Below are positions 1 through 64,000 of a stretch of DNA of 64,000 nt, in pieces. This DNA comes from Tepidanaerobacteraceae bacterium. Its GTDB lineage: Bacteria > Bacillota > Thermosediminibacteria > Thermosediminibacterales > Tepidanaerobacteraceae. The stretch lies in contig JANLFP010000012.1 in assembly GCA_024655905.1 (NCBI GenBank), positions 1 through 64,000 on the forward strand, in the 5' to 3' direction. Both the position numbers and the translations under genes were made by a program. The stretch's first letter is position 1. Every line of letters begins with the position of its first letter. The notes beneath the pieces were generated by a model, which did not search any database, was not told the DNA's origin, and worked only from the letters and a program-made list of their open reading frames with translations.

Positions 1-165
1 ATAGCCGAGACAATAACCAAGCTGCTCTGCAAAAAACTTGGAGAACTGCCGAAAGAATACAAAGAAAGGATCCTCGCCCAGGACAGGTCGACCCTCGAAT
101 TGATTGCAGAAAACATTTTTGGGATTGAATCGCTGGCTGATATCGACAGATTCTTGAATAAATAA
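1..165 (+). CDS. C-terminal tail of a DUF4351-like protein (5' cut by window)
   Basis: An open frame runs from base 1 to a TAA at 163-165 and gives 54 residues. The segment GELPKEYKERI followed by STLELIAENIF resembles the DUF4351 tail found on Rpn-family PD-(D/E)XK nuclease/transposase-like proteins, where a short helical repeat ends the chain. The catalytic part would lie outside the window. It is separated from the next gene by a clear terminator and belongs to a different transcription unit. Assignment rests on a short motif only. Confidence 0.5.
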   Translation: MAETITKLLCKKLGELPKEYKERILAQDRSTLELIAENIFGIESLADIDRFLNK

Positions 166-186
166 CGATATGACCGCAAACGGCAG

Positions 187-209
187 GCTGCGCGAGAGCG
201 CGGCTTTTT
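187..209 (+). terminator. Rho-independent terminator
   Basis: A 7-bp stem (GCTGCGC at 187-193 with GCGCGGC at 198-204, one G-T pair) closes on a GAGA tetraloop and runs straight into five T. It ends the upstream DUF4351-like gene and isolates the glycan locus that follows. Confidence 0.85.
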
Positions 210-269
210 CTTTATCACATCGTCGCCGCGGCCCAAAGAATGTTGCATCCAAAAATATTGCCAAAAAAA

Positions 270-298
270 GAAGGAAATCGCCTCCTGATGTAGAATAA
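270..298 (+). promoter_or_regulatory. Sigma-H-type promoter upstream of the first glycan operon
   Basis: GAAGGAAAT (270-278) fits the sigma-H -35 pattern RnAGGAwww, and GTAGAATAA (290-298) fits the -10 pattern RnnGAATww. AGGA and GAAT are exactly 17 nt apart. The same spacing recurs at 28967 and 33755, both ahead of operon starts. Transcription would start near 305 and leave a leader of about 185 nt before the ATG at 491. Pattern match only; sigma-H is known as the transition-phase and early-sporulation sigma factor. Confidence 0.7.
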
Positions 299-304
299 AT
301 TAAA

Positions 305-490
305 ATTGAGCAAAAACCCTGGACAGGGCGGCAAACTCCTGAGGCGTTCCGGCGCCCTTGCAAGCCGCAAATACATATTTTGTGATTTGCAAAAAGGCAT
401 GCAAATCATATGGCGGAGCTTTGCGCTTTTTTACGAATCAAAGGTTTTCCGCTCAATATCAAAAAATTAATTTAGAAACAGGTGAAGCTA
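305..490 (+). other. Untranslated leader with inverted repeat
   Basis: No convincing gene lies between the terminator and the ATG at 491. The stretch has a perfect 7-bp inverted repeat (GATTTGC 384-390, GCAAATC 401-407; 10-nt loop) and a GGGCG/CGCCC pair (326-330 with 353-357). A T-run follows at about 427. This could be a structured 5' leader or attenuator. I could not match it to any riboswitch family I know. Confidence 0.4.
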
Positions 491-3151
491 ATGGGACGAA
501 AACAGAAATTAAAGGAACAGAGGAAAAAAGAGGAAAAGAAAACGGCATCCTTTTCAGCAGGATTGCCCGCTGAAAAGGGAACTTTATATTATATAATTTA
601 CATGGGACTCATCATACTTCTGTTCTACCCCCCATATTTCAGGGGCATGTTTTTTGATAAGGAATTTTTGCCAACGCATATATACGCCGGACTTTTATTC
701 ATGACATGGATGATTTATAAAGGCTTTATAAAAAAAGAGCAAGATATATTGAAATCACCTGTAGATTATGCCGCCCTTGCCCTGGTAGCGGCCTATTTTA
801 TCTCAATCTTTGCTGCGGTAAATATCCGCTACGCAGTAGGAGAGCTCTTGAAATACATAAACTACTTCATGGCTTTTTATCTTGTATCTGATTTTGCCAG
901 CACTGAGAAGGATATCAGAATAATCCTGTGGACAATGGTGCTTTCCGCTTTCGGTGTGGCATTTGTCGGCATCGGCGCCGCTGCCCGCACAATTGCATAT
1001 AACGGCGCTTTTGTGGACGGTATGATAAATTCCACACTTCAGTATCATAACACCCTTGCTGCATACCTTACCGGCGCGTTTATGATATGTGCCACACTCT
1101 GGGTTGTTTCCGAGAAACACTGGCAGAGAGCGATTCTTGCCTGCATAAATTACACCCTTTTCCTGGCTTTTTTCTTTTCCTTATCCCGGGGAGCATGGCT
1201 CATGTTTCCTTTATTTTTCATAATACTTCTGGTAGGAATGCCGGGAAAATACCGAAGAAAAATATTCGGGAATTCCGTGGAAACTTTCATTTCAGCCATT
1301 GCCGTTTCGCCGGGTTTCGGCGCCGCCATATCCTCGCAGCAAAAAATGGCGGTATGGTCCTGGTACCTAGCCGGTCTTGCCATTGCTGTAATTCTGTATT
1401 TTGCCGTTGAAAAAGTCGGTGAACGCTTAACCATTAATATAAAACCCAATATAAAACCGAAAATAATCATTACGGTAGTTATAGTTTTCGTAGTACTTCT
1501 GGGATCCATCTGCTATATAGTATTTACCACCGACTCCCCTGTTTCGCACATGGCTTCCGGATTTCTCCCGCAGAACATCGGCCAGAGATTGTCCAGCATT
1601 CAGATGGGAGACCATAGTGTCCAGGAAAGGCTCACATTTTACCGTGATGCATTGCAGATAATAAAAAAACATCCTTTAATCGGCATCGGAGGGGGAGGCT
1701 GGAAGGCAATATATTTTGCATTTCAGTCATACAGGTATTTCAGTACCGAAGTTCACAATTTCTTCCTTCAAGTGTGGACTGAAACGGGGACGCTGGGCTT
1801 TTTAATTCTGGTTGCTTTGTGGCTCATTATATTCCGGGCGGAATATAATATAATGAAGTCTGATTCTGATACGGCAATCAGAGCCCTCAGCTGGGGAGCT
1901 CTGGCTTGCGCCATTGCGCTTGGCGGCCATAGCATGATGGATTTCAACCTCTCTCTAGGTGCAGTTTCCCTTTTCCTTTGGGAAATTTTTGGGATTATTA
2001 AAGCGGCAAGCATAATATCTATACCCAAAGCTTTGTCCCGCTCCACCTCAAACGTATTTCATTGGCCGTGCGTTGCTGCCTCCATCGTATTTATATTAAT
2101 TTCTTTTTCTCTGTATCAGGGATATGTGTACGGCCAGCAGGCTGTAAGCTACGTTCAACAGCAGGACGTTGCAAGAGCTAGGGAAGCCTTTGAAAAAGCT
2201 TCAAAATACGACCCTTTAACATCTTCATTTAAAGCGGATCTCAGCCAGATTGAAGAAGCAATAGGAAGACAGGCAAAGGATGAAAGGCTATTACAGAAGG
2301 CCGAAGAGGATAAGATAACGGCAGTAAATCTGGACCCGTATAACGCCAAGCTCAGGGTGCAGATGGCAGCCTATTACCTTAACAAGGGTAAGCTTTCCGA
2401 AGGTCTTGCAGAACTGGAAAGAGCATCGGAGCTGAATCCGTTCAATGCCGACATTTGGGAAAACCTTGCCGACGCTTATGAGAAGGTGGCGGAGCTGTAT
2501 ATAAGACAGGGGAAAAAAGATGATGCCCTGAACCTGACAAAGAAATCCATTTCCATATATGATAAAATCACCCAAATCAACATGAAAGCTCCGAAACATG
2601 CTCCGGAAAAGCTGGATATAACAAACAAACTCATGCTCTATATATATAAATCAAAACTGCTGGCTGAGCATTTAGACGACAAAAATTATTATAAAAAACT
2701 GGATGGCCTTGTCTTTGCTTCAGATTTTACAATAGATACCGATAAAAACGGCATTCCCGATTTATGGCAGATTGAGAATTCGCAGGGAAGCGTTATAGAT
2801 ATAAAGATGGATAAAGACTATGCAAGGATTACCAGCAGCGGAGAAGAACCCGCATATTTGTCCAGTACTGAGAATATATCATTGAAAGCAAATACATTTT
2901 ATACAATCAATATGGATATAAAAGGAAATATATCAAAAGGAAAAGTAATTTTGAACATCCTCACCCAGGAAGGGACAAATCCGCAATACCAGGCCGGCGA
3001 CATCGTACCCGATACGGGAAATGCGCCGATTTCAAAGACCTTTCGCACTACTAAAGATTTAAAAGAAGGAAAGCAATCCATAAGACTTGACATCCAGGGG
3101 GTAGAAAATGAGTATCTGGATATTAAATATCTGGAAATATGGGAGGAATAA
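491..3151 (+). CDS. O-antigen ligase/Wzy-family membrane protein with TPR and C-terminal beta domain (oligosaccharyltransferase-like)
   Basis: 886 residues. After a Lys-rich cytoplasmic start come about ten to twelve hydrophobic segments (residues about 30-540), with the large extracytoplasmic loop containing RLTFYRDAL, HPLIGIGGGG and HNFFLQVWTETG that typifies the O-antigen ligase (PF04932) family. Residues about 560-720 read as TPR-like helices, and the last about 130 residues as a beta-rich module beginning with DTDKNGIPDLWQ. Family members polymerise glycans or transfer lipid-linked glycans to protein. Beside an ABC exporter, SLH proteins and GDP-D-rhamnose genes, transfer to an S-layer protein (WsaB-like) is a fair inference. 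ATG 491 is chosen because AGGTGA sits 5 nt upstream; a GTG at 482 lies inside that ribosome site. Confidence 0.8.
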   Translation: MGRKQKLKEQRKKEEKKTASFSAGLPAEKGTLYYIIYMGLIILLFYPPYFRGMFFDKEFLPTHIYAGLLFMTWMIYKGFIKKEQDILKSPVDYAALALVAAYFISIFAAVNIRYAVGELLKYINYFMAFYLVSDFASTEKDIRIILWTMVLSAFGVAFVGIGAAARTIAYNGAFVDGMINSTLQYHNTLAAYLTGAFMICATLWVVSEKHWQRAILACINYTLFLAFFFSLSRGAWLMFPLFFIILLVGMPGKYRRKIFGNSVETFISAIAVSPGFGAAISSQQKMAVWSWYLAGLAIAVILYFAVEKVGERLTINIKPNIKPKIIITVVIVFVVLLGSICYIVFTTDSPVSHMASGFLPQNIGQRLSSIQMGDHSVQERLTFYRDALQIIKKHPLIGIGGGGWKAIYFAFQSYRYFSTEVHNFFLQVWTETGTLGFLILVALWLIIFRAEYNIMKSDSDTAIRALSWGALACAIALGGHSMMDFNLSLGAVSLFLWEIFGIIKAASIISIPKALSRSTSNVFHWPCVAASIVFILISFSLYQGYVYGQQAVSYVQQQDVARAREAFEKASKYDPLTSSFKADLSQIEEAIGRQAKDERLLQKAEEDKITAVNLDPYNAKLRVQMAAYYLNKGKLSEGLAELERASELNPFNADIWENLADAYEKVAELYIRQGKKDDALNLTKKSISIYDKITQINMKAPKHAPEKLDITNKLMLYIYKSKLLAEHLDDKNYYKKLDGLVFASDFTIDTDKNGIPDLWQIENSQGSVIDIKMDKDYARITSSGEEPAYLSSTENISLKANTFYTINMDIKGNISKGKVILNILTQEGTNPQYQAGDIVPDTGNAPISKTFRTTKDLKEGKQSIRLDIQGVENEYLDIKYLEIWEE

Positions 3152-3177
3152 AATACGTTAACATACTTGAAGGATAA

Positions 3178-4269
<1,092 letters not shown>

Positions 4270-4278
4270 GGTGATATC

Positions 4279-5235
4279 TTGAAGGCTTTGATTACGGGTA
4301 TAAACGGTTTTGTGGGCGAATATCTCGCCGTGTATCTTCAAAGCCGTAATATCGAAGTCTGTGGCACTTATTTTAAAGAAAACATCCAAAATACAGGATT
4401 TCAAATTTTTAAGATGGATGTAACTCAAAAAAGCCAGGTATTGGAAGTACTGAGCTATGTAAAGCCCGACTGCATATTTCACCTGGCCGCCCAGAGCTCT
4501 GCGGCGGTATCCTGGAAAGAACCGCAGATGACAATGGAAGTAAACGTCGGCGGCACTATAAATATTCTGGAAAGCCTGAGGGAAATGAAAATGAATCCCA
4601 GGATATTGCTGGTTGGCTCCAGTGAAGAATACGGCTTTGTCAGGCCTGATGAATTACCTGTCAATGAAACACAGCCCTTCAGGCCGGCCAACCCGTATGC
4701 GGTCAGCAAAGTCGCCCAGGACATGCTGGGGGAAATTTACTCTAAGGCGTATGGCATGGATATCGTGCGTGCAAGGCCTTTCAATCACATCGGCCCCAGG
4801 CAGAATCCCACTTTTGCGGCTCCGGATTTCGCCAGGAGAATAGCACTCATTGAAAAAGGAAAACTTGAGCCCGTGATGTCAGTAGGAAATCTTGAAGTCG
4901 AACGGGATTTTACCGATGTGCGGGATGTGGTGAAGGCTTACTATGACCTGCTCCAAAAAGGCGAAAAAGGCCAGGTTTACAATATAGGTTCCGGAAAGTC
5001 GTATAAGATAAGGTACATACTGGATGTGCTGCTGTCGCTTTCTGAAGTGGACGTGCAGATAAAACAAGACCCCGCCAGGATGAGGCCCTCAGATGTGCCT
5101 GTCCTCAGGTGCGACAATACCAGGCTTGTAAAACTCACATCGTGGCATCCGACATATACTATAGAAGAAACTCTAAAAGATGTGCTGAATTACTGGCGAG
5201 ATACAGTCGAAAACGAGGGAAAACTTAATGATTGA
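4279..5235 (+). CDS. rmd: GDP-6-deoxy-4-keto-D-mannose reductase (GDP-D-rhamnose synthase)
   Basis: Reduces the Gmd product at C4 to GDP-D-rhamnose. Short SDR of 318 aa with GINGFVG for the cofactor, GSSEEYG, PYAVSK (YxxxK) and the NHIGPRQ segment typical of Rmd. A TTG start at 4279 is supported by GAGGTGA upstream and by family start position. It forms one operon with gmd and overlaps the downstream wzm by 8 nt. GDP-D-rhamnose is a known S-layer glycan and A-band polysaccharide donor; the GT4 enzymes of this locus are the likely consumers. GDP-fucose synthase is less likely because the sequence lacks that family's typical features. Confidence 0.88.
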   Translation: MKALITGINGFVGEYLAVYLQSRNIEVCGTYFKENIQNTGFQIFKMDVTQKSQVLEVLSYVKPDCIFHLAAQSSAAVSWKEPQMTMEVNVGGTINILESLREMKMNPRILLVGSSEEYGFVRPDELPVNETQPFRPANPYAVSKVAQDMLGEIYSKAYGMDIVRARPFNHIGPRQNPTFAAPDFARRIALIEKGKLEPVMSVGNLEVERDFTDVRDVVKAYYDLLQKGEKGQVYNIGSGKSYKIRYILDVLLSLSEVDVQIKQDPARMRPSDVPVLRCDNTRLVKLTSWHPTYTIEETLKDVLNYWRDTVENEGKLND

Positions 5236-6004
5236 AGATATAAAAGAACTTTACAAATACAGAGAAATGCTTAAAAGCCTTGTAAAAAAAGACCTGAGGA
5301 CAAGATACAAAGGTTCGGTGCTGGGTTTTTTGTGGACATTCGTAAACCCCTTGCTGCAGCTTTTGGTGTACACCGTTATATTTTCTACAATAATGAGAAT
5401 CAACATAGATAAATACGCCATGTTCCTTTTTGTGGCACTGCTCCCCTGGATTTTCTTTTCCACGTCGCTGCAGACCAGCGCCGGCACAATAATATCCAAT
5501 AAGGATTTAGTGAAAAAAGTTTACTTTCCAAGAGAAGTGCTCCCTATATCCGTCGTCACCGGAGCGCTCATGAACCTTCTTTACAGCTTCGTCATACTAT
5601 TTCCGTGCCTAATAATATCCAGAATAGGCATAACTTCATCTATCATATACTTGCCCGTGGTCATACTGGTGGAATACGTTATCACACTGGCTTTTTCATT
5701 TTTGGCTGCTTCAATAAACGTTTATTTCAGAGATTTGGAACATCTGCTGGCAATCTTTCTGATGGCATGGTTTTACTTTACGCCCATAATATTCCCGGTA
5801 GAAATGATTCCAAAACAATATATTGTATACTTTTTTCTCAATCCCATGACACCCATTATCACCGCATTCAGAGACATTCTCTATTACGGTAAGGCGCCGG
5901 ACCTTGTCATGCTGGTGATTACGCTTATTTCAGGGCTGATGCTTGTCGTATTTGGATATGCTGTATTTAAAGCACTGCAGAAGAACTTTGCGGAGGAAAT
6001 ATAA
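5228..6004 (+). CDS. wzm: ABC-2 type glycan exporter, permease subunit
   Basis: 258 residues with an N-terminal amphipathic stretch (LYKYREMLKSLVKKDLRTRYKGSVLGFLW, here split in mind as LKSLVKKDL then RYKGSVLGFLW) and six hydrophobic segments, the layout of Wzm/TagG permeases. It would form a dimer in the membrane and, with the Wzt ATPase encoded next, move a finished lipid-linked glycan across. It starts at ATG 5228 inside the end of rmd, with GAGGGA upstream, so it is translationally coupled. The ATPase gene begins 1 nt after its stop. Confidence 0.92.
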   Translation: MIEDIKELYKYREMLKSLVKKDLRTRYKGSVLGFLWTFVNPLLQLLVYTVIFSTIMRINIDKYAMFLFVALLPWIFFSTSLQTSAGTIISNKDLVKKVYFPREVLPISVVTGALMNLLYSFVILFPCLIISRIGITSSIIYLPVVILVEYVITLAFSFLAASINVYFRDLEHLLAIFLMAWFYFTPIIFPVEMIPKQYIVYFFLNPMTPIITAFRDILYYGKAPDLVMLVITLISGLMLVVFGYAVFKALQKNFAEEI

Positions 6005-6005
6005 A

Positions 6006-7286
6006 ATGGACGTGATAAAAGTCAGCGACGTATGGAAAAAATTCAGAATCTATCATGACAGAGGCCTGACGCTGAAGGAAAAAATACTTTTCAGAAACCG
6101 GAATAAATTTGAAGATAGATGGGTTTTAAAAGGCATAAACCTGAATATAAAAAAAGGTGAAACCGTAGGCTTAATAGGTGAAAACGGTTCCGGCAAGAGC
6201 ACACTGCTCAAACTGCTGACCAAAATCATATATCCCAACAGGGGGCAGATAGAAATATACGGCAAGGTCTCCAGCCTCCTGGAACTGGGAGCGGGCTTTC
6301 ATCCCGATATGACCGGAAGAGAGAACATATACACAAATGCATCCATATTCGGGCTCACAAAATCGGAGATAGATAAAAAACTCGACGACATCATCGCATT
6401 CTCGGAACTTGAAGAATTCATAGACAACCCCGTCAGGACTTATTCCTCAGGCATGTACATGCGCCTGGCATTCTCGGTGGCCATAAATGTGGAACCCGAT
6501 ATACTGCTGATAGATGAAATACTCGCCGTTGGCGATGCCAATTTTCAGAAGAAATGTTTTGATAAACTCAAAGAATTTAAAAAAATCAATACCACCATAG
6601 TCATCGTGACCCATGACCTGGGAAGCGTTGAAAAACTGTGCGATAAAGCAGTATGGGTCCACGAAGGGGTTATTCAAGATAATGGAGAACCCAAAAAGGT
6701 CGTAGATGCTTATTTACAATTCATGAACCAAAAAAGGGAAGACATAGTTGAAAGAGAATATAGCAAAGAGGAGCAGGAAAGAAGCCCAAAATCAGAAGAA
6801 TTAGAGGAAATTCGACCGGGAGAAGCTCAGCCTGAACAATCCATGATTAACAATCAATGTGAACAGCGCTGGGGAAGCAGAGAAGTGGAAATAATCGATG
6901 TCAGAATGATAAATGAAAACAGTGAAACAAAACATTTCTTCACCTGTGGAGAAAAAGTTACTATACAAATATCATATAAAAAACACAAAGACATGGATGA
7001 ATATGTATTTGGGATTGGTATCTTCAATCAGGATGGAATCTCCTGTTATGGAACAAACACCTGTATAGATAAAATAAAGATAAATAAAATAAATCTTCAG
7101 GGAACGGTAGAATTTATAATCGAGGAACTTTTATTAGTTGAGGGAAGATACTCCCTGGATGTGGCCATTCATGCCGAAGACGGCCGGGCTTATGATTATT
7201 ATAGAAATGTGTATGAGTTTGAAATTGGATCAACCATTAAAGATGTTGGGATATGTCGATTGAAGCATGAATGGAATATAATGTAG
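6006..7286 (+). CDS. wzt: ABC glycan exporter, ATPase subunit with C-terminal carbohydrate-binding domain
   Basis: 426 residues. The nucleotide-binding domain covers about 1-245: Walker A GENGSGKST (58-66), signature YSSGM (146-150), Walker B LLIDE (167-171) and H-loop His203. A Glu-rich linker (about 246-285) leads to a beta-rich C-terminal domain of the Wzt_C type (about 290-426). In systems with such a domain the ATPase recognises the completed, often end-modified, chain before export. ATG 6006 follows GGAGG by 9 nt; longer in-frame starts lie inside wzm. By eye the base composition turns AT-rich where the linker and glycan-binding part begin, suggesting that this part came with the downstream cassette. 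Confidence 0.93.
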   Translation: MDVIKVSDVWKKFRIYHDRGLTLKEKILFRNRNKFEDRWVLKGINLNIKKGETVGLIGENGSGKSTLLKLLTKIIYPNRGQIEIYGKVSSLLELGAGFHPDMTGRENIYTNASIFGLTKSEIDKKLDDIIAFSELEEFIDNPVRTYSSGMYMRLAFSVAINVEPDILLIDEILAVGDANFQKKCFDKLKEFKKINTTIVIVTHDLGSVEKLCDKAVWVHEGVIQDNGEPKKVVDAYLQFMNQKREDIVEREYSKEEQERSPKSEELEEIRPGEAQPEQSMINNQCEQRWGSREVEIIDVRMINENSETKHFFTCGEKVTIQISYKKHKDMDEYVFGIGIFNQDGISCYGTNTCIDKIKINKINLQGTVEFIIEELLLVEGRYSLDVAIHAEDGRAYDYYRNVYEFEIGSTIKDVGICRLKHEWNIM

Positions 7287-7315
7287 TTTCTTTATATATA
7301 GGGAGGGAGAAAATC

Positions 7316-8854
7316 ATGGGGGATAATTTTGTTGTTGATGAAATTAAAAAAGACATAGAAGAAATTCTTGAAGCAAAGAGAAAACTTATGGGGATAAAGG
7401 ATGAAATTAATAATCCTGCTATTCCTATTCCAGAAAATGCATTACTGAATGAAATACATTGGAATCTTGAAAACGCCGTATCACAAGGCAATATAGATAT
7501 AAATCATATACCCGTGCATTCACACCGGCCCGTTATAGGATGGGCAATAACCTTTTTTAAGCGTGCAGTTAGAAAGAGCACATATTGGTTATATGAACCT
7601 TTATTTATTAAACTATCCGGTTTTAACTCATTGGTCTTAAATATTCTTAACAAACTTGTGAAGTACACTGAAGATGTTCAGCTCCACTTCAATAAACAAT
7701 TACAAGAAATAAGGGAAGAACGTGGACATGTTTTTAAAAAAGAAGTAGATATTATCGAACAAAAAATGTCTTCACTTCATGATTTATTCCTACAACTTGA
7801 AGAAGAATTAAATAAATATTATTCTTTTACAACGGCTAGTAAAGAAGAGATAACAAATGAGTTGAGTAATTTTAAAGAACTAGTAGAAACTTATAAATCA
7901 GAAATAAATAATGATAGAGCAAAAACAACAGATGAGATAGAGAACCTTAGAAAATTAATTGGTGACTATAAAATAGACGATGATATCCATCACTCTTCAA
8001 CAAAAGAAGATATAAATAAAATAAAAAATGAGATGAAGAATTTAAGAAATATGGTAGAAACTTATAGAGCTGAAGCCGCATTTTTACGTGCCAGGCTATC
8101 TGTATTATTGCAGCAAATAAAATCTGAGCGAAAGCCAATGCAGCTTACTAGGGATATAGAAAATAATTTATTAGTAGATATAGATGTCAATAAAATAATT
8201 AGTACTGACTGTATATATCACACTTTCGAACATTATTTCAGGGGAAGCGAAGATTTAATAAAAGAAAGGCAAAAAAAATATGTGATGGATATTAAAAAAG
8301 CTTATGATAAATGTGGTGGGTACATACTTGATATCGGCTCGGGAAGAGGGGAATTTTTAGAACTATGTAGTCAAGAGGGTATCTCCGCTAAAGGTGTAGA
8401 TATTAATGATGTTATGGTAGAGGATTGTCAAAAGAAAGGCCTTGATGTAATAAATGCTGATGGCATATCCTATTTAACTAATATTCCAGACGAAAGCCTA
8501 TGTGCCGTCACAGCATTTCAAGTTATAGAGCATTTAACACATGATCAATTACTCAGTCTATTACAGTTAGCCCTTCTTAAACTTAAACCAGGTGGAGTAA
8601 TTATTCTTGAAACTGTAAATGTTGATAGTATACTTTCACTAAAGAATTTTTATTCCGATTTAACTCATTTAAAGCCTATTCCCCCTGCTACTTTGCGTTT
8701 CCTTTTAGAGGCAGTGGGCTTTAAAAATGTCGATATAGTATATTCTTCGCCTGTACCAGATGATGTAAAACTTGCAGGAGAAGATGAAAACACAAGTAAA
8801 TTAAATATGCTCCTCTTCGGAGATCAAGACTATGCAGTAAAGGGGTGGCGCTAG
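7316..8854 (+). CDS. SAM-dependent methyltransferase with long N-terminal coiled coil (chain-terminator candidate)
   Basis: 512 residues. Residues about 120-270 are rich in heptad-like Glu/Lys/Leu/Ile and read as a coiled coil. A class I methyltransferase follows from about 330: motif I LDIGSGRGE (338-346), the acidic strand end KGVDIND, and VIEHL before KPGGVIILET. Coupling of a methyltransferase to a coiled coil next to wzm/wzt recalls WbdD, which caps the polymannan non-reducing end and measures chain length. No kinase domain is seen here, so a methyl cap is the more likely mark. ATG 7316 has GGGAGGGAG upstream. AT-rich, unlike the genes before it. Confidence 0.75.
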   Translation: MGDNFVVDEIKKDIEEILEAKRKLMGIKDEINNPAIPIPENALLNEIHWNLENAVSQGNIDINHIPVHSHRPVIGWAITFFKRAVRKSTYWLYEPLFIKLSGFNSLVLNILNKLVKYTEDVQLHFNKQLQEIREERGHVFKKEVDIIEQKMSSLHDLFLQLEEELNKYYSFTTASKEEITNELSNFKELVETYKSEINNDRAKTTDEIENLRKLIGDYKIDDDIHHSSTKEDINKIKNEMKNLRNMVETYRAEAAFLRARLSVLLQQIKSERKPMQLTRDIENNLLVDIDVNKIISTDCIYHTFEHYFRGSEDLIKERQKKYVMDIKKAYDKCGGYILDIGSGRGEFLELCSQEGISAKGVDINDVMVEDCQKKGLDVINADGISYLTNIPDESLCAVTAFQVIEHLTHDQLLSLLQLALLKLKPGGVIILETVNVDSILSLKNFYSDLTHLKPIPPATLRFLLEAVGFKNVDIVYSSPVPDDVKLAGEDENTSKLNMLLFGDQDYAVKGWR

Positions 8855-9903
8855 TGAAAATAGCCATAGCAACAGTACAGGTTCCTTTTGTTTATGGAGG
8901 AGCGGAATTTATGGCAAGAAATCTCAAGCAAGCATTGGAGAAAGTTGGTCATCAAGCAGAAATAATAACAATGCCTTTTAAATGGTATCCTCCTGAACGA
9001 ATACCGGAGCATATACTTGCGTCAAGATTGTTAGACATATCAGAAACCTGTGGAGAAAAAATAGATTTAATGATAGGTCTCAAGTTTCCTGCATATTATT
9101 TTAAACATTCGAATAAAGTTTTGTGGATATTACATCAACACCGTACTGCATATGACCTATGGCAAACAAAATATTGTGATTTAAATCAGACCTCAATTGG
9201 TTATAAAGTGAGAGATGCAATAATTAGTGCTGATAATATTTATATTAATGAAGCAAAAAAAATATTTACAATCTCTAATAATGTAAAAAACCGTTTACAA
9301 CGATTCAATAATATTTCTGCAACAACTTTATATCATCCTTGTCCGGAAGCAGAAAAATTTAACTGTGAAGCTTATGATAACTTTATATTATTTCCGAGTA
9401 GAATAAATGAAGTTAAACGTCAGTATTTAGCGATAGAAGCTATGAAATATATAAATTTACCTACAAAACTTTATATAATAGGAAATGCCGACAATCCATC
9501 ATACTTATTTAAAATAAAAAAAATGGTGAATCGATATGATTTGAGAGATAAAGTAATATTTAAAGATTTTATTTCCGAAGAAGAAAAGAGATTTTTTTAC
9601 GCTAATTGCAGAGCTGTTTTATTTCCACCTTTCGATGAAGATTATGGTTACATAACTCTTGAAGCATTTTATTCAAGCAAACCTGTTATAACCTGTGAAG
9701 ATAGCGGTGGTCCTCTCGAATTTGTTGAAGATAATGAGACTGGCTTTATCTGTAAACCAGATCCCAAAAGTATAGCTGAAGCTATAGATAAACTATCTGA
9801 TTCTGAAACTTTAGCGAAAACTATGGGTAATAAAGCTCGTGAAAAAATATTAAGTATGAATATAACATGGGATAATGTGGTAAAGGAGCTTACAAGTATA
9901 TGA
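8854..9903 (+). CDS. GT4-family glycosyltransferase
   Basis: 349 residues, GT-B fold. The N-terminal half begins with KIAIATVQVPFVYGGAE (donor/acceptor loop), the C-terminal half carries FPSRINEVKRQYLAIEA and the nucleotide-sugar binding EDYGYITLEAF segment with the E-x7-E spacing. A cytoplasmic retaining transferase acting on lipid-linked glycan is expected; the sugar donor cannot be read from sequence. GTG 8854 overlaps the TAG of the methyltransferase gene by one base and has AGGGG 8 nt upstream; GTG 8845 is possible. The next gene overlaps its stop by 4 nt. Confidence 0.82.
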   Translation: MKIAIATVQVPFVYGGAEFMARNLKQALEKVGHQAEIITMPFKWYPPERIPEHILASRLLDISETCGEKIDLMIGLKFPAYYFKHSNKVLWILHQHRTAYDLWQTKYCDLNQTSIGYKVRDAIISADNIYINEAKKIFTISNNVKNRLQRFNNISATTLYHPCPEAEKFNCEAYDNFILFPSRINEVKRQYLAIEAMKYINLPTKLYIIGNADNPSYLFKIKKMVNRYDLRDKVIFKDFISEEEKRFFYANCRAVLFPPFDEDYGYITLEAFYSSKPVITCEDSGGPLEFVEDNETGFICKPDPKSIAEAIDKLSDSETLAKTMGNKAREKILSMNITWDNVVKELTSI

Positions 9904-11213
9904 AAATAGCATGGTTCAGCCCATTGCCACCTTTAAAAACAGGAATAAGTGAATACAGTGAACTTATAGTTAAGACCTTAAAAAATTATGCACAAGTAGA
10001 TTTATGGGTAGATGGTTTTTCTCCTAGATGTGATTTTTACAAAGAATTTAAAGTGATTGATTATCATAACAAAACAGACATATTTCCATTACTAAGGTTA
10101 TACGACATAATCATTTATAATATGGGTAATAACGTCGAATTTCATAGTGGAATTTATGAAGTATTATGTAGATATCCAGGGATAGTCATACTTCATGATT
10201 ATGTTTTGCATCATTTTTTTGTCGGTTATTGGATTGATAAAAAGAAAGATGCTAATAGTTATTTTCAAAAGGTCAACAAATTGTATGGCTCAGATGTTGA
10301 ACAAGAAATAAAGAAAAGTATAAACCCGTTATCAAAACCGTTTTGGGAAACAGATAAAGTTTTTAACTATCCTCTTAATGAGGAAATATTAGATAAAGCG
10401 AAAGGAATAATAGTTCACTCAGAATTTGTTAATAATTTAATTAAAAATCATACGAAGGTTAAAATAATGACATTGAGTCACCCATTATTTTATTTACCCA
10501 AATTCAATAATACCTGTAAAAATATGCAGCTACCAAAAGAAAAAATAATATTGGCTTCAATGGGTTTCATATCACCAGTAAAAAGACTTGATAAAGTTTT
10601 AAAAGTTATTGCAAATAATCAATTTTTAAAAGAATGTACATTTATGATCATAATAGGTGAAAACGTATATCCTGATTATGATTTAAAAGACTATATTAAT
10701 AAATATAGATTGAATAGTAATGTAAAACTGTTGGGTTATTTACCACTTAATGAAGCTTACGAGTACCTAAACTGCTCAGATATCTGCCTAAACTTAAGAT
10801 ATCCAACAATGGGAGAAACAAGTGGAAGTCTAATTAGAATAATGTCATTGGGAAAACCCACAATCGTTACTAATATCGGCTGGTATTCAGAGATACCGGA
10901 TGGTTGTGCAATTAAGATCGATCCTGAAAAAGAGGAACAACAACTTACTAATGCTTTAATTAATCTTGTTAAAGATAAAGATCTGCGGAAAACAATTGGT
11001 GAAAATTCGAAAAAATATATATATGAAAATAATAATCCAGAAAAATTCGTTCAAGGTTTATTAAAGTTTATTAGTGAAGTTAATTTAAATAATATTAATA
11101 TATATTATAAACTTATTGACAATATTACAGATACTCTAATGATATTAAATTATGGAAGCGATAAATTAATCTCAAATATTTCGGAAAATTTAAGTTGGTG
11201 TATTCAAAAATAA
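9900..11213 (+). CDS. GT4-family glycosyltransferase
   Basis: 437 residues, starting with KIAWFSPLPPLKTGISEYSE, a pattern common in bacterial GT4 enzymes of surface-glycan clusters. The donor-binding half contains ASMGFISPVKRLDKVL, LLGYLPLNEAYEYL and LRYPTMGETSGSLIRIMSLGKP, in which the Glu and Gly-Ser stretch sits where the family binds the nucleotide diphosphate. ATGA overlap with the previous gene shows translational coupling. The last about 50 residues are Asn/Ile-rich and lie outside the recognised fold. Donor unknown. Followed by 200 nt of AT-rich DNA with no gene. Confidence 0.82.
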   Translation: MKIAWFSPLPPLKTGISEYSELIVKTLKNYAQVDLWVDGFSPRCDFYKEFKVIDYHNKTDIFPLLRLYDIIIYNMGNNVEFHSGIYEVLCRYPGIVILHDYVLHHFFVGYWIDKKKDANSYFQKVNKLYGSDVEQEIKKSINPLSKPFWETDKVFNYPLNEEILDKAKGIIVHSEFVNNLIKNHTKVKIMTLSHPLFYLPKFNNTCKNMQLPKEKIILASMGFISPVKRLDKVLKVIANNQFLKECTFMIIIGENVYPDYDLKDYINKYRLNSNVKLLGYLPLNEAYEYLNCSDICLNLRYPTMGETSGSLIRIMSLGKPTIVTNIGWYSEIPDGCAIKIDPEKEEQQLTNALINLVKDKDLRKTIGENSKKYIYENNNPEKFVQGLLKFISEVNLNNINIYYKLIDNITDTLMILNYGSDKLISNISENLSWCIQK

Positions 11214-11416
11214 TTATATATGGGTATATTATTATATATAAATGATAATTGAAATTATTCCGTGATCAAATATATTAATATTGTGTCTACCAATACTTAC
11301 AAAAAATTATACAATATTATAATAAAACAATGCAGTAGATTAATAGAGCTGTGAAGAAGTTGCTGAGATTAACATCGTGGGTGGTTTAATTTTAACATTT
11401 GGAGATTAGATTAATA

Positions 11417-13945
11417 ATGACTAAAACGAAGGTTTTTTCTAATAATAAAATTAATAATGATATAATATACATAATACTAATTATTCTGTATATATTTTTT
11501 TCTATGATACCTCTTTTAAAAAGTGGGTATTATGGAGATGATGCTATAAATTCTTATACAAAAGGAATTATCAACTTTGAAAAAGAATCACTTTTTTCAT
11601 TTACACGTTATTATATGTTTAGTTGGATAGAAACAGGACGTTTCTTCCCACTTGCATGGTATTTATATACTTTATTCTATTATATTGATAATATTATATA
11701 TTATAAAGCATTTATATTAGCATTTATATTAATTGATATTTACACTTTTTACTGTTTTATAAAAATATTATCCAAAAATGATCATCTTGCTAAAATAATG
11801 ATAATAACTTTGCCCGTGCTTTTTCAATTTAGATTATATCATGATCCGATATTGTCATATCATATTTTAATGGAGTTGTTATTGTTTTACCTTTTTATTT
11901 CATTAATTTTTTTGATTAAGTTTTTACAAAGCAAGAAGATAGTTTACTTGTGCATAAGTATTTTATTTTATAATCTTGCTTTATATACATATGAAATATC
12001 ATACTTATTTTTTATTATCCATTTTATTTTGATTTTATATATTTCTAAAAATATTAAATTAACTTTGCAAAATGTATCACCCTTCTTTTTTTCTACACTT
12101 ATAGCTTTTATTATAACAATTTATTTTAGAACTAAAGCAAATGTCATTTCTGAAGCTTATACAATGAATTTTAATTTAGTAGTATATTTAAAAACTGTTA
12201 TAAAGCAAATATTTTCATCAATGCCATTAAGTTATTTTATTTTTAATTTTTCAACAGTATTTAACTTTACTTTGAAGAATTTTATAAATAATATAAGTAC
12301 GAATGACATCATCATGTGGTTTTTATTAATTTATTTATTTTATACCTTGGTAAAAAGATTAAACGAACAAATAGATTATAAAATATTGATATTAATAGGT
12401 ATATCGTTTATTATTTTACCTAGTTTAATGATTTCTTTTTCTCCAAAATATCAACAAGAGATTGTTTGGGGTATAGGATATTTACCTGTTTACATCCAAT
12501 ATTTTGGAACTGTAATGTTTTTAATCGGAATTATTATATGGCTATATTATCATATTAAGAATTTAAAGTTAAAGCTGTTTATTAAAGTTATTTTATTGTT
12601 GACTTTAACATTAATAGCATTAATAAATATCCAAAATAACAGAACTATCGTTGAAAAATTTAACTTAACTATGCATTATCCCAGAGTTATATTAGAAGAA
12701 GCTTTAAAGAATGGATTAACGGAAGATATTCCTGAGGACTCAACAATATTAATAGATAGTAATAATATTTGGGATAACAAATATTTTTTTTACATGATAA
12801 CAAATAAACGATTCAATGTTATAAATATAAAAGATTATGTTGAGGATATTGATAAAAAAGATCAAGCATATTATAAAAATCTAAGTGATAAACATATCTA
12901 CATAGTAAAATATACATCTAATAAAATAAATGATGGTTATGTCTTATTAGGTAAAATCAAAGATATTTTTTATGATTCTCAAAGTTATAATGAACTTCAA
13001 ATAAATATCGATCAATTAAAAATATTTCTTTTAGATAAAGAAAATAAGTATAAATCAATAATTGGTAAAACACTTTGGAATAATCAAAAACGATATGAGA
13101 TTACACTGTTACCCATAAACGGACATGGCTTAAATTCATTACAGTTAGATAACCGTTGCATAGAATTTAATTCTATTGGATTTAGTTCTATTAGTCTTAC
13201 TGGATATAATAATTTAAATTATGCAAATCCCGACGAAAAAAGGCTAAGTAAAACTTTACTAAAAATAAATCAGAAATCATTGATTCATTGTAGGTTTACA
13301 GATAATCGAATAGTTTTTAATGCTATAAATAATAAAAATATTGGTATTAATAATTGTAAAATTGTTAACGGTATTAGCGGACAAGCGGCTTTTTTTAGGG
13401 GTGATGTTAACGATTTAATAACATTACACAAAATTAATTTAAGTCAACGTTTTACTGTAGAAATGATTTTATATCCCTTTGAAAAAAATTTAAATTATGC
13501 TTGTCTAATAGGAAATCATCCCGGTTTTAATGATTATGAAGGATTCGTTATACAACAAAATGGAAGTTTAGAACCTAATACTTATGTTTTTAGTGCAGGA
13601 GATGGGGAATCATGGATGCAACCCATAAATGACTCAAGCTTTTTCTTAGAACCAAATAAATTTCATTATCTATGCGTAGTTTTTAATAACTTAAACGTGA
13701 AAATCTATGATAACGGCAAAATGGTAAAGGATGTGAAATATAAAGGCAAAGCCTTAAAACAAAGTGAAATGCCGCTTATTATAGGTAATTGGATTAATAG
13801 AGATAGACCATTTAATGGGATTATTGAGGAAGTAAGAATTTCAGATGATATAATGAACAGTAGATATATATTACAAAATTATGATGATATAAAAAACAAA
13901 TTTAAAGATGTTGAAATAAATAAAAGTGATATTTTATATGAATAA
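11417..13945 (+). CDS. Large polytopic membrane protein with C-terminal LamG-like domain
   Basis: 842 residues. About eleven hydrophobic segments fill residues 15-420, with an early loop YYGDDAINSYTKG holding Asp pairs like those of GT-C polyprenyl-phosphate-sugar glycosyltransferases. The rest is soluble: a mixed region (430-620), then a jelly-roll of the LamG/concanavalin type (about 640-820) with FTVEMILYPFEK, KFHYLCVVFNN, VKIYDNGK and GIIEEVRISD. I infer an enzyme that glycosylates or modifies glycan outside the cell using a lipid-linked donor, with the LamG part binding sugar. Function not proven. ATG 11417 has GGAG 12 nt upstream; TTG 11399 is an alternative. Confidence 0.65.
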   Translation: MTKTKVFSNNKINNDIIYIILIILYIFFSMIPLLKSGYYGDDAINSYTKGIINFEKESLFSFTRYYMFSWIETGRFFPLAWYLYTLFYYIDNIIYYKAFILAFILIDIYTFYCFIKILSKNDHLAKIMIITLPVLFQFRLYHDPILSYHILMELLLFYLFISLIFLIKFLQSKKIVYLCISILFYNLALYTYEISYLFFIIHFILILYISKNIKLTLQNVSPFFFSTLIAFIITIYFRTKANVISEAYTMNFNLVVYLKTVIKQIFSSMPLSYFIFNFSTVFNFTLKNFINNISTNDIIMWFLLIYLFYTLVKRLNEQIDYKILILIGISFIILPSLMISFSPKYQQEIVWGIGYLPVYIQYFGTVMFLIGIIIWLYYHIKNLKLKLFIKVILLLTLTLIALINIQNNRTIVEKFNLTMHYPRVILEEALKNGLTEDIPEDSTILIDSNNIWDNKYFFYMITNKRFNVINIKDYVEDIDKKDQAYYKNLSDKHIYIVKYTSNKINDGYVLLGKIKDIFYDSQSYNELQINIDQLKIFLLDKENKYKSIIGKTLWNNQKRYEITLLPINGHGLNSLQLDNRCIEFNSIGFSSISLTGYNNLNYANPDEKRLSKTLLKINQKSLIHCRFTDNRIVFNAINNKNIGINNCKIVNGISGQAAFFRGDVNDLITLHKINLSQRFTVEMILYPFEKNLNYACLIGNHPGFNDYEGFVIQQNGSLEPNTYVFSAGDGESWMQPINDSSFFLEPNKFHYLCVVFNNLNVKIYDNGKMVKDVKYKGKALKQSEMPLIIGNWINRDRPFNGIIEEVRISDDIMNSRYILQNYDDIKNKFKDVEINKSDILYE

Positions 13946-14051
13946 ATAAGTTTTAAAGAATTATGGCTTAAAGAAAGGGGGGCCAGTCATACCGAATTTT
14001 TTTTATATAACTGAATATATTTAGATTAAGAAAAAGAGGAGATGAGAAATC

Positions 14052-14828
14052 ATGAAGGTTGTAATTTTAGCAGGGGGTTTTGGGACAAGATTGAGTGAAG
14101 AAACTGATTTAAAACCAAAACCTATGGTGGAAATTGGCGGCAAACCAATTCTTTGGCACATTATGAAAATCTATTCTCATTACGGGTACAATGATTTCAT
14201 AATTTGCCTCGGATATAAGGGCTATATAATAAAAGAGTATTTTGTAAACTATTATATGCATATGAGTGATATAACGATAGATTTTTACGATGGAGGCATT
14301 AAAATACATAACAATCATGCTGAGCCCTGGAAAGTTACATTAATTGATACTGGTTTAAATACAATGACGGGTGGCAGGATTAAAAGAATAAAAGATTATA
14401 TTAATAATGAAACATTTATGTTAACATATGGTGATGGAGTAAGTGATGTTAACTTGAACAAACTATTAAGTTTTCATAAAAGTCATGGAAAGTTAGCAAC
14501 ACTAACAGCAGTTTTACCTGCAGGAAAATTTGGTTCATTGCAAATAGGAGAAAAAGACATAATAAAAGAATTTACGGAAAAACCACCAGGTGATGGTGCG
14601 TGGGTTAATGGAGGCTTTTTTATTTTAGAACCTAAAATATTTGATTACATAGATGGAGATCAAACGATGTGGGAAAGGGAACCTCTTGAAAAGCTTGCAC
14701 AAGAAGGGAATCTTTATGCTTATAAACATTCCGGATTTTGGAAACCTATGGACACATTAAGAGACAAAAGAGAATTAGAAGAATTATGGAATAGTGGAAA
14801 GGCGCCGTGGAAAATATGGGAGGATTAA
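14052..14828 (+). CDS. rfbF: Glucose-1-phosphate cytidylyltransferase
   Basis: Makes CDP-glucose from glucose-1-phosphate and CTP, the entry to CDP-3,6-dideoxyhexoses. 258 residues, normal for the family. The N-terminal signature VILAGGFGTRLSEET with KPKPMVEIGGKPI binds the nucleotide; YGDGVSD and the WVNGGFF segment line the sugar pocket. A clear ribosome site (AAGAGGAGATGAG) precedes ATG 14052. First gene of a tight group with rfbG and rfbH and two transketolase subunits. Confidence 0.95.
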   Translation: MKVVILAGGFGTRLSEETDLKPKPMVEIGGKPILWHIMKIYSHYGYNDFIICLGYKGYIIKEYFVNYYMHMSDITIDFYDGGIKIHNNHAEPWKVTLIDTGLNTMTGGRIKRIKDYINNETFMLTYGDGVSDVNLNKLLSFHKSHGKLATLTAVLPAGKFGSLQIGEKDIIKEFTEKPPGDGAWVNGGFFILEPKIFDYIDGDQTMWEREPLEKLAQEGNLYAYKHSGFWKPMDTLRDKRELEELWNSGKAPWKIWED

Positions 14829-15769
14829 AGTACTTAATTACAGGGGCTACAGGGTTTATCGGAGCTAATCTATTAAGAGCTTTTATTAACGAAAATACAG
14901 AAACTCATATATTAATTAGAAAAACATCAAATACTTGGAGAATAAATGATATATTAGAAAAAACAAGGATTCATTTTTGTGATTTAAATAATCCGGATCA
15001 AATAAAAGCTGTTGTTTCTAATATAAAACCAGATATAATTATACATAATGCTATATATGGTGGATATCCATTTCAAAAAGATACAGCCAAAGTAATAAAT
15101 ACAAATTTTTTAGGCACAGTCAATCTGTTAAATGCTTGCTTGGAAAATGAATTTAAATGTTTTATTAATACTGGAAGCAGTTCGGAATATGGAATAAAAA
15201 ATAAGCCGATGTCAGAATCTGATTTATTGGAACCTATCGATGATTATGGAGTTGCAAAATCGGCGGCTACATTATATTGTCAATCTATCGCAAAGCGATA
15301 TAACTTACCAATATTTACATTGAGATTATTTTCTCCATATGGCTATTATGAAGAACCAACAAGATTAATACCTTATATAGTTATAAATTGCTTACAAGAT
15401 AATGATATAAAACTGTCAAATCCAAATCCGGTAAGAGATTTTATTTTTATTGAAGATGTTATAGATGCTTATAAGAGCATCATCGAAAAAGCTCAGATAA
15501 ATGAACCCGGAAATATATTTAATATAGGTACTGGAAAGCAACATTCTGTTAAAGAAATATTTAACATAATAAAGGAAATAACTGATTATAAGAAGGAACC
15601 GATATGGGGACAAGTTGAAGGAAGATCAAGTGATATTATAAAAACATGGCAAGCAGATATAAAAAAATCAAATCTAAAGTTGAATTGGAAGCCGAATTAT
15701 TCTATTGAAGAAGGATTATCAAAGAATATTGATTGGTTTAAAAAAAATATAACATTATACAATAAATAA
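14807..15769 (+). CDS. NAD(P)-dependent epimerase/reductase, CDP-abequose-synthase-like
   Basis: 320 residues, extended SDR: YLITGATGFIGAN for the cofactor, NTGSSSEYG, and DDYGVAKSA as the YxxxK catalytic pair. Close in look to RfbJ-type CDP-sugar C4 reductases, and its place directly after rfbF supports a CDP-linked substrate. Inference: it reduces a keto group after the transketolase or RfbH step. Overlaps rfbF by 22 nt. GTG 14807 (AAAGG upstream) and ATG 14816 are both possible starts. Confidence 0.75.
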   Translation: MENMGGLKYLITGATGFIGANLLRAFINENTETHILIRKTSNTWRINDILEKTRIHFCDLNNPDQIKAVVSNIKPDIIIHNAIYGGYPFQKDTAKVINTNFLGTVNLLNACLENEFKCFINTGSSSEYGIKNKPMSESDLLEPIDDYGVAKSAATLYCQSIAKRYNLPIFTLRLFSPYGYYEEPTRLIPYIVINCLQDNDIKLSNPNPVRDFIFIEDVIDAYKSIIEKAQINEPGNIFNIGTGKQHSVKEIFNIIKEITDYKKEPIWGQVEGRSSDIIKTWQADIKKSNLKLNWKPNYSIEEGLSKNIDWFKKNITLYNK

Positions 15770-15787
15770 TTAAAAGGATGATAACAA

Positions 15788-16621
15788 ATGGATTTAGAAA
15801 AAGACACTTATATAGATTTGAAAAATATTACTAAAGAAATAAGAAAAAAATTGATTTATATGCATTATAAGGCAAATGCTTCTCATATTGGTTCAGCATT
15901 TTCCATCGTTGATTTACTTACAGTACTTTATTTCAAGATTTTGAATATCGATCCGAATAATCCTACGGATCCGGAAAGAGATAGATTTATTTTAAGTAAA
16001 GGACATGCGGCATCAGCGTGGTATGCAATACTAGCAGAAAGAGGTTTTTTTGACAAAAAAATATTAGAACAATATGGAATTGATAATGGACTACTTCCGG
16101 AACACCCCGATAGATTAAGTGTACGAGGAATTGAAGCTTCAACTGGATCGTTGGGTCATGGACTTCCTATTGGCGTAGGGATTGCTTTAGCTGGAAAAAT
16201 AGATAATAAAAAATATAGAACTTTTGTTCTAATGAGTGATGGTGAATGTCAAGAAGGTTCAATTTGGGAAGCGGCTATTTCTGCATCTCGATTTAAATTG
16301 GATAATTTAATAGGAATAATAGATGCGAATAAATTACAAGCATACGAAAAAACGGATAATATCCAATCTATTTCTTCATTAATAAACAAATTTAAAGATT
16401 TTGGATGGGAAGTCATAGAAATAAATGGTCACGATTTGAAAGAAATCTTTGTTACATTAAATAATTTACCTTTAAGAAGAAATAAGCCAACAATGATTAT
16501 TGCAAACACTATAAAAGGAAAAGGAATAAAAATAATGGAAAATAATTTAGAATGGCATTATAAATCGCCAAAAAAAGAACAAATTGAAGAATTTATAAAA
16601 GAGATAGGTGAAGCAAATTGA
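15788..16621 (+). CDS. Transketolase, N-terminal (thiamine-diphosphate-binding) subunit
   Basis: 277 residues covering only the first third of a full transketolase. HYKANASHIGSAFS, SKGHAASAWYA and GSLGHGLPIGVGIA are family blocks; the cofactor/metal motif is SDGECQEGS followed by GIIDANK. The partner half follows with a 4-nt overlap, so the two make an alpha2beta2 enzyme. Transketolases move two-carbon ketol units. Being locked between CDP-sugar genes argues against pentose metabolism as its main task and for attaching a two-carbon branch to a keto-sugar nucleotide (inference). Confidence 0.9.
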   Translation: MDLEKDTYIDLKNITKEIRKKLIYMHYKANASHIGSAFSIVDLLTVLYFKILNIDPNNPTDPERDRFILSKGHAASAWYAILAERGFFDKKILEQYGIDNGLLPEHPDRLSVRGIEASTGSLGHGLPIGVGIALAGKIDNKKYRTFVLMSDGECQEGSIWEAAISASRFKLDNLIGIIDANKLQAYEKTDNIQSISSLINKFKDFGWEVIEINGHDLKEIFVTLNNLPLRRNKPTMIIANTIKGKGIKIMENNLEWHYKSPKKEQIEEFIKEIGEAN

Positions 16622-17538
16622 GAAAAACATTTGTAAATACACTCATCAGCCTAATGAGGGAAAATAAAGATATATATTTATTAACCGGCGATTTAGGCTT
16701 TTCCGTTTTTGATGATTTAAAAAAAGATTTTCCAGCAAACTTTTTAAATATCGGAGTGTCCGAAGCAAATATGATAGGTATAGCTGCTGGATTAGCCTTA
16801 TGCAAAAAACAAGTTTTTGTTTATTCAATAATTCCTTTTATAACATTTAGAGTTTTAGAACAAATAAGAAATGATTTATGCTATCAGAAGTTACCAGTAA
16901 AACTCGTTGGAGTCGGTGGTGGTCTATCATACGGTGCTGCAGGAACGACGCATCATTCAATAGAAGATTTAGCTGTTATGACTTCAATACCAGGTATGAC
17001 CGTTATTTCTCCTGGAGATCCTAAAGAAGTTGAAATGGCAGTTCGTGAATCTTTAAAATTAGATGGTCCTTGTTTTATAAGATTAGGTAGAAATGGTGAG
17101 CCAATTTTACATGATGAAAATTTTTCTTTTAGTATTGGAAAAGGAATAATATTAAAAAGAGGTATAGATATTTGTATTTTTGCAATTGGTAATATGCTAG
17201 AAACCGCAGTTGAAGTGTCGAATATATTAGAGAAAAGTAACATAAAAACTGAAGTTATAAGTATACATACATTAAAACCATTAGATGAGAAAATTATCGT
17301 TAATTCATCAAAAAACAAAAAATTAATTGTATCAATTGAAGAGCATATAGAAACGGGAGGATTGGGTACTAAAATAGCTGATGTTTTAATGAAATATCAA
17401 GTATATAAGAAATTAATAAAATTTGCTCTTCCAGATACATTTGTTCATAATGTAGGAAGTCAAAAATATTTACGCGAAATATTTTCATTAACACCTGAAA
17501 AAATTGCTTCAAAGATAATTATAGAATTAAATAAATGA
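16618..17538 (+). CDS. Transketolase, C-terminal (pyrimidine-binding) subunit
   Basis: 306 residues with the pyrimidine-binding domain (GVSEANMIGIAAGLAL; the Glu that activates thiamine diphosphate is in GVSEANM) and the C-terminal regulatory domain (VISIHTLKPLD, EEHIETGGLG). TTG 16618 overlaps the stop of the N-terminal subunit; AGGTGA lies upstream. Split transketolases of this type also occur as housekeeping pairs, so only the context points to sugar-nucleotide work. The rfbG gene starts 21 nt after the stop. Confidence 0.9.
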   Translation: MRKTFVNTLISLMRENKDIYLLTGDLGFSVFDDLKKDFPANFLNIGVSEANMIGIAAGLALCKKQVFVYSIIPFITFRVLEQIRNDLCYQKLPVKLVGVGGGLSYGAAGTTHHSIEDLAVMTSIPGMTVISPGDPKEVEMAVRESLKLDGPCFIRLGRNGEPILHDENFSFSIGKGIILKRGIDICIFAIGNMLETAVEVSNILEKSNIKTEVISIHTLKPLDEKIIVNSSKNKKLIVSIEEHIETGGLGTKIADVLMKYQVYKKLIKFALPDTFVHNVGSQKYLREIFSLTPEKIASKIIIELNK

Positions 17539-17559
17539 GTATTAAAAAAGGTGGTTTAA

Positions 17560-18654
17560 TTGGAAGATAATAAGTTATCTTTATATAAAAATAAAAAAGT
17601 CCTTATTACAGGCCATACGGGTTTTAAAGGGTCATGGTTAGCTTTTTGGTTAAAAAATATAGGTGCGGAAGTGTTAGGTTATTCATTAGAACCACCAACG
17701 AATCCTAATCTCTTTACAATATTATCTTTGGATAAACAAATACATCATGTTATTGGTGATATACGTGATGAAGAAAAACTATTCAAAGTTTTTGTGAAAT
17801 ATAAACCTGATATAGTTTTTCACTTAGCAGCACAACCTCTAGTGAGATTATCATATAAAAAACCTAAGTTAACTTATGAAACGAATATTATTGGTACAGT
17901 TAATTTATATGAAGTTGTCAGAAAAACTAATAGTGTTAAAGTAATTATTACAATAACCACTGACAAATGTTATGAAAATAAAGAATGGATTTACGGCTAT
18001 AAAGAAAATGATCCTATGGGAGGCCATGATCCATATAGTTCAAGTAAAGGATGTGTAGAATTAATAACTTCGGCATATCGCAATTCTTATTTCAATAAGA
18101 TGGGTATAGCTTTATCTTCTGCAAGAGCGGGCAATGTAATCGGTGGCGGAGATTGGGCAGAAGATAGATTAATCCCCGATTGCATAAAATCTTTATCGCA
18201 AAGTAAAGAAGTTGTAATTAGAAATCCTAGCGCTATTAGGCCATGGCAGCATGTATTAGAACCACTAGCAGGATATTTATGGCTTGGTGCTTTAATGCTT
18301 CAAGATGGAGAGAGATATAGTAGTGGATGGAATTTTGGTCCAAATGATGAAGATATATTAACTGTCGAAGAAGTAATAAAAACAGCTATTGCTAATTGGG
18401 GTAAGGGGGATTATGTGATTGACAAATCAGAACATCCACATGAAGCTAAATTGTTAAAACTGGATATAAGTAAAGCAAGATTCAATTTAAAATGGAAACC
18501 TGTATATAATGTATATGAAGCAATTGAAAAAACAATAAATTGGTATAAGGCTTATTATAATGGAAAAACAAATATGAAGGCTTATACAGAATATCAAATA
18601 AAAGAATATATAGAAAATGCAAAATCAAAAAAAATAATCTGGAGTGAAGTATAA
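17560..18654 (+). CDS. rfbG: CDP-glucose 4,6-dehydratase
   Basis: Turns CDP-glucose into CDP-4-keto-6-deoxyglucose. 364 residues, SDR type: [15 protein letters not shown] for [23 protein letters not shown] with the catalytic Asp-Lys, and DPYSSSKG (YxxxK). TTG 17560 is the family-consistent start with AAAGGTGG upstream. Substrate comes from RfbF and product goes to RfbH, all in the same operon. Confidence 0.95.
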
Positions 18655-18655
18655 A

Positions 18656-19972
18656 ATGAGTTTGAATGATGAAAGAGAGAAGGTACTTTTAGAAGCTAGA
18701 ACTTACTATAAAAATATAAAAAACAAGATAAAACCATTTATCCCTGGAGAAACATATATAGCACCATCAGGAAAAGTATTAGATGAAGATGATTTAGTAA
18801 ATCTTATAGATGCTTCATTGGATATGTGGCTAACTTCAGGAAGATATGCGAATGAGTTTGAAAAAGAATTTGCTAGATTCTTAGGTATAAGATATTGTTC
18901 ACTGGTTAACTCCGGGTCTTCGGCTAATTTAATCGCCTTATCATCACTTACATCATATAAACTTGGTGATAGGAGATTAAAACCAGGTGATGAGGTAATA
19001 ACAGTTGCAGTGAGTTTTCCAACGACAATAGCACCTATAATTCAAAATAATTTAGTACCAGTATTTATTGATGTAGAATTAGGAACGTATAATTGTGATA
19101 TCAATCAACTGGAAAATGCAGTATCAGATAAAACAAGAGCCATATTTATTGCACATACATTGGGGAATCCCTTTAACCTTGATAAAGTAATGGAACTTGC
19201 CAATAAATATAATTTATGGGTTATTGAAGATAATTGTGATGCTCTTGGTGCAAGATATCATGGTAAATATACAGGCACATACGGACATATTGCAACATTT
19301 AGTTTCTATCCTGCACACCATATAACAATGGGTGAGGGAGGTGCAGTTATTACTAATGATCCGGAACTACATAAAATAATACTTTCATTTAGAGATTGGG
19401 GCAGAGACTGCTGGTGCTCGCCAGGAAAGGATAATACCTGTGGTAAAAGATTTTCACAACAGCATGGGGGCTTACCATTCGGTTATGATCATAAATATGT
19501 ATATTCTCATTTAGGTTATAATCTTAAATTAACAGATATGCAGGCAGCAGTTGGACTTTCACAATTAAAAAAGCTTCCTGAATTTATAAAAAAACGGCAA
19601 GAAAATTTTAGGATTTTATATAATGAATTAAAAAATTTAGAAGAATACTTTATATTACCTAAGGCTACTGAAAATAGTGAACCGAGCTGGTTTGGTTTTC
19701 CTATAACAATAAGAGAAAAAGCACCATTTAATAGAAACCAATTAATTAATTATCTTGAAGATAATAAAATTGGGACAAGATTATTATTTGCAGGAAATAT
19801 TATAAAACAACCAGTATTTACGAATAATGATATAAATTATAAAGTAGTAGGACCATTAACAAATACTAACATAATAATGGAAAGAACTTTTTGGATAGGA
19901 GTATGGCCTGGTATGACTGAAGAGATGATTAAATATATAACGACGAAAATAAAAGATATATCAAGTTTATAA
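18656..19972 (+). CDS. rfbH: CDP-4-keto-6-deoxyglucose-3-dehydratase (E1, PMP and [2Fe-2S])
   Basis: Removes the C3 hydroxyl to give a 3,6-dideoxy-4-keto sugar. 438 residues, aminotransferase fold, but the PLP lysine is replaced by His (His221 in [13 protein letters not shown]), the mark of E1. Cys194, 252, 254 and 262 have exactly the C-x57-C-x-C-x7-C spacing of the E1 [2Fe-2S] site. ATG 18656 has GGAG 11 nt upstream. The electron-donating reductase E3 (RfbI/AscD) normally needed is not in the window; a general ferredoxin reductase may serve. Confidence 0.95.
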
Positions 19973-19989
19973 AGGGGCTTAATTACTTT

Positions 19990-22191
19990 ATGAAAAATAA
20001 TTTATTAAAAAATAGCAAGATTGTACATATTATCTATTACATAATTGGTTTTATTATCTGTATAATATTATTATTTTGGAGGTTGGAACTATGGAAAGTT
20101 AATTTTTCAATACCATTTTTATATGATGGTGATGCGTTATTAAATGGACTTTTTATTAAAAGTATTATAGATGGAGGCTGGTATTTAAAAAATAATTTTG
20201 TAGGAATGCCCTTTGGTTTAAACCTCTCTGATTATCCCATGGCTGATGGTTTGCATCTATTGATTTTAAAAATGATGACTCTTTTTACTCATAATTATGC
20301 TATTATATTAAATCTCTACTTTTTTTTGACTTTTATTTTATCAATGTTAACTACGATGTATGTTTTTAATCAATTTCAAATATCATATGTAATTTCTATT
20401 TTTGGCAGTTTAATTTTTACTTTCATGTCTTATCATTTTTTAAGAGGAGAAGCTCATCTTTTTTTAGCAGCATATTATATTATACCTTTAGTAGTGATGG
20501 TAGCAATATGGATATATTTAGGGAGAAATATACTAATAGAATATAACGACGAGAGAAAGAAACTTATATTCAAACGGAGTAGTTTTAATATAATGAGCAT
20601 TGTTGTTTGTGTAATAGCATCTTCTACAGGAGTTTATTATGCCTTTTTCGGATGTTTCTTTTTATTAATAGCCGGGATTTCATGTTCTTTAAGAAAAAAA
20701 AATTTTTATCCTTTAATAACGTCTATTATTTTAGTTAGCATTATTTCTGTTGGCGTTTTTGTTAATATTTTACCAAGCTTTATTTCCGGATATGTTAATG
20801 GGATAAATTTAGAAACTGCTCATCGCAGCCCGATAGAAGCTGAAATCTATGGAATGAAAATAACACAACTTTTTATACCACTTTCTGATTATGGAGTAAT
20901 GCCATTAAAAAAACTTATATCTACTTATGCTAATTATCCATTGCCTAATGAAGGTAGCGAATATTTAGGGATTATTGGATGTATAGGTTTTCTATTTTTG
21001 TTATTAAAATTAATAAAACAAAATAATTCTTTTAAAGAAGAAGTAATAATCGAAGGACTATCAAAGTTAAATATATTTGCGATATTATTAGGGACGATAG
21101 GAGGATTAGGTTCTATATTTGCTATAGCAATTAGTCCTCAAATTAGAGCATATAACAGAATTAGTATATACATAGCTTTTTTTTCTATTTTTTCAGTGGT
21201 TATACTTATAGATAAATTCTATAAAAATAAAATAAAATCAAAAGTGGGTTATGCTTTTTTTTATTTATTTCTTATGTTAATATTAATACTTAGCATTTAT
21301 GATCAAGTACCCAAAAGAATAATACCGGACTATATAAAAGCAACGCAAGATTTTAATAATGATAAGGACTTTATTCAAACAATAGAAGATTCCTTGCCTT
21401 CTAATGCAATGATTTTTCAGTTGCCTTATGTACCTTTTCCTGAAAATCCTCCTGTCAATAATATGGGGGATTATCAGCATTTTAAAGCATATTTACATTC
21501 CAAGAATTTAAGATGGAGTTATGGTGCAATAAAAGGTCGCGAGGGTGATTTATGGCAGAGAGAGGTTGTAAAAAAGCCTTTAAATGAATTTGTTGAAACT
21601 ATTTCATTAGTAGGTTTTGATGGTATATATATTGATAGATTTGGTTATTCGGATTCCGGTAAAGATTTAGAAGCAAAATTAACTGATATATTAAAAACTA
21701 AACCGATAGTAAGCAAAAATAATCGTTTTGTGTTTTTTAATATGACACAATATAATAATATTCTGAGAGAAAAATTCTCTGAAGAAAAATTAGAAGAAAT
21801 CAAAGATGATGTTTTACATCCTGTATTAACATCATGGAGATTAGGTTTCTCTGGTCTAGAAGGAACCCCTGAAAATAATTGGAGATGGTGTTCATCAAAA
21901 GGAGAGTTAGTATTAGTAAATAGTTCTCGAAAAGAAAAAGATATTTTAATAGAAATGGCAATTTTTACAGGTTATAAAGAACATTCAAATTTAAAGATAG
22001 GAGGAGACCTTCTTTCCGAAAATCTTAATGTAAATTCCGATGGTACTTTTTTTTCAAAGAGATTTATTCTAAAACCCGGAAAACATGTCATTAGATTTTC
22101 TAGCGATGCAAAAAGAGTTGATGCTCCAAACGATCCGAGATTTTTAGTTTTTAGGATAGCCAATTTTAGATTAAAGGAATTAAAAAATTAA
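19990..22191 (+). CDS. Polytopic membrane protein with C-terminal beta-sandwich, GT-C-like
   Basis: 733 residues. About twelve hydrophobic helices (residues 10-440) carry an early loop LYDGDALLNGLFIK with an acidic pair, as in GT-C glycosyltransferases and YfhO-like proteins. Residues about 440-590 are soluble, and the end (about 600-730, from HPVLTSWRLGFSGLEG) is beta-rich and ends RIANFRLKEL like a carbohydrate-binding fold. It is followed by a GtrB-like and a GtrA-like gene, so it is the best candidate for the variable third partner (GtrC role) that moves a sugar from polyprenyl phosphate to glycan outside the cell. No characterised homologue recognised. Confidence 0.65.
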   Translation: MKNNLLKNSKIVHIIYYIIGFIICIILLFWRLELWKVNFSIPFLYDGDALLNGLFIKSIIDGGWYLKNNFVGMPFGLNLSDYPMADGLHLLILKMMTLFTHNYAIILNLYFFLTFILSMLTTMYVFNQFQISYVISIFGSLIFTFMSYHFLRGEAHLFLAAYYIIPLVVMVAIWIYLGRNILIEYNDERKKLIFKRSSFNIMSIVVCVIASSTGVYYAFFGCFFLLIAGISCSLRKKNFYPLITSIILVSIISVGVFVNILPSFISGYVNGINLETAHRSPIEAEIYGMKITQLFIPLSDYGVMPLKKLISTYANYPLPNEGSEYLGIIGCIGFLFLLLKLIKQNNSFKEEVIIEGLSKLNIFAILLGTIGGLGSIFAIAISPQIRAYNRISIYIAFFSIFSVVILIDKFYKNKIKSKVGYAFFYLFLMLILILSIYDQVPKRIIPDYIKATQDFNNDKDFIQTIEDSLPSNAMIFQLPYVPFPENPPVNNMGDYQHFKAYLHSKNLRWSYGAIKGREGDLWQREVVKKPLNEFVETISLVGFDGIYIDRFGYSDSGKDLEAKLTDILKTKPIVSKNNRFVFFNMTQYNNILREKFSEEKLEEIKDDVLHPVLTSWRLGFSGLEGTPENNWRWCSSKGELVLVNSSRKEKDILIEMAIFTGYKEHSNLKIGGDLLSENLNVNSDGTFFSKRFILKPGKHVIRFSSDAKRVDAPNDPRFLVFRIANFRLKELKN

Positions 22192-22261
22192 TATCAAGAA
22201 ACTGGCAATCTTATTTTTAGTCATTAAAAAAAAATTGGGAGTAATAAAGAAGGGGTAACTA

Positions 22262-23218
22262 ATGATAGATAAAAAAATATCAGTTATAATACCTTGTTAT
22301 AATGAAGAAGGAAATATATTAAATATGTATGAAAGACTCATTAAAGTTTTAAATCCAATAACAAATAATTATGAACTAGTTTTTATAAATAATGGCAGTA
22401 CTGATAATTCTTATAAAATATTTGATTACTTAACTGAAAGAGATCCTAAAGTTACGGTAATAGAACTTTCTAGAAATTTTGGTAGTTCTCAACCAGCATA
22501 CACCTGTGGATTAGAATATGTAACAGGTGATTGCGCTGTATTAATTGATGGTGATATACAAGATCCACCAGAACTTATACCCAACATGATTACAAAATGG
22601 TTAGAAGGATATGATGTTGTTTACGGAATAAGAAAAAAAAGGAAAGGGAGTTTAATTAGAAGAATAGGATATAAAATATTTTATAGAATGTTAAAGAAAT
22701 TAGCATATATAGATATACCATTAGATGCTGGCGATTTTAGTTTAATTGATAGAAAAGTAATAGATGCTTTGAATCTTTTACCAGAAAGAAATAGATTTAT
22801 TAGAGGATTAAGAGCATGGGTGGGATTTAAAAGCATAGGTATAGAATATACCAGAGAAGATAGAAAAGCGGGGAAGACGAGTAATAGTTTTATGGACAAT
22901 ATAAGATGGGCTAAAATGGGTATTTTTTCTTTTTCATATTATCCTTTAGAACTTATTTCTTATATTGCATTTATAGTTATGTTGATTTCTTTAATTGGGA
23001 TTTGTGTATATATAATAAGCTATTTTGTATATCCAAATGCTCCAAGGGGATTTTCAACACTTATAGTTGCAATATTATTTTTAGGGGCTGTTCAATTATT
23101 GAGTTTGAGTATAATAGGTGAGTATCTTGGTAAAATTTTCGAGGAAACTAAAGGTAGACCAATATATATAATTAAACGAATTATTAATGATCATAGGAAG
23201 GCACAAATTGATAAATGA
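22262..23218 (+). CDS. GT2 polyprenyl-phosphate glycosyltransferase, GtrB-like
   Basis: 318 residues. The GT-A domain opens SVIIPCYNEEGNI, with DGDIQDPPELIPNM as the metal-binding DxD site, and ends in two hydrophobic segments (about residues 235-300). This is the layout of GtrB/DPM1/ArnC enzymes that load a sugar onto undecaprenyl phosphate at the inner face. GtrA follows with a 4-nt overlap (ATGATG junction). Ribosome site AAGAAGGGG precedes ATG 22262. The donor is unknown; the CDP-branched sugar made upstream or UDP-glucose are both possible. Confidence 0.88.
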   Translation: MIDKKISVIIPCYNEEGNILNMYERLIKVLNPITNNYELVFINNGSTDNSYKIFDYLTERDPKVTVIELSRNFGSSQPAYTCGLEYVTGDCAVLIDGDIQDPPELIPNMITKWLEGYDVVYGIRKKRKGSLIRRIGYKIFYRMLKKLAYIDIPLDAGDFSLIDRKVIDALNLLPERNRFIRGLRAWVGFKSIGIEYTREDRKAGKTSNSFMDNIRWAKMGIFSFSYYPLELISYIAFIVMLISLIGICVYIISYFVYPNAPRGFSTLIVAILFLGAVQLLSLSIIGEYLGKIFEETKGRPIYIIKRIINDHRKAQIDK

Positions 23219-23634
23219 TGGGATTTAAAATTGTATTTAAGAAGGGCTTTTTATTACAAGCATTTAGATTCGGAATTGTAGGTATCTTGAATACTATAGT
23301 TGGATTTGTTTTTTATATTTTATTTATAAATCTTAAGTTTCATTATATAATAGCATTATTTTTTTCTCATGTAATTGGAGTAACTAATAGTTTTTTCTGG
23401 AATAAATTTTGGACTTTCAAATCAAAGCAAAAATCTTTAAAAGAATTACTTAGATTTATTACAGTATATACAATAACATTTTTATTAAATATTGTAATTT
23501 TATCTTTCTTGGTTGAAAAAATGTCTTTTGATAAAAAATTATCACAGTTGATTTCTCTTTCATTAATAACTATTATTAGTTTTTGTGGCCATAAATATTG
23601 GAGTTTTAAGAACTATAGAATTAACGATCAATAA
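23215..23634 (+). CDS. GtrA-family membrane protein (polyprenyl-phosphate-sugar flippase candidate)
   Basis: 139 residues with four hydrophobic helices and the GtrA features FRFGIVGILNTIVGF, NSFFWNKFWTFKS and a closing HKYWSFKNY. GtrA proteins are thought to flip the lipid-linked monosaccharide made by GtrB. Overlap with the GtrB-like gene and the polytopic gene before it give a complete side-group module. ATG 23215 or 23218 may be used. This is the last gene of the first AT-rich cassette. Confidence 0.88.
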   Translation: MMGFKIVFKKGFLLQAFRFGIVGILNTIVGFVFYILFINLKFHYIIALFFSHVIGVTNSFFWNKFWTFKSKQKSLKELLRFITVYTITFLLNIVILSFLVEKMSFDKKLSQLISLSLITIISFCGHKYWSFKNYRINDQ

Positions 23635-23650
23635 ATATTAAGGTTTCTTT

Positions 23651-23669
23651 TATACTACGTATAGTTTTT
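23651..23669 (+). terminator. Weak terminator-like hairpin at cassette end
   Basis: TATAC/GTATA (23651-23655 and 23659-23663) with a 3-nt loop is followed by GTTTTTC. The stem is short and AT-only for most pairs, so it may be inefficient. It lies just where AT-rich DNA gives way to GC-richer genes. Confidence 0.35.
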
Positions 23670-23709
23670 CTTAAATATTAATTTAAATTTAAAAGTAATC
23701 GAGGTAATC

Positions 23710-24849
23710 ATGATTAAAATCGGCCTGGACATACAACCCATATTAAAGGATAAGACCGGGGTTGGGTGGTATACCCAAAAAATACTTGAGAATTTACAAA
23801 GCGATATATTTGAATTTGAAGGCTATGGGTTTAATTTTTTGAACCGGAATAGAATTGACGATGAAGTTAAGAATTTAAATTTTAATTATAAGATAAATAG
23901 ACTGATGCCTTATGGCGTGTATAGAAGAATATGGCACATCCTGCCGGTATCATTTAACACTTTATTTGAAAGCGATGCTGATATTTTTCATTTTTTTAAT
24001 TATATTGTTCCGCCCAAAATAAGGGGCAGGATTATAGTTACCATATATGATATGGTCTACAAATTGTTTCCTGAAACCATGACCCGGAGCAATTATAAAA
24101 GGCTTGAAAAAGAATTGAAAGGTTCTGTGGGTAGAGCCGATAAAATTATAACTATTTCCATGAATTCAAAAAAGGAAATAATGGAGTATTTAGATGTCGC
24201 TGAAGACAGGATTGATATTGTTTATCCCGGAATTGATGCGAATATATATAGTAAAGACTTCCCGCCGCAGCGGTTTGAGGAGACAAAAGCGAAGTACCGC
24301 ATTCCTTCCCGGTATATTCTATATCTTGGGACTCTGGAGCCCAGGAAGAATATCGGCAGGATTATTGATGCCTATGCATTATTTATAAAAGAAGCCGATG
24401 AGGATGTTAATCTCGTCATCGCAGGAAAAAAGGGCTGGATGTTTGATGAGATATTTAAAAAGGTGGAAGATTATGGTTTAAAAGAAAAAATCATTTTTAC
24501 GGGATATGTGGATGAGAAGGACAAGCCCCTGATTTATAAGATGAGCGATTTGTTCATATTCCCTTCCCTCTATGAAGGATTCGGCATGCCGGTGCTGGAA
24601 GCTATGGCGGCAGGGGTGCCGGTGATTACTTCCAATACTTCCGCCCTGCCCGAGGTTGCGGGGGATGCCGCCTTATTAATAAATCCTCTTGACGTAGAAG
24701 ATATAGCCTACGCCATAAAAAAACTGATGAAAGATGAGGCTTTAAGAAATAGTTTAATTCAAAAAGGCCAAAAGAGAAGCCGGGATTTTTCATGGAAAAG
24801 ATCCGCGGAAAAGCTGCTGGAAATTTACAGGGAAGTCGGAGGATCATGA
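23710..24849 (+). CDS. GT4-family glycosyltransferase (mannosyl/rhamnosyl type)
   Basis: 379 residues. [18 protein letters not shown] starts the acceptor half; [32 protein letters not shown] and [17 protein letters not shown] mark the donor half with its E-x7-E pair. This is the subfamily of MtfB/WbpY-like enzymes acting with GDP-mannose or GDP-rhamnose. With gmd and rmd in the same locus, GDP-D-rhamnose is a reasonable donor (inference). ATG 23710 follows GAGGTAATC. Overlaps the next gene by 4 nt, and the two proteins look like diverged copies of one another. Confidence 0.87.
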
Positions 24850-25961
24850 AAAAAATTCTTATAAACGGTCTCTTAATAGATGAGAAAAGTGCGGGCATAG
24901 GGCATTACGGCTATGCCCTTATTAATGCTTTGTCAAAGGTAAATAAAGAATATGAGATTTCAGTGATGGCACAGCAGGGCCTTGCCTTTGACGGTGTCCG
25001 CATGGTCCATAAAAAATATGAGGACTCTTTAAAAAGGGTGGCGGCTGAACAGTTTTTCTTGCGGAAGGAATGCGGAGAATACGACCTTGTGCATTTTATC
25101 GATTATAGCTCCCCGGTGCTCGGAATAAAAAAACCTTTTATAGTTACCATCCATGACCTATCGTTTTATAAGTATCCCGACACCTTTTCTTTCGTGAGCA
25201 GGAAGATCAAGCAGTTTATCACGCCCTTCAGCATAAAAAGGGCGGCGAAGATTATAGCGGATTCTGAAAGCACAAAAAGGGATATATTATCACGATTCAA
25301 CATAGATGAATCTAGAGTTGAGGTGATATATCCCGGAAGACCCGATTACGGGAGAGTAGAGGATAATCTTAAAATAGAGGAAGCAAAAAGAAAATACGGA
25401 ATAGAAGGTGATTACATCCTGTACCTGGGGATCCTCGAACCCAGGAAAAACATCGTGAAGCTGGTAGAAGCATATGCGGATCTGTTGAAGGAAGGAATAA
25501 AGGAAAAACTGGTGATCGCCGGAAAGAAAGGATGGCTTTATGAAGAAATTTTCCGTAAGGTTCAAAGCCTGGGGCTTGAAAAAAAAGTGATCTTTACAGG
25601 TTATGTGGACGAAATGGACAAACCGAGCTTATACAGCGGTGCCAGGGTTTTCGTGTATCCCTCCCTTTACGAGGGCTTCGGCCTTCCGCCTCTGGAAGCC
25701 ATGACCTGCGGCACACCCGTGGTAGTCTCCCATACATCATCACTTCCCGAAGTGGTGGGAGACGCCGGAATATTTGTTGATCCGAAAAATATTTATTCAA
25801 TTTCGAAAGGAATTTATGATATAATAACAGATAGCTTATTGATGGAAAGAATTTCTGCTGCAGGCAAAGCGAGGAGCAGGCTTTTCTGCTGGCAGAAGGC
25901 AGCGAAAAAAGTGCTGGATATATACGATGAAGCTCTAGAGGTGAAAACGTGGAAACTCTGA
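24846..25961 (+). CDS. GT4-family glycosyltransferase, paralogue of preceding gene
   Basis: 371 residues. It repeats the layout of the preceding enzyme almost block by block: [33 protein letters not shown] and [17 protein letters not shown], which suggests tandem duplication and shift of acceptor. ATG 24846 sits in an ATGA overlap with GGAGG just upstream; a longer ATG start (24792) lies deep in the preceding gene. Expected to add rhamnose or mannose to the growing lipid-linked chain. Confidence 0.87.
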
Positions 25962-26434
25962 GAAAGATAATGGTTTTTTTTATTTTACCTGTCCTGGCTG
26001 TCGCGTTGCTGTATGTCAATGGGAGAATTCAGGCCGACAAGTATTTCAACAGGCTTTCGGATTTGAAGCAGTATGATAGCCAGATAAGCGCTGATTTGAC
26101 TGAGTTGAAAGCAAGGCCCGGCGAAAAATTAATATTGCCGCTTGATATAAAAAATACCGGGACAATGTCCTGGCTAAGCGACGGGAAAAACAGCATAAAT
26201 CTCTCATACCATATCCTGGATGAGAATAAGAAAATGATTTTAAATGATGGTGAAAGAACTGCAATACCGGGTTCCGTAAAATCCGGTGAAGCGGTGCAGG
26301 TTAACGCACAGGTCAAGGCCCCGGAAAAGGCGGGCATATACTATATTGAATTTGATATGGTGCATGAAGGCGTCACCTGGTTTGAACAAAAGGGCTCCAA
26401 AACTCTAACAGTCAGGCTGGAGGTAAAGCCATGA
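25949..26434 (+). CDS. Membrane-anchored Ig-like (NBR1-type) beta-sandwich protein
   Basis: 161 residues: one N-terminal hydrophobic helix (about 6-24, MVFFILPVLAVALLYV), then an exported domain with LKARPGEKLILPLDIKNTG, PGSVKSGEAVQVNAQV and KAGIYYIEFDMVHEGVTWF. This is the pattern of the NBR1-like Ig domain often found in bacterial surface proteins. GTG 25949 follows AGAGGTGA and overlaps the previous gene by 13 nt; the next overlaps it by 4. It is thus made in step with three glycosyltransferases, although it acts outside. A role in holding or presenting glycan is a guess. Confidence 0.65.
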   Translation: METLRKIMVFFILPVLAVALLYVNGRIQADKYFNRLSDLKQYDSQISADLTELKARPGEKLILPLDIKNTGTMSWLSDGKNSINLSYHILDENKKMILNDGERTAIPGSVKSGEAVQVNAQVKAPEKAGIYYIEFDMVHEGVTWFEQKGSKTLTVRLEVKP

Positions 26435-27543
26435 GGGTCGCCCTGGTTCACGATTGGCTCATCAATATGGGCGGTGCGGAAAGGCTCATAAAGATTTTCC
26501 ATGAACTGTTTCCCGAAGCCCCCATATATACCTTATTTTATGACAAAGACAGGATGCCCGCAGAATTTCAGAAGATGGACATTCGGACATCCTGGCTGCA
26601 AAAAATACCCTATAGCACAAGAATATATCAGCATCTTTTGCCGCTCATGCCTATGGCGGTGGAACAGTTTGATTTGTCTTGCTATGATTTAGTCTTAAGC
26701 TCATCAACCTGCTGTGCCAAAGGTGTAATAACCCACCCGGACACTCTGCATATATGCTATTGCAATACTCCCATGAGATACGCCTGGGATTTTTATCGCG
26801 AATATATAGAAAATAAAAGCAGGCCCATGAAGCTGCTGATAGCGGAGGTGATGAATTATATCAGGCTCTGGGACAGGCTTTCCGCCGACAGGGTTGATTA
26901 CTTCATAGCCAACTCGAATAACGTGAGAAAGAGAATATATAAACATTACAGGCGGGATTCCACCGTCATATATCCTGGAGTGGACACGGATTTTTACACT
27001 CCTTCGGGCGATATTGGAGACTATTATCTGATAGTATCCAGACTGGTGGGCTATAAGAGGGTGGATCTGGCTGTAAAGGCCTTTAATGAATTGGGTTTGC
27101 CTTTAGTAGTAGTTGGAGATGGACCCGAGCTTGCCCGATTGAAAAAGATGGTAAAAAACAACATCAGATTTACGGGCAGGCTGTCCGACGAAGAAGTGAG
27201 AGAAAGCTACAGAAAATGCAGGGCGCTTATATTCCCCGCCGAAGAAGATTTCGGCCTGGTACCGCTGGAAGCCCAGTCCTGCGGTAGGCCCGTGATAGCC
27301 TATGGCAGAGGGGGAGCCCTGGAGACGGTTATCGAAGGCAAGACAGGTATTTTCTTTTTCCGGCAGACTGCGGAATCCCTCAAAGAAGCGGTGCTGGATT
27401 TTGAGAAAATAGCGTATCAATTCGATAAAAAATCAATAAGAGAACATGCACTGCGTTTCGGATATGACAGATTCAAAAAAGAAATGATGGATTTCATAAA
27501 AGATAAGATGAATACAGGGTGGGGTCATGAGCACCAAAAATGA
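26431..27543 (+). CDS. GT4-family glycosyltransferase, WbaZ-like
   Basis: 370 residues. The start VALVHDWLINMGGAERLI and ICYCNTPMRYAWDFY are typical of the WbaZ/mannosyltransferase group that works near the start of O-antigen chains; SRLVGYKRVDLAV, VVVGDGPEL and EEDFGLVPLEAQSCG mark the donor half. ATG 26431 overlaps the anchored Ig-like gene, and its own end overlaps the priming transferase by 17 nt. Probably adds mannose or D-rhamnose to the primed lipid. Confidence 0.87.
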   Translation: MRVALVHDWLINMGGAERLIKIFHELFPEAPIYTLFYDKDRMPAEFQKMDIRTSWLQKIPYSTRIYQHLLPLMPMAVEQFDLSCYDLVLSSSTCCAKGVITHPDTLHICYCNTPMRYAWDFYREYIENKSRPMKLLIAEVMNYIRLWDRLSADRVDYFIANSNNVRKRIYKHYRRDSTVIYPGVDTDFYTPSGDIGDYYLIVSRLVGYKRVDLAVKAFNELGLPLVVVGDGPELARLKKMVKNNIRFTGRLSDEEVRESYRKCRALIFPAEEDFGLVPLEAQSCGRPVIAYGRGGALETVIEGKTGIFFFRQTAESLKEAVLDFEKIAYQFDKKSIREHALRFGYDRFKKEMMDFIKDKMNTGWGHEHQK

Positions 27544-28927
27544 TAGGCTCATAAAACAGATTCTTTTCCTTTCGGATATACTTGCCATAGCAATATCAGG
27601 GTTTATAGCTGTTGGCATAAGGTTTTTTTTCAGGTGGAGCGAATTTGACGTCAAATGGTATTTCATAGGCCTTTTGTTTTTCCTTTCCATTACCCTGATA
27701 GTCATGTATTTTAACAAGCTTTATGATTTAAAATACAAATCATGGTTTGCCCAGGTGCCCGGCATAATCAATTCTTATATTTACTCGCTTTTCGCCTTTG
27801 CGATGTTTTCGTTTTTCGTGAGGGAGGTTTCTTACTCCCGGCTGGTGTTGATATATTTCTCCGTGTCTGCGGTAGCGCTGCTTTTGACCGGAAGATATGC
27901 TGCTTTATGCGCAATAAAAAAATTGTATCAGAGGGGCATTGGTGCCAAAAAGCTTTTATGTCTGGGGATAGACGAGAGAAGCCTTGATATATTGAAATAC
28001 CTTCATGAACATGCGGAATTCGGCTTTATAGTGACAGGGTATCTCGATGATGAAAATAAAAAGATAAAAAAAGCTTTTCCGTACCTGGGAAGGATAGAGG
28101 ATTATGCGAAGGTCATTGATGAAAAAGGCGTCAGCGTGGTCCTGATTTCCTCGGGCAGCAAATATAAGCGTATCGATATCATCGAATACTGTGAAGAAAA
28201 ATACATACAGGTGTATATGATACCCGATATACTGGACATCACCAGCAATCCCGTAGACATCGGCCAGATATCCACTATTCCCCTGATAAAGTTCAAAGAA
28301 GGAGCCATTTCGCCCCTGCAGGCCAAAATCAAAAGATTGTTTGATTTAATCTGCGCGTCTTTTGCACTGATCATGCTCTCGCCCCTGTTTTTGCTGATAA
28401 TAATCTTAATTAAGGTGACGACCCGGGGCAGCGTCTTCTTTATACAGGAGCGCTACGGCATGAACGGTGAGCTGATAAAAATAATAAAATTCAGGACCAT
28501 GGTGGAAAATGCAGAAGAAATGCTGGAAAAACTGATTAAAGAAAATCCCGAAGCGAGAGAAGAATACAATACCTTCAGAAAATTGAAGAACGACCCGAGA
28601 ATAACCCCTATCGGAAGAATATTGAGAAATACCAGCCTGGACGAGCTTCCGCAGTTGATCAATATCATAATGGGCGACCTGAGCATTGTCGGTCCGAGGC
28701 CCATGCTGTTGGATGAAATGGAAAGATATGGGAAATATAAAAGGTTGATTTTGAAAGTGAACCCCGGCCTTACAGGCCTTTGGCAGATTAGCGGCAGAAA
28801 TGAACTTCCTTTTTCGGAAAGAGTGAAACTGGACATTTATTATATCAACAACTGGTCGTTCTGGCTTGACATTATGATAATCCTCAAAACCATCCCGGCT
28901 CTGCTTCACAAGAACGGGGCATATTAA
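27527..28927 (+). CDS. Polyprenyl-phosphate sugar phosphotransferase (polytopic, WbaP/WsaP-like)
   Basis: 466 residues. Four to five N-terminal helices (about 10-125), a Rossmann-like middle domain (about 130-260, KLLCLGIDERSLDIL), and a C-terminal bacterial sugar transferase domain (about 270-466) with RLFDLICASFALI, KFRTM, SLDELPQL, GPRPM and PGLTGLWQISGR. It moves a hexose-1-phosphate from a UDP-sugar to undecaprenyl phosphate and so starts glycan assembly at the inner membrane face. Last gene of the first locus. A perfect 14-bp palindrome (ATTTCCCGGGAAAT, 28941-28954) follows without a T-run. Confidence 0.9.
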   Translation: MSTKNDRLIKQILFLSDILAIAISGFIAVGIRFFFRWSEFDVKWYFIGLLFFLSITLIVMYFNKLYDLKYKSWFAQVPGIINSYIYSLFAFAMFSFFVREVSYSRLVLIYFSVSAVALLLTGRYAALCAIKKLYQRGIGAKKLLCLGIDERSLDILKYLHEHAEFGFIVTGYLDDENKKIKKAFPYLGRIEDYAKVIDEKGVSVVLISSGSKYKRIDIIEYCEEKYIQVYMIPDILDITSNPVDIGQISTIPLIKFKEGAISPLQAKIKRLFDLICASFALIMLSPLFLLIIILIKVTTRGSVFFIQERYGMNGELIKIIKFRTMVENAEEMLEKLIKENPEAREEYNTFRKLKNDPRITPIGRILRNTSLDELPQLINIIMGDLSIVGPRPMLLDEMERYGKYKRLILKVNPGLTGLWQISGRNELPFSERVKLDIYYINNWSFWLDIMIILKTIPALLHKNGAY

Positions 28928-28966
28928 AAAAATTCCCCATATTTCCCGGGAAATCCTTCTCAAAAA

Positions 28967-28995
28967 GGAGGAAAAAATAATTTTCTGTCGAATAG
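28967..28995 (+). promoter_or_regulatory. Sigma-H-type promoter upstream of cpsB-like gene
   Basis: GGAGGAAAA (28967-28975) fits RnAGGAwww and GTCGAATAG (28987-28995) fits RnnGAATww, with 17 nt between AGGA and GAAT, as at 270 and 33755. TGTCGAA (28986-28992), the Spo0A-box core, overlaps the -10. A 7-bp inverted repeat AATAGAA/TTCTATT (28991-28997, 29004-29010) covers the expected start point near 29002 and could be an operator or mRNA 5' hairpin. Confidence 0.65.
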
Positions 28996-29085
28996 AACAT
29001 ATATTCTATTATTTCATGCATTGTCCAATATCCTATTGAGGGCAGGAAGAAATGGGGCTAAGCAAAAATATATAGGGGGAAAAAT

Positions 29086-29874
29086 ATGATAGACATACAC
29101 AGTCATATCCTGCCCGGCATTGACGACGGGTCTCCGGACATGGAGACATCCATCAGGATGGCTGAGATAGCTGCATCGGAAGGTATAGAAATAATGGTGG
29201 CGACACCGCATTTTATTTCTAAAGATAAAGAGATAGAAAGGGAAAGGGTATTAAAAAAGACTGAGGAGTTGAATGAGTATATAAAAAGCAGGGTGGGTCT
29301 GGATATAGCCGTATATCCGGGAGAAGAGGTGTTCATATCGCCGGATGTGCCGGATTTATTCAGCCAGGGCAAACTCATCACCCTTTTTGACGGCGGCAAG
29401 TATCTGCTGGTAGAGCTGCCGATGATGAGCATTCCTCCCTACACAAAAGATGTGCTGCATGCGCTCATGCTGAAAGGCGTAAAGCCCATCATAGCCCATC
29501 CCGAAAGGAACAGGGAGATTGCGCGTGATATGGCAAAGCTCCGGGAACTGGTGTCATTGGGCGCCCTTGTGCAGGTGAACTCGCTGAGCTTTTACGGGGT
29601 TTTCGGCAGAGAAGCGAAGCATGCGGCTCAAAGAATCGTTGGCGAAGGCATGGCGCAGTTCATGGCAACGGACTGCCACACTGCCAGGGCGAGATCCCCG
29701 CGGTATTTGAAGACGGAGCAAATCCTGCCGCGGAGTTTGATAAACCTTCTGATGCGGGAAAATCCAGAAAAAGTCATGACGGGCCGGGACATCGATGTAT
29801 CCGGCGGAGGATACAGAAAAAACGGCAAAATGAATTTTTTCCAGAAAGTAGCTTTCTTCCTGGGACAACTATAA
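29086..29874 (+). CDS. PHP-family protein-tyrosine phosphatase CpsB/YwqE-like
   Basis: Removes phosphate from the Tyr-rich tail of the CpsD kinase and its targets. 262 residues with the metal ligands of the PHP fold: DIHSHILPGIDDGS, ATPHF, GEEVF, AHPERN and ATDCH. The metal set is complete, so activity is likely. In most Firmicutes this gene adjoins cpsC and cpsD; here two SLH genes and one further gene stand between (4 kb). ATG 29086 follows AGGGGGAAAAAT. Confidence 0.9.
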   Translation: MIDIHSHILPGIDDGSPDMETSIRMAEIAASEGIEIMVATPHFISKDKEIERERVLKKTEELNEYIKSRVGLDIAVYPGEEVFISPDVPDLFSQGKLITLFDGGKYLLVELPMMSIPPYTKDVLHALMLKGVKPIIAHPERNREIARDMAKLRELVSLGALVQVNSLSFYGVFGREAKHAAQRIVGEGMAQFMATDCHTARARSPRYLKTEQILPRSLINLLMRENPEKVMTGRDIDVSGGGYRKNGKMNFFQKVAFFLGQL

Positions 29875-29889
29875 GAAAGGGTGGGAAAA

Positions 29890-30966
29890 TTGAATATGCG
29901 TGTAAAGCATATGTCGGTTTTGCTGGCGTTTCTGATAGCATTGATGGCCTTTGCGCCTCTCGCAGCGGCTGCAATCAACATCGACAGCGGGCTTGTTGAT
30001 CTGGCATTTCAGAAGCTTTCCAGTCTGGATGACGCAACAAAATCCGATGCCATGAGCCTTCTACAGGATTATTTCAGGACCGAGCAGGGCCTTGACACGC
30101 TGAAGCAGGATTTGCCCGGCATATTGAAGCTTGTTATAGGAGACGATTATGAGCAAAAGCTTCAGGAGGAAGGGATTTCGCTTTCCCGGATAAAATCCGA
30201 CATAGACGAACTCAAGAACTGGAGCAGAGATGACCGCATGGCCCTGCTGGACATGATGGAAAAAGGCGATAAAGACGGAGTAAAGGATCTGCTGGAGCAG
30301 TACGCGAGCTCCGGCACCGGTGGAGCATCCGGGGCAGCGGGCGGAGGCGCCTCAACTGCAGTTTCCGGGATGGGGTCTGCAGCCTTCCCAGAAGTGGAGG
30401 TGAAGTTTTCCGACATACAGAAGCACTGGGCGAAGCCTTACATAGAAGCCATGGCGAAAAAGGGAATCCTGACGGGCAGGGCTGAAGGCGTCTTTGCCCC
30501 GGATGAGAAGGTGACCCGTGCAGAGTTTGTGGCCATGCTGGTGAGGCTGCTGCAGCTTCAAGCCCCATCGGAGGGAACCTTTGCAGTGTTTCCCGACGTC
30601 ACCGAAAAGGATTGGTTCTATGCCCCGGTGCGCGCTGCCTACGCTGCGGGCCTGGCAAAGGGCAAACAGTCGGGCTTCGACCCGAAGGGCCTGATCACCC
30701 GCGAGGAAATGGTATCCTTTGTAGTGCGGGCGGCTTCCATGAAGAATAAATCAGCCTTCGTGGACAGCGCCGAGATAGAATACCTTTTGCTTCGCTTTAA
30801 AGATAAGGAAGCCATATCTGCATGGGCCAGGACCGACGTGGCGGTGGCGCTGAAGCTGAGCCTTGTGTCGGGAATGAAGGCGGATGAATTTTCTCCCAGG
30901 GGCACTGCCACCAGAGCTCAGGCGGCTTGCATCATTTACAACCTGTACAACCTGATTTATGAATAA
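29890..30966 (+). CDS. Secreted SLH-domain protein
   Basis: About 358 residues. Signal peptide (MSVLLAFLIALMAFAPLAAAA), a helical region (30-140), a Gly/Ala/Ser linker (about 142-162), then three SLH repeats: FSDIQKHWAKPYIEAMAKKG with TRAEFVAML, FPDVTEKDWFYAPVRAAYAAG with TREEMVSFV, and a more diverged third ending TRAQAACIIYNLYN. SLH triplets bind pyruvylated secondary cell-wall polymer and hold proteins at the surface. TTG 29890 has AAGGGTGG 5 nt upstream; GTG 29881 and ATG 29896 are alternatives. The next gene has a similar design. Confidence 0.88.
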   Translation: MNMRVKHMSVLLAFLIALMAFAPLAAAAINIDSGLVDLAFQKLSSLDDATKSDAMSLLQDYFRTEQGLDTLKQDLPGILKLVIGDDYEQKLQEEGISLSRIKSDIDELKNWSRDDRMALLDMMEKGDKDGVKDLLEQYASSGTGGASGAAGGGASTAVSGMGSAAFPEVEVKFSDIQKHWAKPYIEAMAKKGILTGRAEGVFAPDEKVTRAEFVAMLVRLLQLQAPSEGTFAVFPDVTEKDWFYAPVRAAYAAGLAKGKQSGFDPKGLITREEMVSFVVRAASMKNKSAFVDSAEIEYLLLRFKDKEAISAWARTDVAVALKLSLVSGMKADEFSPRGTATRAQAACIIYNLYNLIYE

Positions 30967-30993
30967 ACCTTTGGAAGGAGGTGAAAAGAGCAC

Positions 30994-33132
30994 ATGTCAG
31001 AAATAAAAACTGAATATAAAAAAAGTAAAGGGGGAAAGAAAGGCATGGCAAAAAAGATTTTCTCAATTTTGCTGGTTTTCACTCTGCTCATCGCAACAAT
31101 TCCCTTCACACAAGCTGCAGCAAATTCCGGGGATTTGACGGATGAAGAAATACAGAATCTCGCCTTTTCCAAATTTTTAAGCGGAATCCTCAGCAACTTT
31201 TCACTGAGCGAGATAGACTCGCTGATCGACATCTTGAACGCCATAGATGAAAAAAATATTGTAATGGACAACCTTTTCAAAAATGATGCATTAAAGACAA
31301 GGCTGGAAAACTATTACGGCATTGACCAGGAGTCGGTCGAAGGCGCCCTGGGGGATTTGAGGGCAAAAGACTGGAAGGCTAATTTAAGCAGCATAGCCGA
31401 AACTATCAAAACTAAAACAAATGATACCGACAAAAAGCTGGAGCAGAGCCAGATCGATTGGATAAAATCCGTGGACAACGAAGTATTCGATGCCAATTTC
31501 CCGCAGCTTACGGACAAAATCCTTTCCACATTCAACAGCAAGGCTGATTTCATAAGGTTTAACCGTCAGATATTCGATAATGTGCTGACGAAATACATTT
31601 CCTTCACATACAGAAATAGCACCTTCACCGTATCGTTTTCAAGCTCCTTCGGGACGGAGCTCAACAAATACCTGCAGAATCAGTCGAGCAATGTGAACGC
31701 TTTATTCAAAACCGGCGAATCCATCGACCCGCTGAGCGATGATGAAATCGCAGGCGTAAAGCAGGCCATAACGGACATCGTTTCCGCAATAAATACAAAC
31801 CTTACCTCTGCTCAAAAGGATGAACTGGCGGATGCCCTGGATAAGGTAGGCTTCAGCGTGACCACCATTCCATCCGGTGGCGGCGGCACCAGCTCCGGTG
31901 GTGGCGGGGGCGGTGGGGGAACTACCACGACCGAAAAGCCTGCTATAAAAGAGCCATCATCATCCACCGAACCCATCAGAGTAAACGTGCCCAGCGATGC
32001 AGTAAAAGTTTCCGAACAGGACGGAAAGAGCGTCGTCACGCTGGATGAAAATACCGTAAATGATTTGCTCAAGCTGCTGGACCAGGCTGCGTCAAAGGCT
32101 GAAGGTAAAGCCCTGGCCATTACCTTCGACCTTACCGCAAGCAAGATAAAAGACAATGTTTCATTGACGCTCCCGGCGAGCCTTGTGGCAAAGGCCCTGG
32201 ACAAAGGCGCTGCCGTAGTAGTAAAGACGGGAATGTTGAGCATGGAAATCCCGGCTTCTGCCGTAGGCGCCCAGGGCGAAATGAAGATAAATGTATCGGC
32301 GCTGCCTGCATCCGATGCTTTAAAAGGCATCACAGGTCTTGATTACATGAGGACTATAGGAAAAGCAGCAGAAATCAGCATAACCATCGCAGACAAATCG
32401 GCCCAGATGAAAGACAGACTCACACTGCGCTTTGCCATCAAAGGCCTAGCAGCCAACATAGACAAACTCGGCGTGTATTATGTGAACCAAGATGCGGGCA
32501 AACTGGAATTCGTCGGAGGAAAAGTGGACAAAGAGAATGCCGAGATCATAGCGGTTGTTCCGCACCTGAGCACTTATGTGCTGGCGGAGTACAGCAAGAC
32601 CTTCAGCGACATCCGGACCCATTGGGCTAAGAACTACATCGAATCCATGGCCGCAAAGCATGTCATCGACGGCCGGTCCGAAGACGTGTTCGCACCTGAA
32701 GACAAAGTCACCAGAGCCGAATTTGCCAAGATAATAGTCCAGACGCTGGGGTTTGATATCAAAAAATACGCAGGCACCTTCGAAGATGTAAATTCAACCG
32801 CATGGTATGCAGATTACGTGCAGACCGCATACGACAACAAACTGATTCAGGGCAAAGTGGCGGGCCAGATGTTTGACCCGAACGGCAAGATAACCAGGCA
32901 GGAAATGATGACCATCATCGGCAGAGCCCTTTCGGCATCGCAGCCTGAGAGCGCATCCTCCCTCGCATCCTATAAAGATGCGGGAAGCGTGGCCGACTAT
33001 GCAAAACCATACGTATCATATCTTATAGGCAAGGGCCTTGTCAGCGGCTATCCGGACGGCACCATAAAACCGCAGAACAACACCACCCGTGCCGAAGCCG
33101 TGAAACTAATCTACAACATTTACAATCAATAA
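30994..33132 (+). CDS. Secreted SLH-domain surface protein
   Basis: 712 residues. Long basic N-terminus, then a signal peptide (about 18-43, ending TQAAA), a helical part (45-280), a Gly-rich hinge with a run of eight Gly (about 294-310), a beta-rich domain (about 325-540) and three SLH repeats: FSDIRTHWAKNYIESMAAKH/TRAEFAKII, FEDVNSTAWYADYVQTAYDN/TRQEMMTII and a third ending TRAEAVKLIYNIYN. It could be an S-layer-associated protein and a glycan acceptor. GGAGGTGA 9 nt before ATG 30994 is the strongest ribosome site around; ATG 31045 would give a more usual signal-peptide length. Confidence 0.88.
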   Translation: MSEIKTEYKKSKGGKKGMAKKIFSILLVFTLLIATIPFTQAAANSGDLTDEEIQNLAFSKFLSGILSNFSLSEIDSLIDILNAIDEKNIVMDNLFKNDALKTRLENYYGIDQESVEGALGDLRAKDWKANLSSIAETIKTKTNDTDKKLEQSQIDWIKSVDNEVFDANFPQLTDKILSTFNSKADFIRFNRQIFDNVLTKYISFTYRNSTFTVSFSSSFGTELNKYLQNQSSNVNALFKTGESIDPLSDDEIAGVKQAITDIVSAINTNLTSAQKDELADALDKVGFSVTTIPSGGGGTSSGGGGGGGGTTTTEKPAIKEPSSSTEPIRVNVPSDAVKVSEQDGKSVVTLDENTVNDLLKLLDQAASKAEGKALAITFDLTASKIKDNVSLTLPASLVAKALDKGAAVVVKTGMLSMEIPASAVGAQGEMKINVSALPASDALKGITGLDYMRTIGKAAEISITIADKSAQMKDRLTLRFAIKGLAANIDKLGVYYVNQDAGKLEFVGGKVDKENAEIIAVVPHLSTYVLAEYSKTFSDIRTHWAKNYIESMAAKHVIDGRSEDVFAPEDKVTRAEFAKIIVQTLGFDIKKYAGTFEDVNSTAWYADYVQTAYDNKLIQGKVAGQMFDPNGKITRQEMMTIIGRALSASQPESASSLASYKDAGSVADYAKPYVSYLIGKGLVSGYPDGTIKPQNNTTRAEAVKLIYNIYNQ

Positions 33133-33137
33133 GGAGC

Positions 33138-33169
33138 GGATAAGGGGTACTCCGGAGTGCCCCTTATCC
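33138..33169 (+). terminator. Strong intergenic hairpin (terminator-like, no T-run)
   Basis: GGATAAGGGG (33138-33147) pairs perfectly with CCCCTTATCC (33160-33169), and the loop holds the palindrome ACTCCGGAGT, so the stem can extend almost to the tip. Only two T follow. It may slow or protect transcript ends after the SLH gene. ATCCTT in its 3' arm (33166-33171) can alternatively pair with AAGGAT (33175-33180), the ribosome site of the next gene. Confidence 0.6.
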
Positions 33170-33181
33170 TTCAAAAGGATT

Positions 33182-33715
33182 ATGAAAAAACTTGCGCTCA
33201 AAACAAAAATAATACTGATAGCCGCTGCGGCACTAATCCTCGCGGCGGGGGCTTACTATTTTCTGCTGGACAGAGCATTTGACCTGACAACGCGCCTCAT
33301 CCAAAAAGATTTGATGGATATTTCCATCCCGGATTCCGAAAAGATGGGAAATCAGCAAATTGATTCGCCAAAACCTCAGGAAAACCTTCCGAACAGCGAA
33401 AATCCACCTTCTCAAGACATGCGCCAATCATCGGAAAATAGTCGCCAGGATGAAGCAAAGGCTCCGGGCGAATCTGCCGCGCAGAATATTTCACCGCAGG
33501 ATCTGGCTTCTAGAATAAGCTTCGAGGACAAACAGCGCATCATGCACCTGGTGATGAAAAAACTTTCGTCTGAAGACGTAAAATACCTCATGGGCCTTTT
33601 GAAAGGAGGGCTCACCCCGGAAGAAAAAAGGCTGGCGATGGATATGGCATACAGCCGTTTCACCCCGGAGGAGCTCAATGAAATAAAGAACTACTACAAA
33701 AAATATATGAAATGA
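33182..33715 (+). CDS. Small membrane-anchored or secreted protein of unknown function
   Basis: 177 residues. One hydrophobic helix near the start (about 8-28, IILIAAAALILAAGAYYFLL), then a Pro/Ser/Glu/Gln-rich, probably unfolded stretch (50-110), then a helical C-terminal region (about 113-177) with two similar units: ISFEDKQRIMHLVMKKLSSE and LTPEEKRLAMDMAYSRFTPE. I recognise no family. Its place between SLH genes and the cpsC promoter suggests a cell-envelope role. The ribosome site (AAGG) is close to the ATG and may be masked by a small hairpin. Confidence 0.65.
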   Translation: MKKLALKTKIILIAAAALILAAGAYYFLLDRAFDLTTRLIQKDLMDISIPDSEKMGNQQIDSPKPQENLPNSENPPSQDMRQSSENSRQDEAKAPGESAAQNISPQDLASRISFEDKQRIMHLVMKKLSSEDVKYLMGLLKGGLTPEEKRLAMDMAYSRFTPEELNEIKNYYKKYMK

Positions 33716-33754
33716 AAATTTAAAGTGCAGGCGAAAAAATTTTTAGTCAACCTA

Positions 33755-33783
33755 AAAGGACTTTTTAAAAAAGTATAGAATAA
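33755..33783 (+). promoter_or_regulatory. Sigma-H-type promoter upstream of cpsC/cpsD
   Basis: AAAGGACTT (33755-33763) matches RnAGGAwww except for one C; ATAGAATAA (33775-33783) matches RnnGAATww. AGGA to GAAT spacing is 17 nt, the same as the two other sites in this window. Transcription would begin near 33790. Confidence 0.65.
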
Positions 33784-34027
33784 ATAATACATATATTGAT
33801 TATTTGCGATGACATAGCGGCTCTTGAGATGTTTCGGCATCCCTGAGTTTATTTCATATAATAGAAGCGGGGGTTTGTTTTTTGCTAAGCCCTACGGGTA
33901 TTTTTGTCCTTTTTCCGAGCTTTGAGATATACATATCTGAATAGCAAAACATTTTCATCTTATGCTCGCGCTGCATCTGCGGCATGGGACGTATAAAAGA
34001 TAAAGACGAAAAGGTGTGAAGCAAAAA
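33784..34027 (+). other. Leader region of cpsC, no gene seen
   Basis: About 240 nt without an open frame of note. It has a GATG/CATC stem with a 6-nt loop inside a CTC/GAG pair (about 33821-33847), a TATAAT at 33857-33862 without a fitting -35, and CCC-TAC-GGG followed by a T-rich stretch (about 33890-33905), which might be a weak attenuator. No known riboswitch pattern recognised. Confidence 0.35.
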
Positions 34028-34756
34028 GTGGATGAAAAAGAAAAAATCTTTGAAGATAGATTTGATGAAGAAGAAATTTCTTTAAGAGAAATCTTTGAAG
34101 TGCTCAAAAAAAGAGCCAGAATCATAGCTGCCATCACCGTTATATCCGTTTTGGCATCGGCTGCAATCACATTCTTCGTTATAAAACCCGTATTTGAATC
34201 CAACACCACCATCATGGTGGGGAAACCGAAAAACAGGATAATGGACCCCAACAATCCCATCACATATCAGGAAGTCCAGACAAACCGCCTGCTGGTTTCC
34301 ACCTACGGCGAGATAGCAAAGAGCCGGTCCGTGCTGGAAGAAGTAATAAAAAGCATGAACCTTGCCATGACCAGCGATGAATTGAGGGACAAGGTGGATG
34401 TGAGTCTTGTCAAGGACACGGAGATAATACAGATAAAAGTCCAGGACCATGACCCTGCTATAGCTGCAAACCTGGCCAACGCCATCGCAGCCGCCTTTTC
34501 GAAACAGGTCATAAGGATTATGAACGTGGAAAACGTTCAGGTGGTGGATGAAGCCATCCCCGGGACAAATCCCGTCAAACCGCGGCCCGTGCTGAACATC
34601 GCAATTTCCCTTGTGCTGGGCCTCATGGTGGGATTATTCCTGGCATTTGTCCTGGAATTTTTCGACACATCCATCAAGACCCCCGAAGATGTGGCAAAGT
34701 ACCTGGGTCTGCCCGTCATCGGCTCCATACCTTATACAGAAGAGGGGAAAGCGTAG
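34028..34756 (+). CDS. Wzz/CpsC-type chain-length and kinase-adaptor protein
   Basis: 242 residues: cytoplasmic ISLREIFEVLKKRARI, first membrane helix (about 35-55), an extracytoplasmic domain with the QTNRLLVSTYGEIAKS block, then a Pro-rich motif PGTNPVKPRPVLNIA directly before the second helix. This is the CpsC/YwqC layout, whose C-terminal tail activates the separate CpsD kinase. It controls polymer length and passes the signal for kinase activity. GTG 34028 is about 11 nt after AAGGTG; GTG 34016 is too near that site. Confidence 0.88.
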   Translation: MDEKEKIFEDRFDEEEISLREIFEVLKKRARIIAAITVISVLASAAITFFVIKPVFESNTTIMVGKPKNRIMDPNNPITYQEVQTNRLLVSTYGEIAKSRSVLEEVIKSMNLAMTSDELRDKVDVSLVKDTEIIQIKVQDHDPAIAANLANAIAAAFSKQVIRIMNVENVQVVDEAIPGTNPVKPRPVLNIAISLVLGLMVGLFLAFVLEFFDTSIKTPEDVAKYLGLPVIGSIPYTEEGKA

Positions 34757-34759
34757 AGA

Positions 34760-35458
34760 ATGCTGTTAGATGATCCAAAATCCATAATTTCGGAAGCCTT
34801 CAGGGTCCTGCGGACAAACCTCCAATTTGCGGGAGTGGACAAACCGTTGAAAAAAATCCTCATCACCAGCAGCGTCCCCCAGGAAGGCAAAAGTTTGATA
34901 ACGTCCAACCTTGCCATATCCATAGCCAGCACTGGAAACAAGACCCTGCTTGTGGATGCGGACCTTAGAAGGCCCAGGCAGCAGAAAACCTTCCTTCTGG
35001 AAAACTACAAGGGGCTTTCCAATCTCCTGGCGGAAAACCTGCCGTTGGAGTCCGTAATAAATGAGACAAAAGTGGAAAACCTCCACGTCCTCACCAGCGG
35101 CCCCGTCCCGCCCAATCCCGCCGAAATCCTGGGCTCGGCAAGGATGAAAAAATTCATCGAAGAAGCGTGCTCCATATACGACATGGTGCTATTCGATTCC
35201 CCGCCGGTAAACAGCGTGGCCGACGCATCCATCCTCTCCGCAAGCATGGACGGCGTTATACTGGTGGTCGAAGCCGGTTCTACCGAACGCGAGGCCGCCA
35301 TGGTCGCAAAACAGCAGCTGGAAAAAGTAAACGCCCGCATCCTGGGTGTAGTCCTCAACAAAGTCGAACAAAAATCCGGCGGCTATTACTACTACTATTA
35401 CTACTACGGCGAGGACAATAAGAAGATAAGGAAGAAGAGGAAGAAACATGGATATTAA
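34760..35458 (+). CDS. CpsD/YwqD-type tyrosine autokinase (BY-kinase)
   Basis: 232 residues. Walker A SSVPQEGKS, Walker A' LLVDADLRRPR and Walker B MVLFDSPPV define the BY-kinase fold. The C-terminal tail has eight Tyr in a row (GGYYYYYYYYGE) followed by Lys/Arg, the autophosphorylation cluster. Together with CpsC and the CpsB phosphatase it forms the phospho-switch governing chain polymerisation. It starts 3 nt after cpsC. Confidence 0.93.
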   Translation: MLLDDPKSIISEAFRVLRTNLQFAGVDKPLKKILITSSVPQEGKSLITSNLAISIASTGNKTLLVDADLRRPRQQKTFLLENYKGLSNLLAENLPLESVINETKVENLHVLTSGPVPPNPAEILGSARMKKFIEEACSIYDMVLFDSPPVNSVADASILSASMDGVILVVEAGSTEREAAMVAKQQLEKVNARILGVVLNKVEQKSGGYYYYYYYYGEDNKKIRKKRKKHGY

Positions 35459-35494
35459 GTGCAAAACAGTAAGCGTTATGAGGTGAAATTTATT

Positions 35495-36880
35495 TTGCAA
35501 ATCAGAGACCCTATTCATGGGATGATAGAACTAAATGAAGGCGAAAAAGCCATTATTGACCATGAAGCTTTTCAAAGGCTTAGGAATATCCATCAATTAG
35601 CCTTGACATATAAGATATATCCCGGTGCGGTACATACCCGCTTTGAACATAGTATTGGTGTAATGCATCTTGCGGGGAAGATGATGGATTCTTTATATGC
35701 TCGCCCTATAATTTATAATAATTTTTCGAAAGAAGAATTTAAAAGGTTAAAACAGCTGGTAAGGCTTGCGGGTTTATTACATGATTTAGGCCATGGTCCT
35801 TTTTCGCATGTCAGCGAAGAAATATTTGAAAAGGGACTAAAACATGAAGCTTATTCTGTTGCTATCATAAAACAATATTTTACTCCCATTATTCAGAAAT
35901 ATTTCAGCAATATAAAAGTAGAGGAGATCATAGTTCTTTTATCTAAAGGTTATTTAGGTCCGGATAAGCTTTTTCTTGGCAAAATTATCGATGGAGAACT
36001 GGATGCAGATAAATTGGATTATTTACTTAGAGATTCTTATTATTGCGGTGTCAAATATGGGAAATATGATCTGGACCGGATATTGGATACAATTACTGTA
36101 ATTCCAATGCCGGAATCATCAAGCGGTATTGAAAATGATAACGGCTTAGAGAATGAAGTAACCGGCCTCTGGATGTTAGGCATTGATTCTGATGGAATAC
36201 AGGCTGTAGAAGAGTTGATATTTGCAAGATATTGGATGTTTATTCAGGTATACTTCCATAAAACCAGAAGAATATATGACTATTACCTTTCAAATTTTTT
36301 AAAAGATTTTCTTAAAGAAAAATATAATACGGAATATCTTCCTGACCTCAAAAACCTGGATAAATTTATAGAAATCGACGATTGTGCCATTTTAGAAGCA
36401 ATAAAAGAGATGCGTAACAAGAATGAATGGGCAAGGAGAATATTTTATAGAGATCATTTATCTGAGGTTTTTGTAACTTCGCCACACCACATGGGATTAG
36501 AAAGCTATATGACCATAAAAGAGCTAAAGAAAAAATTTGAAAAAGAGTTTAAAAATGCCACATGTTACATTGATGAAAAAGCAAGAAAATTGCCTACTAA
36601 TCCTTTTTTTAGTATCAAAAGCTATGAAGAAGAGGAAAATGAAGCAAAAAAAATAGATAAATTAATGGCTAGCATACTAGTTCAAGATAAACATGAGCCA
36701 AAACAAATAAGCCCAATTTTTGATGTATCCTTGCCAATAAAACTTTTATCGCAGAAAAATATTAATATCATCAGATTTTATACAGATAAAGAAAATAAAG
36801 ATATTGCTAGCAAATGGTGCTCAGATCAATATCGCCAAATTCAATCTAAAGTGCTGAAAATAAAGGATGGGTGGAATTAA
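35495..36880 (+). CDS. HD-domain phosphohydrolase (YwfO/SAMHD1-like)
   Basis: 461 residues. QIRDPIHGMIELN, FQRLRNIHQL, HTRFEHSIGVMHLA, LLHDLGHGPFSHVSE and the late LDADKLDYLLRDSYYCG are the family blocks; the metal ligands are the H of TRFEHS, HD of LLHDLGH and D of LDADKLDY. Such enzymes hydrolyse dNTPs or related nucleotides. TTG 35495 is preferred: GAGGTGA lies 8 nt upstream and the protein then begins at the conserved QIRDPIHG. It sits 36 nt after cpsD but has no obvious tie to glycan synthesis; the next gene overlaps its stop by 1 nt. Confidence 0.85.
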   Translation: MQIRDPIHGMIELNEGEKAIIDHEAFQRLRNIHQLALTYKIYPGAVHTRFEHSIGVMHLAGKMMDSLYARPIIYNNFSKEEFKRLKQLVRLAGLLHDLGHGPFSHVSEEIFEKGLKHEAYSVAIIKQYFTPIIQKYFSNIKVEEIIVLLSKGYLGPDKLFLGKIIDGELDADKLDYLLRDSYYCGVKYGKYDLDRILDTITVIPMPESSSGIENDNGLENEVTGLWMLGIDSDGIQAVEELIFARYWMFIQVYFHKTRRIYDYYLSNFLKDFLKEKYNTEYLPDLKNLDKFIEIDDCAILEAIKEMRNKNEWARRIFYRDHLSEVFVTSPHHMGLESYMTIKELKKKFEKEFKNATCYIDEKARKLPTNPFFSIKSYEEEENEAKKIDKLMASILVQDKHEPKQISPIFDVSLPIKLLSQKNINIIRFYTDKENKDIASKWCSDQYRQIQSKVLKIKDGWN

Positions 36881-37410
36881 TGGAATTAGAAGGATTAATA
36901 TGCTATTTAATTAAAAATCGAAAAATTAAAGGAAAGAAGGCCTTACAGAAACTTGTATATTTTTGTTTGGAGTCAGGCGTACCGGTGGATTGCTCTTTTC
37001 GCATGTATCTTTATGGCCCATATAGTAGTGAATTAGCTGAAGAAATCAATGAATCAGTAGATAAAGGAATTTTATGCATTAAAGCAGATGGCTATACTTT
37101 TGAAAAGGGCGCTAATTGCGATTATTTCTATAAGCAGAATGAAAAAGACATCGCAAAGTATAAAAAAACTATAGACAGGGTTATTGAAAACTTTTCTGGT
37201 TTCAGCCCAATGATGTTAGAACTTCATGCCACAGTTCATTTTATTGCTGCTACTCATAATCAAATATATGGTGAAATAGAAAAACAAAAAGTATTACAGG
37301 AAGTATATATGGCAAAAGGCAAAAAATTCGATAAGGAACAGATTGAAAAAGCTTTTGATGATTTGGTTAAGTGGAATATGATTCAGAACAAAACAATATC
37401 GTTAAATTAA
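36880..37410 (+). CDS. YwgA-like small protein paired with the HD hydrolase
   Basis: 176 residues, soluble. GLICYLIKNRKIKGKKALQKLVYF and FRMYLYGPYSSELAEEI resemble the N-terminal part of YwgA and of the SocA/Panacea group, which includes antitoxin-like proteins. From memory, in Bacillus subtilis ywgA adjoins the HD-protein gene ywfO, so the pair is conserved. ATG 36880 shares one base with the stop of the HD gene. Role unknown; could control the hydrolase. Confidence 0.65.
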   Translation: MELEGLICYLIKNRKIKGKKALQKLVYFCLESGVPVDCSFRMYLYGPYSSELAEEINESVDKGILCIKADGYTFEKGANCDYFYKQNEKDIAKYKKTIDRVIENFSGFSPMMLELHATVHFIAATHNQIYGEIEKQKVLQEVYMAKGKKFDKEQIEKAFDDLVKWNMIQNKTISLN

Positions 37411-37482
37411 TTCTTTTTCGGGAGCGAATACACTTTCTAAATTTACAAGCCCAATATGAAATAATAAAATGGTGGTTATACG

Positions 37483-38688
37483 ATGAATATACTATTTATC
37501 ACAGTGGTGGATATTGAATCCGTTACCCAGCGAGGCATATATACAGATCTCATGCGGGAATTCAGAGATAGAGGCGAAAATGTATATATTGTATGTCCGT
37601 GTGAACGCCGCTACGGGAAACCGACTGAATATATTGAAGATCACGGGATTAATGTATTAAAAGTCAGGACCGGCAATATAAAAAAAACAAACCCTATTGA
37701 AAAAGGAATTTCAACTATTCTTATCGAGAGCCAATTTATAAATGCCATAAAAAAATATTTTAAAGATATACATTTTGATCTCGTTTTATACTCCACTCCG
37801 CCCATAACTTTTGAAAAAGTGGTCAGGTTTATTAAGGCAAGAGATAAATGTCATACTTACCTCCTTTTAAAAGATATTTTTCCCCAAAATGCTGTTGATT
37901 TAGGCATGATTAAAAAGGGAAGCTTGCTGTGGAGGTACTTCCGTAATAAAGAAAAACGACTTTATGAAATATCTGATTTTATAGGATGTATGTCTAAAGC
38001 CAATGTGGAATATTTATTAAAACATAACCCGGAAATAAACCCACAAAAGGTTGAGATATCTCCCAATTGTATTAAACCACGGCCGTTGCTGCATTTTAAT
38101 AAATCCGATAAGGAATTTCGAGATAAATATGGCATACCGGATGATGCTGTTGTTTTCATTTATGGAGGCAATCTTGGAAAGCCGCAGGGAATAGATTTTC
38201 TTCTAGACGTACTGGATTGTATAAAAGATAAAGAAGAAATCTTTTTTCTTATAGTAGGTTCCGGGACCGAATATGGTCGAATTGAAACTTATTTCAAGCA
38301 GAATAAACATAAAAATGTAAAGTTATTAAATTTCCTGCCAAAAGATAGTTATGATAAAATTCTTGAAAGCTGCGATGTTGGACTTATTTTCCTTGATCAT
38401 CGTTTCACAATACCGAATTTCCCTTCAAGATTGACGTCATATATGGAAGCGGCGTTGCCTGTTGCCGCTGCGACAGATGTTAATACAGATTTAAAGGATA
38501 TTTTAATCGAAGCCGGTTGTGGACTGTGGGCAAAAAGTGGCGACGTTGAAGGATTCATTAATATAATAGAAAGGCTAGCATCGGATAAAAATCTTCGCAT
38601 TCAGATGGGACTTAACGGGCGGGCTTATCTTGAAAAACATTATACCGTATCAAAACAATACGATATAATAATGTCCCATTTTAAATAA
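37483..38688 (+). CDS. GT4-family glycosyltransferase, WbuB-like
   Basis: 401 residues. The N-terminal half contains LLKDIFPQNAVDLGMI, typical of WbuB-type enzymes that add N-acetyl-L-fucosamine; VFIYGGNLGKPQGIDFLLD and the FPSRLTSYMEAALPV segment mark the donor half. Directly upstream of capE/F/G, which make UDP-N-acetyl-L-fucosamine, so this sugar is the likely donor. Start ATG 37483 follows ATGGTGG. Confidence 0.85.
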   Translation: MNILFITVVDIESVTQRGIYTDLMREFRDRGENVYIVCPCERRYGKPTEYIEDHGINVLKVRTGNIKKTNPIEKGISTILIESQFINAIKKYFKDIHFDLVLYSTPPITFEKVVRFIKARDKCHTYLLLKDIFPQNAVDLGMIKKGSLLWRYFRNKEKRLYEISDFIGCMSKANVEYLLKHNPEINPQKVEISPNCIKPRPLLHFNKSDKEFRDKYGIPDDAVVFIYGGNLGKPQGIDFLLDVLDCIKDKEEIFFLIVGSGTEYGRIETYFKQNKHKNVKLLNFLPKDSYDKILESCDVGLIFLDHRFTIPNFPSRLTSYMEAALPVAAATDVNTDLKDILIEAGCGLWAKSGDVEGFINIIERLASDKNLRIQMGLNGRAYLEKHYTVSKQYDIIMSHFK

Positions 38689-38707
38689 TTTAGGAGATGA
38701 TGAAAAA

Positions 38708-39772
38708 TTGTTCAAGGATAAAGTTCTGCTCATTACGGGAGGGACAGGCTCTTTCGGTAATGCGGTACTTAAAAGATTTTTAAACACAGATATAAGAGAA
38801 ATACGAATCTTTTCCCGTGATGAGAAAAAGCAGGACGATATGCGTAAGGAACTGAAAAGCAGCAAAGTTAAATTTTTTATAGGCGATGTGCGCCAATATG
38901 ATAGCATCACCGCTGCTATGCATGGAGTCGACTATGTTTTTCATGCGGCAGCTTTAAAGCAGGTACCTTCCTGCGAGTTTTTCCCCATGGAAGCTGTAAA
39001 AACCAATATATTGGGCACAGAAAATGTATTAAATGCGGCAATCGCATACGGGGTAAAAAAGGTAATATGCCTCTCAACGGATAAAGCAGTCTATCCCATT
39101 AATGCCATGGGGATTTCTAAAGCTATGATGGAAAAGATAATGGTGGCAAAATCGAGAACTGTCGAGCCAGAAAAAACGACAATATGCTGTACACGTTATG
39201 GTAATGTGATGGCTTCCCGAGGTTCGGTCATACCCCTGTTTGTCCAGCAAATAAAATCAGGGCAGCCTTTAACCGTGACAGATCCGAATATGACCCGCTT
39301 TATGATGTCCCTGGATGAAGCGGTGGAATTGGTGCTTTTTGCGTTTAAATATGGCAGGCAGGGAGATATCTTCATTCAAAAAGCCCCGGCATGTACGATA
39401 GCTGACCTTGCTCAGGCCATAAAAGAAATTTTTAACGCTGACAATGAAATAAAGATAATAGGTACCCGGCATGGCGAAAAATTATATGAAACATTGCTGA
39501 CCCGTGAAGAAATGGTCCGTGCCGAAGATCTTGGCAAATACTACAGAATTCCAGCCGATAACCGAGATTTAAACTATGATAAATATTTCATTAAAGGCAG
39601 TGAAGAAATAAGCTATGGTAGTGAATACACTTCGCATAATACTGAACGACTGAATGTAGAACAGGTGAAAGCAAAATTATTAAGCCTAGATTTTATAAAA
39701 CGCGAGCTCGAAGAGTGGAGGCTATATTATGAGGACAGTGCTTATTACCGGCGCAGACGGCTTTTTGGGTAA
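38708..39772 (+). CDS. capE: UDP-N-acetylglucosamine 4,6-dehydratase/5-epimerase
   Basis: First enzyme of the UDP-N-acetyl-L-fucosamine path. 354 residues, with ITGGTGSFGNAVL for NAD(P), HAAALKQVPSCEFFP, LSTDKAVYPINAMG and ISK. Met occupies the place of the catalytic Tyr of ordinary SDRs (MGISK instead of YxxxK), as known in CapE/FlaA1-type dehydratases. TTG 38708 with GGAGATGA upstream. Overlaps capF by 44 nt. Confidence 0.92.
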   Translation: MFKDKVLLITGGTGSFGNAVLKRFLNTDIREIRIFSRDEKKQDDMRKELKSSKVKFFIGDVRQYDSITAAMHGVDYVFHAAALKQVPSCEFFPMEAVKTNILGTENVLNAAIAYGVKKVICLSTDKAVYPINAMGISKAMMEKIMVAKSRTVEPEKTTICCTRYGNVMASRGSVIPLFVQQIKSGQPLTVTDPNMTRFMMSLDEAVELVLFAFKYGRQGDIFIQKAPACTIADLAQAIKEIFNADNEIKIIGTRHGEKLYETLLTREEMVRAEDLGKYYRIPADNRDLNYDKYFIKGSEEISYGSEYTSHNTERLNVEQVKAKLLSLDFIKRELEEWRLYYEDSAYYRRRRLFG

Positions 39773-40844
39773 AAATCTTGTGGCCTCATTAGAGCAAAGT
39801 AAAGATATAAAAATTTTAACATATACTCGCAACAATACAATTGAAGAATTGGAGCAGTTTATAAAAAAAGCAGATTTCATTTTTCATCTTGCAGGGGTAA
39901 ACCGCCCGCAGGATTTATCAGAATATGACTCCGGCAATCGTGGTTTCACAGAAAATCTTTTAAATTTAATGGATAAACAAAATCGGAAAATTCCGGTATT
40001 GTTTTCATCATCCATACAGGCCACATTGGACAATCCGTATGGTGTCAGCAAACTGGCCGCTGAACAGGCGTTGCTGAACTGGTCCAACAAAAACGGTGTA
40101 GCTGTTTATATTTATAGACTTCCCAATGTATTTGGTAAATGGTGCCGCCCTAATTATAATTCTGTCGTTGCCACCTTTTGCTATAACATTGCGCGGGGGC
40201 TTCCTATTAATATAAATGACCCATCTAAAGAATTGACATTGGTCTATATTGACGATGTAATATCGGAGTTTATTAATGCATTAAATGGTAAGCCGCATAT
40301 GGATACAGACGGCTATTGCACAGTTCCCCGCACTTTCAAGATAACGCTCCGGGAATTGGCGGATAAGCTCTTTGAATTTGCCCAAAGCCGAAAATCTCTA
40401 ATAATGCCGGATTTTGAAGACGACTTTACACGTTTTCTTTATGCTACATATGTATCATACTTGCCGGAAGACGATTTTGGCTACGATCTTGATATGAAAT
40501 CCGATAACAGGGGCTGGTTGGCCGAGTTTATAAAATCCAGGCATTTTGGCCAAGTATTTATTTCGAAAACTAAACCCGGTATTACACGGGGAAATCATTG
40601 GCACCATACCAAAGTGGAAAAATTCCTTGTAATTCAAGGCGAAGCCTTAATAAAATTTCGTCAAATACGGGGGGATAAAGTAATTGAGTACCGTGTTTCC
40701 GGCGACAATCTTAAAGTATTGGATATCCCGGCAGGATATACCCATTCCATAACCAACATTGGAGATACTGATTTAATCACCCTTTTCTGGGCGGATGAAA
40801 TTTTTAACCACGATAGGCCCGATACTTACTACATGGAGGTCTGA
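39729..40844 (+). CDS. capF: UDP-2-acetamido-2,6-dideoxy-hexulose reductase, two-domain CapF
   Basis: 371 residues: an SDR domain (ITGADGFLGKNL, FHLAGVNRP, NPYGVSKLAAE) followed by a cupin domain (about 265-371) with GNHWHHTKVEKF and a later His in AGYTHSI for a metal. This fusion is specific to CapF/WbjC, where the cupin epimerises C3 and the SDR reduces C4 to give UDP-N-acetyl-L-talosamine (6-deoxy). ATG 39729 follows GGAGG. Next gene starts 4 nt after its stop. Confidence 0.92.
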   Translation: MRTVLITGADGFLGKNLVASLEQSKDIKILTYTRNNTIEELEQFIKKADFIFHLAGVNRPQDLSEYDSGNRGFTENLLNLMDKQNRKIPVLFSSSIQATLDNPYGVSKLAAEQALLNWSNKNGVAVYIYRLPNVFGKWCRPNYNSVVATFCYNIARGLPININDPSKELTLVYIDDVISEFINALNGKPHMDTDGYCTVPRTFKITLRELADKLFEFAQSRKSLIMPDFEDDFTRFLYATYVSYLPEDDFGYDLDMKSDNRGWLAEFIKSRHFGQVFISKTKPGITRGNHWHHTKVEKFLVIQGEALIKFRQIRGDKVIEYRVSGDNLKVLDIPAGYTHSITNIGDTDLITLFWADEIFNHDRPDTYYMEV

Positions 40845-40848
40845 ACCA

Positions 40849-41973
40849 GTGGATAAACTCAAGGTTATGACTGTAGTTGGCACAAGACCCGAAATAATAA
40901 GACTTTCGGAAGTTATAAAAGCCTGCGACAGATATTTCAATCATATTCTTGTCCACACAGGGCAGAACTGGGATTACACTTTAAATCAGATTTTTTTCGA
41001 AGAACTGGGCCTTCGCGAACCGGATTATTATCTAAATGCGGCCGGCAGACATCTGGGTGAAACTATAGGCAATATTATTGCAAGATCCTATGAAGTTATG
41101 GAAAAGGAAAAACCGGATGCACTCCTCATACTTGGTGATACAAACAGCGCCCTCTGTGCCATTCCCGCAAAGAGGCTGAAAGTTCCCATATTCCATATGG
41201 AAGCAGGCAACCGCTGCTTTGACCAGAACGTGCCTGAAGAGATAAACCGCAAAATAGTTGACCATATCAGTGATATAAATCTCCCATACACTGAACACAG
41301 CCGACGCTATTTACTTTTGGAAGGTATCCGTAAGGAACATATTTTTGTCACCGGCTCTCCCATGACGGAAGTTTTGCGCAAAAATATGGATAAAATTCAG
41401 CAGAGCAAAATATTAGAAGAACTAGGTCTTGAACCGGGCAAATATATAGTAGTTTCCGCCCACCGTGAGGAAAATATCGATAATGAAAAAAACTTTTTCT
41501 CATTGATGAATGCTTTAAACAGCATTGCCGAAAAATATCAGTTACCTGTAGTCTACTCAACACACCCACGCAGCTGGAAAAAAATTGAGGAACGGGGCTT
41601 TAAATTCCATCCGTTAATAAGAAAGCTAAAGCCCTTCGGCTTTTTTGAATATAATAAACTTCAACTTAATTCTTTTTGTGTATTATCCGACAGCGGCACC
41701 CTTTCCGAGGAATCGGCCATATTGGGTTTTCCAGCCGTATTAATAAGGACATCAACAGAACGCCCCGAAGTACTGGACAAAGGCACTATTATAATCGGCG
41801 GTATTTCGGAGCGAGATATTATCCAGGCCATTACTCTTTGCCGGGAAATGTGGGAAAATAGGGAGAAAACAGTTCTTGCTTCGGATTATGAGGATGACAA
41901 CGTTTCAGTTAAGGTGGTAAAACTGATACAAAGTTATACGAAAATAGTGAATAAATTTGTGTGGGGGAAATGA
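40849..41973 (+). CDS. capG: UDP-N-acetyl-aminosugar 2-epimerase (CapG/WecB family)
   Basis: 374 residues, GT-B-like epimerase fold: TVVGTRPEIIRLS, HTGQNWDYTLNQIF, LLILGDTNSALCA, EAGNRCFD, SAHREENID and SDSGTLSEESA. Third step of the UDP-N-acetyl-L-fucosamine path. The same family makes UDP-ManNAc (WecB), and a WecC gene occurs later without its own WecB, so a double role is possible. GTG 40849 has GGAGGT 8 nt upstream. It is the last GC-richer gene before a second AT-rich cassette. Confidence 0.88.
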   Translation: MDKLKVMTVVGTRPEIIRLSEVIKACDRYFNHILVHTGQNWDYTLNQIFFEELGLREPDYYLNAAGRHLGETIGNIIARSYEVMEKEKPDALLILGDTNSALCAIPAKRLKVPIFHMEAGNRCFDQNVPEEINRKIVDHISDINLPYTEHSRRYLLLEGIRKEHIFVTGSPMTEVLRKNMDKIQQSKILEELGLEPGKYIVVSAHREENIDNEKNFFSLMNALNSIAEKYQLPVVYSTHPRSWKKIEERGFKFHPLIRKLKPFGFFEYNKLQLNSFCVLSDSGTLSEESAILGFPAVLIRTSTERPEVLDKGTIIIGGISERDIIQAITLCREMWENREKTVLASDYEDDNVSVKVVKLIQSYTKIVNKFVWGK

Positions 41974-41974
41974 A

Positions 41975-43213
41975 GTGAGGGTGCTACAAATTAATTCTGT
42001 TTGTGGTATTGGCAGTACAGGAAGAATAGCTATAGATATAAATAAGATTTTAAAAGAACAAGGTCATGAAGGCTATATAGCTTATGGAAGAGATTTTGCA
42101 AAAGATTGCGATACATCTATTAGAATTGGGAATAAACTAGATAACTATATGCATGTTCTAAAGACAAGGATATTTGACAGACATGGCTTTGGGTCCAAAA
42201 GAGCTACTAGAGAATTTATTAATAAAATTGAAAAATTGGATCCTGACATAATTCATTTACATAATATTCACGGATATTATATTAATATTGAACTCTTATT
42301 TGAGTACCTAAAGAGAGTTGATAAACCGGTAATATGGACTCTTCATGATTGTTGGGCTTTTACAGGACATTGTTCATATTTTGATTTTATTGGTTGTGAT
42401 AAATGGAAAACAGGTTGCTATAATTGTCCTCAAAAGAATGAATATCCCTCAAGTATATTCATGGATAATACAAAAAGTAATTACAAAAAGAAAAAGGACA
42501 TTTTCACTGGTATTAAAAAAATGACTATAGTAACTCCTTCAAATTGGCTTGCTGGATTAGTGAAAGAATCTTTTTTGGGTGAATATCCCGTTAGAGTCAT
42601 AAATAATGGTATAGATTTAGAAGTTTTTAAGCCAACAGAAAGTAATTTTAGAGTAAAATATAATTTAAAAAATAAATTTATAATTCTTGGGGTTGCAAGT
42701 GTATGGGGAAAAAGGAAAGGCTACCAGTACTTTATTGAATTATCAAAAAAGTTAAATCCAGATGAGATCGTAGTAATGGTAGGATTAACAGAGAAGCAAA
42801 AAAAGAGCCTTCCGAACAATATTATAGGAATAACTAAAACAAATAATGTTAAAGAATTAGCGGAGATCTACTCAGACGCAGATGTTTTTATAAATCCAAC
42901 ATTAGAGGATAACTTCCCTACAACTAATTTAGAAGCATTAGCCTGTGGAACACCGGTAATCACATTTAATACAGGTGGAAGTGTGGAATGTGTAGATCAA
43001 AACTGCGGGTTTGTTGTTGAAAAAGGAAATTTAAAAGAGTTGTTTAATACTATTCAAGTCGTAAAAGAAAAAGGTAAATTGAATTATATACAACAGTGTA
43101 TCCAGCGTGCAAAAAAATTATATGATAGAAAAGATAGGTTCAAAGAATATTTAGAATTATATAATAATAACTATATAAACTATAAACTATATACACTGTT
43201 GAAGAGGAAATGA
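41975..43213 (+). CDS. GT4-family glycosyltransferase
   Basis: 412 residues. IIHLHNIHGYYINIELL and WTLHDCWAFTGHCSYFDF, with Cys pairs (GCDKWKTGCYNCPQ), are typical of a GT4 subgroup of capsule and EPS clusters. The donor half has GVASVWGKRKGYQYF and NPTLEDNFPTTNLEALACG. GTG 41975 starts 1 nt after the capG stop, with GGGGGA upstream. First gene of the second AT-rich cassette. Donor unknown. Confidence 0.85.
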   Translation: MRVLQINSVCGIGSTGRIAIDINKILKEQGHEGYIAYGRDFAKDCDTSIRIGNKLDNYMHVLKTRIFDRHGFGSKRATREFINKIEKLDPDIIHLHNIHGYYINIELLFEYLKRVDKPVIWTLHDCWAFTGHCSYFDFIGCDKWKTGCYNCPQKNEYPSSIFMDNTKSNYKKKKDIFTGIKKMTIVTPSNWLAGLVKESFLGEYPVRVINNGIDLEVFKPTESNFRVKYNLKNKFIILGVASVWGKRKGYQYFIELSKKLNPDEIVVMVGLTEKQKKSLPNNIIGITKTNNVKELAEIYSDADVFINPTLEDNFPTTNLEALACGTPVITFNTGGSVECVDQNCGFVVEKGNLKELFNTIQVVKEKGKLNYIQQCIQRAKKLYDRKDRFKEYLELYNNNYINYKLYTLLKRK

Positions 43214-43217
43214 TATT

Positions 43218-44417
43218 ATGCGGATTATTCATATAGAAGATTTTTTTCATCCTCATGCAGGATATCAAATTAACATTTTACCTAAATATATGGTTAAACA
43301 AGGTCATGAAGTGTATATTGTTACATCAAAAATGGAAAGAATACCTGATAAGCTAACAAATTTTTTTGGTAAAAAAGAAATAGATAAAGCTGATAAAGAT
43401 TATATGGAAAAAACAGGTGTAAAAATAATTAGATTACCAATACTAAATTACGTCAGTGGTAGAGCAATATTTACTAATTATCTATTTCAATTAGTTGATG
43501 CCTTATACCCAGACATATTATATGTACATGGTAACGATACATTAACAGGGATAAGATATATATTAAAAGTTGACAAACTAAACTATCCTATAATTACAGA
43601 TAGCCACATGCTCGAAATGGCTTCAGTTAATCCTTTGAATAAGGTATTTAGACTTTTCTATAAAACATACATTACACCAAAGATAATTAAACATAAAATT
43701 AAGGTTATAAGAACTCAGAATGATGACTATGTTGAGAAGTATCTTGGAATTCCATTATCTCAAAGTCCATTGATTTCTGTAGGTTCAGATACAATGTTAT
43801 TTCACCCAGATAAAAACATTAGACATAAGTTTAGGAAAGAATATAAAATTTCAGAAAATGATTTTGTAGTTATTTATGCCGGAAAACTTGACGAATCTAA
43901 AGGAGGAAAAATATTGGCAAAAGCATTCTTAAAAAAGATTAACAATTCAAGGAATAAAAATGTAATTTTAATTGTGGTAGGGAATACTGTTGGCGAATAT
44001 GGGAAACAGGTTGAAGCAATATTTTCGAAATCAGAAAATAGAATAATTAGGTTTCGAACACAAAAATACACGGATTTATCTAAGTTTTACCAGGCTGCAG
44101 ATTTAGCAGTTTTTCCTAAACAATGTAGTTTAAGTTTTTATGATGTTCAAGCATGTGGATTACCAGTCATAGCAGAAGATAATAATATCAACATAGATAG
44201 ACTTAGTCATAATAATGGTTTTACTTTCAAATCTGACAATGTCGATGATTTTAGAAGAAAAATTAAATTATTGATTGAAATGGACAAAGATCAATATAAT
44301 AAAATATCACATAATGCATTGAAATATATTCAAAATAATTTCGATTATCAAAATATTACAAAGCAATATTTAGATTTAATAGAAAATGAAGTTAGATTAT
44401 TTCGTGTAAAAAAATAA
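43218..44417 (+). CDS. GT4-family glycosyltransferase
   Basis: 399 residues. IIHIEDFFHPHAGYQINILPKYM opens the acceptor half; VIYAGKLDESKGGKIL and VFPKQCSLSFYDVQACGLPVIAE form the donor site. The family Glu pair is less regular here (SLSFYDVQACG instead of E-x7-E), which points to a diverged donor pocket. 4 nt after the previous gene. AT-rich. Confidence 0.8.
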   Translation: MRIIHIEDFFHPHAGYQINILPKYMVKQGHEVYIVTSKMERIPDKLTNFFGKKEIDKADKDYMEKTGVKIIRLPILNYVSGRAIFTNYLFQLVDALYPDILYVHGNDTLTGIRYILKVDKLNYPIITDSHMLEMASVNPLNKVFRLFYKTYITPKIIKHKIKVIRTQNDDYVEKYLGIPLSQSPLISVGSDTMLFHPDKNIRHKFRKEYKISENDFVVIYAGKLDESKGGKILAKAFLKKINNSRNKNVILIVVGNTVGEYGKQVEAIFSKSENRIIRFRTQKYTDLSKFYQAADLAVFPKQCSLSFYDVQACGLPVIAEDNNINIDRLSHNNGFTFKSDNVDDFRRKIKLLIEMDKDQYNKISHNALKYIQNNFDYQNITKQYLDLIENEVRLFRVKK

Positions 44418-44502
44418 ATTTATTTTAACTTTATATATCTAAAGAGTAAATTATATTTAATGTTAAGAATAGATATATGCTATATTTAAAGGCTAATGAA
44501 AA

Positions 44503-45843
44503 GTGCTCAAAAAAATCGTAAATAAAGTGGTGGATTACATAATGGTTTTAAAAAAGTCATTAATTCCCAGTTATTTTGTTATAATGGGTGTCCCGATTAG
44601 TATTATAGGCCCTTTCATAAAGATATTAAACATAAAAATAAGCGATATATATTATATTTTTTTATTACCATACATAATTATTAAGGTTATATTTTATTTT
44701 TATAAATGTAAGAAATCAAACGCTAATAAAAGTATTATATTTATAATATTGTTTTTATTAATATTTTGTTTTTATTCTTTAGCATCTATAATATGGTCGG
44801 TTAATTATAATGAAAGTTATGAGGCTTTTAAATGGATACTAAGTGGTAGTGCAATTACATTAAGTATTATATTGACAATAAATAAAAATAATTTTAATAT
44901 CTTCATGAAAGTGATTTTTTATTTATATTTAATAATATGTATAAATTCGATTTATGAAATACTTACAGGTAATTATTATTTTTCACGTAATGAATCTTTT
45001 ATTTTTACTTTGAATCCTTATTTATTGCATTATCCACTAAGCTTCTTCACAAACAGTAATGATTTAGCATTTTTTTTAGTAATATTTCTGCCGTTTATAA
45101 TCAATTATTTGTTAAACAAAAAAAATTGTTTAATTAATATAATGATGCTTATTATAATAGTTGCTGCTATATTTATTATTTTAAATACCAATTCACGTTT
45201 AACTTATATAACAATTGCTTTGATGGTAATAAGTCTTCTTATATATAATTTAATAAAGATTAATTTGTTAAATTTATCAAGGTTTTTAGCAATTTGCTTT
45301 GGGATATTTTTAGCTTATTTAATTATAAGAAATCTAGACCCCACTATTTTATATAAAGAAATAAATAGTATTTTAGAAATGAATAGTAATTCGGATTTTT
45401 ATGCAGCCAGAGCTCAAATAATTAAAAAGGGATTAGTATATTTTTGGAACGGAAATTTTATAGGATTAGGTGCGGGCGGATCAATGAGTTTATTAAGAAT
45501 CCCAATGCATAATATTTTTTTAGGTATATTAGTAGATTATGGTATTTTTATATTTATATATTTTATAGCTGTAATAGGTTATACTTTATATCAATTAATT
45601 ATAATTTATAATGAAATAAAATATAGTTTTGAATATAAGTTTTATGTTCTAAGTTGCATATTTAATATATTAGTTATGCCATTAACTATGTCGATATCTT
45701 CTGATGCAATTTCACGAAAATATACATGGGTTTTATTCGGCATTATATTTTTATTTATAAAAATATATAAAGAAGAAATAATTAGTTTGAGGCAAAACAA
45801 ATTAAATCAAAAGCAATACTTTTTTAACAAAAGTCGGAAATAA
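44503..45843 (+). CDS. Wzy-like O-antigen/EPS polymerase
   Basis: 446 residues, about eleven to twelve hydrophobic helices, very AT-rich. The large loop has AARAQIIKKGLVYFW, FIGLGAGGSMSLL and the MHNIFLGILVDYG motif of the Wzy/O-antigen ligase family. Probably joins repeat units on the outer face of the membrane under CpsC/CpsD control. GTG 44503 has AAAGG 10 nt upstream; ATG 44542 with GGTGG is an alternative start. Confidence 0.8.
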   Translation: MLKKIVNKVVDYIMVLKKSLIPSYFVIMGVPISIIGPFIKILNIKISDIYYIFLLPYIIIKVIFYFYKCKKSNANKSIIFIILFLLIFCFYSLASIIWSVNYNESYEAFKWILSGSAITLSIILTINKNNFNIFMKVIFYLYLIICINSIYEILTGNYYFSRNESFIFTLNPYLLHYPLSFFTNSNDLAFFLVIFLPFIINYLLNKKNCLINIMMLIIIVAAIFIILNTNSRLTYITIALMVISLLIYNLIKINLLNLSRFLAICFGIFLAYLIIRNLDPTILYKEINSILEMNSNSDFYAARAQIIKKGLVYFWNGNFIGLGAGGSMSLLRIPMHNIFLGILVDYGIFIFIYFIAVIGYTLYQLIIIYNEIKYSFEYKFYVLSCIFNILVMPLTMSISSDAISRKYTWVLFGIIFLFIKIYKEEIISLRQNKLNQKQYFFNKSRK

Positions 45844-45869
45844 TTAATTAAAGAAAGGTAGAGATATAT

Positions 45870-47033
45870 ATGAATATAGTAATAGTTCCATCGTGGTATG
45901 AGACTAAAAAAAGACCTACTTTAGGTAGTTTTTTTAAAGAACAAGCATTAGCTTTAAGTAAAAGAGGGCATAGGGTTACAATTGTGTTTCCGGGATTAAT
46001 AAGCAGTAAAGAAGTTTTTGATAGCAATATAAAGATTAATAAATATGAGGATAATGGAATAACTGTATATAGAATGAATACACCGGCATTTGGAATTAAT
46101 AGAATTCCCTTAATTGATGAAACAATATTTACAATAAAATTAAAATATATTATGTCTAAAGTTATGAATGAAATTGGTGTTCCTGATATTATTCATGCAC
46201 ATTCATGTATATGGGCAGGGGTTTCTGTAGTTAAATTGTTTAAAAATAAAAATATTCCAATTGTCATTACTGAACATTCAACTGCATTTCCTAAAAATGA
46301 AATAAAAGGATATAAGAAAAAATGCGTAGTTCAATGTTTAGATAAGGCAGACGGTATAATTGCCGTAAGTAATAACTTAAAAAATATAATAAGTAGATAT
46401 TGTCCAAATAAGAATATTGAAGTTATTCCTAATATGGTTAATGAGATATTCTTTAAAAATGAAAGCGAAGTTTGTAATTGCGGAAAGTTTAAATTTGTAT
46501 CAATTGCTTATTTAACGTATAATAAAGGAATAGACATATTAATTAGGGCTTTTGCCGAAGCTTTTAAAAATAATAAAAATGTAGAATTAATAATTGGTGG
46601 AGATGGAAAAGAATATAATAATTTAATTAAATTAAGAAATAAACTAGGATTAATGGAACAAATTAAGTTTGTAGGTGCCCTTAATAGGCAAGAAGTGGTA
46701 AAAGTTATTGAGGAGAGTAATGTATTTGTCTTACCAAGCAGATATGAAACTTTTGGTGTTGTCTTTATAGAAGCATTAGCATTAGGTAAGCCAATAATTG
46801 CAACAAAAAGTGGTGGTCCAGAAGATATTGTTAATAAAATCAATGGTCTTTTGGTAGATATTGATGATATTTCCGGTCTATCAAATGCTATGAAAAAAAT
46901 GTATAATAATTATCGTTCTTATAAATCAAAAGAAATAATCGAAGATTGTCGCAATCGATTTTCAGAAAATGTAGTAATAACGCGATTAGAATCATATTAT
47001 AAAAAAATTATAGAGGAAAAAATAAAAAATTAA
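45870..47033 (+). CDS. GT4-family glycosyltransferase
   Basis: 387 residues. IVIVPSWYETKKRPTLGSFF and IIHAHSCIWAGVSV start the chain; ITEHSTAFPKNE, VAYLTYNKGIDIL-like FVSIAYLTYNKGIDIL, IIGGDGKEYNNL and SRYETFGVVFIEALALG identify a standard GT4 donor half with E-x7-E. ATG 45870 has GAAAGGTAGAG upstream. Probably adds a repeat-unit sugar before polymerisation. Confidence 0.85.
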   Translation: MNIVIVPSWYETKKRPTLGSFFKEQALALSKRGHRVTIVFPGLISSKEVFDSNIKINKYEDNGITVYRMNTPAFGINRIPLIDETIFTIKLKYIMSKVMNEIGVPDIIHAHSCIWAGVSVVKLFKNKNIPIVITEHSTAFPKNEIKGYKKKCVVQCLDKADGIIAVSNNLKNIISRYCPNKNIEVIPNMVNEIFFKNESEVCNCGKFKFVSIAYLTYNKGIDILIRAFAEAFKNNKNVELIIGGDGKEYNNLIKLRNKLGLMEQIKFVGALNRQEVVKVIEESNVFVLPSRYETFGVVFIEALALGKPIIATKSGGPEDIVNKINGLLVDIDDISGLSNAMKKMYNNYRSYKSKEIIEDCRNRFSENVVITRLESYYKKIIEEKIKN

Positions 47034-47132
47034 ATTAACAAAAGGAAACTTATAGTGCCAATGTAAACAAAAATATATGTTTTTACAGATTTGGTATAAA
47101 GAGGTACAAAAATTAAGAAAGGGATAATTTTT

Positions 47133-48446
47133 ATGAGAAACAACATGAAAAAACAAAAGATATGTGTTATTGGGTTAGGTTATATTGGTCTACCTACTTC
47201 AGCAATGTTTGCATCACATGGACATGAAGTTATAGGAGTAGATGTAAATAAAAATGTAATTGATGCGTTAAATAAAGGTGAAATAATTATTCAAGAACCA
47301 TATTTAGACATTTTAGTTCAAGCAGCTGTTACATCTGGGAATTTAAGAGCACAGGCAACTCCGTGTGAAGCAGATGCTTTCATAATATGTGTTCCTACGC
47401 CAATTTCGGAAGATAAGAAAGCGGATATAAGTTATGTAGAAGCAGCAACGAAATCAATTGTACCTTATATAAGAAAAGGAAATTTGGTTATACTTGAGTC
47501 TACATCGCCAGTAGGTACTACAGAAAAGCTTATCAAGCCGATATTAGAACAAAGTGGTTTGAAGGTTGGAGAAGAGTTGTTTTTGGGATATTCTCCGGAA
47601 AGAGTATTACCAGGTCAAATATTAATGGAGCTTGTCAACAATAATAGAATTATTGGTGGAATAAATAGAGAATCAGCTGAGAAAATAAGAGATTTGTATA
47701 GTACTTTTGTTAGAGGGGAAATGTATTTAACAACTACTAAGACAGCAGAAATGTGTAAAATAGTAGAAAATATCTTTAGAGATGTAAATATAGCACTTGC
47801 CAATGAGCTGGCTATGATATGTGAAAAAGTTGGAATAAATGTGTGGGAAGTAATTAAATTATGTAATAAACATCCTAGAGTGAACATTCATCAACCTGGT
47901 CCTGGAGTAGGAGGACATTGTTTAGCAGTAGATCCATGGTTTATAGTTGAAAAAGTACCTGAGATTGCTAAAATAATAAAACTTTCCAGGGAAACGAATG
48001 ATTCAATGCCAAACTATATATTTAATAAAATTGAATCTTTACTGAGAAATATTAAAGGAAAGAAAAAGGTAACTATATTAGGAATAACATATAAACCTAA
48101 TATAGATGACTTGAGAGAAAGTCCGATAATTAAGTTGATAGAATTGCTTGAAAAAGCTAAATATGACATTTCTATTGTGGATCCTTATGTCAAAGAATTT
48201 AGGTATTTGGAAAAAGATATAAGGAAAGCATGTAGCGGAAGTGATTTAGTTGTTTTAGGAGTAAATCATAATCAATTTAAAATGCTTCCACTTGAAGATA
48301 TGAAAAAAGAAATGAGAGGGAAAATCATTTTTGACACAAGAAATTATCTAAATGAAAAAGATATTGTGGATAAAGGGTTTGAATATGTGCTACTTGGTAG
48401 AAGCTATGAAGAATTAATAGCATCGAATGAAACTGCAGAAAAATGA
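47133..48446 (+). CDS. wecC: UDP-N-acetyl-D-mannosamine dehydrogenase
   Basis: Oxidises UDP-ManNAc to UDP-N-acetyl-D-mannosaminuronate with NAD. 437 residues in three parts: Rossmann domain (CVIGLGYIGLPTSAMFA), central helix domain with the catalytic Cys in GPGVGGHCLAVDPWF, and the UDP-binding end with GITYKPNIDDLRESP. The substrate epimerase WecB is not separate in the window. Last gene before a 372-nt gap. Confidence 0.9.
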   Translation: MRNNMKKQKICVIGLGYIGLPTSAMFASHGHEVIGVDVNKNVIDALNKGEIIIQEPYLDILVQAAVTSGNLRAQATPCEADAFIICVPTPISEDKKADISYVEAATKSIVPYIRKGNLVILESTSPVGTTEKLIKPILEQSGLKVGEELFLGYSPERVLPGQILMELVNNNRIIGGINRESAEKIRDLYSTFVRGEMYLTTTKTAEMCKIVENIFRDVNIALANELAMICEKVGINVWEVIKLCNKHPRVNIHQPGPGVGGHCLAVDPWFIVEKVPEIAKIIKLSRETNDSMPNYIFNKIESLLRNIKGKKKVTILGITYKPNIDDLRESPIIKLIELLEKAKYDISIVDPYVKEFRYLEKDIRKACSGSDLVVLGVNHNQFKMLPLEDMKKEMRGKIIFDTRNYLNEKDIVDKGFEYVLLGRSYEELIASNETAEK

Positions 48447-48818
48447 GGAAATATTTTTGGTATGCCAATAATTATATGATTTAACACACAAAATTTAAGT
48501 TGGAGCATTTTTTCCAGTTGCTCAACTATATCGTTTGATATTCTTCGTTATTTTCCGTAGCATGCATATTTATGCTTTTTATTTACCTATAGTTATTGAT
48601 TTCTGGCTTGACGTATCCTGCCAGCATTAAATTTTATAAAATCTGGCGGAAAAAGTATGAAAATACAGTCTAATAAATTAGATAGCTATATATTTTTATA
48701 GAAATGAGAAATTGCATTGTTCATTGTAAAAATCCTAAAAAAAAGAGAAAAAAAATACTTTACAACTAGTGATAAATGAAAAATATTTAATTTGAGAAAA
48801 ATATAGAGTGAGGTCTTT
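48447..48818 (+). other. Gap without a gene; several hairpins
   Basis: AT-rich DNA with no open frame of note. It contains an imperfect hairpin AGTTG-G-AGCA/TGCT-CAACT (about 48501-48530), AGCAT/ATGCT before a T-rich run (48559-48580, weak terminator), and GCCAG/CTGGC enclosing an AT palindrome (48620-48647). A TTGACG at 48608-48613 lacks a well-placed -10. It probably ends the wecC unit and starts the next, but I cannot name the promoter. Confidence 0.4.
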
Positions 48819-49481
48819 ATGTCATCAAAAAAAATTTTCTTACTAAAAATAAAAAGAATGCTAGATATAGCAGTTTCTACTATTATCATTATTTTGTTTT
48901 TGCCCTTGATGGTCATTGTATCTATATTAATTTGGATCGATGATGGATGGCCGGTATTATTTAAACAAAAAAGAATCGGGCAAAATTGTAAAGAATTTGA
49001 ATTGCTGAAATTTCGCAGTATGAAGGTTAACGATATCCCTGTAGAACATATGGGTCAAGTAAGGGAAGACAATCCATTGGTAACGCGTGTGGGAAGATTT
49101 ATCAGACGTTTTAAGATTGATGAACTTCCTCAATTATTTAATGTATTATTCGGCGATATGAGTCTAATAGGGCCGAGACCCACTATTCCTGAACAAGTTG
49201 AAAACTATACAGAGTTTGAAAAAATTCGCTTATTAATGAGGCCAGGGATGACGGGCTGGGCACAAGTAAATGGAAATACGCGATTAAGTTGGGAAGAAAG
49301 GATAAAACTGGATATCTGGTATATTGAGCACTGGTCATTATGGTTAGATTTTTTAATAATTATTAAAACTATTGGAGTAATTATTTTTGGAGAACGACCT
49401 GTAACTAAAGCTATAAAGGAGGCCGCAGATTTTGCAATTCGTTTTAATCGGAACGGTAGGGAGTACACTCATAACGCTTAA
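48819..49481 (+). CDS. Small monotopic phosphoglycosyltransferase (PglC/WcaJ-tail type)
   Basis: 220 residues: one re-entrant membrane helix (about 13-38, RMLDIAVSTIIIILFLPL) and the catalytic domain with LFKQKRIGQNCKEFELLKFRSM, FKIDELPQLFNV (Asp-Glu pair), SLIGPRP and PGMTGWAQVNG. It lacks the long polytopic N-terminus of the transferase at 27527, as in PglC. Given PglF-, PglE- and PglD-like genes downstream, UDP-diN-acetylbacillosamine or a relative is the likely donor for priming the second glycan. GAGGT precedes ATG 48819. Confidence 0.9.
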   Translation: MSSKKIFLLKIKRMLDIAVSTIIIILFLPLMVIVSILIWIDDGWPVLFKQKRIGQNCKEFELLKFRSMKVNDIPVEHMGQVREDNPLVTRVGRFIRRFKIDELPQLFNVLFGDMSLIGPRPTIPEQVENYTEFEKIRLLMRPGMTGWAQVNGNTRLSWEERIKLDIWYIEHWSLWLDFLIIIKTIGVIIFGERPVTKAIKEAADFAIRFNRNGREYTHNA

Positions 49482-50427
49482 AACAATGGTTGAGATGGGA
49501 GTTTCCAAAATTTATCTTTTTTCTTTGGATTCATCCAAATCAAAACGACATTCTGATTATATCGATTTGAAACCAATAGCGAAACAATATAATATACCAG
49601 TGAAAGAAATCATCAATATTAATGATCCTGAAACAATGAATTCAATTGCAAGTTTAAATCCTGATTATATATTTGTTATTGGATGGTCTCAAATATGTTC
49701 TAAAGAATTTTTAGCGATTCCCAGAAAAGGGGTGATAGGTTATCACCCGGCTTTACTCCCAGAAAACCGGGGGAGGGGTGTAATTCCCTGGACTATTCTA
49801 CAACGAAAAAAAGAAACGGGATCAACTTTATTCTGGATAGATGAGGGAATGGATTCCGGAGATATATTGGCTCAAGAAAGCTTTCCTATTTCAATAGATG
49901 AAACTGCCACTACATTATATCGAAAACATGAGGATTGTTTAAAAAGGCTTCTTGTTAGTTCTATTCCTAAAATTTTAGATGGTACTGCGCCGCACATACC
50001 ACAAGATCATAGTCGCGCTACATATTGTTCGAAAAGAACTCCAGCGGATGGTTATATTGATTGGAATTTACCCGCTGAATCAATTTGGACACTTATTAGA
50101 GCAGTTACACATCCTTATCCAGGAGCTTTTACTTTTTATAAAGGGAAAAAAATTATTATTTGGGAAGCGGACTACGTCGGTGAAGCTCCATATTTTGGTT
50201 TGCCAGGTCAAATTCAAAATATTTCCCATGAAGGTGCTTTAATACAGTGTGGTGATAAAAAACATATTTTAATCAAAAAAGTGCAAATGGAAAATGGGAT
50301 GGAAGTTTTAACCAAAAATATCTTTAAAAATCATGATAAATTAGGTTTAGATTTGCTTGCATTATACCGAAAGTTAACGGGGGATATGAATAATGAAAAA
50401 GGTTCTGGTTATTGCTCCACATCCTGA
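49432..50427 (+). CDS. Sugar N-formyltransferase-like protein (Met-tRNA formyltransferase fold)
   Basis: 331 residues. The hydrolase-like fold carries GVIGYHPALLPENRGRG and DEGMDSGDILAQ, the tetrahydrofolate site of the formyltransferase family, then a C-terminal domain (about 200-310). The usual N-x-H triad reads G-Y-H: His and Asp are kept, the Asn is Gly. I recall this variant in surface-glycan clusters. Likely adds formyl to an amino sugar nucleotide. TTG 49432 is chosen for AAAGGAGG 9 nt upstream; it overlaps the previous gene by 50 nt. Confidence 0.8.
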   Translation: MQFVLIGTVGSTLITLKTMVEMGVSKIYLFSLDSSKSKRHSDYIDLKPIAKQYNIPVKEIININDPETMNSIASLNPDYIFVIGWSQICSKEFLAIPRKGVIGYHPALLPENRGRGVIPWTILQRKKETGSTLFWIDEGMDSGDILAQESFPISIDETATTLYRKHEDCLKRLLVSSIPKILDGTAPHIPQDHSRATYCSKRTPADGYIDWNLPAESIWTLIRAVTHPYPGAFTFYKGKKIIIWEADYVGEAPYFGLPGQIQNISHEGALIQCGDKKHILIKKVQMENGMEVLTKNIFKNHDKLGLDLLALYRKLTGDMNNEKGSGYCSTS

Positions 50428-51064
50428 TGATGAAGTTTTAGGAGTGGGGGGTACTATAGCAAAATTTGCAGCAAAAGGAAACGAAATATATGTGATTATA
50501 GTGACAAAAGGTTATCCACCTTTATTTAACGAAGATATGGTAATACGAGGGAGACAAGAAGCATTAAAAGCGCATGAATTATTAGGGGTTAAGAAAACAT
50601 TTTTCTTAGATAAATTTCCGGCAGCAAAACTGGATACGGTTCCACATAGTGAAATTAATGCAGAACTTGCAAACATAATACATATGTTAAAACCGGACAT
50701 GCTCTTTATACCATTTAATGGAGATATACATTTAGATCATCAACAGGTTTTTTTATCTTCCCTTGTTGCTATAAGACCTAATGGGTGTGGATTTTCACCT
50801 CAATCTATTTATGCATATGAAACCTTATCTGAAACTAATTGGAATGCCCCTTATCTAACTCCTGGTTTTATACCGAATGTTTTTATAGATATATCTGATT
50901 TTCTTGATAAGAAAATCCAGGCAATGAAGTCCTATCAATCTCAAATTAAACCGTTTCCTAATGAAAGATCTATAGAATCTTTACATGCTTTGGCCACTCT
51001 TCGTGGCAGCACTGTGGGAGTTAAAGCGGCTGAGGCTTTTGTTTTAATTAGGGAGATAAAATAA
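50393..51064 (+). CDS. PIG-L/LmbE-family N-deacetylase
   Basis: 223 residues. The zinc motif APHPDDEVLG is intact, and HLDHQQV supplies the third ligand. PIG-L enzymes remove acetyl from N-acetylglucosamine-type groups. The 35-nt overlap with the formyltransferase gene ties them together: deacetylation followed by formylation of the freed amine is the simplest joint reading (inference). ATG 50393 is preceded by GGGGGATATGAATA. Confidence 0.88.
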   Translation: MKKVLVIAPHPDDEVLGVGGTIAKFAAKGNEIYVIIVTKGYPPLFNEDMVIRGRQEALKAHELLGVKKTFFLDKFPAAKLDTVPHSEINAELANIIHMLKPDMLFIPFNGDIHLDHQQVFLSSLVAIRPNGCGFSPQSIYAYETLSETNWNAPYLTPGFIPNVFIDISDFLDKKIQAMKSYQSQIKPFPNERSIESLHALATLRGSTVGVKAAEAFVLIREIK

Positions 51065-51106
51065 AGTATTGAAGTAATTTCTGAAATATAGGGGGAATTG
51101 TAATAT

Positions 51107-51733
51107 ATGATTTTAAAGAATGATGGAATAGCAATAGTGGGAGGAGGTGGCCACGCAAAGGTAATTATTTCTACTATTCTTGAAGCTGGTATGCAGGTAT
51201 ATGCTGTTGTCGATGATGATGAAAAAAAGTGGGGTAAAGAGATTCTAGGTATTCCTATAGCAGGGCCTTTAGAGATGATAATTCGGAAGGGAATTAAAAA
51301 AGCTGTAATAGCTATAGGGGATAATTCTGTAAGAAAAGAGATTGCGAAACGATTAAATTCGTATTGTGAATGGATAACCGTTATCCACCCCTATTCTTAT
51401 GTTCACCCCACCGTAAAATTAGGTGAAGGCACTGTGGTTTTTGCCGGAGCTGTTATTCAACCAGAAACAGAAATAGGCAGGCATACCATTATAAATACGG
51501 GAGCTACAATAGATCATGATTGCAAAATTGGAGACTATGTTCATATTGCGCCGGGGGTACATCTTGCGGGGAATGTATCTATAGGAGAGGGGACTTTTAT
51601 TGGAATAGGGAGTTCGGTTATTAATAATGTTACTATAGGCAATTGGGTTATACTTGGAGCAGGGGGAGTAGTAATAAAAGATATACCGGCATTTTCTAAA
51701 ATGGCGGGTGCACCTGCAAAACCAATAAGATAA
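51107..51733 (+). CDS. Sugar N-acetyltransferase, PglD/NeuD family
   Basis: 208 residues: N-terminal nucleotide-sugar domain (AIVGGGGHAKVIISTI) and a C-terminal left-handed beta-helix of hexapeptide repeats (VKLGEGTVVFAGAVI, ATIDHDCKIGDYVHIAPG, GIGSSVINNVTIG). His in DHD is the catalytic base in PglD. It would acetylate the 4-amine made by the PglE-like aminotransferase downstream. GGGGGA precedes ATG 51107. Confidence 0.88.
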   Translation: MILKNDGIAIVGGGGHAKVIISTILEAGMQVYAVVDDDEKKWGKEILGIPIAGPLEMIIRKGIKKAVIAIGDNSVRKEIAKRLNSYCEWITVIHPYSYVHPTVKLGEGTVVFAGAVIQPETEIGRHTIINTGATIDHDCKIGDYVHIAPGVHLAGNVSIGEGTFIGIGSSVINNVTIGNWVILGAGGVVIKDIPAFSKMAGAPAKPIR

Positions 51734-51790
51734 AAATATTAAGATATACATTCTGGGTCGGGGGACATTTCTAGAAAGAAGGGGATTGGC

Positions 51791-53689
51791 ATGCACAATA
51801 GAATAAGAAAGATTATATTGTTTTTTCTGGATGCAGGTATGATAATCCTGTCTTTATTTTTTTCATTTATGCTTCGATTTGAGTGGAAGATTCCGGTAGA
51901 GTATATTGGCCAGTTGAAAGAAACTGTTTTTCCTGTAGTTTTAATTATTCTTGCATGTTTTTACATATTTAATTTATATGATAGGTTGTGGCGGTACGCC
52001 AGTATAAATGAACTCATTTCCATTGTTCTTGCCACGTTTTTCGGTACGTTTTCGGTTCTATTTTATACTTTTATAACCGGCAATATGTATCCCCGCAGTA
52101 TCTACATACTTTTCTGGCTGCTTTTGACTGCCGTGGTTGGAGGTGGCCGTTTTATTTTGCGCAGCTACAGCACGGTTATTCCTTCATTTAAAAAGGTGAA
52201 CGGCACAAAGAACATCATGGTGATCGGTGCCGGGGAAGCCGGTTCGATGGTGATAGAGGAGTTTATAAAGCATCCGGAGCTGAAAATGAGGCCCGTGGCT
52301 ATAATAGATGACGACTCTAGAAAGCACGGCATGATGATTCACGGAATAAAGGTAGAAGGCGGCAGGAGGGATATACTTGAAGTTGCTTTGAGGAAAAACG
52401 TGCACGAAATAGTGATTGCCATGCCGTCCATCGACAGGAAGGAGATCAAGGATATTGTCCAGATATGCAGGAAGACCGAATGCAGGCTGAAGATTCTGCC
52501 GGGGGTGTATGAGCTTCTGGATGGTAAGGTGAGCATTAAGAGGCTGCGGGATGTGAATATCGAGGATCTGCTGGGCAGGGAACCGGTAAAGGTAGATTTG
52601 GAAGAGGTTTCGGGCTATATAAAGGATAAGATGGTGCTGGTGACCGGAGGAGGAGGGTCCATTGGTTCGGAGCTCTGCCGCCAGATAGCTGCTTTCAATC
52701 CCAAAAGTTTGTTAATATTTGACATAAATGAGAACAATATCTATGATCTTGAGTATGACCTGAAAGTATCATACCCCGACCTTAAATATATGGCGCTGAT
52801 AGGGGATATCAAGGATGTTTCGAGGGTGAATTATGTATTTGAAAGGTACAAGCCCGATGTGGTATTTCATGCGGCAGCTCACAAACATGTGCCTCTGATG
52901 GAATTAAACCCCACCGAAGCCATTAAAAATAACGTCTTCGGGACGTTGAACGTAGCAGAGGCGGCGGATAAATATGGTACGGAAAGGTTCATACTCATTT
53001 CCACCGACAAGGCGGTAAATCCAGTCAACATCATGGGAGCTTCCAAGAGGATAGCCGAGATAATAATCCAGATGATGGCGAAGAAAAGCAGCACCATCTT
53101 TGCTGCGGTGCGATTCGGCAACGTGCTGGGCAGCAACGGCAGCGTGGTGCCCCTTTTTAAGAAACAGATTCAGATGGGCGGCCCTGTGACGGTAACCCAT
53201 CCGGATGTAACCAGATATTTTATGACCATCCCGGAAGCGGTCCAGCTGGTCATACAGGCAGGGTCTATGGCCTCAGGCGGGGAAATTTTCGTGCTGGACA
53301 TGGGCGAGCCGGTGAAGATAGTGGACCTTGCAAGAGAGATGATAAAGCTTTCCGGACTGGAGCCCGATGTGGATGTGAAGATACAGTTTACGGGCCTCAG
53401 GCCGGGAGAAAAGCTTTTCGAGGAATTACTGTTAAAGGAAGAAGGGTTTTCGGCGACGAAGTACAAAAAGATATATATAGCAAAGCCTGCCATGAATGAT
53501 GTATCGGCTTTTCTAAAGGAACTGAATGATTTGAAAGAGATACTGTTCAGCCCGGACTACGGAAAACTTGAAAAAGCCGTAAAAAGGCTCGTTCCAAATT
53601 ACAGCAGCGACAAAAGACAAAGCGATTGGGTAAATGTAAAGGAGGCTCCAAATAATGAAGATTTCTCTTTCGAAGCCGGATATAACTGA
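51791..53689 (+). CDS. Membrane-bound UDP-GlcNAc 4,6-dehydratase, PglF/CapD-like
   Basis: 632 residues: four membrane helices (about 8-125), a first Rossmann domain (about 140-260, IMVIGAGEAGSMVI), and the catalytic SDR domain from about 285 ([65 protein letters not shown]). The Tyr-to-Met change (MGASK) is normal for this group. Product is UDP-4-keto-6-deoxy-GlcNAc for the PglE-like enzyme. Base composition is AT-rich over the first about 300 nt and GC-richer afterwards. Bases 53048-53266 recur, mutated, at 59705-59924. Confidence 0.92.
   Translation: MHNRIRKIILFFLDAGMIILSLFFSFMLRFEWKIPVEYIGQLKETVFPVVLIILACFYIFNLYDRLWRYASINELISIVLATFFGTFSVLFYTFITGNMYPRSIYILFWLLLTAVVGGGRFILRSYSTVIPSFKKVNGTKNIMVIGAGEAGSMVIEEFIKHPELKMRPVAIIDDDSRKHGMMIHGIKVEGGRRDILEVALRKNVHEIVIAMPSIDRKEIKDIVQICRKTECRLKILPGVYELLDGKVSIKRLRDVNIEDLLGREPVKVDLEEVSGYIKDKMVLVTGGGGSIGSELCRQIAAFNPKSLLIFDINENNIYDLEYDLKVSYPDLKYMALIGDIKDVSRVNYVFERYKPDVVFHAAAHKHVPLMELNPTEAIKNNVFGTLNVAEAADKYGTERFILISTDKAVNPVNIMGASKRIAEIIIQMMAKKSSTIFAAVRFGNVLGSNGSVVPLFKKQIQMGGPVTVTHPDVTRYFMTIPEAVQLVIQAGSMASGGEIFVLDMGEPVKIVDLAREMIKLSGLEPDVDVKIQFTGLRPGEKLFEELLLKEEGFSATKYKKIYIAKPAMNDVSAFLKELNDLKEILFSPDYGKLEKAVKRLVPNYSSDKRQSDWVNVKEAPNNEDFSFEAGYN
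53048..53266 (+). repeat. Intact source copy of the pglF segment duplicated at 59705
   Basis: About 219 nt inside the pglF-like gene align to 59705-59924 with scattered substitutions (mostly third-base) and one extra G in the second copy. The alignment starts at AGGATAGCCGAG in both. Confidence 0.9.
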
Positions 53690-54797
53690 AAAAGAGATAG
53701 ATGTGGTAGCTGAAGTACTGAGGTCGGGCATTTTGAGCATCGGCCCAAAAATAGTCGAATTTGAAGAAAAATTCGCCGGGTATATAGGTGTAAAACATGC
53801 GGTGGCGGTAAACAGCGGCACCAGCGGCCTGCACCTTTTGGTAAAGGCGCTGGATATAAAAGAGCAAGATGAAGTTATTACCACGCCTTTCAGCTTTATT
53901 GCATCTTCCAACTGCATATTGTTTGAGAGGGCAAAGCCTGTCTTTGTGGATATTGATCCTCATTCATTGAATCTGGACATAGATCTGATAGAGTCCAGAA
54001 TAACCGAAAAGACGAAGGCGATCCTGGCGGTGGATGCCTTCGGCCATCCGGTGGATATAAAGAAGATAAGGCAAATCGCAGAAAAATACGGTTTAAAAGT
54101 CATCGAAGATGCTTGTGAAGCCGTGGGCTCGGAGTATGACGGTATAAAGGCCGGAAGCATGGCGGACGGTGCGGTCTTTGCCTTCTATCCCAACAAGCAG
54201 ATGACCACCGCCGAAGGCGGGATGATTGTTACCAATGATGATGAAGTTGCGGAACTTTGCAGGAGCCTGAGGAGCCAGGGCAGGGCTGTGACGGGCCTGT
54301 GGCTGGAACATGAGAGGCTGGGCTACAATTACAGGATGAGCGAACTCCACGCCGCCCTGGGGATTGTCCAGTTGGAAAGGCTCGATGAATTCATCCGAAA
54401 GCGGGCTCTTGTGGCGGAAAAATACAATCAGAGATTCAAAGACGTTGAAGGGGTAAGGGTGCCTTATATAGATAAAAAGGTCACCAGGATGAGCTGGTTT
54501 GTATATGTGATACAACTCGATTCTTCCATAGACAGGAACAAAGTCATGAAGCATTTGCTGGACAGCGGAATAGGCTGCCGCCCCTACTTTACTCCCATAC
54601 ATCTGCAGCCTTTTTACAGAGAAATGTTCGGCTACAAACCCGGCGATTTTCCCGTAACCGAACGTATCGCCTCCTCCACCATCTCCCTCCCCTTTCACAA
54701 CAACCTCTCTGACGAAGAAATAGACTACGTGGTGGAAAAGGTGAGGGAAGGGATAGAGAAGTTCGGGGGGGAGGAAAGAATGATTTTTTCTGGATAA
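53655..54797 (+). CDS. DegT/DnrJ-family PLP aminotransferase, PglE-like
   Basis: 380 residues. TPFSFIASSNCILFE, DAFGHPVDIKKI, EDACEAVGSEYDG and FYPNKQMTTAEGG (Lys binds PLP) define the sugar aminotransferase group. It would turn the PglF-like product into a UDP-4-amino sugar. It overlaps the previous gene by 35 nt. The C-terminal residues after EKFGG (EERMIFSG) seem to be an extension: the duplicated copy at 60090 stops right after EKFGG, so the original end was probably there and the present end came from joined island DNA. Confidence 0.92.
   Translation: MKISLSKPDITEKEIDVVAEVLRSGILSIGPKIVEFEEKFAGYIGVKHAVAVNSGTSGLHLLVKALDIKEQDEVITTPFSFIASSNCILFERAKPVFVDIDPHSLNLDIDLIESRITEKTKAILAVDAFGHPVDIKKIRQIAEKYGLKVIEDACEAVGSEYDGIKAGSMADGAVFAFYPNKQMTTAEGGMIVTNDDEVAELCRSLRSQGRAVTGLWLEHERLGYNYRMSELHAALGIVQLERLDEFIRKRALVAEKYNQRFKDVEGVRVPYIDKKVTRMSWFVYVIQLDSSIDRNKVMKHLLDSGIGCRPYFTPIHLQPFYREMFGYKPGDFPVTERIASSTISLPFHNNLSDEEIDYVVEKVREGIEKFGGEERMIFSG
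54607..54769 (+). repeat. Aminotransferase 3' end, direct repeat with 59927-60090
   Basis: About 163 nt from CAGCC(T/C)TTTTACAG to GTTCGGGGG are found again at 59927-60090 in the same orientation with few changes. The two copies flank the nuclease/helicase island. Confidence 0.9.
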
Positions 54798-55162
54798 GCC
54801 CATTCCTTTTACAAATACATGGTGTATCTAAAGCATATTATGAGCCTGACGAAGAGCTATCCGATAGGATAGAAGAAGGTTTCGGAGAAATCTACTTCAG
54901 GGTTCCCAGGATAACGCCATCTGCAGGTTATGATGTAATGTTAGAATTTGCAGAAACAGTTGCTTCATCAAAGATAAGGCAAAGACTTTATAAGGCATTA
55001 AACGGGTCCAAAAAAGTATTCAGAAGGTTCAAAGATGTTCTAGATGACTATCCAGAAGAACGAGACCGCTATTATAAATTCCTCAGAAAATACTGCGAAG
55101 AACAGATAATACAGTGGCTGAAAGAGGAAGATATAGATATGGAAATGACAATAGACGATTGA
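54798..55162 (+). pseudogene. 5'-truncated UPF0158-family gene
   Basis: The frame ending at 55162 stays open back through 54798 into the aminotransferase gene without a start codon of its own; the first ATG is 54938. Its product reads SDRIEEGFGEIYFRVPRIT, then FAETVASSKIRQRLYKALNG, FRRFKDVLDDYPEERDRY and EEQIIQWLKEEDIDME, which is the UPF0158 pattern. The N-terminal about 25-30 residues normally present are replaced by the junction. A translated fragment from 54938 (74 aa) is possible. It marks the left edge of the island. Confidence 0.7.
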
Positions 55163-55210
55163 TTAATAGACGTTTGGTGTAAAAAGAATTTTGAATTTGC
55201 ATATTTTCTG

Positions 55211-55239
55211 GCAGGAAATCTCAATTTTATGGCGAACAT
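55211..55239 (+). promoter_or_regulatory. Possible sigma-H-like promoter of the nuclease/helicase pair
   Basis: GCAGGAAAT (55211-55219) is a full match to RnAGGAwww, and GGCGAACAT (55231-55239) differs from RnnGAATww by one base (GAAC). AGGA and GAAC are 17 nt apart, as in the three better sites. The ATG follows about 70 nt on. The rest of the 147-nt gap shows no better promoter. Confidence 0.4.
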
Positions 55240-55309
55240 ATATTCTTGTTTGATTCATTAAGAATATAGTATTTGTAAAAAAATTGCTATAAATGTAAAG
55301 GGGATAAAA

Positions 55310-56182
55310 ATGCCTGGTTTTGTCTGCAAAAAGAGAGGAATAATAAATGGCTTCGAGGTCGCTCTTTTTGAATTAGATACAAATAATCAAATAGAAGAAA
55401 TGTCAAAGTTAGAAGAACATTTAAAGAACAAAATTAGGAAAATGAAATTGCATAATCCTGATGAATATAGGGCCTTACTTCAAGTTCCGGGAGTAATCGA
55501 AAATGAATTTATGGAAAAAATATTAGCTCATATTAAAAGAATAAATATTCCATCAAAAAATAAAAATCAATGGTTTGACGTAAGAAGAAGTAGGGTAACC
55601 GAATTTATGGCGCAATGCCTGCTAGAGAGAGAATATAACTGCATTTTTTATGAGGCAGCAGATAAAAGAATTAATACAGATGTTGTCAATAGGGATAAGC
55701 ATACGCCAGGCATCGATGTCACAGGAATTTATCATAATAATAAAGACTTTAAATTTGTTGCTTGCGAAGTCAAGGCTTCTAAAGGGGATATTCCATGCGA
55801 AGAGGCAAAATCACTTCTGACTGATATATATAAAGGATATACTAATGAAGAAGAAAGATTATCCAAAGACATATTACAGTATTATAATGATTTGAGTGCG
55901 GCTCAAATAGATGATATTTTAATAAAAGATATATTAGGTTTTTTAATTAAACTTATAAATGTTTCATCTTCTCATGAAGAACTTATAAAAAATGTTATAT
56001 TTATCCCCTTTTTAATTAGATATAACCCTAAAATTATAGAACATAATACACTTGAAGATTTTGCGGAGTTCAGGATAGAAGATATGAAGGGAATCGATAT
56101 AAAGGGCGTTATATGGGCTTTTAATAAAGATATAAATACTTTTGCTAATGATTTATATGATGAGGTGCTGGCCAATGGTTAA
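55310..56182 (+). CDS. PD-(D/E)XK nuclease-like protein, HamA-like (DUF1837 type)
   Basis: 290 residues, soluble. A nuclease core is visible: Glu98 in a helix, Asp136 in TPGIDVTGIY, and Glu153/Lys155 in VACEVKASKG, i.e. E...D-x16-E-x-K. The gene is followed at once (8-nt overlap) by a large Ski2-like helicase. Nuclease plus helicase in this order is the Hachiman (HamA/HamB) or AbpA/AbpB layout, where the helicase senses phage DNA and releases the nuclease. Family identity is inferred from layout and motif, not from close similarity. AAAGGGGA precedes ATG 55310. AT-rich island gene. Confidence 0.65.
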   Translation: MPGFVCKKRGIINGFEVALFELDTNNQIEEMSKLEEHLKNKIRKMKLHNPDEYRALLQVPGVIENEFMEKILAHIKRINIPSKNKNQWFDVRRSRVTEFMAQCLLEREYNCIFYEAADKRINTDVVNRDKHTPGIDVTGIYHNNKDFKFVACEVKASKGDIPCEEAKSLLTDIYKGYTNEEERLSKDILQYYNDLSAAQIDDILIKDILGFLIKLINVSSSHEELIKNVIFIPFLIRYNPKIIEHNTLEDFAEFRIEDMKGIDIKGVIWAFNKDINTFANDLYDEVLANG

Positions 56183-59100
56183 ATCTTATAATGATATAAT
56201 AATTAATTTGGCCAACATATTAGACAAAAAATCTGGTGATGTGGCTGAAGTCATAAAACTTCTGGAAAAATGTGAAGTAGATGGCTTGAAACAACTATTG
56301 GACGAAACTTTTGTTCCCCACATTTCATCTGATAATTATAGAGATATTTCTTTGAAGCTGGATGCTATTTCATCTTTAATATACATACTACATCATAATC
56401 CGAAGTTAAATAATACTACAGCAAAAATAAAAGGCGAAAACGGCAAAGACATTCTAAAAACACTGTATCATGTGGCATTTGACCTAAGCATAAATAAATT
56501 TAATTTAAAAAAAGAAATGCCGGATATTGAACGTCTTTTTGTACTTACATTAGTCTCATTTTATGGTATATTAGATGATAAGCAGACGATTAGCGATATT
56601 TTTATAAAAAAATATATTGATGACCTGACAAAATCTGTTTCACACGAAGAAAACCTTATAAAAAGGCTTGAAGCTTTTACATATATTGCCTTGATAAATT
56701 TAACAATAAAGATAGACAGTAAAAGTGCTTTAGATAATTTAGATAGAGTAATAAATGACGTGGAGTATATGCTTGGCTTGGTGCAACAATCAGAAATCGA
56801 AAAAGAAAGTATAGATATGGAAAAGGCATTTCTTATTGCCGGATTGGCAAACATCATATATATTACAAAAATAGTTAAGACTTACCTTTTTACAGGGAAA
56901 GTTGAAAGTGATGAACGTGCTAATGTATATTCATATATTGACAAATATTGTTATAATGCCAATAAATTATTAAAAGAAACTAATGAAGAGAGCATCAAGA
57001 AGATAGCAAATTTACTTAAATATACATTAGAGCAAATTTGTAGAAACTCTATTTGGTCTTTTGCGGATCGTTCGCCTGTTATTAAAAAATTCTTTATTAA
57101 AAGTCTTGAATCAGAGGAAGATTTTATATATACATTATTACCTTCACAGCGAGATTCTATATTGGATATTTTAACAGCCAAAAGAAGCATAGTTATAAAT
57201 ATGCCTACAAGTTCCGGGAAATCACTATTAGCCGAATTATACATCCTTTTCACTATGCATAATTATAGAATGGAAGGTTTTGAACCTACGGCATGTTATG
57301 TTGTACCAACCAATGCATTAATTAATCAGGTTAATAAAAAATTAAAAGAAGATTTTGCTGGTTTCAATTTCACTATAGAAACGGTTTTACCTTTTTATGA
57401 TATTGATGAAATAGAGGCAAATATCCTCAATTTAAAACATATTCATATTTTGATTACCACACCAGAAAAACTTGATCTTTTAATTAGGCAGGGACATCCC
57501 GCGTTAAATAATTTAAAGCTTATTATTCTGGACGAGGCGCATAATATAGCAGACAAAGAAAGAGGTTCAAAGTTCGAGCTTTTATTAGCGTTGATTAAAC
57601 AAAAACGCAGAGATGTAAATTTTTTCCTTATGAGTCCTTTTATTAAGAATGCGGATAAAATAGCTGAATGGCTGGGCGATACTCAACAAGATTCGAAGAT
57701 GATATCACTGCAGTGGTCACCTACCAAACAGTATATAGGATGCAATTTATTAAAAAATAATAAAAATAAAAGTGTAGTAGTTTATTATCCTTCTCCAAGC
57801 AATAATATTATAAAGGAAAAGGTCGAGGTTCTGGTAAATCCAAACATAAAAAAATTGAAGGATTATCTTGGTGAAAAATCGGTTAACAAATATGTAAAAA
57901 ATATTGCTTTAATAGAAAAATATATTAAAATAGGTAGTGTTTTAATATTGTGTGAAGGTCCCGGCACATGTGAAAAGATGGCAAAGAAATGCTATGAATA
58001 TTTAAAGGATACTGGCCTGCTGTGTGATAATAGCGAAAATAAGGAAATTAAAAAAGCAATAGAGCTTATAAGATTAGAAACGACTGAAAATAACCCATTG
58101 GCAGATTATATAACAAGGGGTATAGCGTATCATCATGCCAGAATGTCATCTCTTGTAAAGGAAGAGATTGAAAATCTTATAAACAGTGGTCTGATAAAAA
58201 TTATATGTGCAACTACTACATTGGCGCAAGGCATGAACTTTCCAATAACAACAGTTATTTTTAGCACTGTCACATTTAGAAATGAGCATAATGAAGATAA
58301 AAATGAGTATGATGAAGAAGATAATCTATTAACAAATGCCCAATTTTGGAACATTGCAGGCAGGGCCGGAAGAGCGTATAAGGATAAAGAGGGCCATATA
58401 ATTACCCCATTTTTTAATGTTTCACAGAAAAAGACAGTAGAAATAATTGAAAGATATATAAAAGGCGGTATAGAGGAAATATCGTCAACTTTGGCGGATT
58501 TTTTTAATAAGGTGGGAGATTATGTAGATTTTAATCATAAACTTATTGAAAAAAATGTTGCTGCATCCAATTTTTTGCAGTATTTAAATCACATTGTAAA
58601 TGTAGCATATGACTATAATATTAATAACATCGATATTTCAGCAATAAGAAGCATATTGGATACATCATTGTTTTACAAAGAGCAAGAATACGAACAGGGT
58701 TTTATAGAGGTTCAGGATAAAATTAATAGATTTGCTAGAAAATATATTGAACATCTGCAAAAACATGATAAGAGTTCTCTTAAAACAGCGGATAAATTTG
58801 GAATAAGTGACATAAGTTATAGGACCTTTAAAAAAGTACTAAATGATTTTATTAAATCAGTTTATCTGGAACATGGAAAAGAAAAGGCAGATGAATTTAT
58901 TAAAGTATCAAATATAATATTAAAGTCGCAAAATTATTATAGGCTTGCAGATGTCATTAAGATAATATCAAAAATTCCGGAAATAAAATTGGGTATGTTT
59001 GAGCATGGTTCATTAAATTCTGAAAATATCGCAAAAGTAATTATTGGGTGGGTAAATGGGAAAAAAGTAAGTGAGATAGCAAAAGAAATCAAATATGATG

Positions 59101-59477
59101 GAGATTTTGATGAAATACTGGGAAAATGCTATCAATATATAAATGGAAGACTTAAATCGTTTGTACCATGGGGTATCTCCCTATATCAATATTTGACTCA
59201 TGATACCGATGGGGAACATTCCCAAAATCTGCCATCATACATTTATTATGGCGTTAATAATGTGGAATCAGTTATATTATCAAAAGTCGGGGTTCCACGC
59301 TTTGCAATAAATCAGGTTAAAGAAAAATTAAAAAAACAATACCCAGATACTGAGATTACTATAAAAAACATAGAAAAAATTAAACACCATATAAAAAATC
59401 TTATTTATGAAAATAAGGACTTTGAAGGGAAAGATATAAAGCTGATAAAAGAGATTATAGATAGCGGAATATATTGA
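56175..59477 (+). CDS. Superfamily 2 (Ski2-like) DEAH helicase, HamB-like
   Basis: 1100 residues. A helical N-terminal region of about 320 residues without known motifs precedes two RecA domains: motif I MPTSSGKS (343-350), CYVVPTNALINQV (Ia), motif II DEAH (453-456), LMSPF (III), TTLAQGMNFP (V) and AGRAGR (728-733, VI). The last about 330 residues are helical. The order and size match HamB-type defence helicases. ATG 56175 has GAGGTG 9 nt upstream and overlaps the nuclease gene. Together they form a two-gene defence candidate; phage activity is inference. Confidence 0.75.
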   Translation: MVKSYNDIIINLANILDKKSGDVAEVIKLLEKCEVDGLKQLLDETFVPHISSDNYRDISLKLDAISSLIYILHHNPKLNNTTAKIKGENGKDILKTLYHVAFDLSINKFNLKKEMPDIERLFVLTLVSFYGILDDKQTISDIFIKKYIDDLTKSVSHEENLIKRLEAFTYIALINLTIKIDSKSALDNLDRVINDVEYMLGLVQQSEIEKESIDMEKAFLIAGLANIIYITKIVKTYLFTGKVESDERANVYSYIDKYCYNANKLLKETNEESIKKIANLLKYTLEQICRNSIWSFADRSPVIKKFFIKSLESEEDFIYTLLPSQRDSILDILTAKRSIVINMPTSSGKSLLAELYILFTMHNYRMEGFEPTACYVVPTNALINQVNKKLKEDFAGFNFTIETVLPFYDIDEIEANILNLKHIHILITTPEKLDLLIRQGHPALNNLKLIILDEAHNIADKERGSKFELLLALIKQKRRDVNFFLMSPFIKNADKIAEWLGDTQQDSKMISLQWSPTKQYIGCNLLKNNKNKSVVVYYPSPSNNIIKEKVEVLVNPNIKKLKDYLGEKSVNKYVKNIALIEKYIKIGSVLILCEGPGTCEKMAKKCYEYLKDTGLLCDNSENKEIKKAIELIRLETTENNPLADYITRGIAYHHARMSSLVKEEIENLINSGLIKIICATTTLAQGMNFPITTVIFSTVTFRNEHNEDKNEYDEEDNLLTNAQFWNIAGRAGRAYKDKEGHIITPFFNVSQKKTVEIIERYIKGGIEEISSTLADFFNKVGDYVDFNHKLIEKNVAASNFLQYLNHIVNVAYDYNINNIDISAIRSILDTSLFYKEQEYEQGFIEVQDKINRFARKYIEHLQKHDKSSLKTADKFGISDISYRTFKKVLNDFIKSVYLEHGKEKADEFIKVSNIILKSQNYYRLADVIKIISKIPEIKLGMFEHGSLNSENIAKVIIGWVNGKKVSEIAKEIKYDGDFDEILGKCYQYINGRLKSFVPWGISLYQYLTHDTDGEHSQNLPSYIYYGVNNVESVILSKVGVPRFAINQVKEKLKKQYPDTEITIKNIEKIKHHIKNLIYENKDFEGKDIKLIKEIIDSGIY

Positions 59478-59704
59478 TATATATGTGATATATATGTTGC
59501 CAGGGGTATTAATGGAGTTACTGACAACCTTTAAATAGAAACAATTGATACATATTAAACTGTTAAAGGGGAATAGGGATTGTTAAAATGCCTATATGAA
59601 TAATTAGGTGAATTACCTTGGGATAATATTAATTTTTCTGCACAGGCTTTGATAGCTTTAAAACCAAATCATATTGAAAAGAAATGGCAGGCATTGTTGG
59701 CTAC
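59478..59704 (+). other. Gap with gene debris
   Basis: No full gene. An in-frame piece at about 59606-59705 reads LGELPWDNINFSAQALI then KKWQALLAT without start or family match, and looks like remains of an unknown gene. The join to the duplicated pglF segment is at 59705. Confidence 0.4.
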
Positions 59705-60090
59705 AGGATAGCCGAGATAATAATCCAAATGATGGCCAAAAAAAGCAGCACCATCTTTACTGCGGTGCGGTTCGGCAATGTGCTGGGCAGCAATGGGCAG
59801 TGTGGTGCCCCTTTTTAAAAAGCAGATTCAAATGGGCGGTCCTGTGACGGTGACCCATCCTGATGTGACCAGATATTTTATGACCATCCCGGAGGCGGTC
59901 AAGCTGGTCATACAGGCGGGTTCTCTCAGCCCTTTTACAGAGAAATGTTCGGCTACAAACCCGGCAATTTCCCCGTAACCGAGCGCATCGCTTCTTCCAC
60001 CATCTCCCTCCCCTTTCACAACAACCTCTCCGACGAAGAAATAGACTATGTGGTGGAAAAGGTGAGGGAAGGGATAGAGAAGTTCGGGGG
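59705..60090 (+). repeat. Second copy of two separate segments of the pglF/aminotransferase genes
   Basis: 59705-59924 pairs with 53048-53266, and 59927-60090 with 54607-54769, both as direct repeats. Together with the intact genes they bracket 54798-59704, which supports island entry by duplication or recombination between related ends. Confidence 0.88.
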
Positions 60091-60094
60091 ATGA
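59705..60094 (+). pseudogene. Chimeric remnant of pglF-like and aminotransferase genes
   Basis: 59705-59924 repeats an inner part of the pglF-like gene, with one inserted G near 59800 that shifts the frame. At 59925-59927 it jumps to the aminotransferase 3' end and continues to a TGA at 60092-60094. The about 1.34 kb between these parts in the intact copy are missing. No function is possible. It keeps what seems to be the original aminotransferase stop (EKFGG then TGA). Confidence 0.9.
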
Positions 60095-60158
60095 GGAAAT
60101 AATTTCATTCAAATTTTTATTTTTGTCGAGATGTGTCGGAATATTTTTAATGTTTGAG

Positions 60159-60187
60159 TTGTTATTTGCAGGATAAAATGGTAAAAT
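60159..60187 (+). promoter_or_regulatory. Sigma-A-type promoter of the cmr operon
   Basis: TTGTTA (60159-60164) and TAAAAT (60182-60187) are 17 nt apart. Start of transcription would be near 60194, about 50 nt before the cmr1 ATG. The site lies in unique DNA between the remnant and the operon. Confidence 0.55.
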
Positions 60188-60243
60188 GAATAATGTAAAA
60201 GTCAGATAAAAGAGCGGTAAAAAGGGTGAGAAGGAGGTTATAA

Positions 60244-61092
60244 ATGGAAGAGTTAAAATTAACTTGTGAAGTTATAACTCCTATGTTCATGGCAGGGGCT
60301 GATGAAAAAACTCCTGAGCTAAGGCCTTCAGAGTTTAAGGGAATGATGCGATTTTGGTGGAGAGCGATAAAAGCAGAAGATGATATTGAAAGATTAAGAA
60401 AAGAAGAAGCGAAACTTTTTGGTGGGACAAGAGAAGGAGAGGGAAAGAGTAAGGTTAAAATTAGAATCTTTCCAAGAAAAATTGAGATTGATAAAGCAAA
60501 GCCTTTACCGCATAGTGATACTAAACAATTCGAATTATCATCTATATTGCCTACTTCAACATTTGAAGTTGTTTTATCATGCCGGAATGATTCGGAAATT
60601 GATTTTTACAAAACTTTATTTCTTGCTTCTACAGTTTTAGGCGGATTTGGTAAAAGGTCAAGAAGAGGGTTTGGAAGTGTTAGGGCTGTTTCAATAAATG
60701 ATGAACTATTTCGGCAAAATATCGATTTAAATTTTATTGTTGGTTTACTTAACAGGATTAGAAATAATACATATATAGTTGAGGAGGGGAAAATTATTAA
60801 CAACAAGCGAGGCGGAAATTATCCATGGATTAAAAAAATCGAAGTGGGAAAACGTGTGGATAATTTTAATGACCTATTGAAAAAAATTGGTCAAGCCTCG
60901 CATAATAATAAAAATCCATCTAATGGAAACGCAACCCCAAGAATGGCTTCCCCTATTTATGTTTCAGTAATAAGACATATTGATGGATATATACCAGTGG
61001 TAACTACTTTAAATAGTAGATTTCCATCAAATTATCCAAGATGGGATTTTAACAAACAAAATTCTTTTATTAAAGAGGTGACATCTGTGTGA
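60244..61092 (+). CDS. cmr1: Type III-B CRISPR RAMP protein Cmr1
   Basis: 282 residues. The N-terminal FMAGADEKTPELRPSEFKG with MMRFWWRAIKA is the Cmr1 signature, followed by AKLFGGTREGEGKSKVKIR and a glycine-rich GGFGKRSRRGFGS RAMP loop. Cmr1 sits at the 3' end of the crRNA in the Cmr effector. The protein is at the short end for the family. AAGGAGG lies 6 nt before ATG 60244, and its stop overlaps cas10 (GTGA). Confidence 0.92.
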   Translation: MEELKLTCEVITPMFMAGADEKTPELRPSEFKGMMRFWWRAIKAEDDIERLRKEEAKLFGGTREGEGKSKVKIRIFPRKIEIDKAKPLPHSDTKQFELSSILPTSTFEVVLSCRNDSEIDFYKTLFLASTVLGGFGKRSRRGFGSVRAVSINDELFRQNIDLNFIVGLLNRIRNNTYIVEEGKIINNKRGGNYPWIKKIEVGKRVDNFNDLLKKIGQASHNNKNPSNGNATPRMASPIYVSVIRHIDGYIPVVTTLNSRFPSNYPRWDFNKQNSFIKEVTSV

Positions 61093-63806
61093 CAGATTTT
61101 ACTCAAAAATTAAAACATTTTTTACATGATCCTATTGATAAATGTTTGGATATTAAAACTCATATTAACAGAGCCAGACAATATGCAGAACTTTTAGGAG
61201 TAAATGAAATTGAGGAAGTTAAAGGACCAGATTATATTGCTTCTGCTATGGAAAGAACTTTGCTGCCAAAGGAAAAAGCATATCCGGAATTTAAAAAAGA
61301 AATGATTTATCAGGCTTTTTCTGAAATAAGGCATCCATTAAGTGAAAGTTTCATTGAAATTCCGGAGCCGCATAATGATAAAATATTTTCTGAAATAAAG
61401 GAGATTTTCAAAAAAGTTGGAATTAACTTGCCAAATAATGGCAAAGAAAAATTTTTATATCTGTGGCGAAATCTCTCTGAAATACTTAGCCAAAACTTGA
61501 AAGGTGATTATAAAAAATATCTCTCTGTTTTGCCTGCAGATACACGAATACCCGACCATTCAATTTGGGAGCACTTAAAGATTACTTCTGCAATAAATGC
61601 TTTTGAAAACTTTCAAAACAACTCACTTTTTCTTTTTGCTATAGGGCCTGTTCAGGGATTTATCTCTCAAGCAAGGAAAACTCAAGACTTATTTATGGGG
61701 AGCTTTTTGCTTTCATATTTAACCTTTATTGCTATGACAGAAATAATTGATGTATATGGACCGACGAATATAATTTATCCTGACCTTTTTGCTCAGCCTT
61801 TGATGGATTGGTATGTAGAAAAGAAACTTCATATACAAGCAAAAAATTCTACTTCACGACATATTGACCAACCAACGATTCCCAATAGGTTTGTAGCTAT
61901 AATTCCTGAAACCAGAAAAAGCCAAATAGAGAGATTAGCTCAAAAGATTGAAGAAAATGTTAGAAAAGAATGGGAGAAAATAGTATACGAAGTTCTAAAG
62001 TCGTTTGAAATATTTGGAGATATAATCGGGTTAACTAATAAGAGCAAGATTTCTGATGAAATAATTAAAAAACAAACTAAAGGTTTCCCGGAAATTTATT
62101 GGGTGGCTTTGCCTTTTAAAAATGATGATAAAGATGTAACAATTGCAGAATTTAAAGAATTTTTTGAAGATGATATAATACAAAACTGGCAAAATTTATG
62201 GTACTTTGCTAAACACAGAGGGGAACACATCCCTAATATTGGATTAATATATCAACTCAGTTATTCTGCTCTTGAAAAATCAATGGGAGCAAGAAAGAAC
62301 TTAAGGGATTTTGAACAGACAGAAGAATATGGCAAGAAGTGTCACATATGCGGTGAAAAAGAGGCAGTGATAAAAGAAAGATTGGGAAGTCTTGAAGTGG
62401 GCAGATATATTGACGGAAAAGAAGGGCTTTGTTTACAGTGTTTCGCAAAAAGAGCGCTTAATAAATATTTAGAAAAGGAAGATATGTTTGGGCCAGCATT
62501 TAAAGATTTTTCTTTTCCTTCTACGGCGGAAGTTGCTTCGGCAGATTTTAAAGCAAAAGTTTTAAAAAATGCGAAGGATGAATTTAAAGATTATATCAAG
62601 GCTTATAAAGAAATGCTTGGTGAATATGCATTTAATCAGGTAAAAACAAAGTTTCTTCCAAAACTTCAAAAAGAGTTTGCAAATATTGAAAATATAGACG
62701 GCGAGTGGTTTTTTGAGGAAAATGTGAGAGCAGAGTCTATTAAAAAGCAATTTGGCATTGAAAAAAGCGAGGAAGAGATTGATGATAAGCTAAAAAAATT
62801 AATTGAAAAATTATATCATGCAGGCAAACCCAATCCTTATTATGCCGTCATATTGCTTGATGGCGATGATATGGGGAAATGGCTTTCAGGCACGTTGCTG
62901 CCGAATATCGAATATGCGTACAATTCAGAAACATGGAAAAAACTGCCTGAAGAATTTAAAAATGAATTAAAAAAACTTACGGAGGATAAATTTCTTACTC
63001 CGGCGATACATGCTTCTATTTCTCACGCTTTGCGAAACTATAGCATTGAATTTGTAAGAGAAATTGTTGAAGAGGAACACCTTGGAAAGCTTGTCTATGC
63101 CGGTGGCGATGATGTTTTTGCCTTTGTCAATTTAAAAGATTTGTTTGAAGTGATGAGAAAATTGAGGGCAGCATTTTCTGGACATATAAAAATTGAAAAT
63201 AATGAAGTTAAAGTAGATTGGAGCAATAATACGGGTTTTGTTGAGAAGGATGGAAGATTGCTTTTGACCATGGGTAAGAATGCAACTGCCTCCTGCGGGG
63301 TGGTAATAGCTCATTATAAAATGCCTTTAAAAATGGTTATTGATAAAGCAAGAGAAATGGAGAAAAAAGCAAAAGAAAATTTTAATAAAGATAGTTTTGC
63401 CATAGTGTTGCTTATGCGTTCAGGTGAGGAAAGAATAGCAATAAGCAGATGGAAGTATGAAGAAATTGATATTTTGGAGAAGTTAGAAGAGTTATCCAAC
63501 GATTTTAAAGAAAAGAAAGATGAACCGTGGGTTTCGGATAGGATTATTTATACCATTGGAAAAGAGTTTGCCAGATTAAAAGATGATAAGGGAAGATATT
63601 TAAAAGCAGGTATAATTGATACAGAGATAAAAAGAATTGTAAATAGAGCAACTCACGCAAAAGATGAAGAAAAAAGGAAGAAATTTGCGGAAAAAATGGT
63701 AGAAACATTGCAAGATATATTCTGGAAGATAGAAAATATGGATAGTTTTTTAAATCTCCTTGAGATATCTGTTGCTGTAACAAGGGGGAATAAGGGATGT
63801 TCATAA
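61089..63806 (+). CDS. cmr2: Type III-B CRISPR large subunit Cas10/Cmr2
   Basis: 905 residues. His13-Asp14 in FLHDPIDK fits the HD nuclease domain; a Cys4 zinc site lies at 418/421 (CHIC) and 448/451 (CLQC); DGDD (591-594) and GGDD (672-675, YAGGDDVFAFV) mark the two palm domains. With HD and GGDD present, both DNA cleavage and cyclic oligoadenylate synthesis are expected upon target RNA binding. GTG 61089 overlaps cmr1 and follows GAGGTGA. Confidence 0.95.
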   Translation: MTDFTQKLKHFLHDPIDKCLDIKTHINRARQYAELLGVNEIEEVKGPDYIASAMERTLLPKEKAYPEFKKEMIYQAFSEIRHPLSESFIEIPEPHNDKIFSEIKEIFKKVGINLPNNGKEKFLYLWRNLSEILSQNLKGDYKKYLSVLPADTRIPDHSIWEHLKITSAINAFENFQNNSLFLFAIGPVQGFISQARKTQDLFMGSFLLSYLTFIAMTEIIDVYGPTNIIYPDLFAQPLMDWYVEKKLHIQAKNSTSRHIDQPTIPNRFVAIIPETRKSQIERLAQKIEENVRKEWEKIVYEVLKSFEIFGDIIGLTNKSKISDEIIKKQTKGFPEIYWVALPFKNDDKDVTIAEFKEFFEDDIIQNWQNLWYFAKHRGEHIPNIGLIYQLSYSALEKSMGARKNLRDFEQTEEYGKKCHICGEKEAVIKERLGSLEVGRYIDGKEGLCLQCFAKRALNKYLEKEDMFGPAFKDFSFPSTAEVASADFKAKVLKNAKDEFKDYIKAYKEMLGEYAFNQVKTKFLPKLQKEFANIENIDGEWFFEENVRAESIKKQFGIEKSEEEIDDKLKKLIEKLYHAGKPNPYYAVILLDGDDMGKWLSGTLLPNIEYAYNSETWKKLPEEFKNELKKLTEDKFLTPAIHASISHALRNYSIEFVREIVEEEHLGKLVYAGGDDVFAFVNLKDLFEVMRKLRAAFSGHIKIENNEVKVDWSNNTGFVEKDGRLLLTMGKNATASCGVVIAHYKMPLKMVIDKAREMEKKAKENFNKDSFAIVLLMRSGEERIAISRWKYEEIDILEKLEELSNDFKEKKDEPWVSDRIIYTIGKEFARLKDDKGRYLKAGIIDTEIKRIVNRATHAKDEEKRKKFAEKMVETLQDIFWKIENMDSFLNLLEISVAVTRGNKGCS

Positions 63807-64000
63807 AAATTAAGCCTCTTGATACATTTTTTTTCAGGACAGCAAGACCGTTTATAAAAGGGGAAGATACATGGTCAGATTTTGTGTTTCCCCCTTATCC
63901 GTCGACCTTGTATGGTGCTTTAAGAAGCTTTGCAATCTTTCAAAAGGGAAAATTAAAAGATTTTTATGATGGAAAGTTTAGAGAAAATTTAGGAACACCT
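63797..64000 (+). CDS. cmr3: Cmr3 RAMP protein, 3' part outside the window
   Basis: 68 codons are visible. MFIKIKPLDTFFFRTARPF and VFPPYPSTLYGALRS are the Cmr3 start blocks; Cmr3 binds the 5' handle of crRNA beside Cas10. ATG 63797 overlaps cas10 by 10 nt, with AAGGGGGAATAAGG upstream. Confidence 0.92.
   Translation, partial: MFIKIKPLDTFFFRTARPFIKGEDTWSDFVFPPYPSTLYGALRSFAIFQKGKLKDFYDGKFRENLGTP

What the first reader, a model, noticed from the sequence alone, without database searches (positions are those of the whole stretch)
55310..59477. Hachiman-like two-gene defence candidate with divergent nuclease
A D-x16-E-x-K nuclease gene overlaps a 1100-residue Ski2-like helicase with a long uncharacterised N-terminal region. 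Layout equals HamA/HamB, but the nuclease sequence is not an evident close homologue, so this may be a new branch.
Basis: partly seen in the sequence, partly recalled or inferred. Interest (0 to 1): 0.65.

Follow-up and report, generated by a model that had tools for sequence, protein, structure and literature searches.

The report
Divergent Hachiman-like nuclease–helicase gene pair
Two overlapping bacterial genes encode a predicted DNA-cutting enzyme and a helicase that are distant relatives of the Hachiman anti-virus system; they belong to an outlying branch of a group so far listed only as an untested defence candidate (PDC-M23), so the pair probably protects the cell from phages by destroying DNA, but nobody has tested it.

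Summary
Gene A (55310-56182, 290 aa) carries D136-x16-E153-x-K155. Gene B (ATG 56175-59477, 1100 aa) overlaps it by 8 bp and is a Ski2/Hel308-type helicase with a ~300-residue helical N-terminal region. A hits no Pfam HamA/DUF1837 or PADLOC HamA model; its only PADLOC hit is PDC-M23A (3.6e-9). B hits PDC-M23B (9e-154) far better than HamB (1e-63), and HamB is its best solved relative. A's closest distant relative (G039, 23-28% identity) matches both PDC-M23A and Pfam HamA above cut-off. Profile alignment of A with HamA scores 49.7, against at most 19.2 for 100 shuffles. Across 16 A/HamA proteins the only invariant residues besides Met1 are E98, D136 and K155; E153 is Glu or Gln. A helicase tree puts B in the PDC-M23 clade (100/99), outside its core. 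Whether that clade lies inside or beside Hachiman is unresolved (AU p=0.21). Both genes are under purifying selection (dN/dS 0.10, 0.14). PDC-M23 pairs sit within type I RM loci and beside CBASS, BREX and type III CRISPR. Verdict: an outlying lineage of the untested PDC-M23 candidate, homologous to Hachiman and probably working like HamAB. No phage effect has been shown.

The parts
55310..56182 (+). gene A, 290 aa, predicted PD-(D/E)XK nuclease, divergent HamA / PDC-M23A relative
55601..55603 (+). E98 codon, invariant in 16 A/HamA proteins
55715..55717 (+). D136 codon, invariant, predicted metal ligand
55766..55774 (+). E153-V154-K155, the ExK motif, equivalent to HamA E138/K140
   Evidence: HamA residues from PMC12278908
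56175..59477 (+). gene B, 1100 aa from ATG (open from TTG 56142), Ski2/Hel308-type helicase, PDC-M23B / HamB relative
56175..57074 (+). N-terminal ~300 residues of B, predicted all-helical; last ~90 residues resemble the end of the HamB N-terminal helical region
57204..57224 (+). motif I PTSSGKS (K349)
57531..57542 (+). motif II DEAH
59705..60096 (+). scar after the cassette: fused internal pieces of a wbpM-like and a degT-like gene, right-hand boundary of the A-B cassette

Best explanation
A and B form a HamAB-type two-protein antiphage system, an outlying lineage of the PADLOC candidate PDC-M23. B, a Ski2/Hel308-type DNA helicase, would patrol DNA and hold the nuclease A in check through its N-terminal helical region. 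When B engages DNA ends or other aberrant structures produced by a replicating phage, ATP-driven movement would activate A. A would then cut DNA through a metal-dependent E98/D136/E153/K155 site, clearing phage and host DNA (abortive infection). Shown here: the gene pair, motifs, homology, purifying selection and defence neighbourhoods. Inferred from HamAB (PMC12278908): complex formation, trigger, nuclease release and cell death.
For: PADLOC: A hits only PDC-M23A 3.6e-9; B hits PDC-M23B 9e-154 and HamB 1e-63. Best PDB relative of B is HamB 8vx9_B, 1.2e-31. The intermediate G039 A (blastp E 4.7e-8 to A) hits PDC-M23A 6e-14 and Pfam HamA 5.5e-8, over cut-off. hhalign of A with HamA: prob 90, score 49.7; with PDC-M23A: prob 96, score 65.1; shuffled-column controls reach at most 19.2 and 22.8. 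E98, D136 and K155 invariant, E153 Glu or Gln, in 16 A/HamA proteins. Helicase tree: B in a 14-member PDC-M23 clade, 100/99. dN/dS 0.10 and 0.14. Relatives in the same A-then-B order lie after hsdM and before hsdS (L018) or hsdR (L070), after BrxL (L071), after type II CBASS (L059), and before a type III-C operon (C15 of the same genome). The low-confidence model of A ranks HamA second in the PDB, with the highest probability (0.44) of the matches listed.
Against: A alone does not hit PF08878 or any HamA model. The A-HamA profile alignment covers only ~105 of 290 residues. The AlphaFold models are poor (pLDDT 39.5 and 41.2). B's N-terminal match to HamB covers only ~95 columns. No PDC-M23 member is known to me to have been tested, and no held paper names PDC-M23. 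Another PADLOC candidate, PDC-M63, showed no defence in its native host (PMC12409345).
Confidence: 0.72

Rival explanations
1. A-B is a defence pair but with another logic: a restriction-like or helper module of whatever defence operon it sits in (type I RM, CBASS, BREX, type III CRISPR), with a trigger other than DNA ends.
For: PDC-M23 pairs lie between hsdM and hsdS or hsdR, after BrxL, next to CBASS, and both pairs of this genome lie upstream of type III effector operons on the same strand.
Against: The partner systems differ from genome to genome. The window pair is separated from cmr1 by a 770-bp stretch with a pseudogene scar, and its 94% identical sister has no cmr genes beside it. A conserved helicase-nuclease pair with its own catalytic sites suffices by itself.
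Confidence: 0.15
2. A DNA repair or processing nuclease-helicase pair with no defence role.
For: B's helicase core also resembles Hel308 (7e-50) and Ski2/Brr2 helicases.
Against: Patchy occurrence: PDC-M23A in 6 of 299 genomes of the phylum, two unrelated pairs in one genome, a cassette bounded by recombination scars, and repeated defence neighbourhoods.
Confidence: 0.08
3. A decaying or silent remnant.
For: It sits among pseudogene scars (59705-60096, 54827-55162).
Against: Both frames are intact, all catalytic motifs are kept, and dN/dS is 0.10 and 0.14.
Confidence: 0.05

Closest known systems
PADLOC candidate PDC-M23 (PDC-M23A + PDC-M23B)
   Same: Gene order, sizes and invariant catalytic residues; B matches over nearly its full length (9e-154) and groups with the PDC-M23 clade at 100/99 support.
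   Different: The window pair is outside the 8-member core clade; B scores 512 bits against 1137 or more for the full-length core members found in this phylum; A matches only the N-terminal half of the PDC-M23A model (27-158 of 290).
Hachiman (HamA + HamB; E. coli ECOR31 complex, PDB 8VX9)
   Same: Two-gene A-then-B operon, D-ExK nuclease site at aligned positions, Ski2-type helicase, helical N-terminal region before the helicase core.
   Different: A has no detectable PF08878 domain on its own (about 16% identity to L061 HamA, which matches the PDB HamA chain); motif II is DEAH, where HamB is reported with DEGH; the trees separate PDC-M23B from ECOR31-type HamB.
AbpAB
   Same: Nuclease plus Ski2-type helicase; AbpA has a HamA-like domain (PMC12278908, PMC10732053).
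   Different: AbpA has an extra N-terminal Cap4-like nuclease and a dead HamA site; AbpB is shorter (729 aa).

Membership tests
Hachiman (HamAB) | HamA domain (PF08878/DUF1837) detectable in the nuclease | tested here: not met
   No hit for A at E<=1 and no window-genome hit in the PF08878 scan. Met only indirectly, through G039 A and profile alignment.
Hachiman (HamAB) | D-E-x-K catalytic residues at the HamA positions | tested here: met
   D136, E153, K155 aligned with HamA in 16 sequences; HamA residues from PMC12278908.
Hachiman (HamAB) | Ski2-like helicase HamB with intact motifs | tested here: met
Hachiman (HamAB) | N-terminal helical bundle of HamB that binds HamA | tested here: inconclusive
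   All-helical prediction (low confidence); profile match to HamB N-termini over the last 95 columns only.
Hachiman (HamAB) | Helicase falls inside the HamB clade | tested here: inconclusive
   The best tree nests PDC-M23B among HamBs, but HamB as a separate clade is not rejected (AU p=0.206).
Hachiman (HamAB) | Damage-triggered DNA degradation and phage protection | not testable with these tools
   Needs experiments.
PDC-M23 | B matches PDC-M23B better than any other model | tested here: met
   9.1e-154 against 1.1e-63 for HamB; tree support 100/99.
PDC-M23 | A matches PDC-M23A | tested here: met
   3.6e-9, but only over 27-158; hhalign E 6.6e-9.
AbpAB | Cap4-like nuclease domain fused N-terminally to an inactive HamA domain | tested here: not met
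   A is 290 aa with the active-site residues kept and no second domain hit.

The most novel reading that the evidence does not exclude
PDC-M23, including this outlying lineage, is a separate immune system from Hachiman that is functionally wired to the defence operon beside it (here type III CRISPR, elsewhere type I RM, BREX or CBASS), for example firing when the primary system is breached.
Probability: 0.1. Interest if true: 0.65.

Novelty: new variant of a known kind. Interest (0 to 1): 0.42.

Why it matters
It ties an anonymous defence candidate (PDC-M23) to a system with a solved mechanism (Hachiman). That gives direct, testable predictions (residues K155 and K349, a damage trigger, DNA loss) and shows that HMM-based defence callers can miss divergent HamA-type nucleases. 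Comparing lineages with almost no shared sequence except E, D and K could show which part of HamAB is essential for holding the nuclease in check.

Tried and rejected
AlphaFold2 of A and of B with the four-sequence alignments allowed gave low-confidence models. The fold search of A put HamA second in the PDB, but without a significant E-value, so it serves only as weak support. Protein scans for A found nothing in plasmids or viral contigs, and only one 94% relative in genome contigs. Phage-record hits of B are short, weak matches, mostly to other helicases. The idea that the pair is a fixed accessory of type III CRISPR was set aside because the sister pair has no cmr genes next to it. Pfam hits of A to GUCT and DUF4358 are below cut-off. 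Promoter scan hits do not exceed shuffles. Three literature searches found no paper naming PDC-M23 or describing a divergent HamA of this kind.

Full report
Observation. Gene A runs 55310-56182 (+), 290 aa, with a good ribosome-binding site, and carries D136-x16-E153-x-K155. A 94% (A) and 95% (B) identical pair lies in a second genome of the same family (L005/G362, a Thermoanaerobacterales MAG); dN/dS is 0.10 and 0.14, so both genes are kept by selection.

Family searches. PADLOC gives A only PDC-M23A (3.6e-9 over residues 27-158) and no HamA model. B hits PDC-M23B at 9.1e-154 and HamB at 1.1e-63. Pfam finds no HamA domain in A, and in B the DEAD and Helicase_C domains. NCBIfam places B's core nearest Hel308-type helicases, far below their cut-offs. 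The best solved relative of B is HamB of the E. coli Hachiman complex, 8vx9_B. A search of 388 genomes of the phylum with PF08878 does not find A.

Linking A to HamA. The closest distant pair, in genome G039 (L025), has an A protein that blastp matches to the window A at 4.7e-8, that hits PDC-M23A at 6e-14 together with several HamA models, and that passes the curated Pfam HamA cut-off (33.4 bits against 25). hhalign of the window group with six HamAs scores 49.7 (prob 90), and with core PDC-M23A 65.1 (prob 96). One hundred column-shuffled controls reach at most 19.2 and 22.8. In a 16-protein alignment the only invariant residues besides Met1 are E98, D136 and K155, with E153 replaced by Gln in two rhizobial plasmid proteins. 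In HamA the equivalent E138/K140 are required for defence (PMC12278908). The residues are shown here; their catalytic role is inferred.

B. The helicase motifs are intact and shared with all PDC-M23B relatives. The N-terminal 300 residues are predicted helical (low confidence), and their last ~90 residues match HamB N-termini at profile level (E 4e-6, prob 87). In HamB this N-terminal helical bundle holds HamA (PMC12278908), so an equivalent role is plausible but not shown.

Phylogeny. A 22-helicase tree splits HamB from PDC-M23B at 100/100. With nine more helicases from PF08878-positive loci and an outgroup, PDC-M23B (14 members, 100/99) nests among HamBs in the best tree, but a separate HamB clade is not rejected (AU p=0.206). 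The window pair groups with L005 and, less surely, with G156 (88/95), outside the 8-member core PDC-M23 clade. So 'new branch of Hachiman' is fair only as 'outlying branch of PDC-M23, which is itself a relative or sub-lineage of Hachiman'.

Surroundings. Downstream lie cmr1 and cmr2 of a type III-B CRISPR operon, but 770 bp away across a scar made of wbpM and degT pieces. The cassette 55250-59702 is 94% identical in DNA to L005, where it is followed by a wbpM-like gene and not by cmr genes. This suggests the cassette moved by recombination between polysaccharide genes. A second, core PDC-M23 pair sits on contig 15 of the same genome, immediately before a type III-C (Csx11) operon. Elsewhere PDC-M23 pairs lie after hsdM and before hsdS (L018) or hsdR (L070), after BrxL and after type II CBASS. 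That fits the 'guilt-by-embedding' origin of PADLOC's PDC list described in PMC12988326.

Mechanism. The best-supported model is a HamAB-like sensor helicase controlling an effector nuclease. Shown: gene pair, motifs, homology, selection and defence context. Inferred: complex, trigger, DNA degradation and abortive infection. Novelty: the kind is known (Hachiman) and the group is listed (PDC-M23), though I know of no test of it. The lineage is divergent enough that PF08878 and the PADLOC HamA models miss the nuclease.

Noticed in passing
L017 (contig 15 of the window's genome), 676-13278: A second, core-type PDC-M23 pair directly upstream of a type III-C CRISPR effector operon (Cmr1-like RAMP, Cmr6-like RAMP, Csx11, Cmr4-like), so both pairs of this genome precede type III operons.
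   Followed up: partly
window 59705-60096 and 53048-54769: Scar of fused wbpM-like and degT-like fragments (91-95% identical to the intact genes upstream) marks the right edge of the A-B cassette.
   Followed up: yes
window 54827-55162: Remnant of a UPF0158 protein (PF03682, 5e-9) between degT and gene A.
   Followed up: partly
L059 6779-7633, L060 6338-7198: Rhizobial plasmid A proteins with QxK in place of ExK; L059 lies directly after a type II CBASS operon.
   Followed up: partly
L107 2433-3920: HamA with an N-terminal TIR domain (PF13676, 3.5e-11) next to a HamB-like helicase, a TIR-HamA fusion.
   Followed up: partly
L018 6028-15237, L070 2553-11999: PDC-M23 pairs lying inside type I restriction loci, after hsdM and before hsdS or hsdR.
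   Followed up: yes
L071 2849-8985: PDC-M23 pair directly after a BREX brxL gene on an IMG/VR contig.
   Followed up: no
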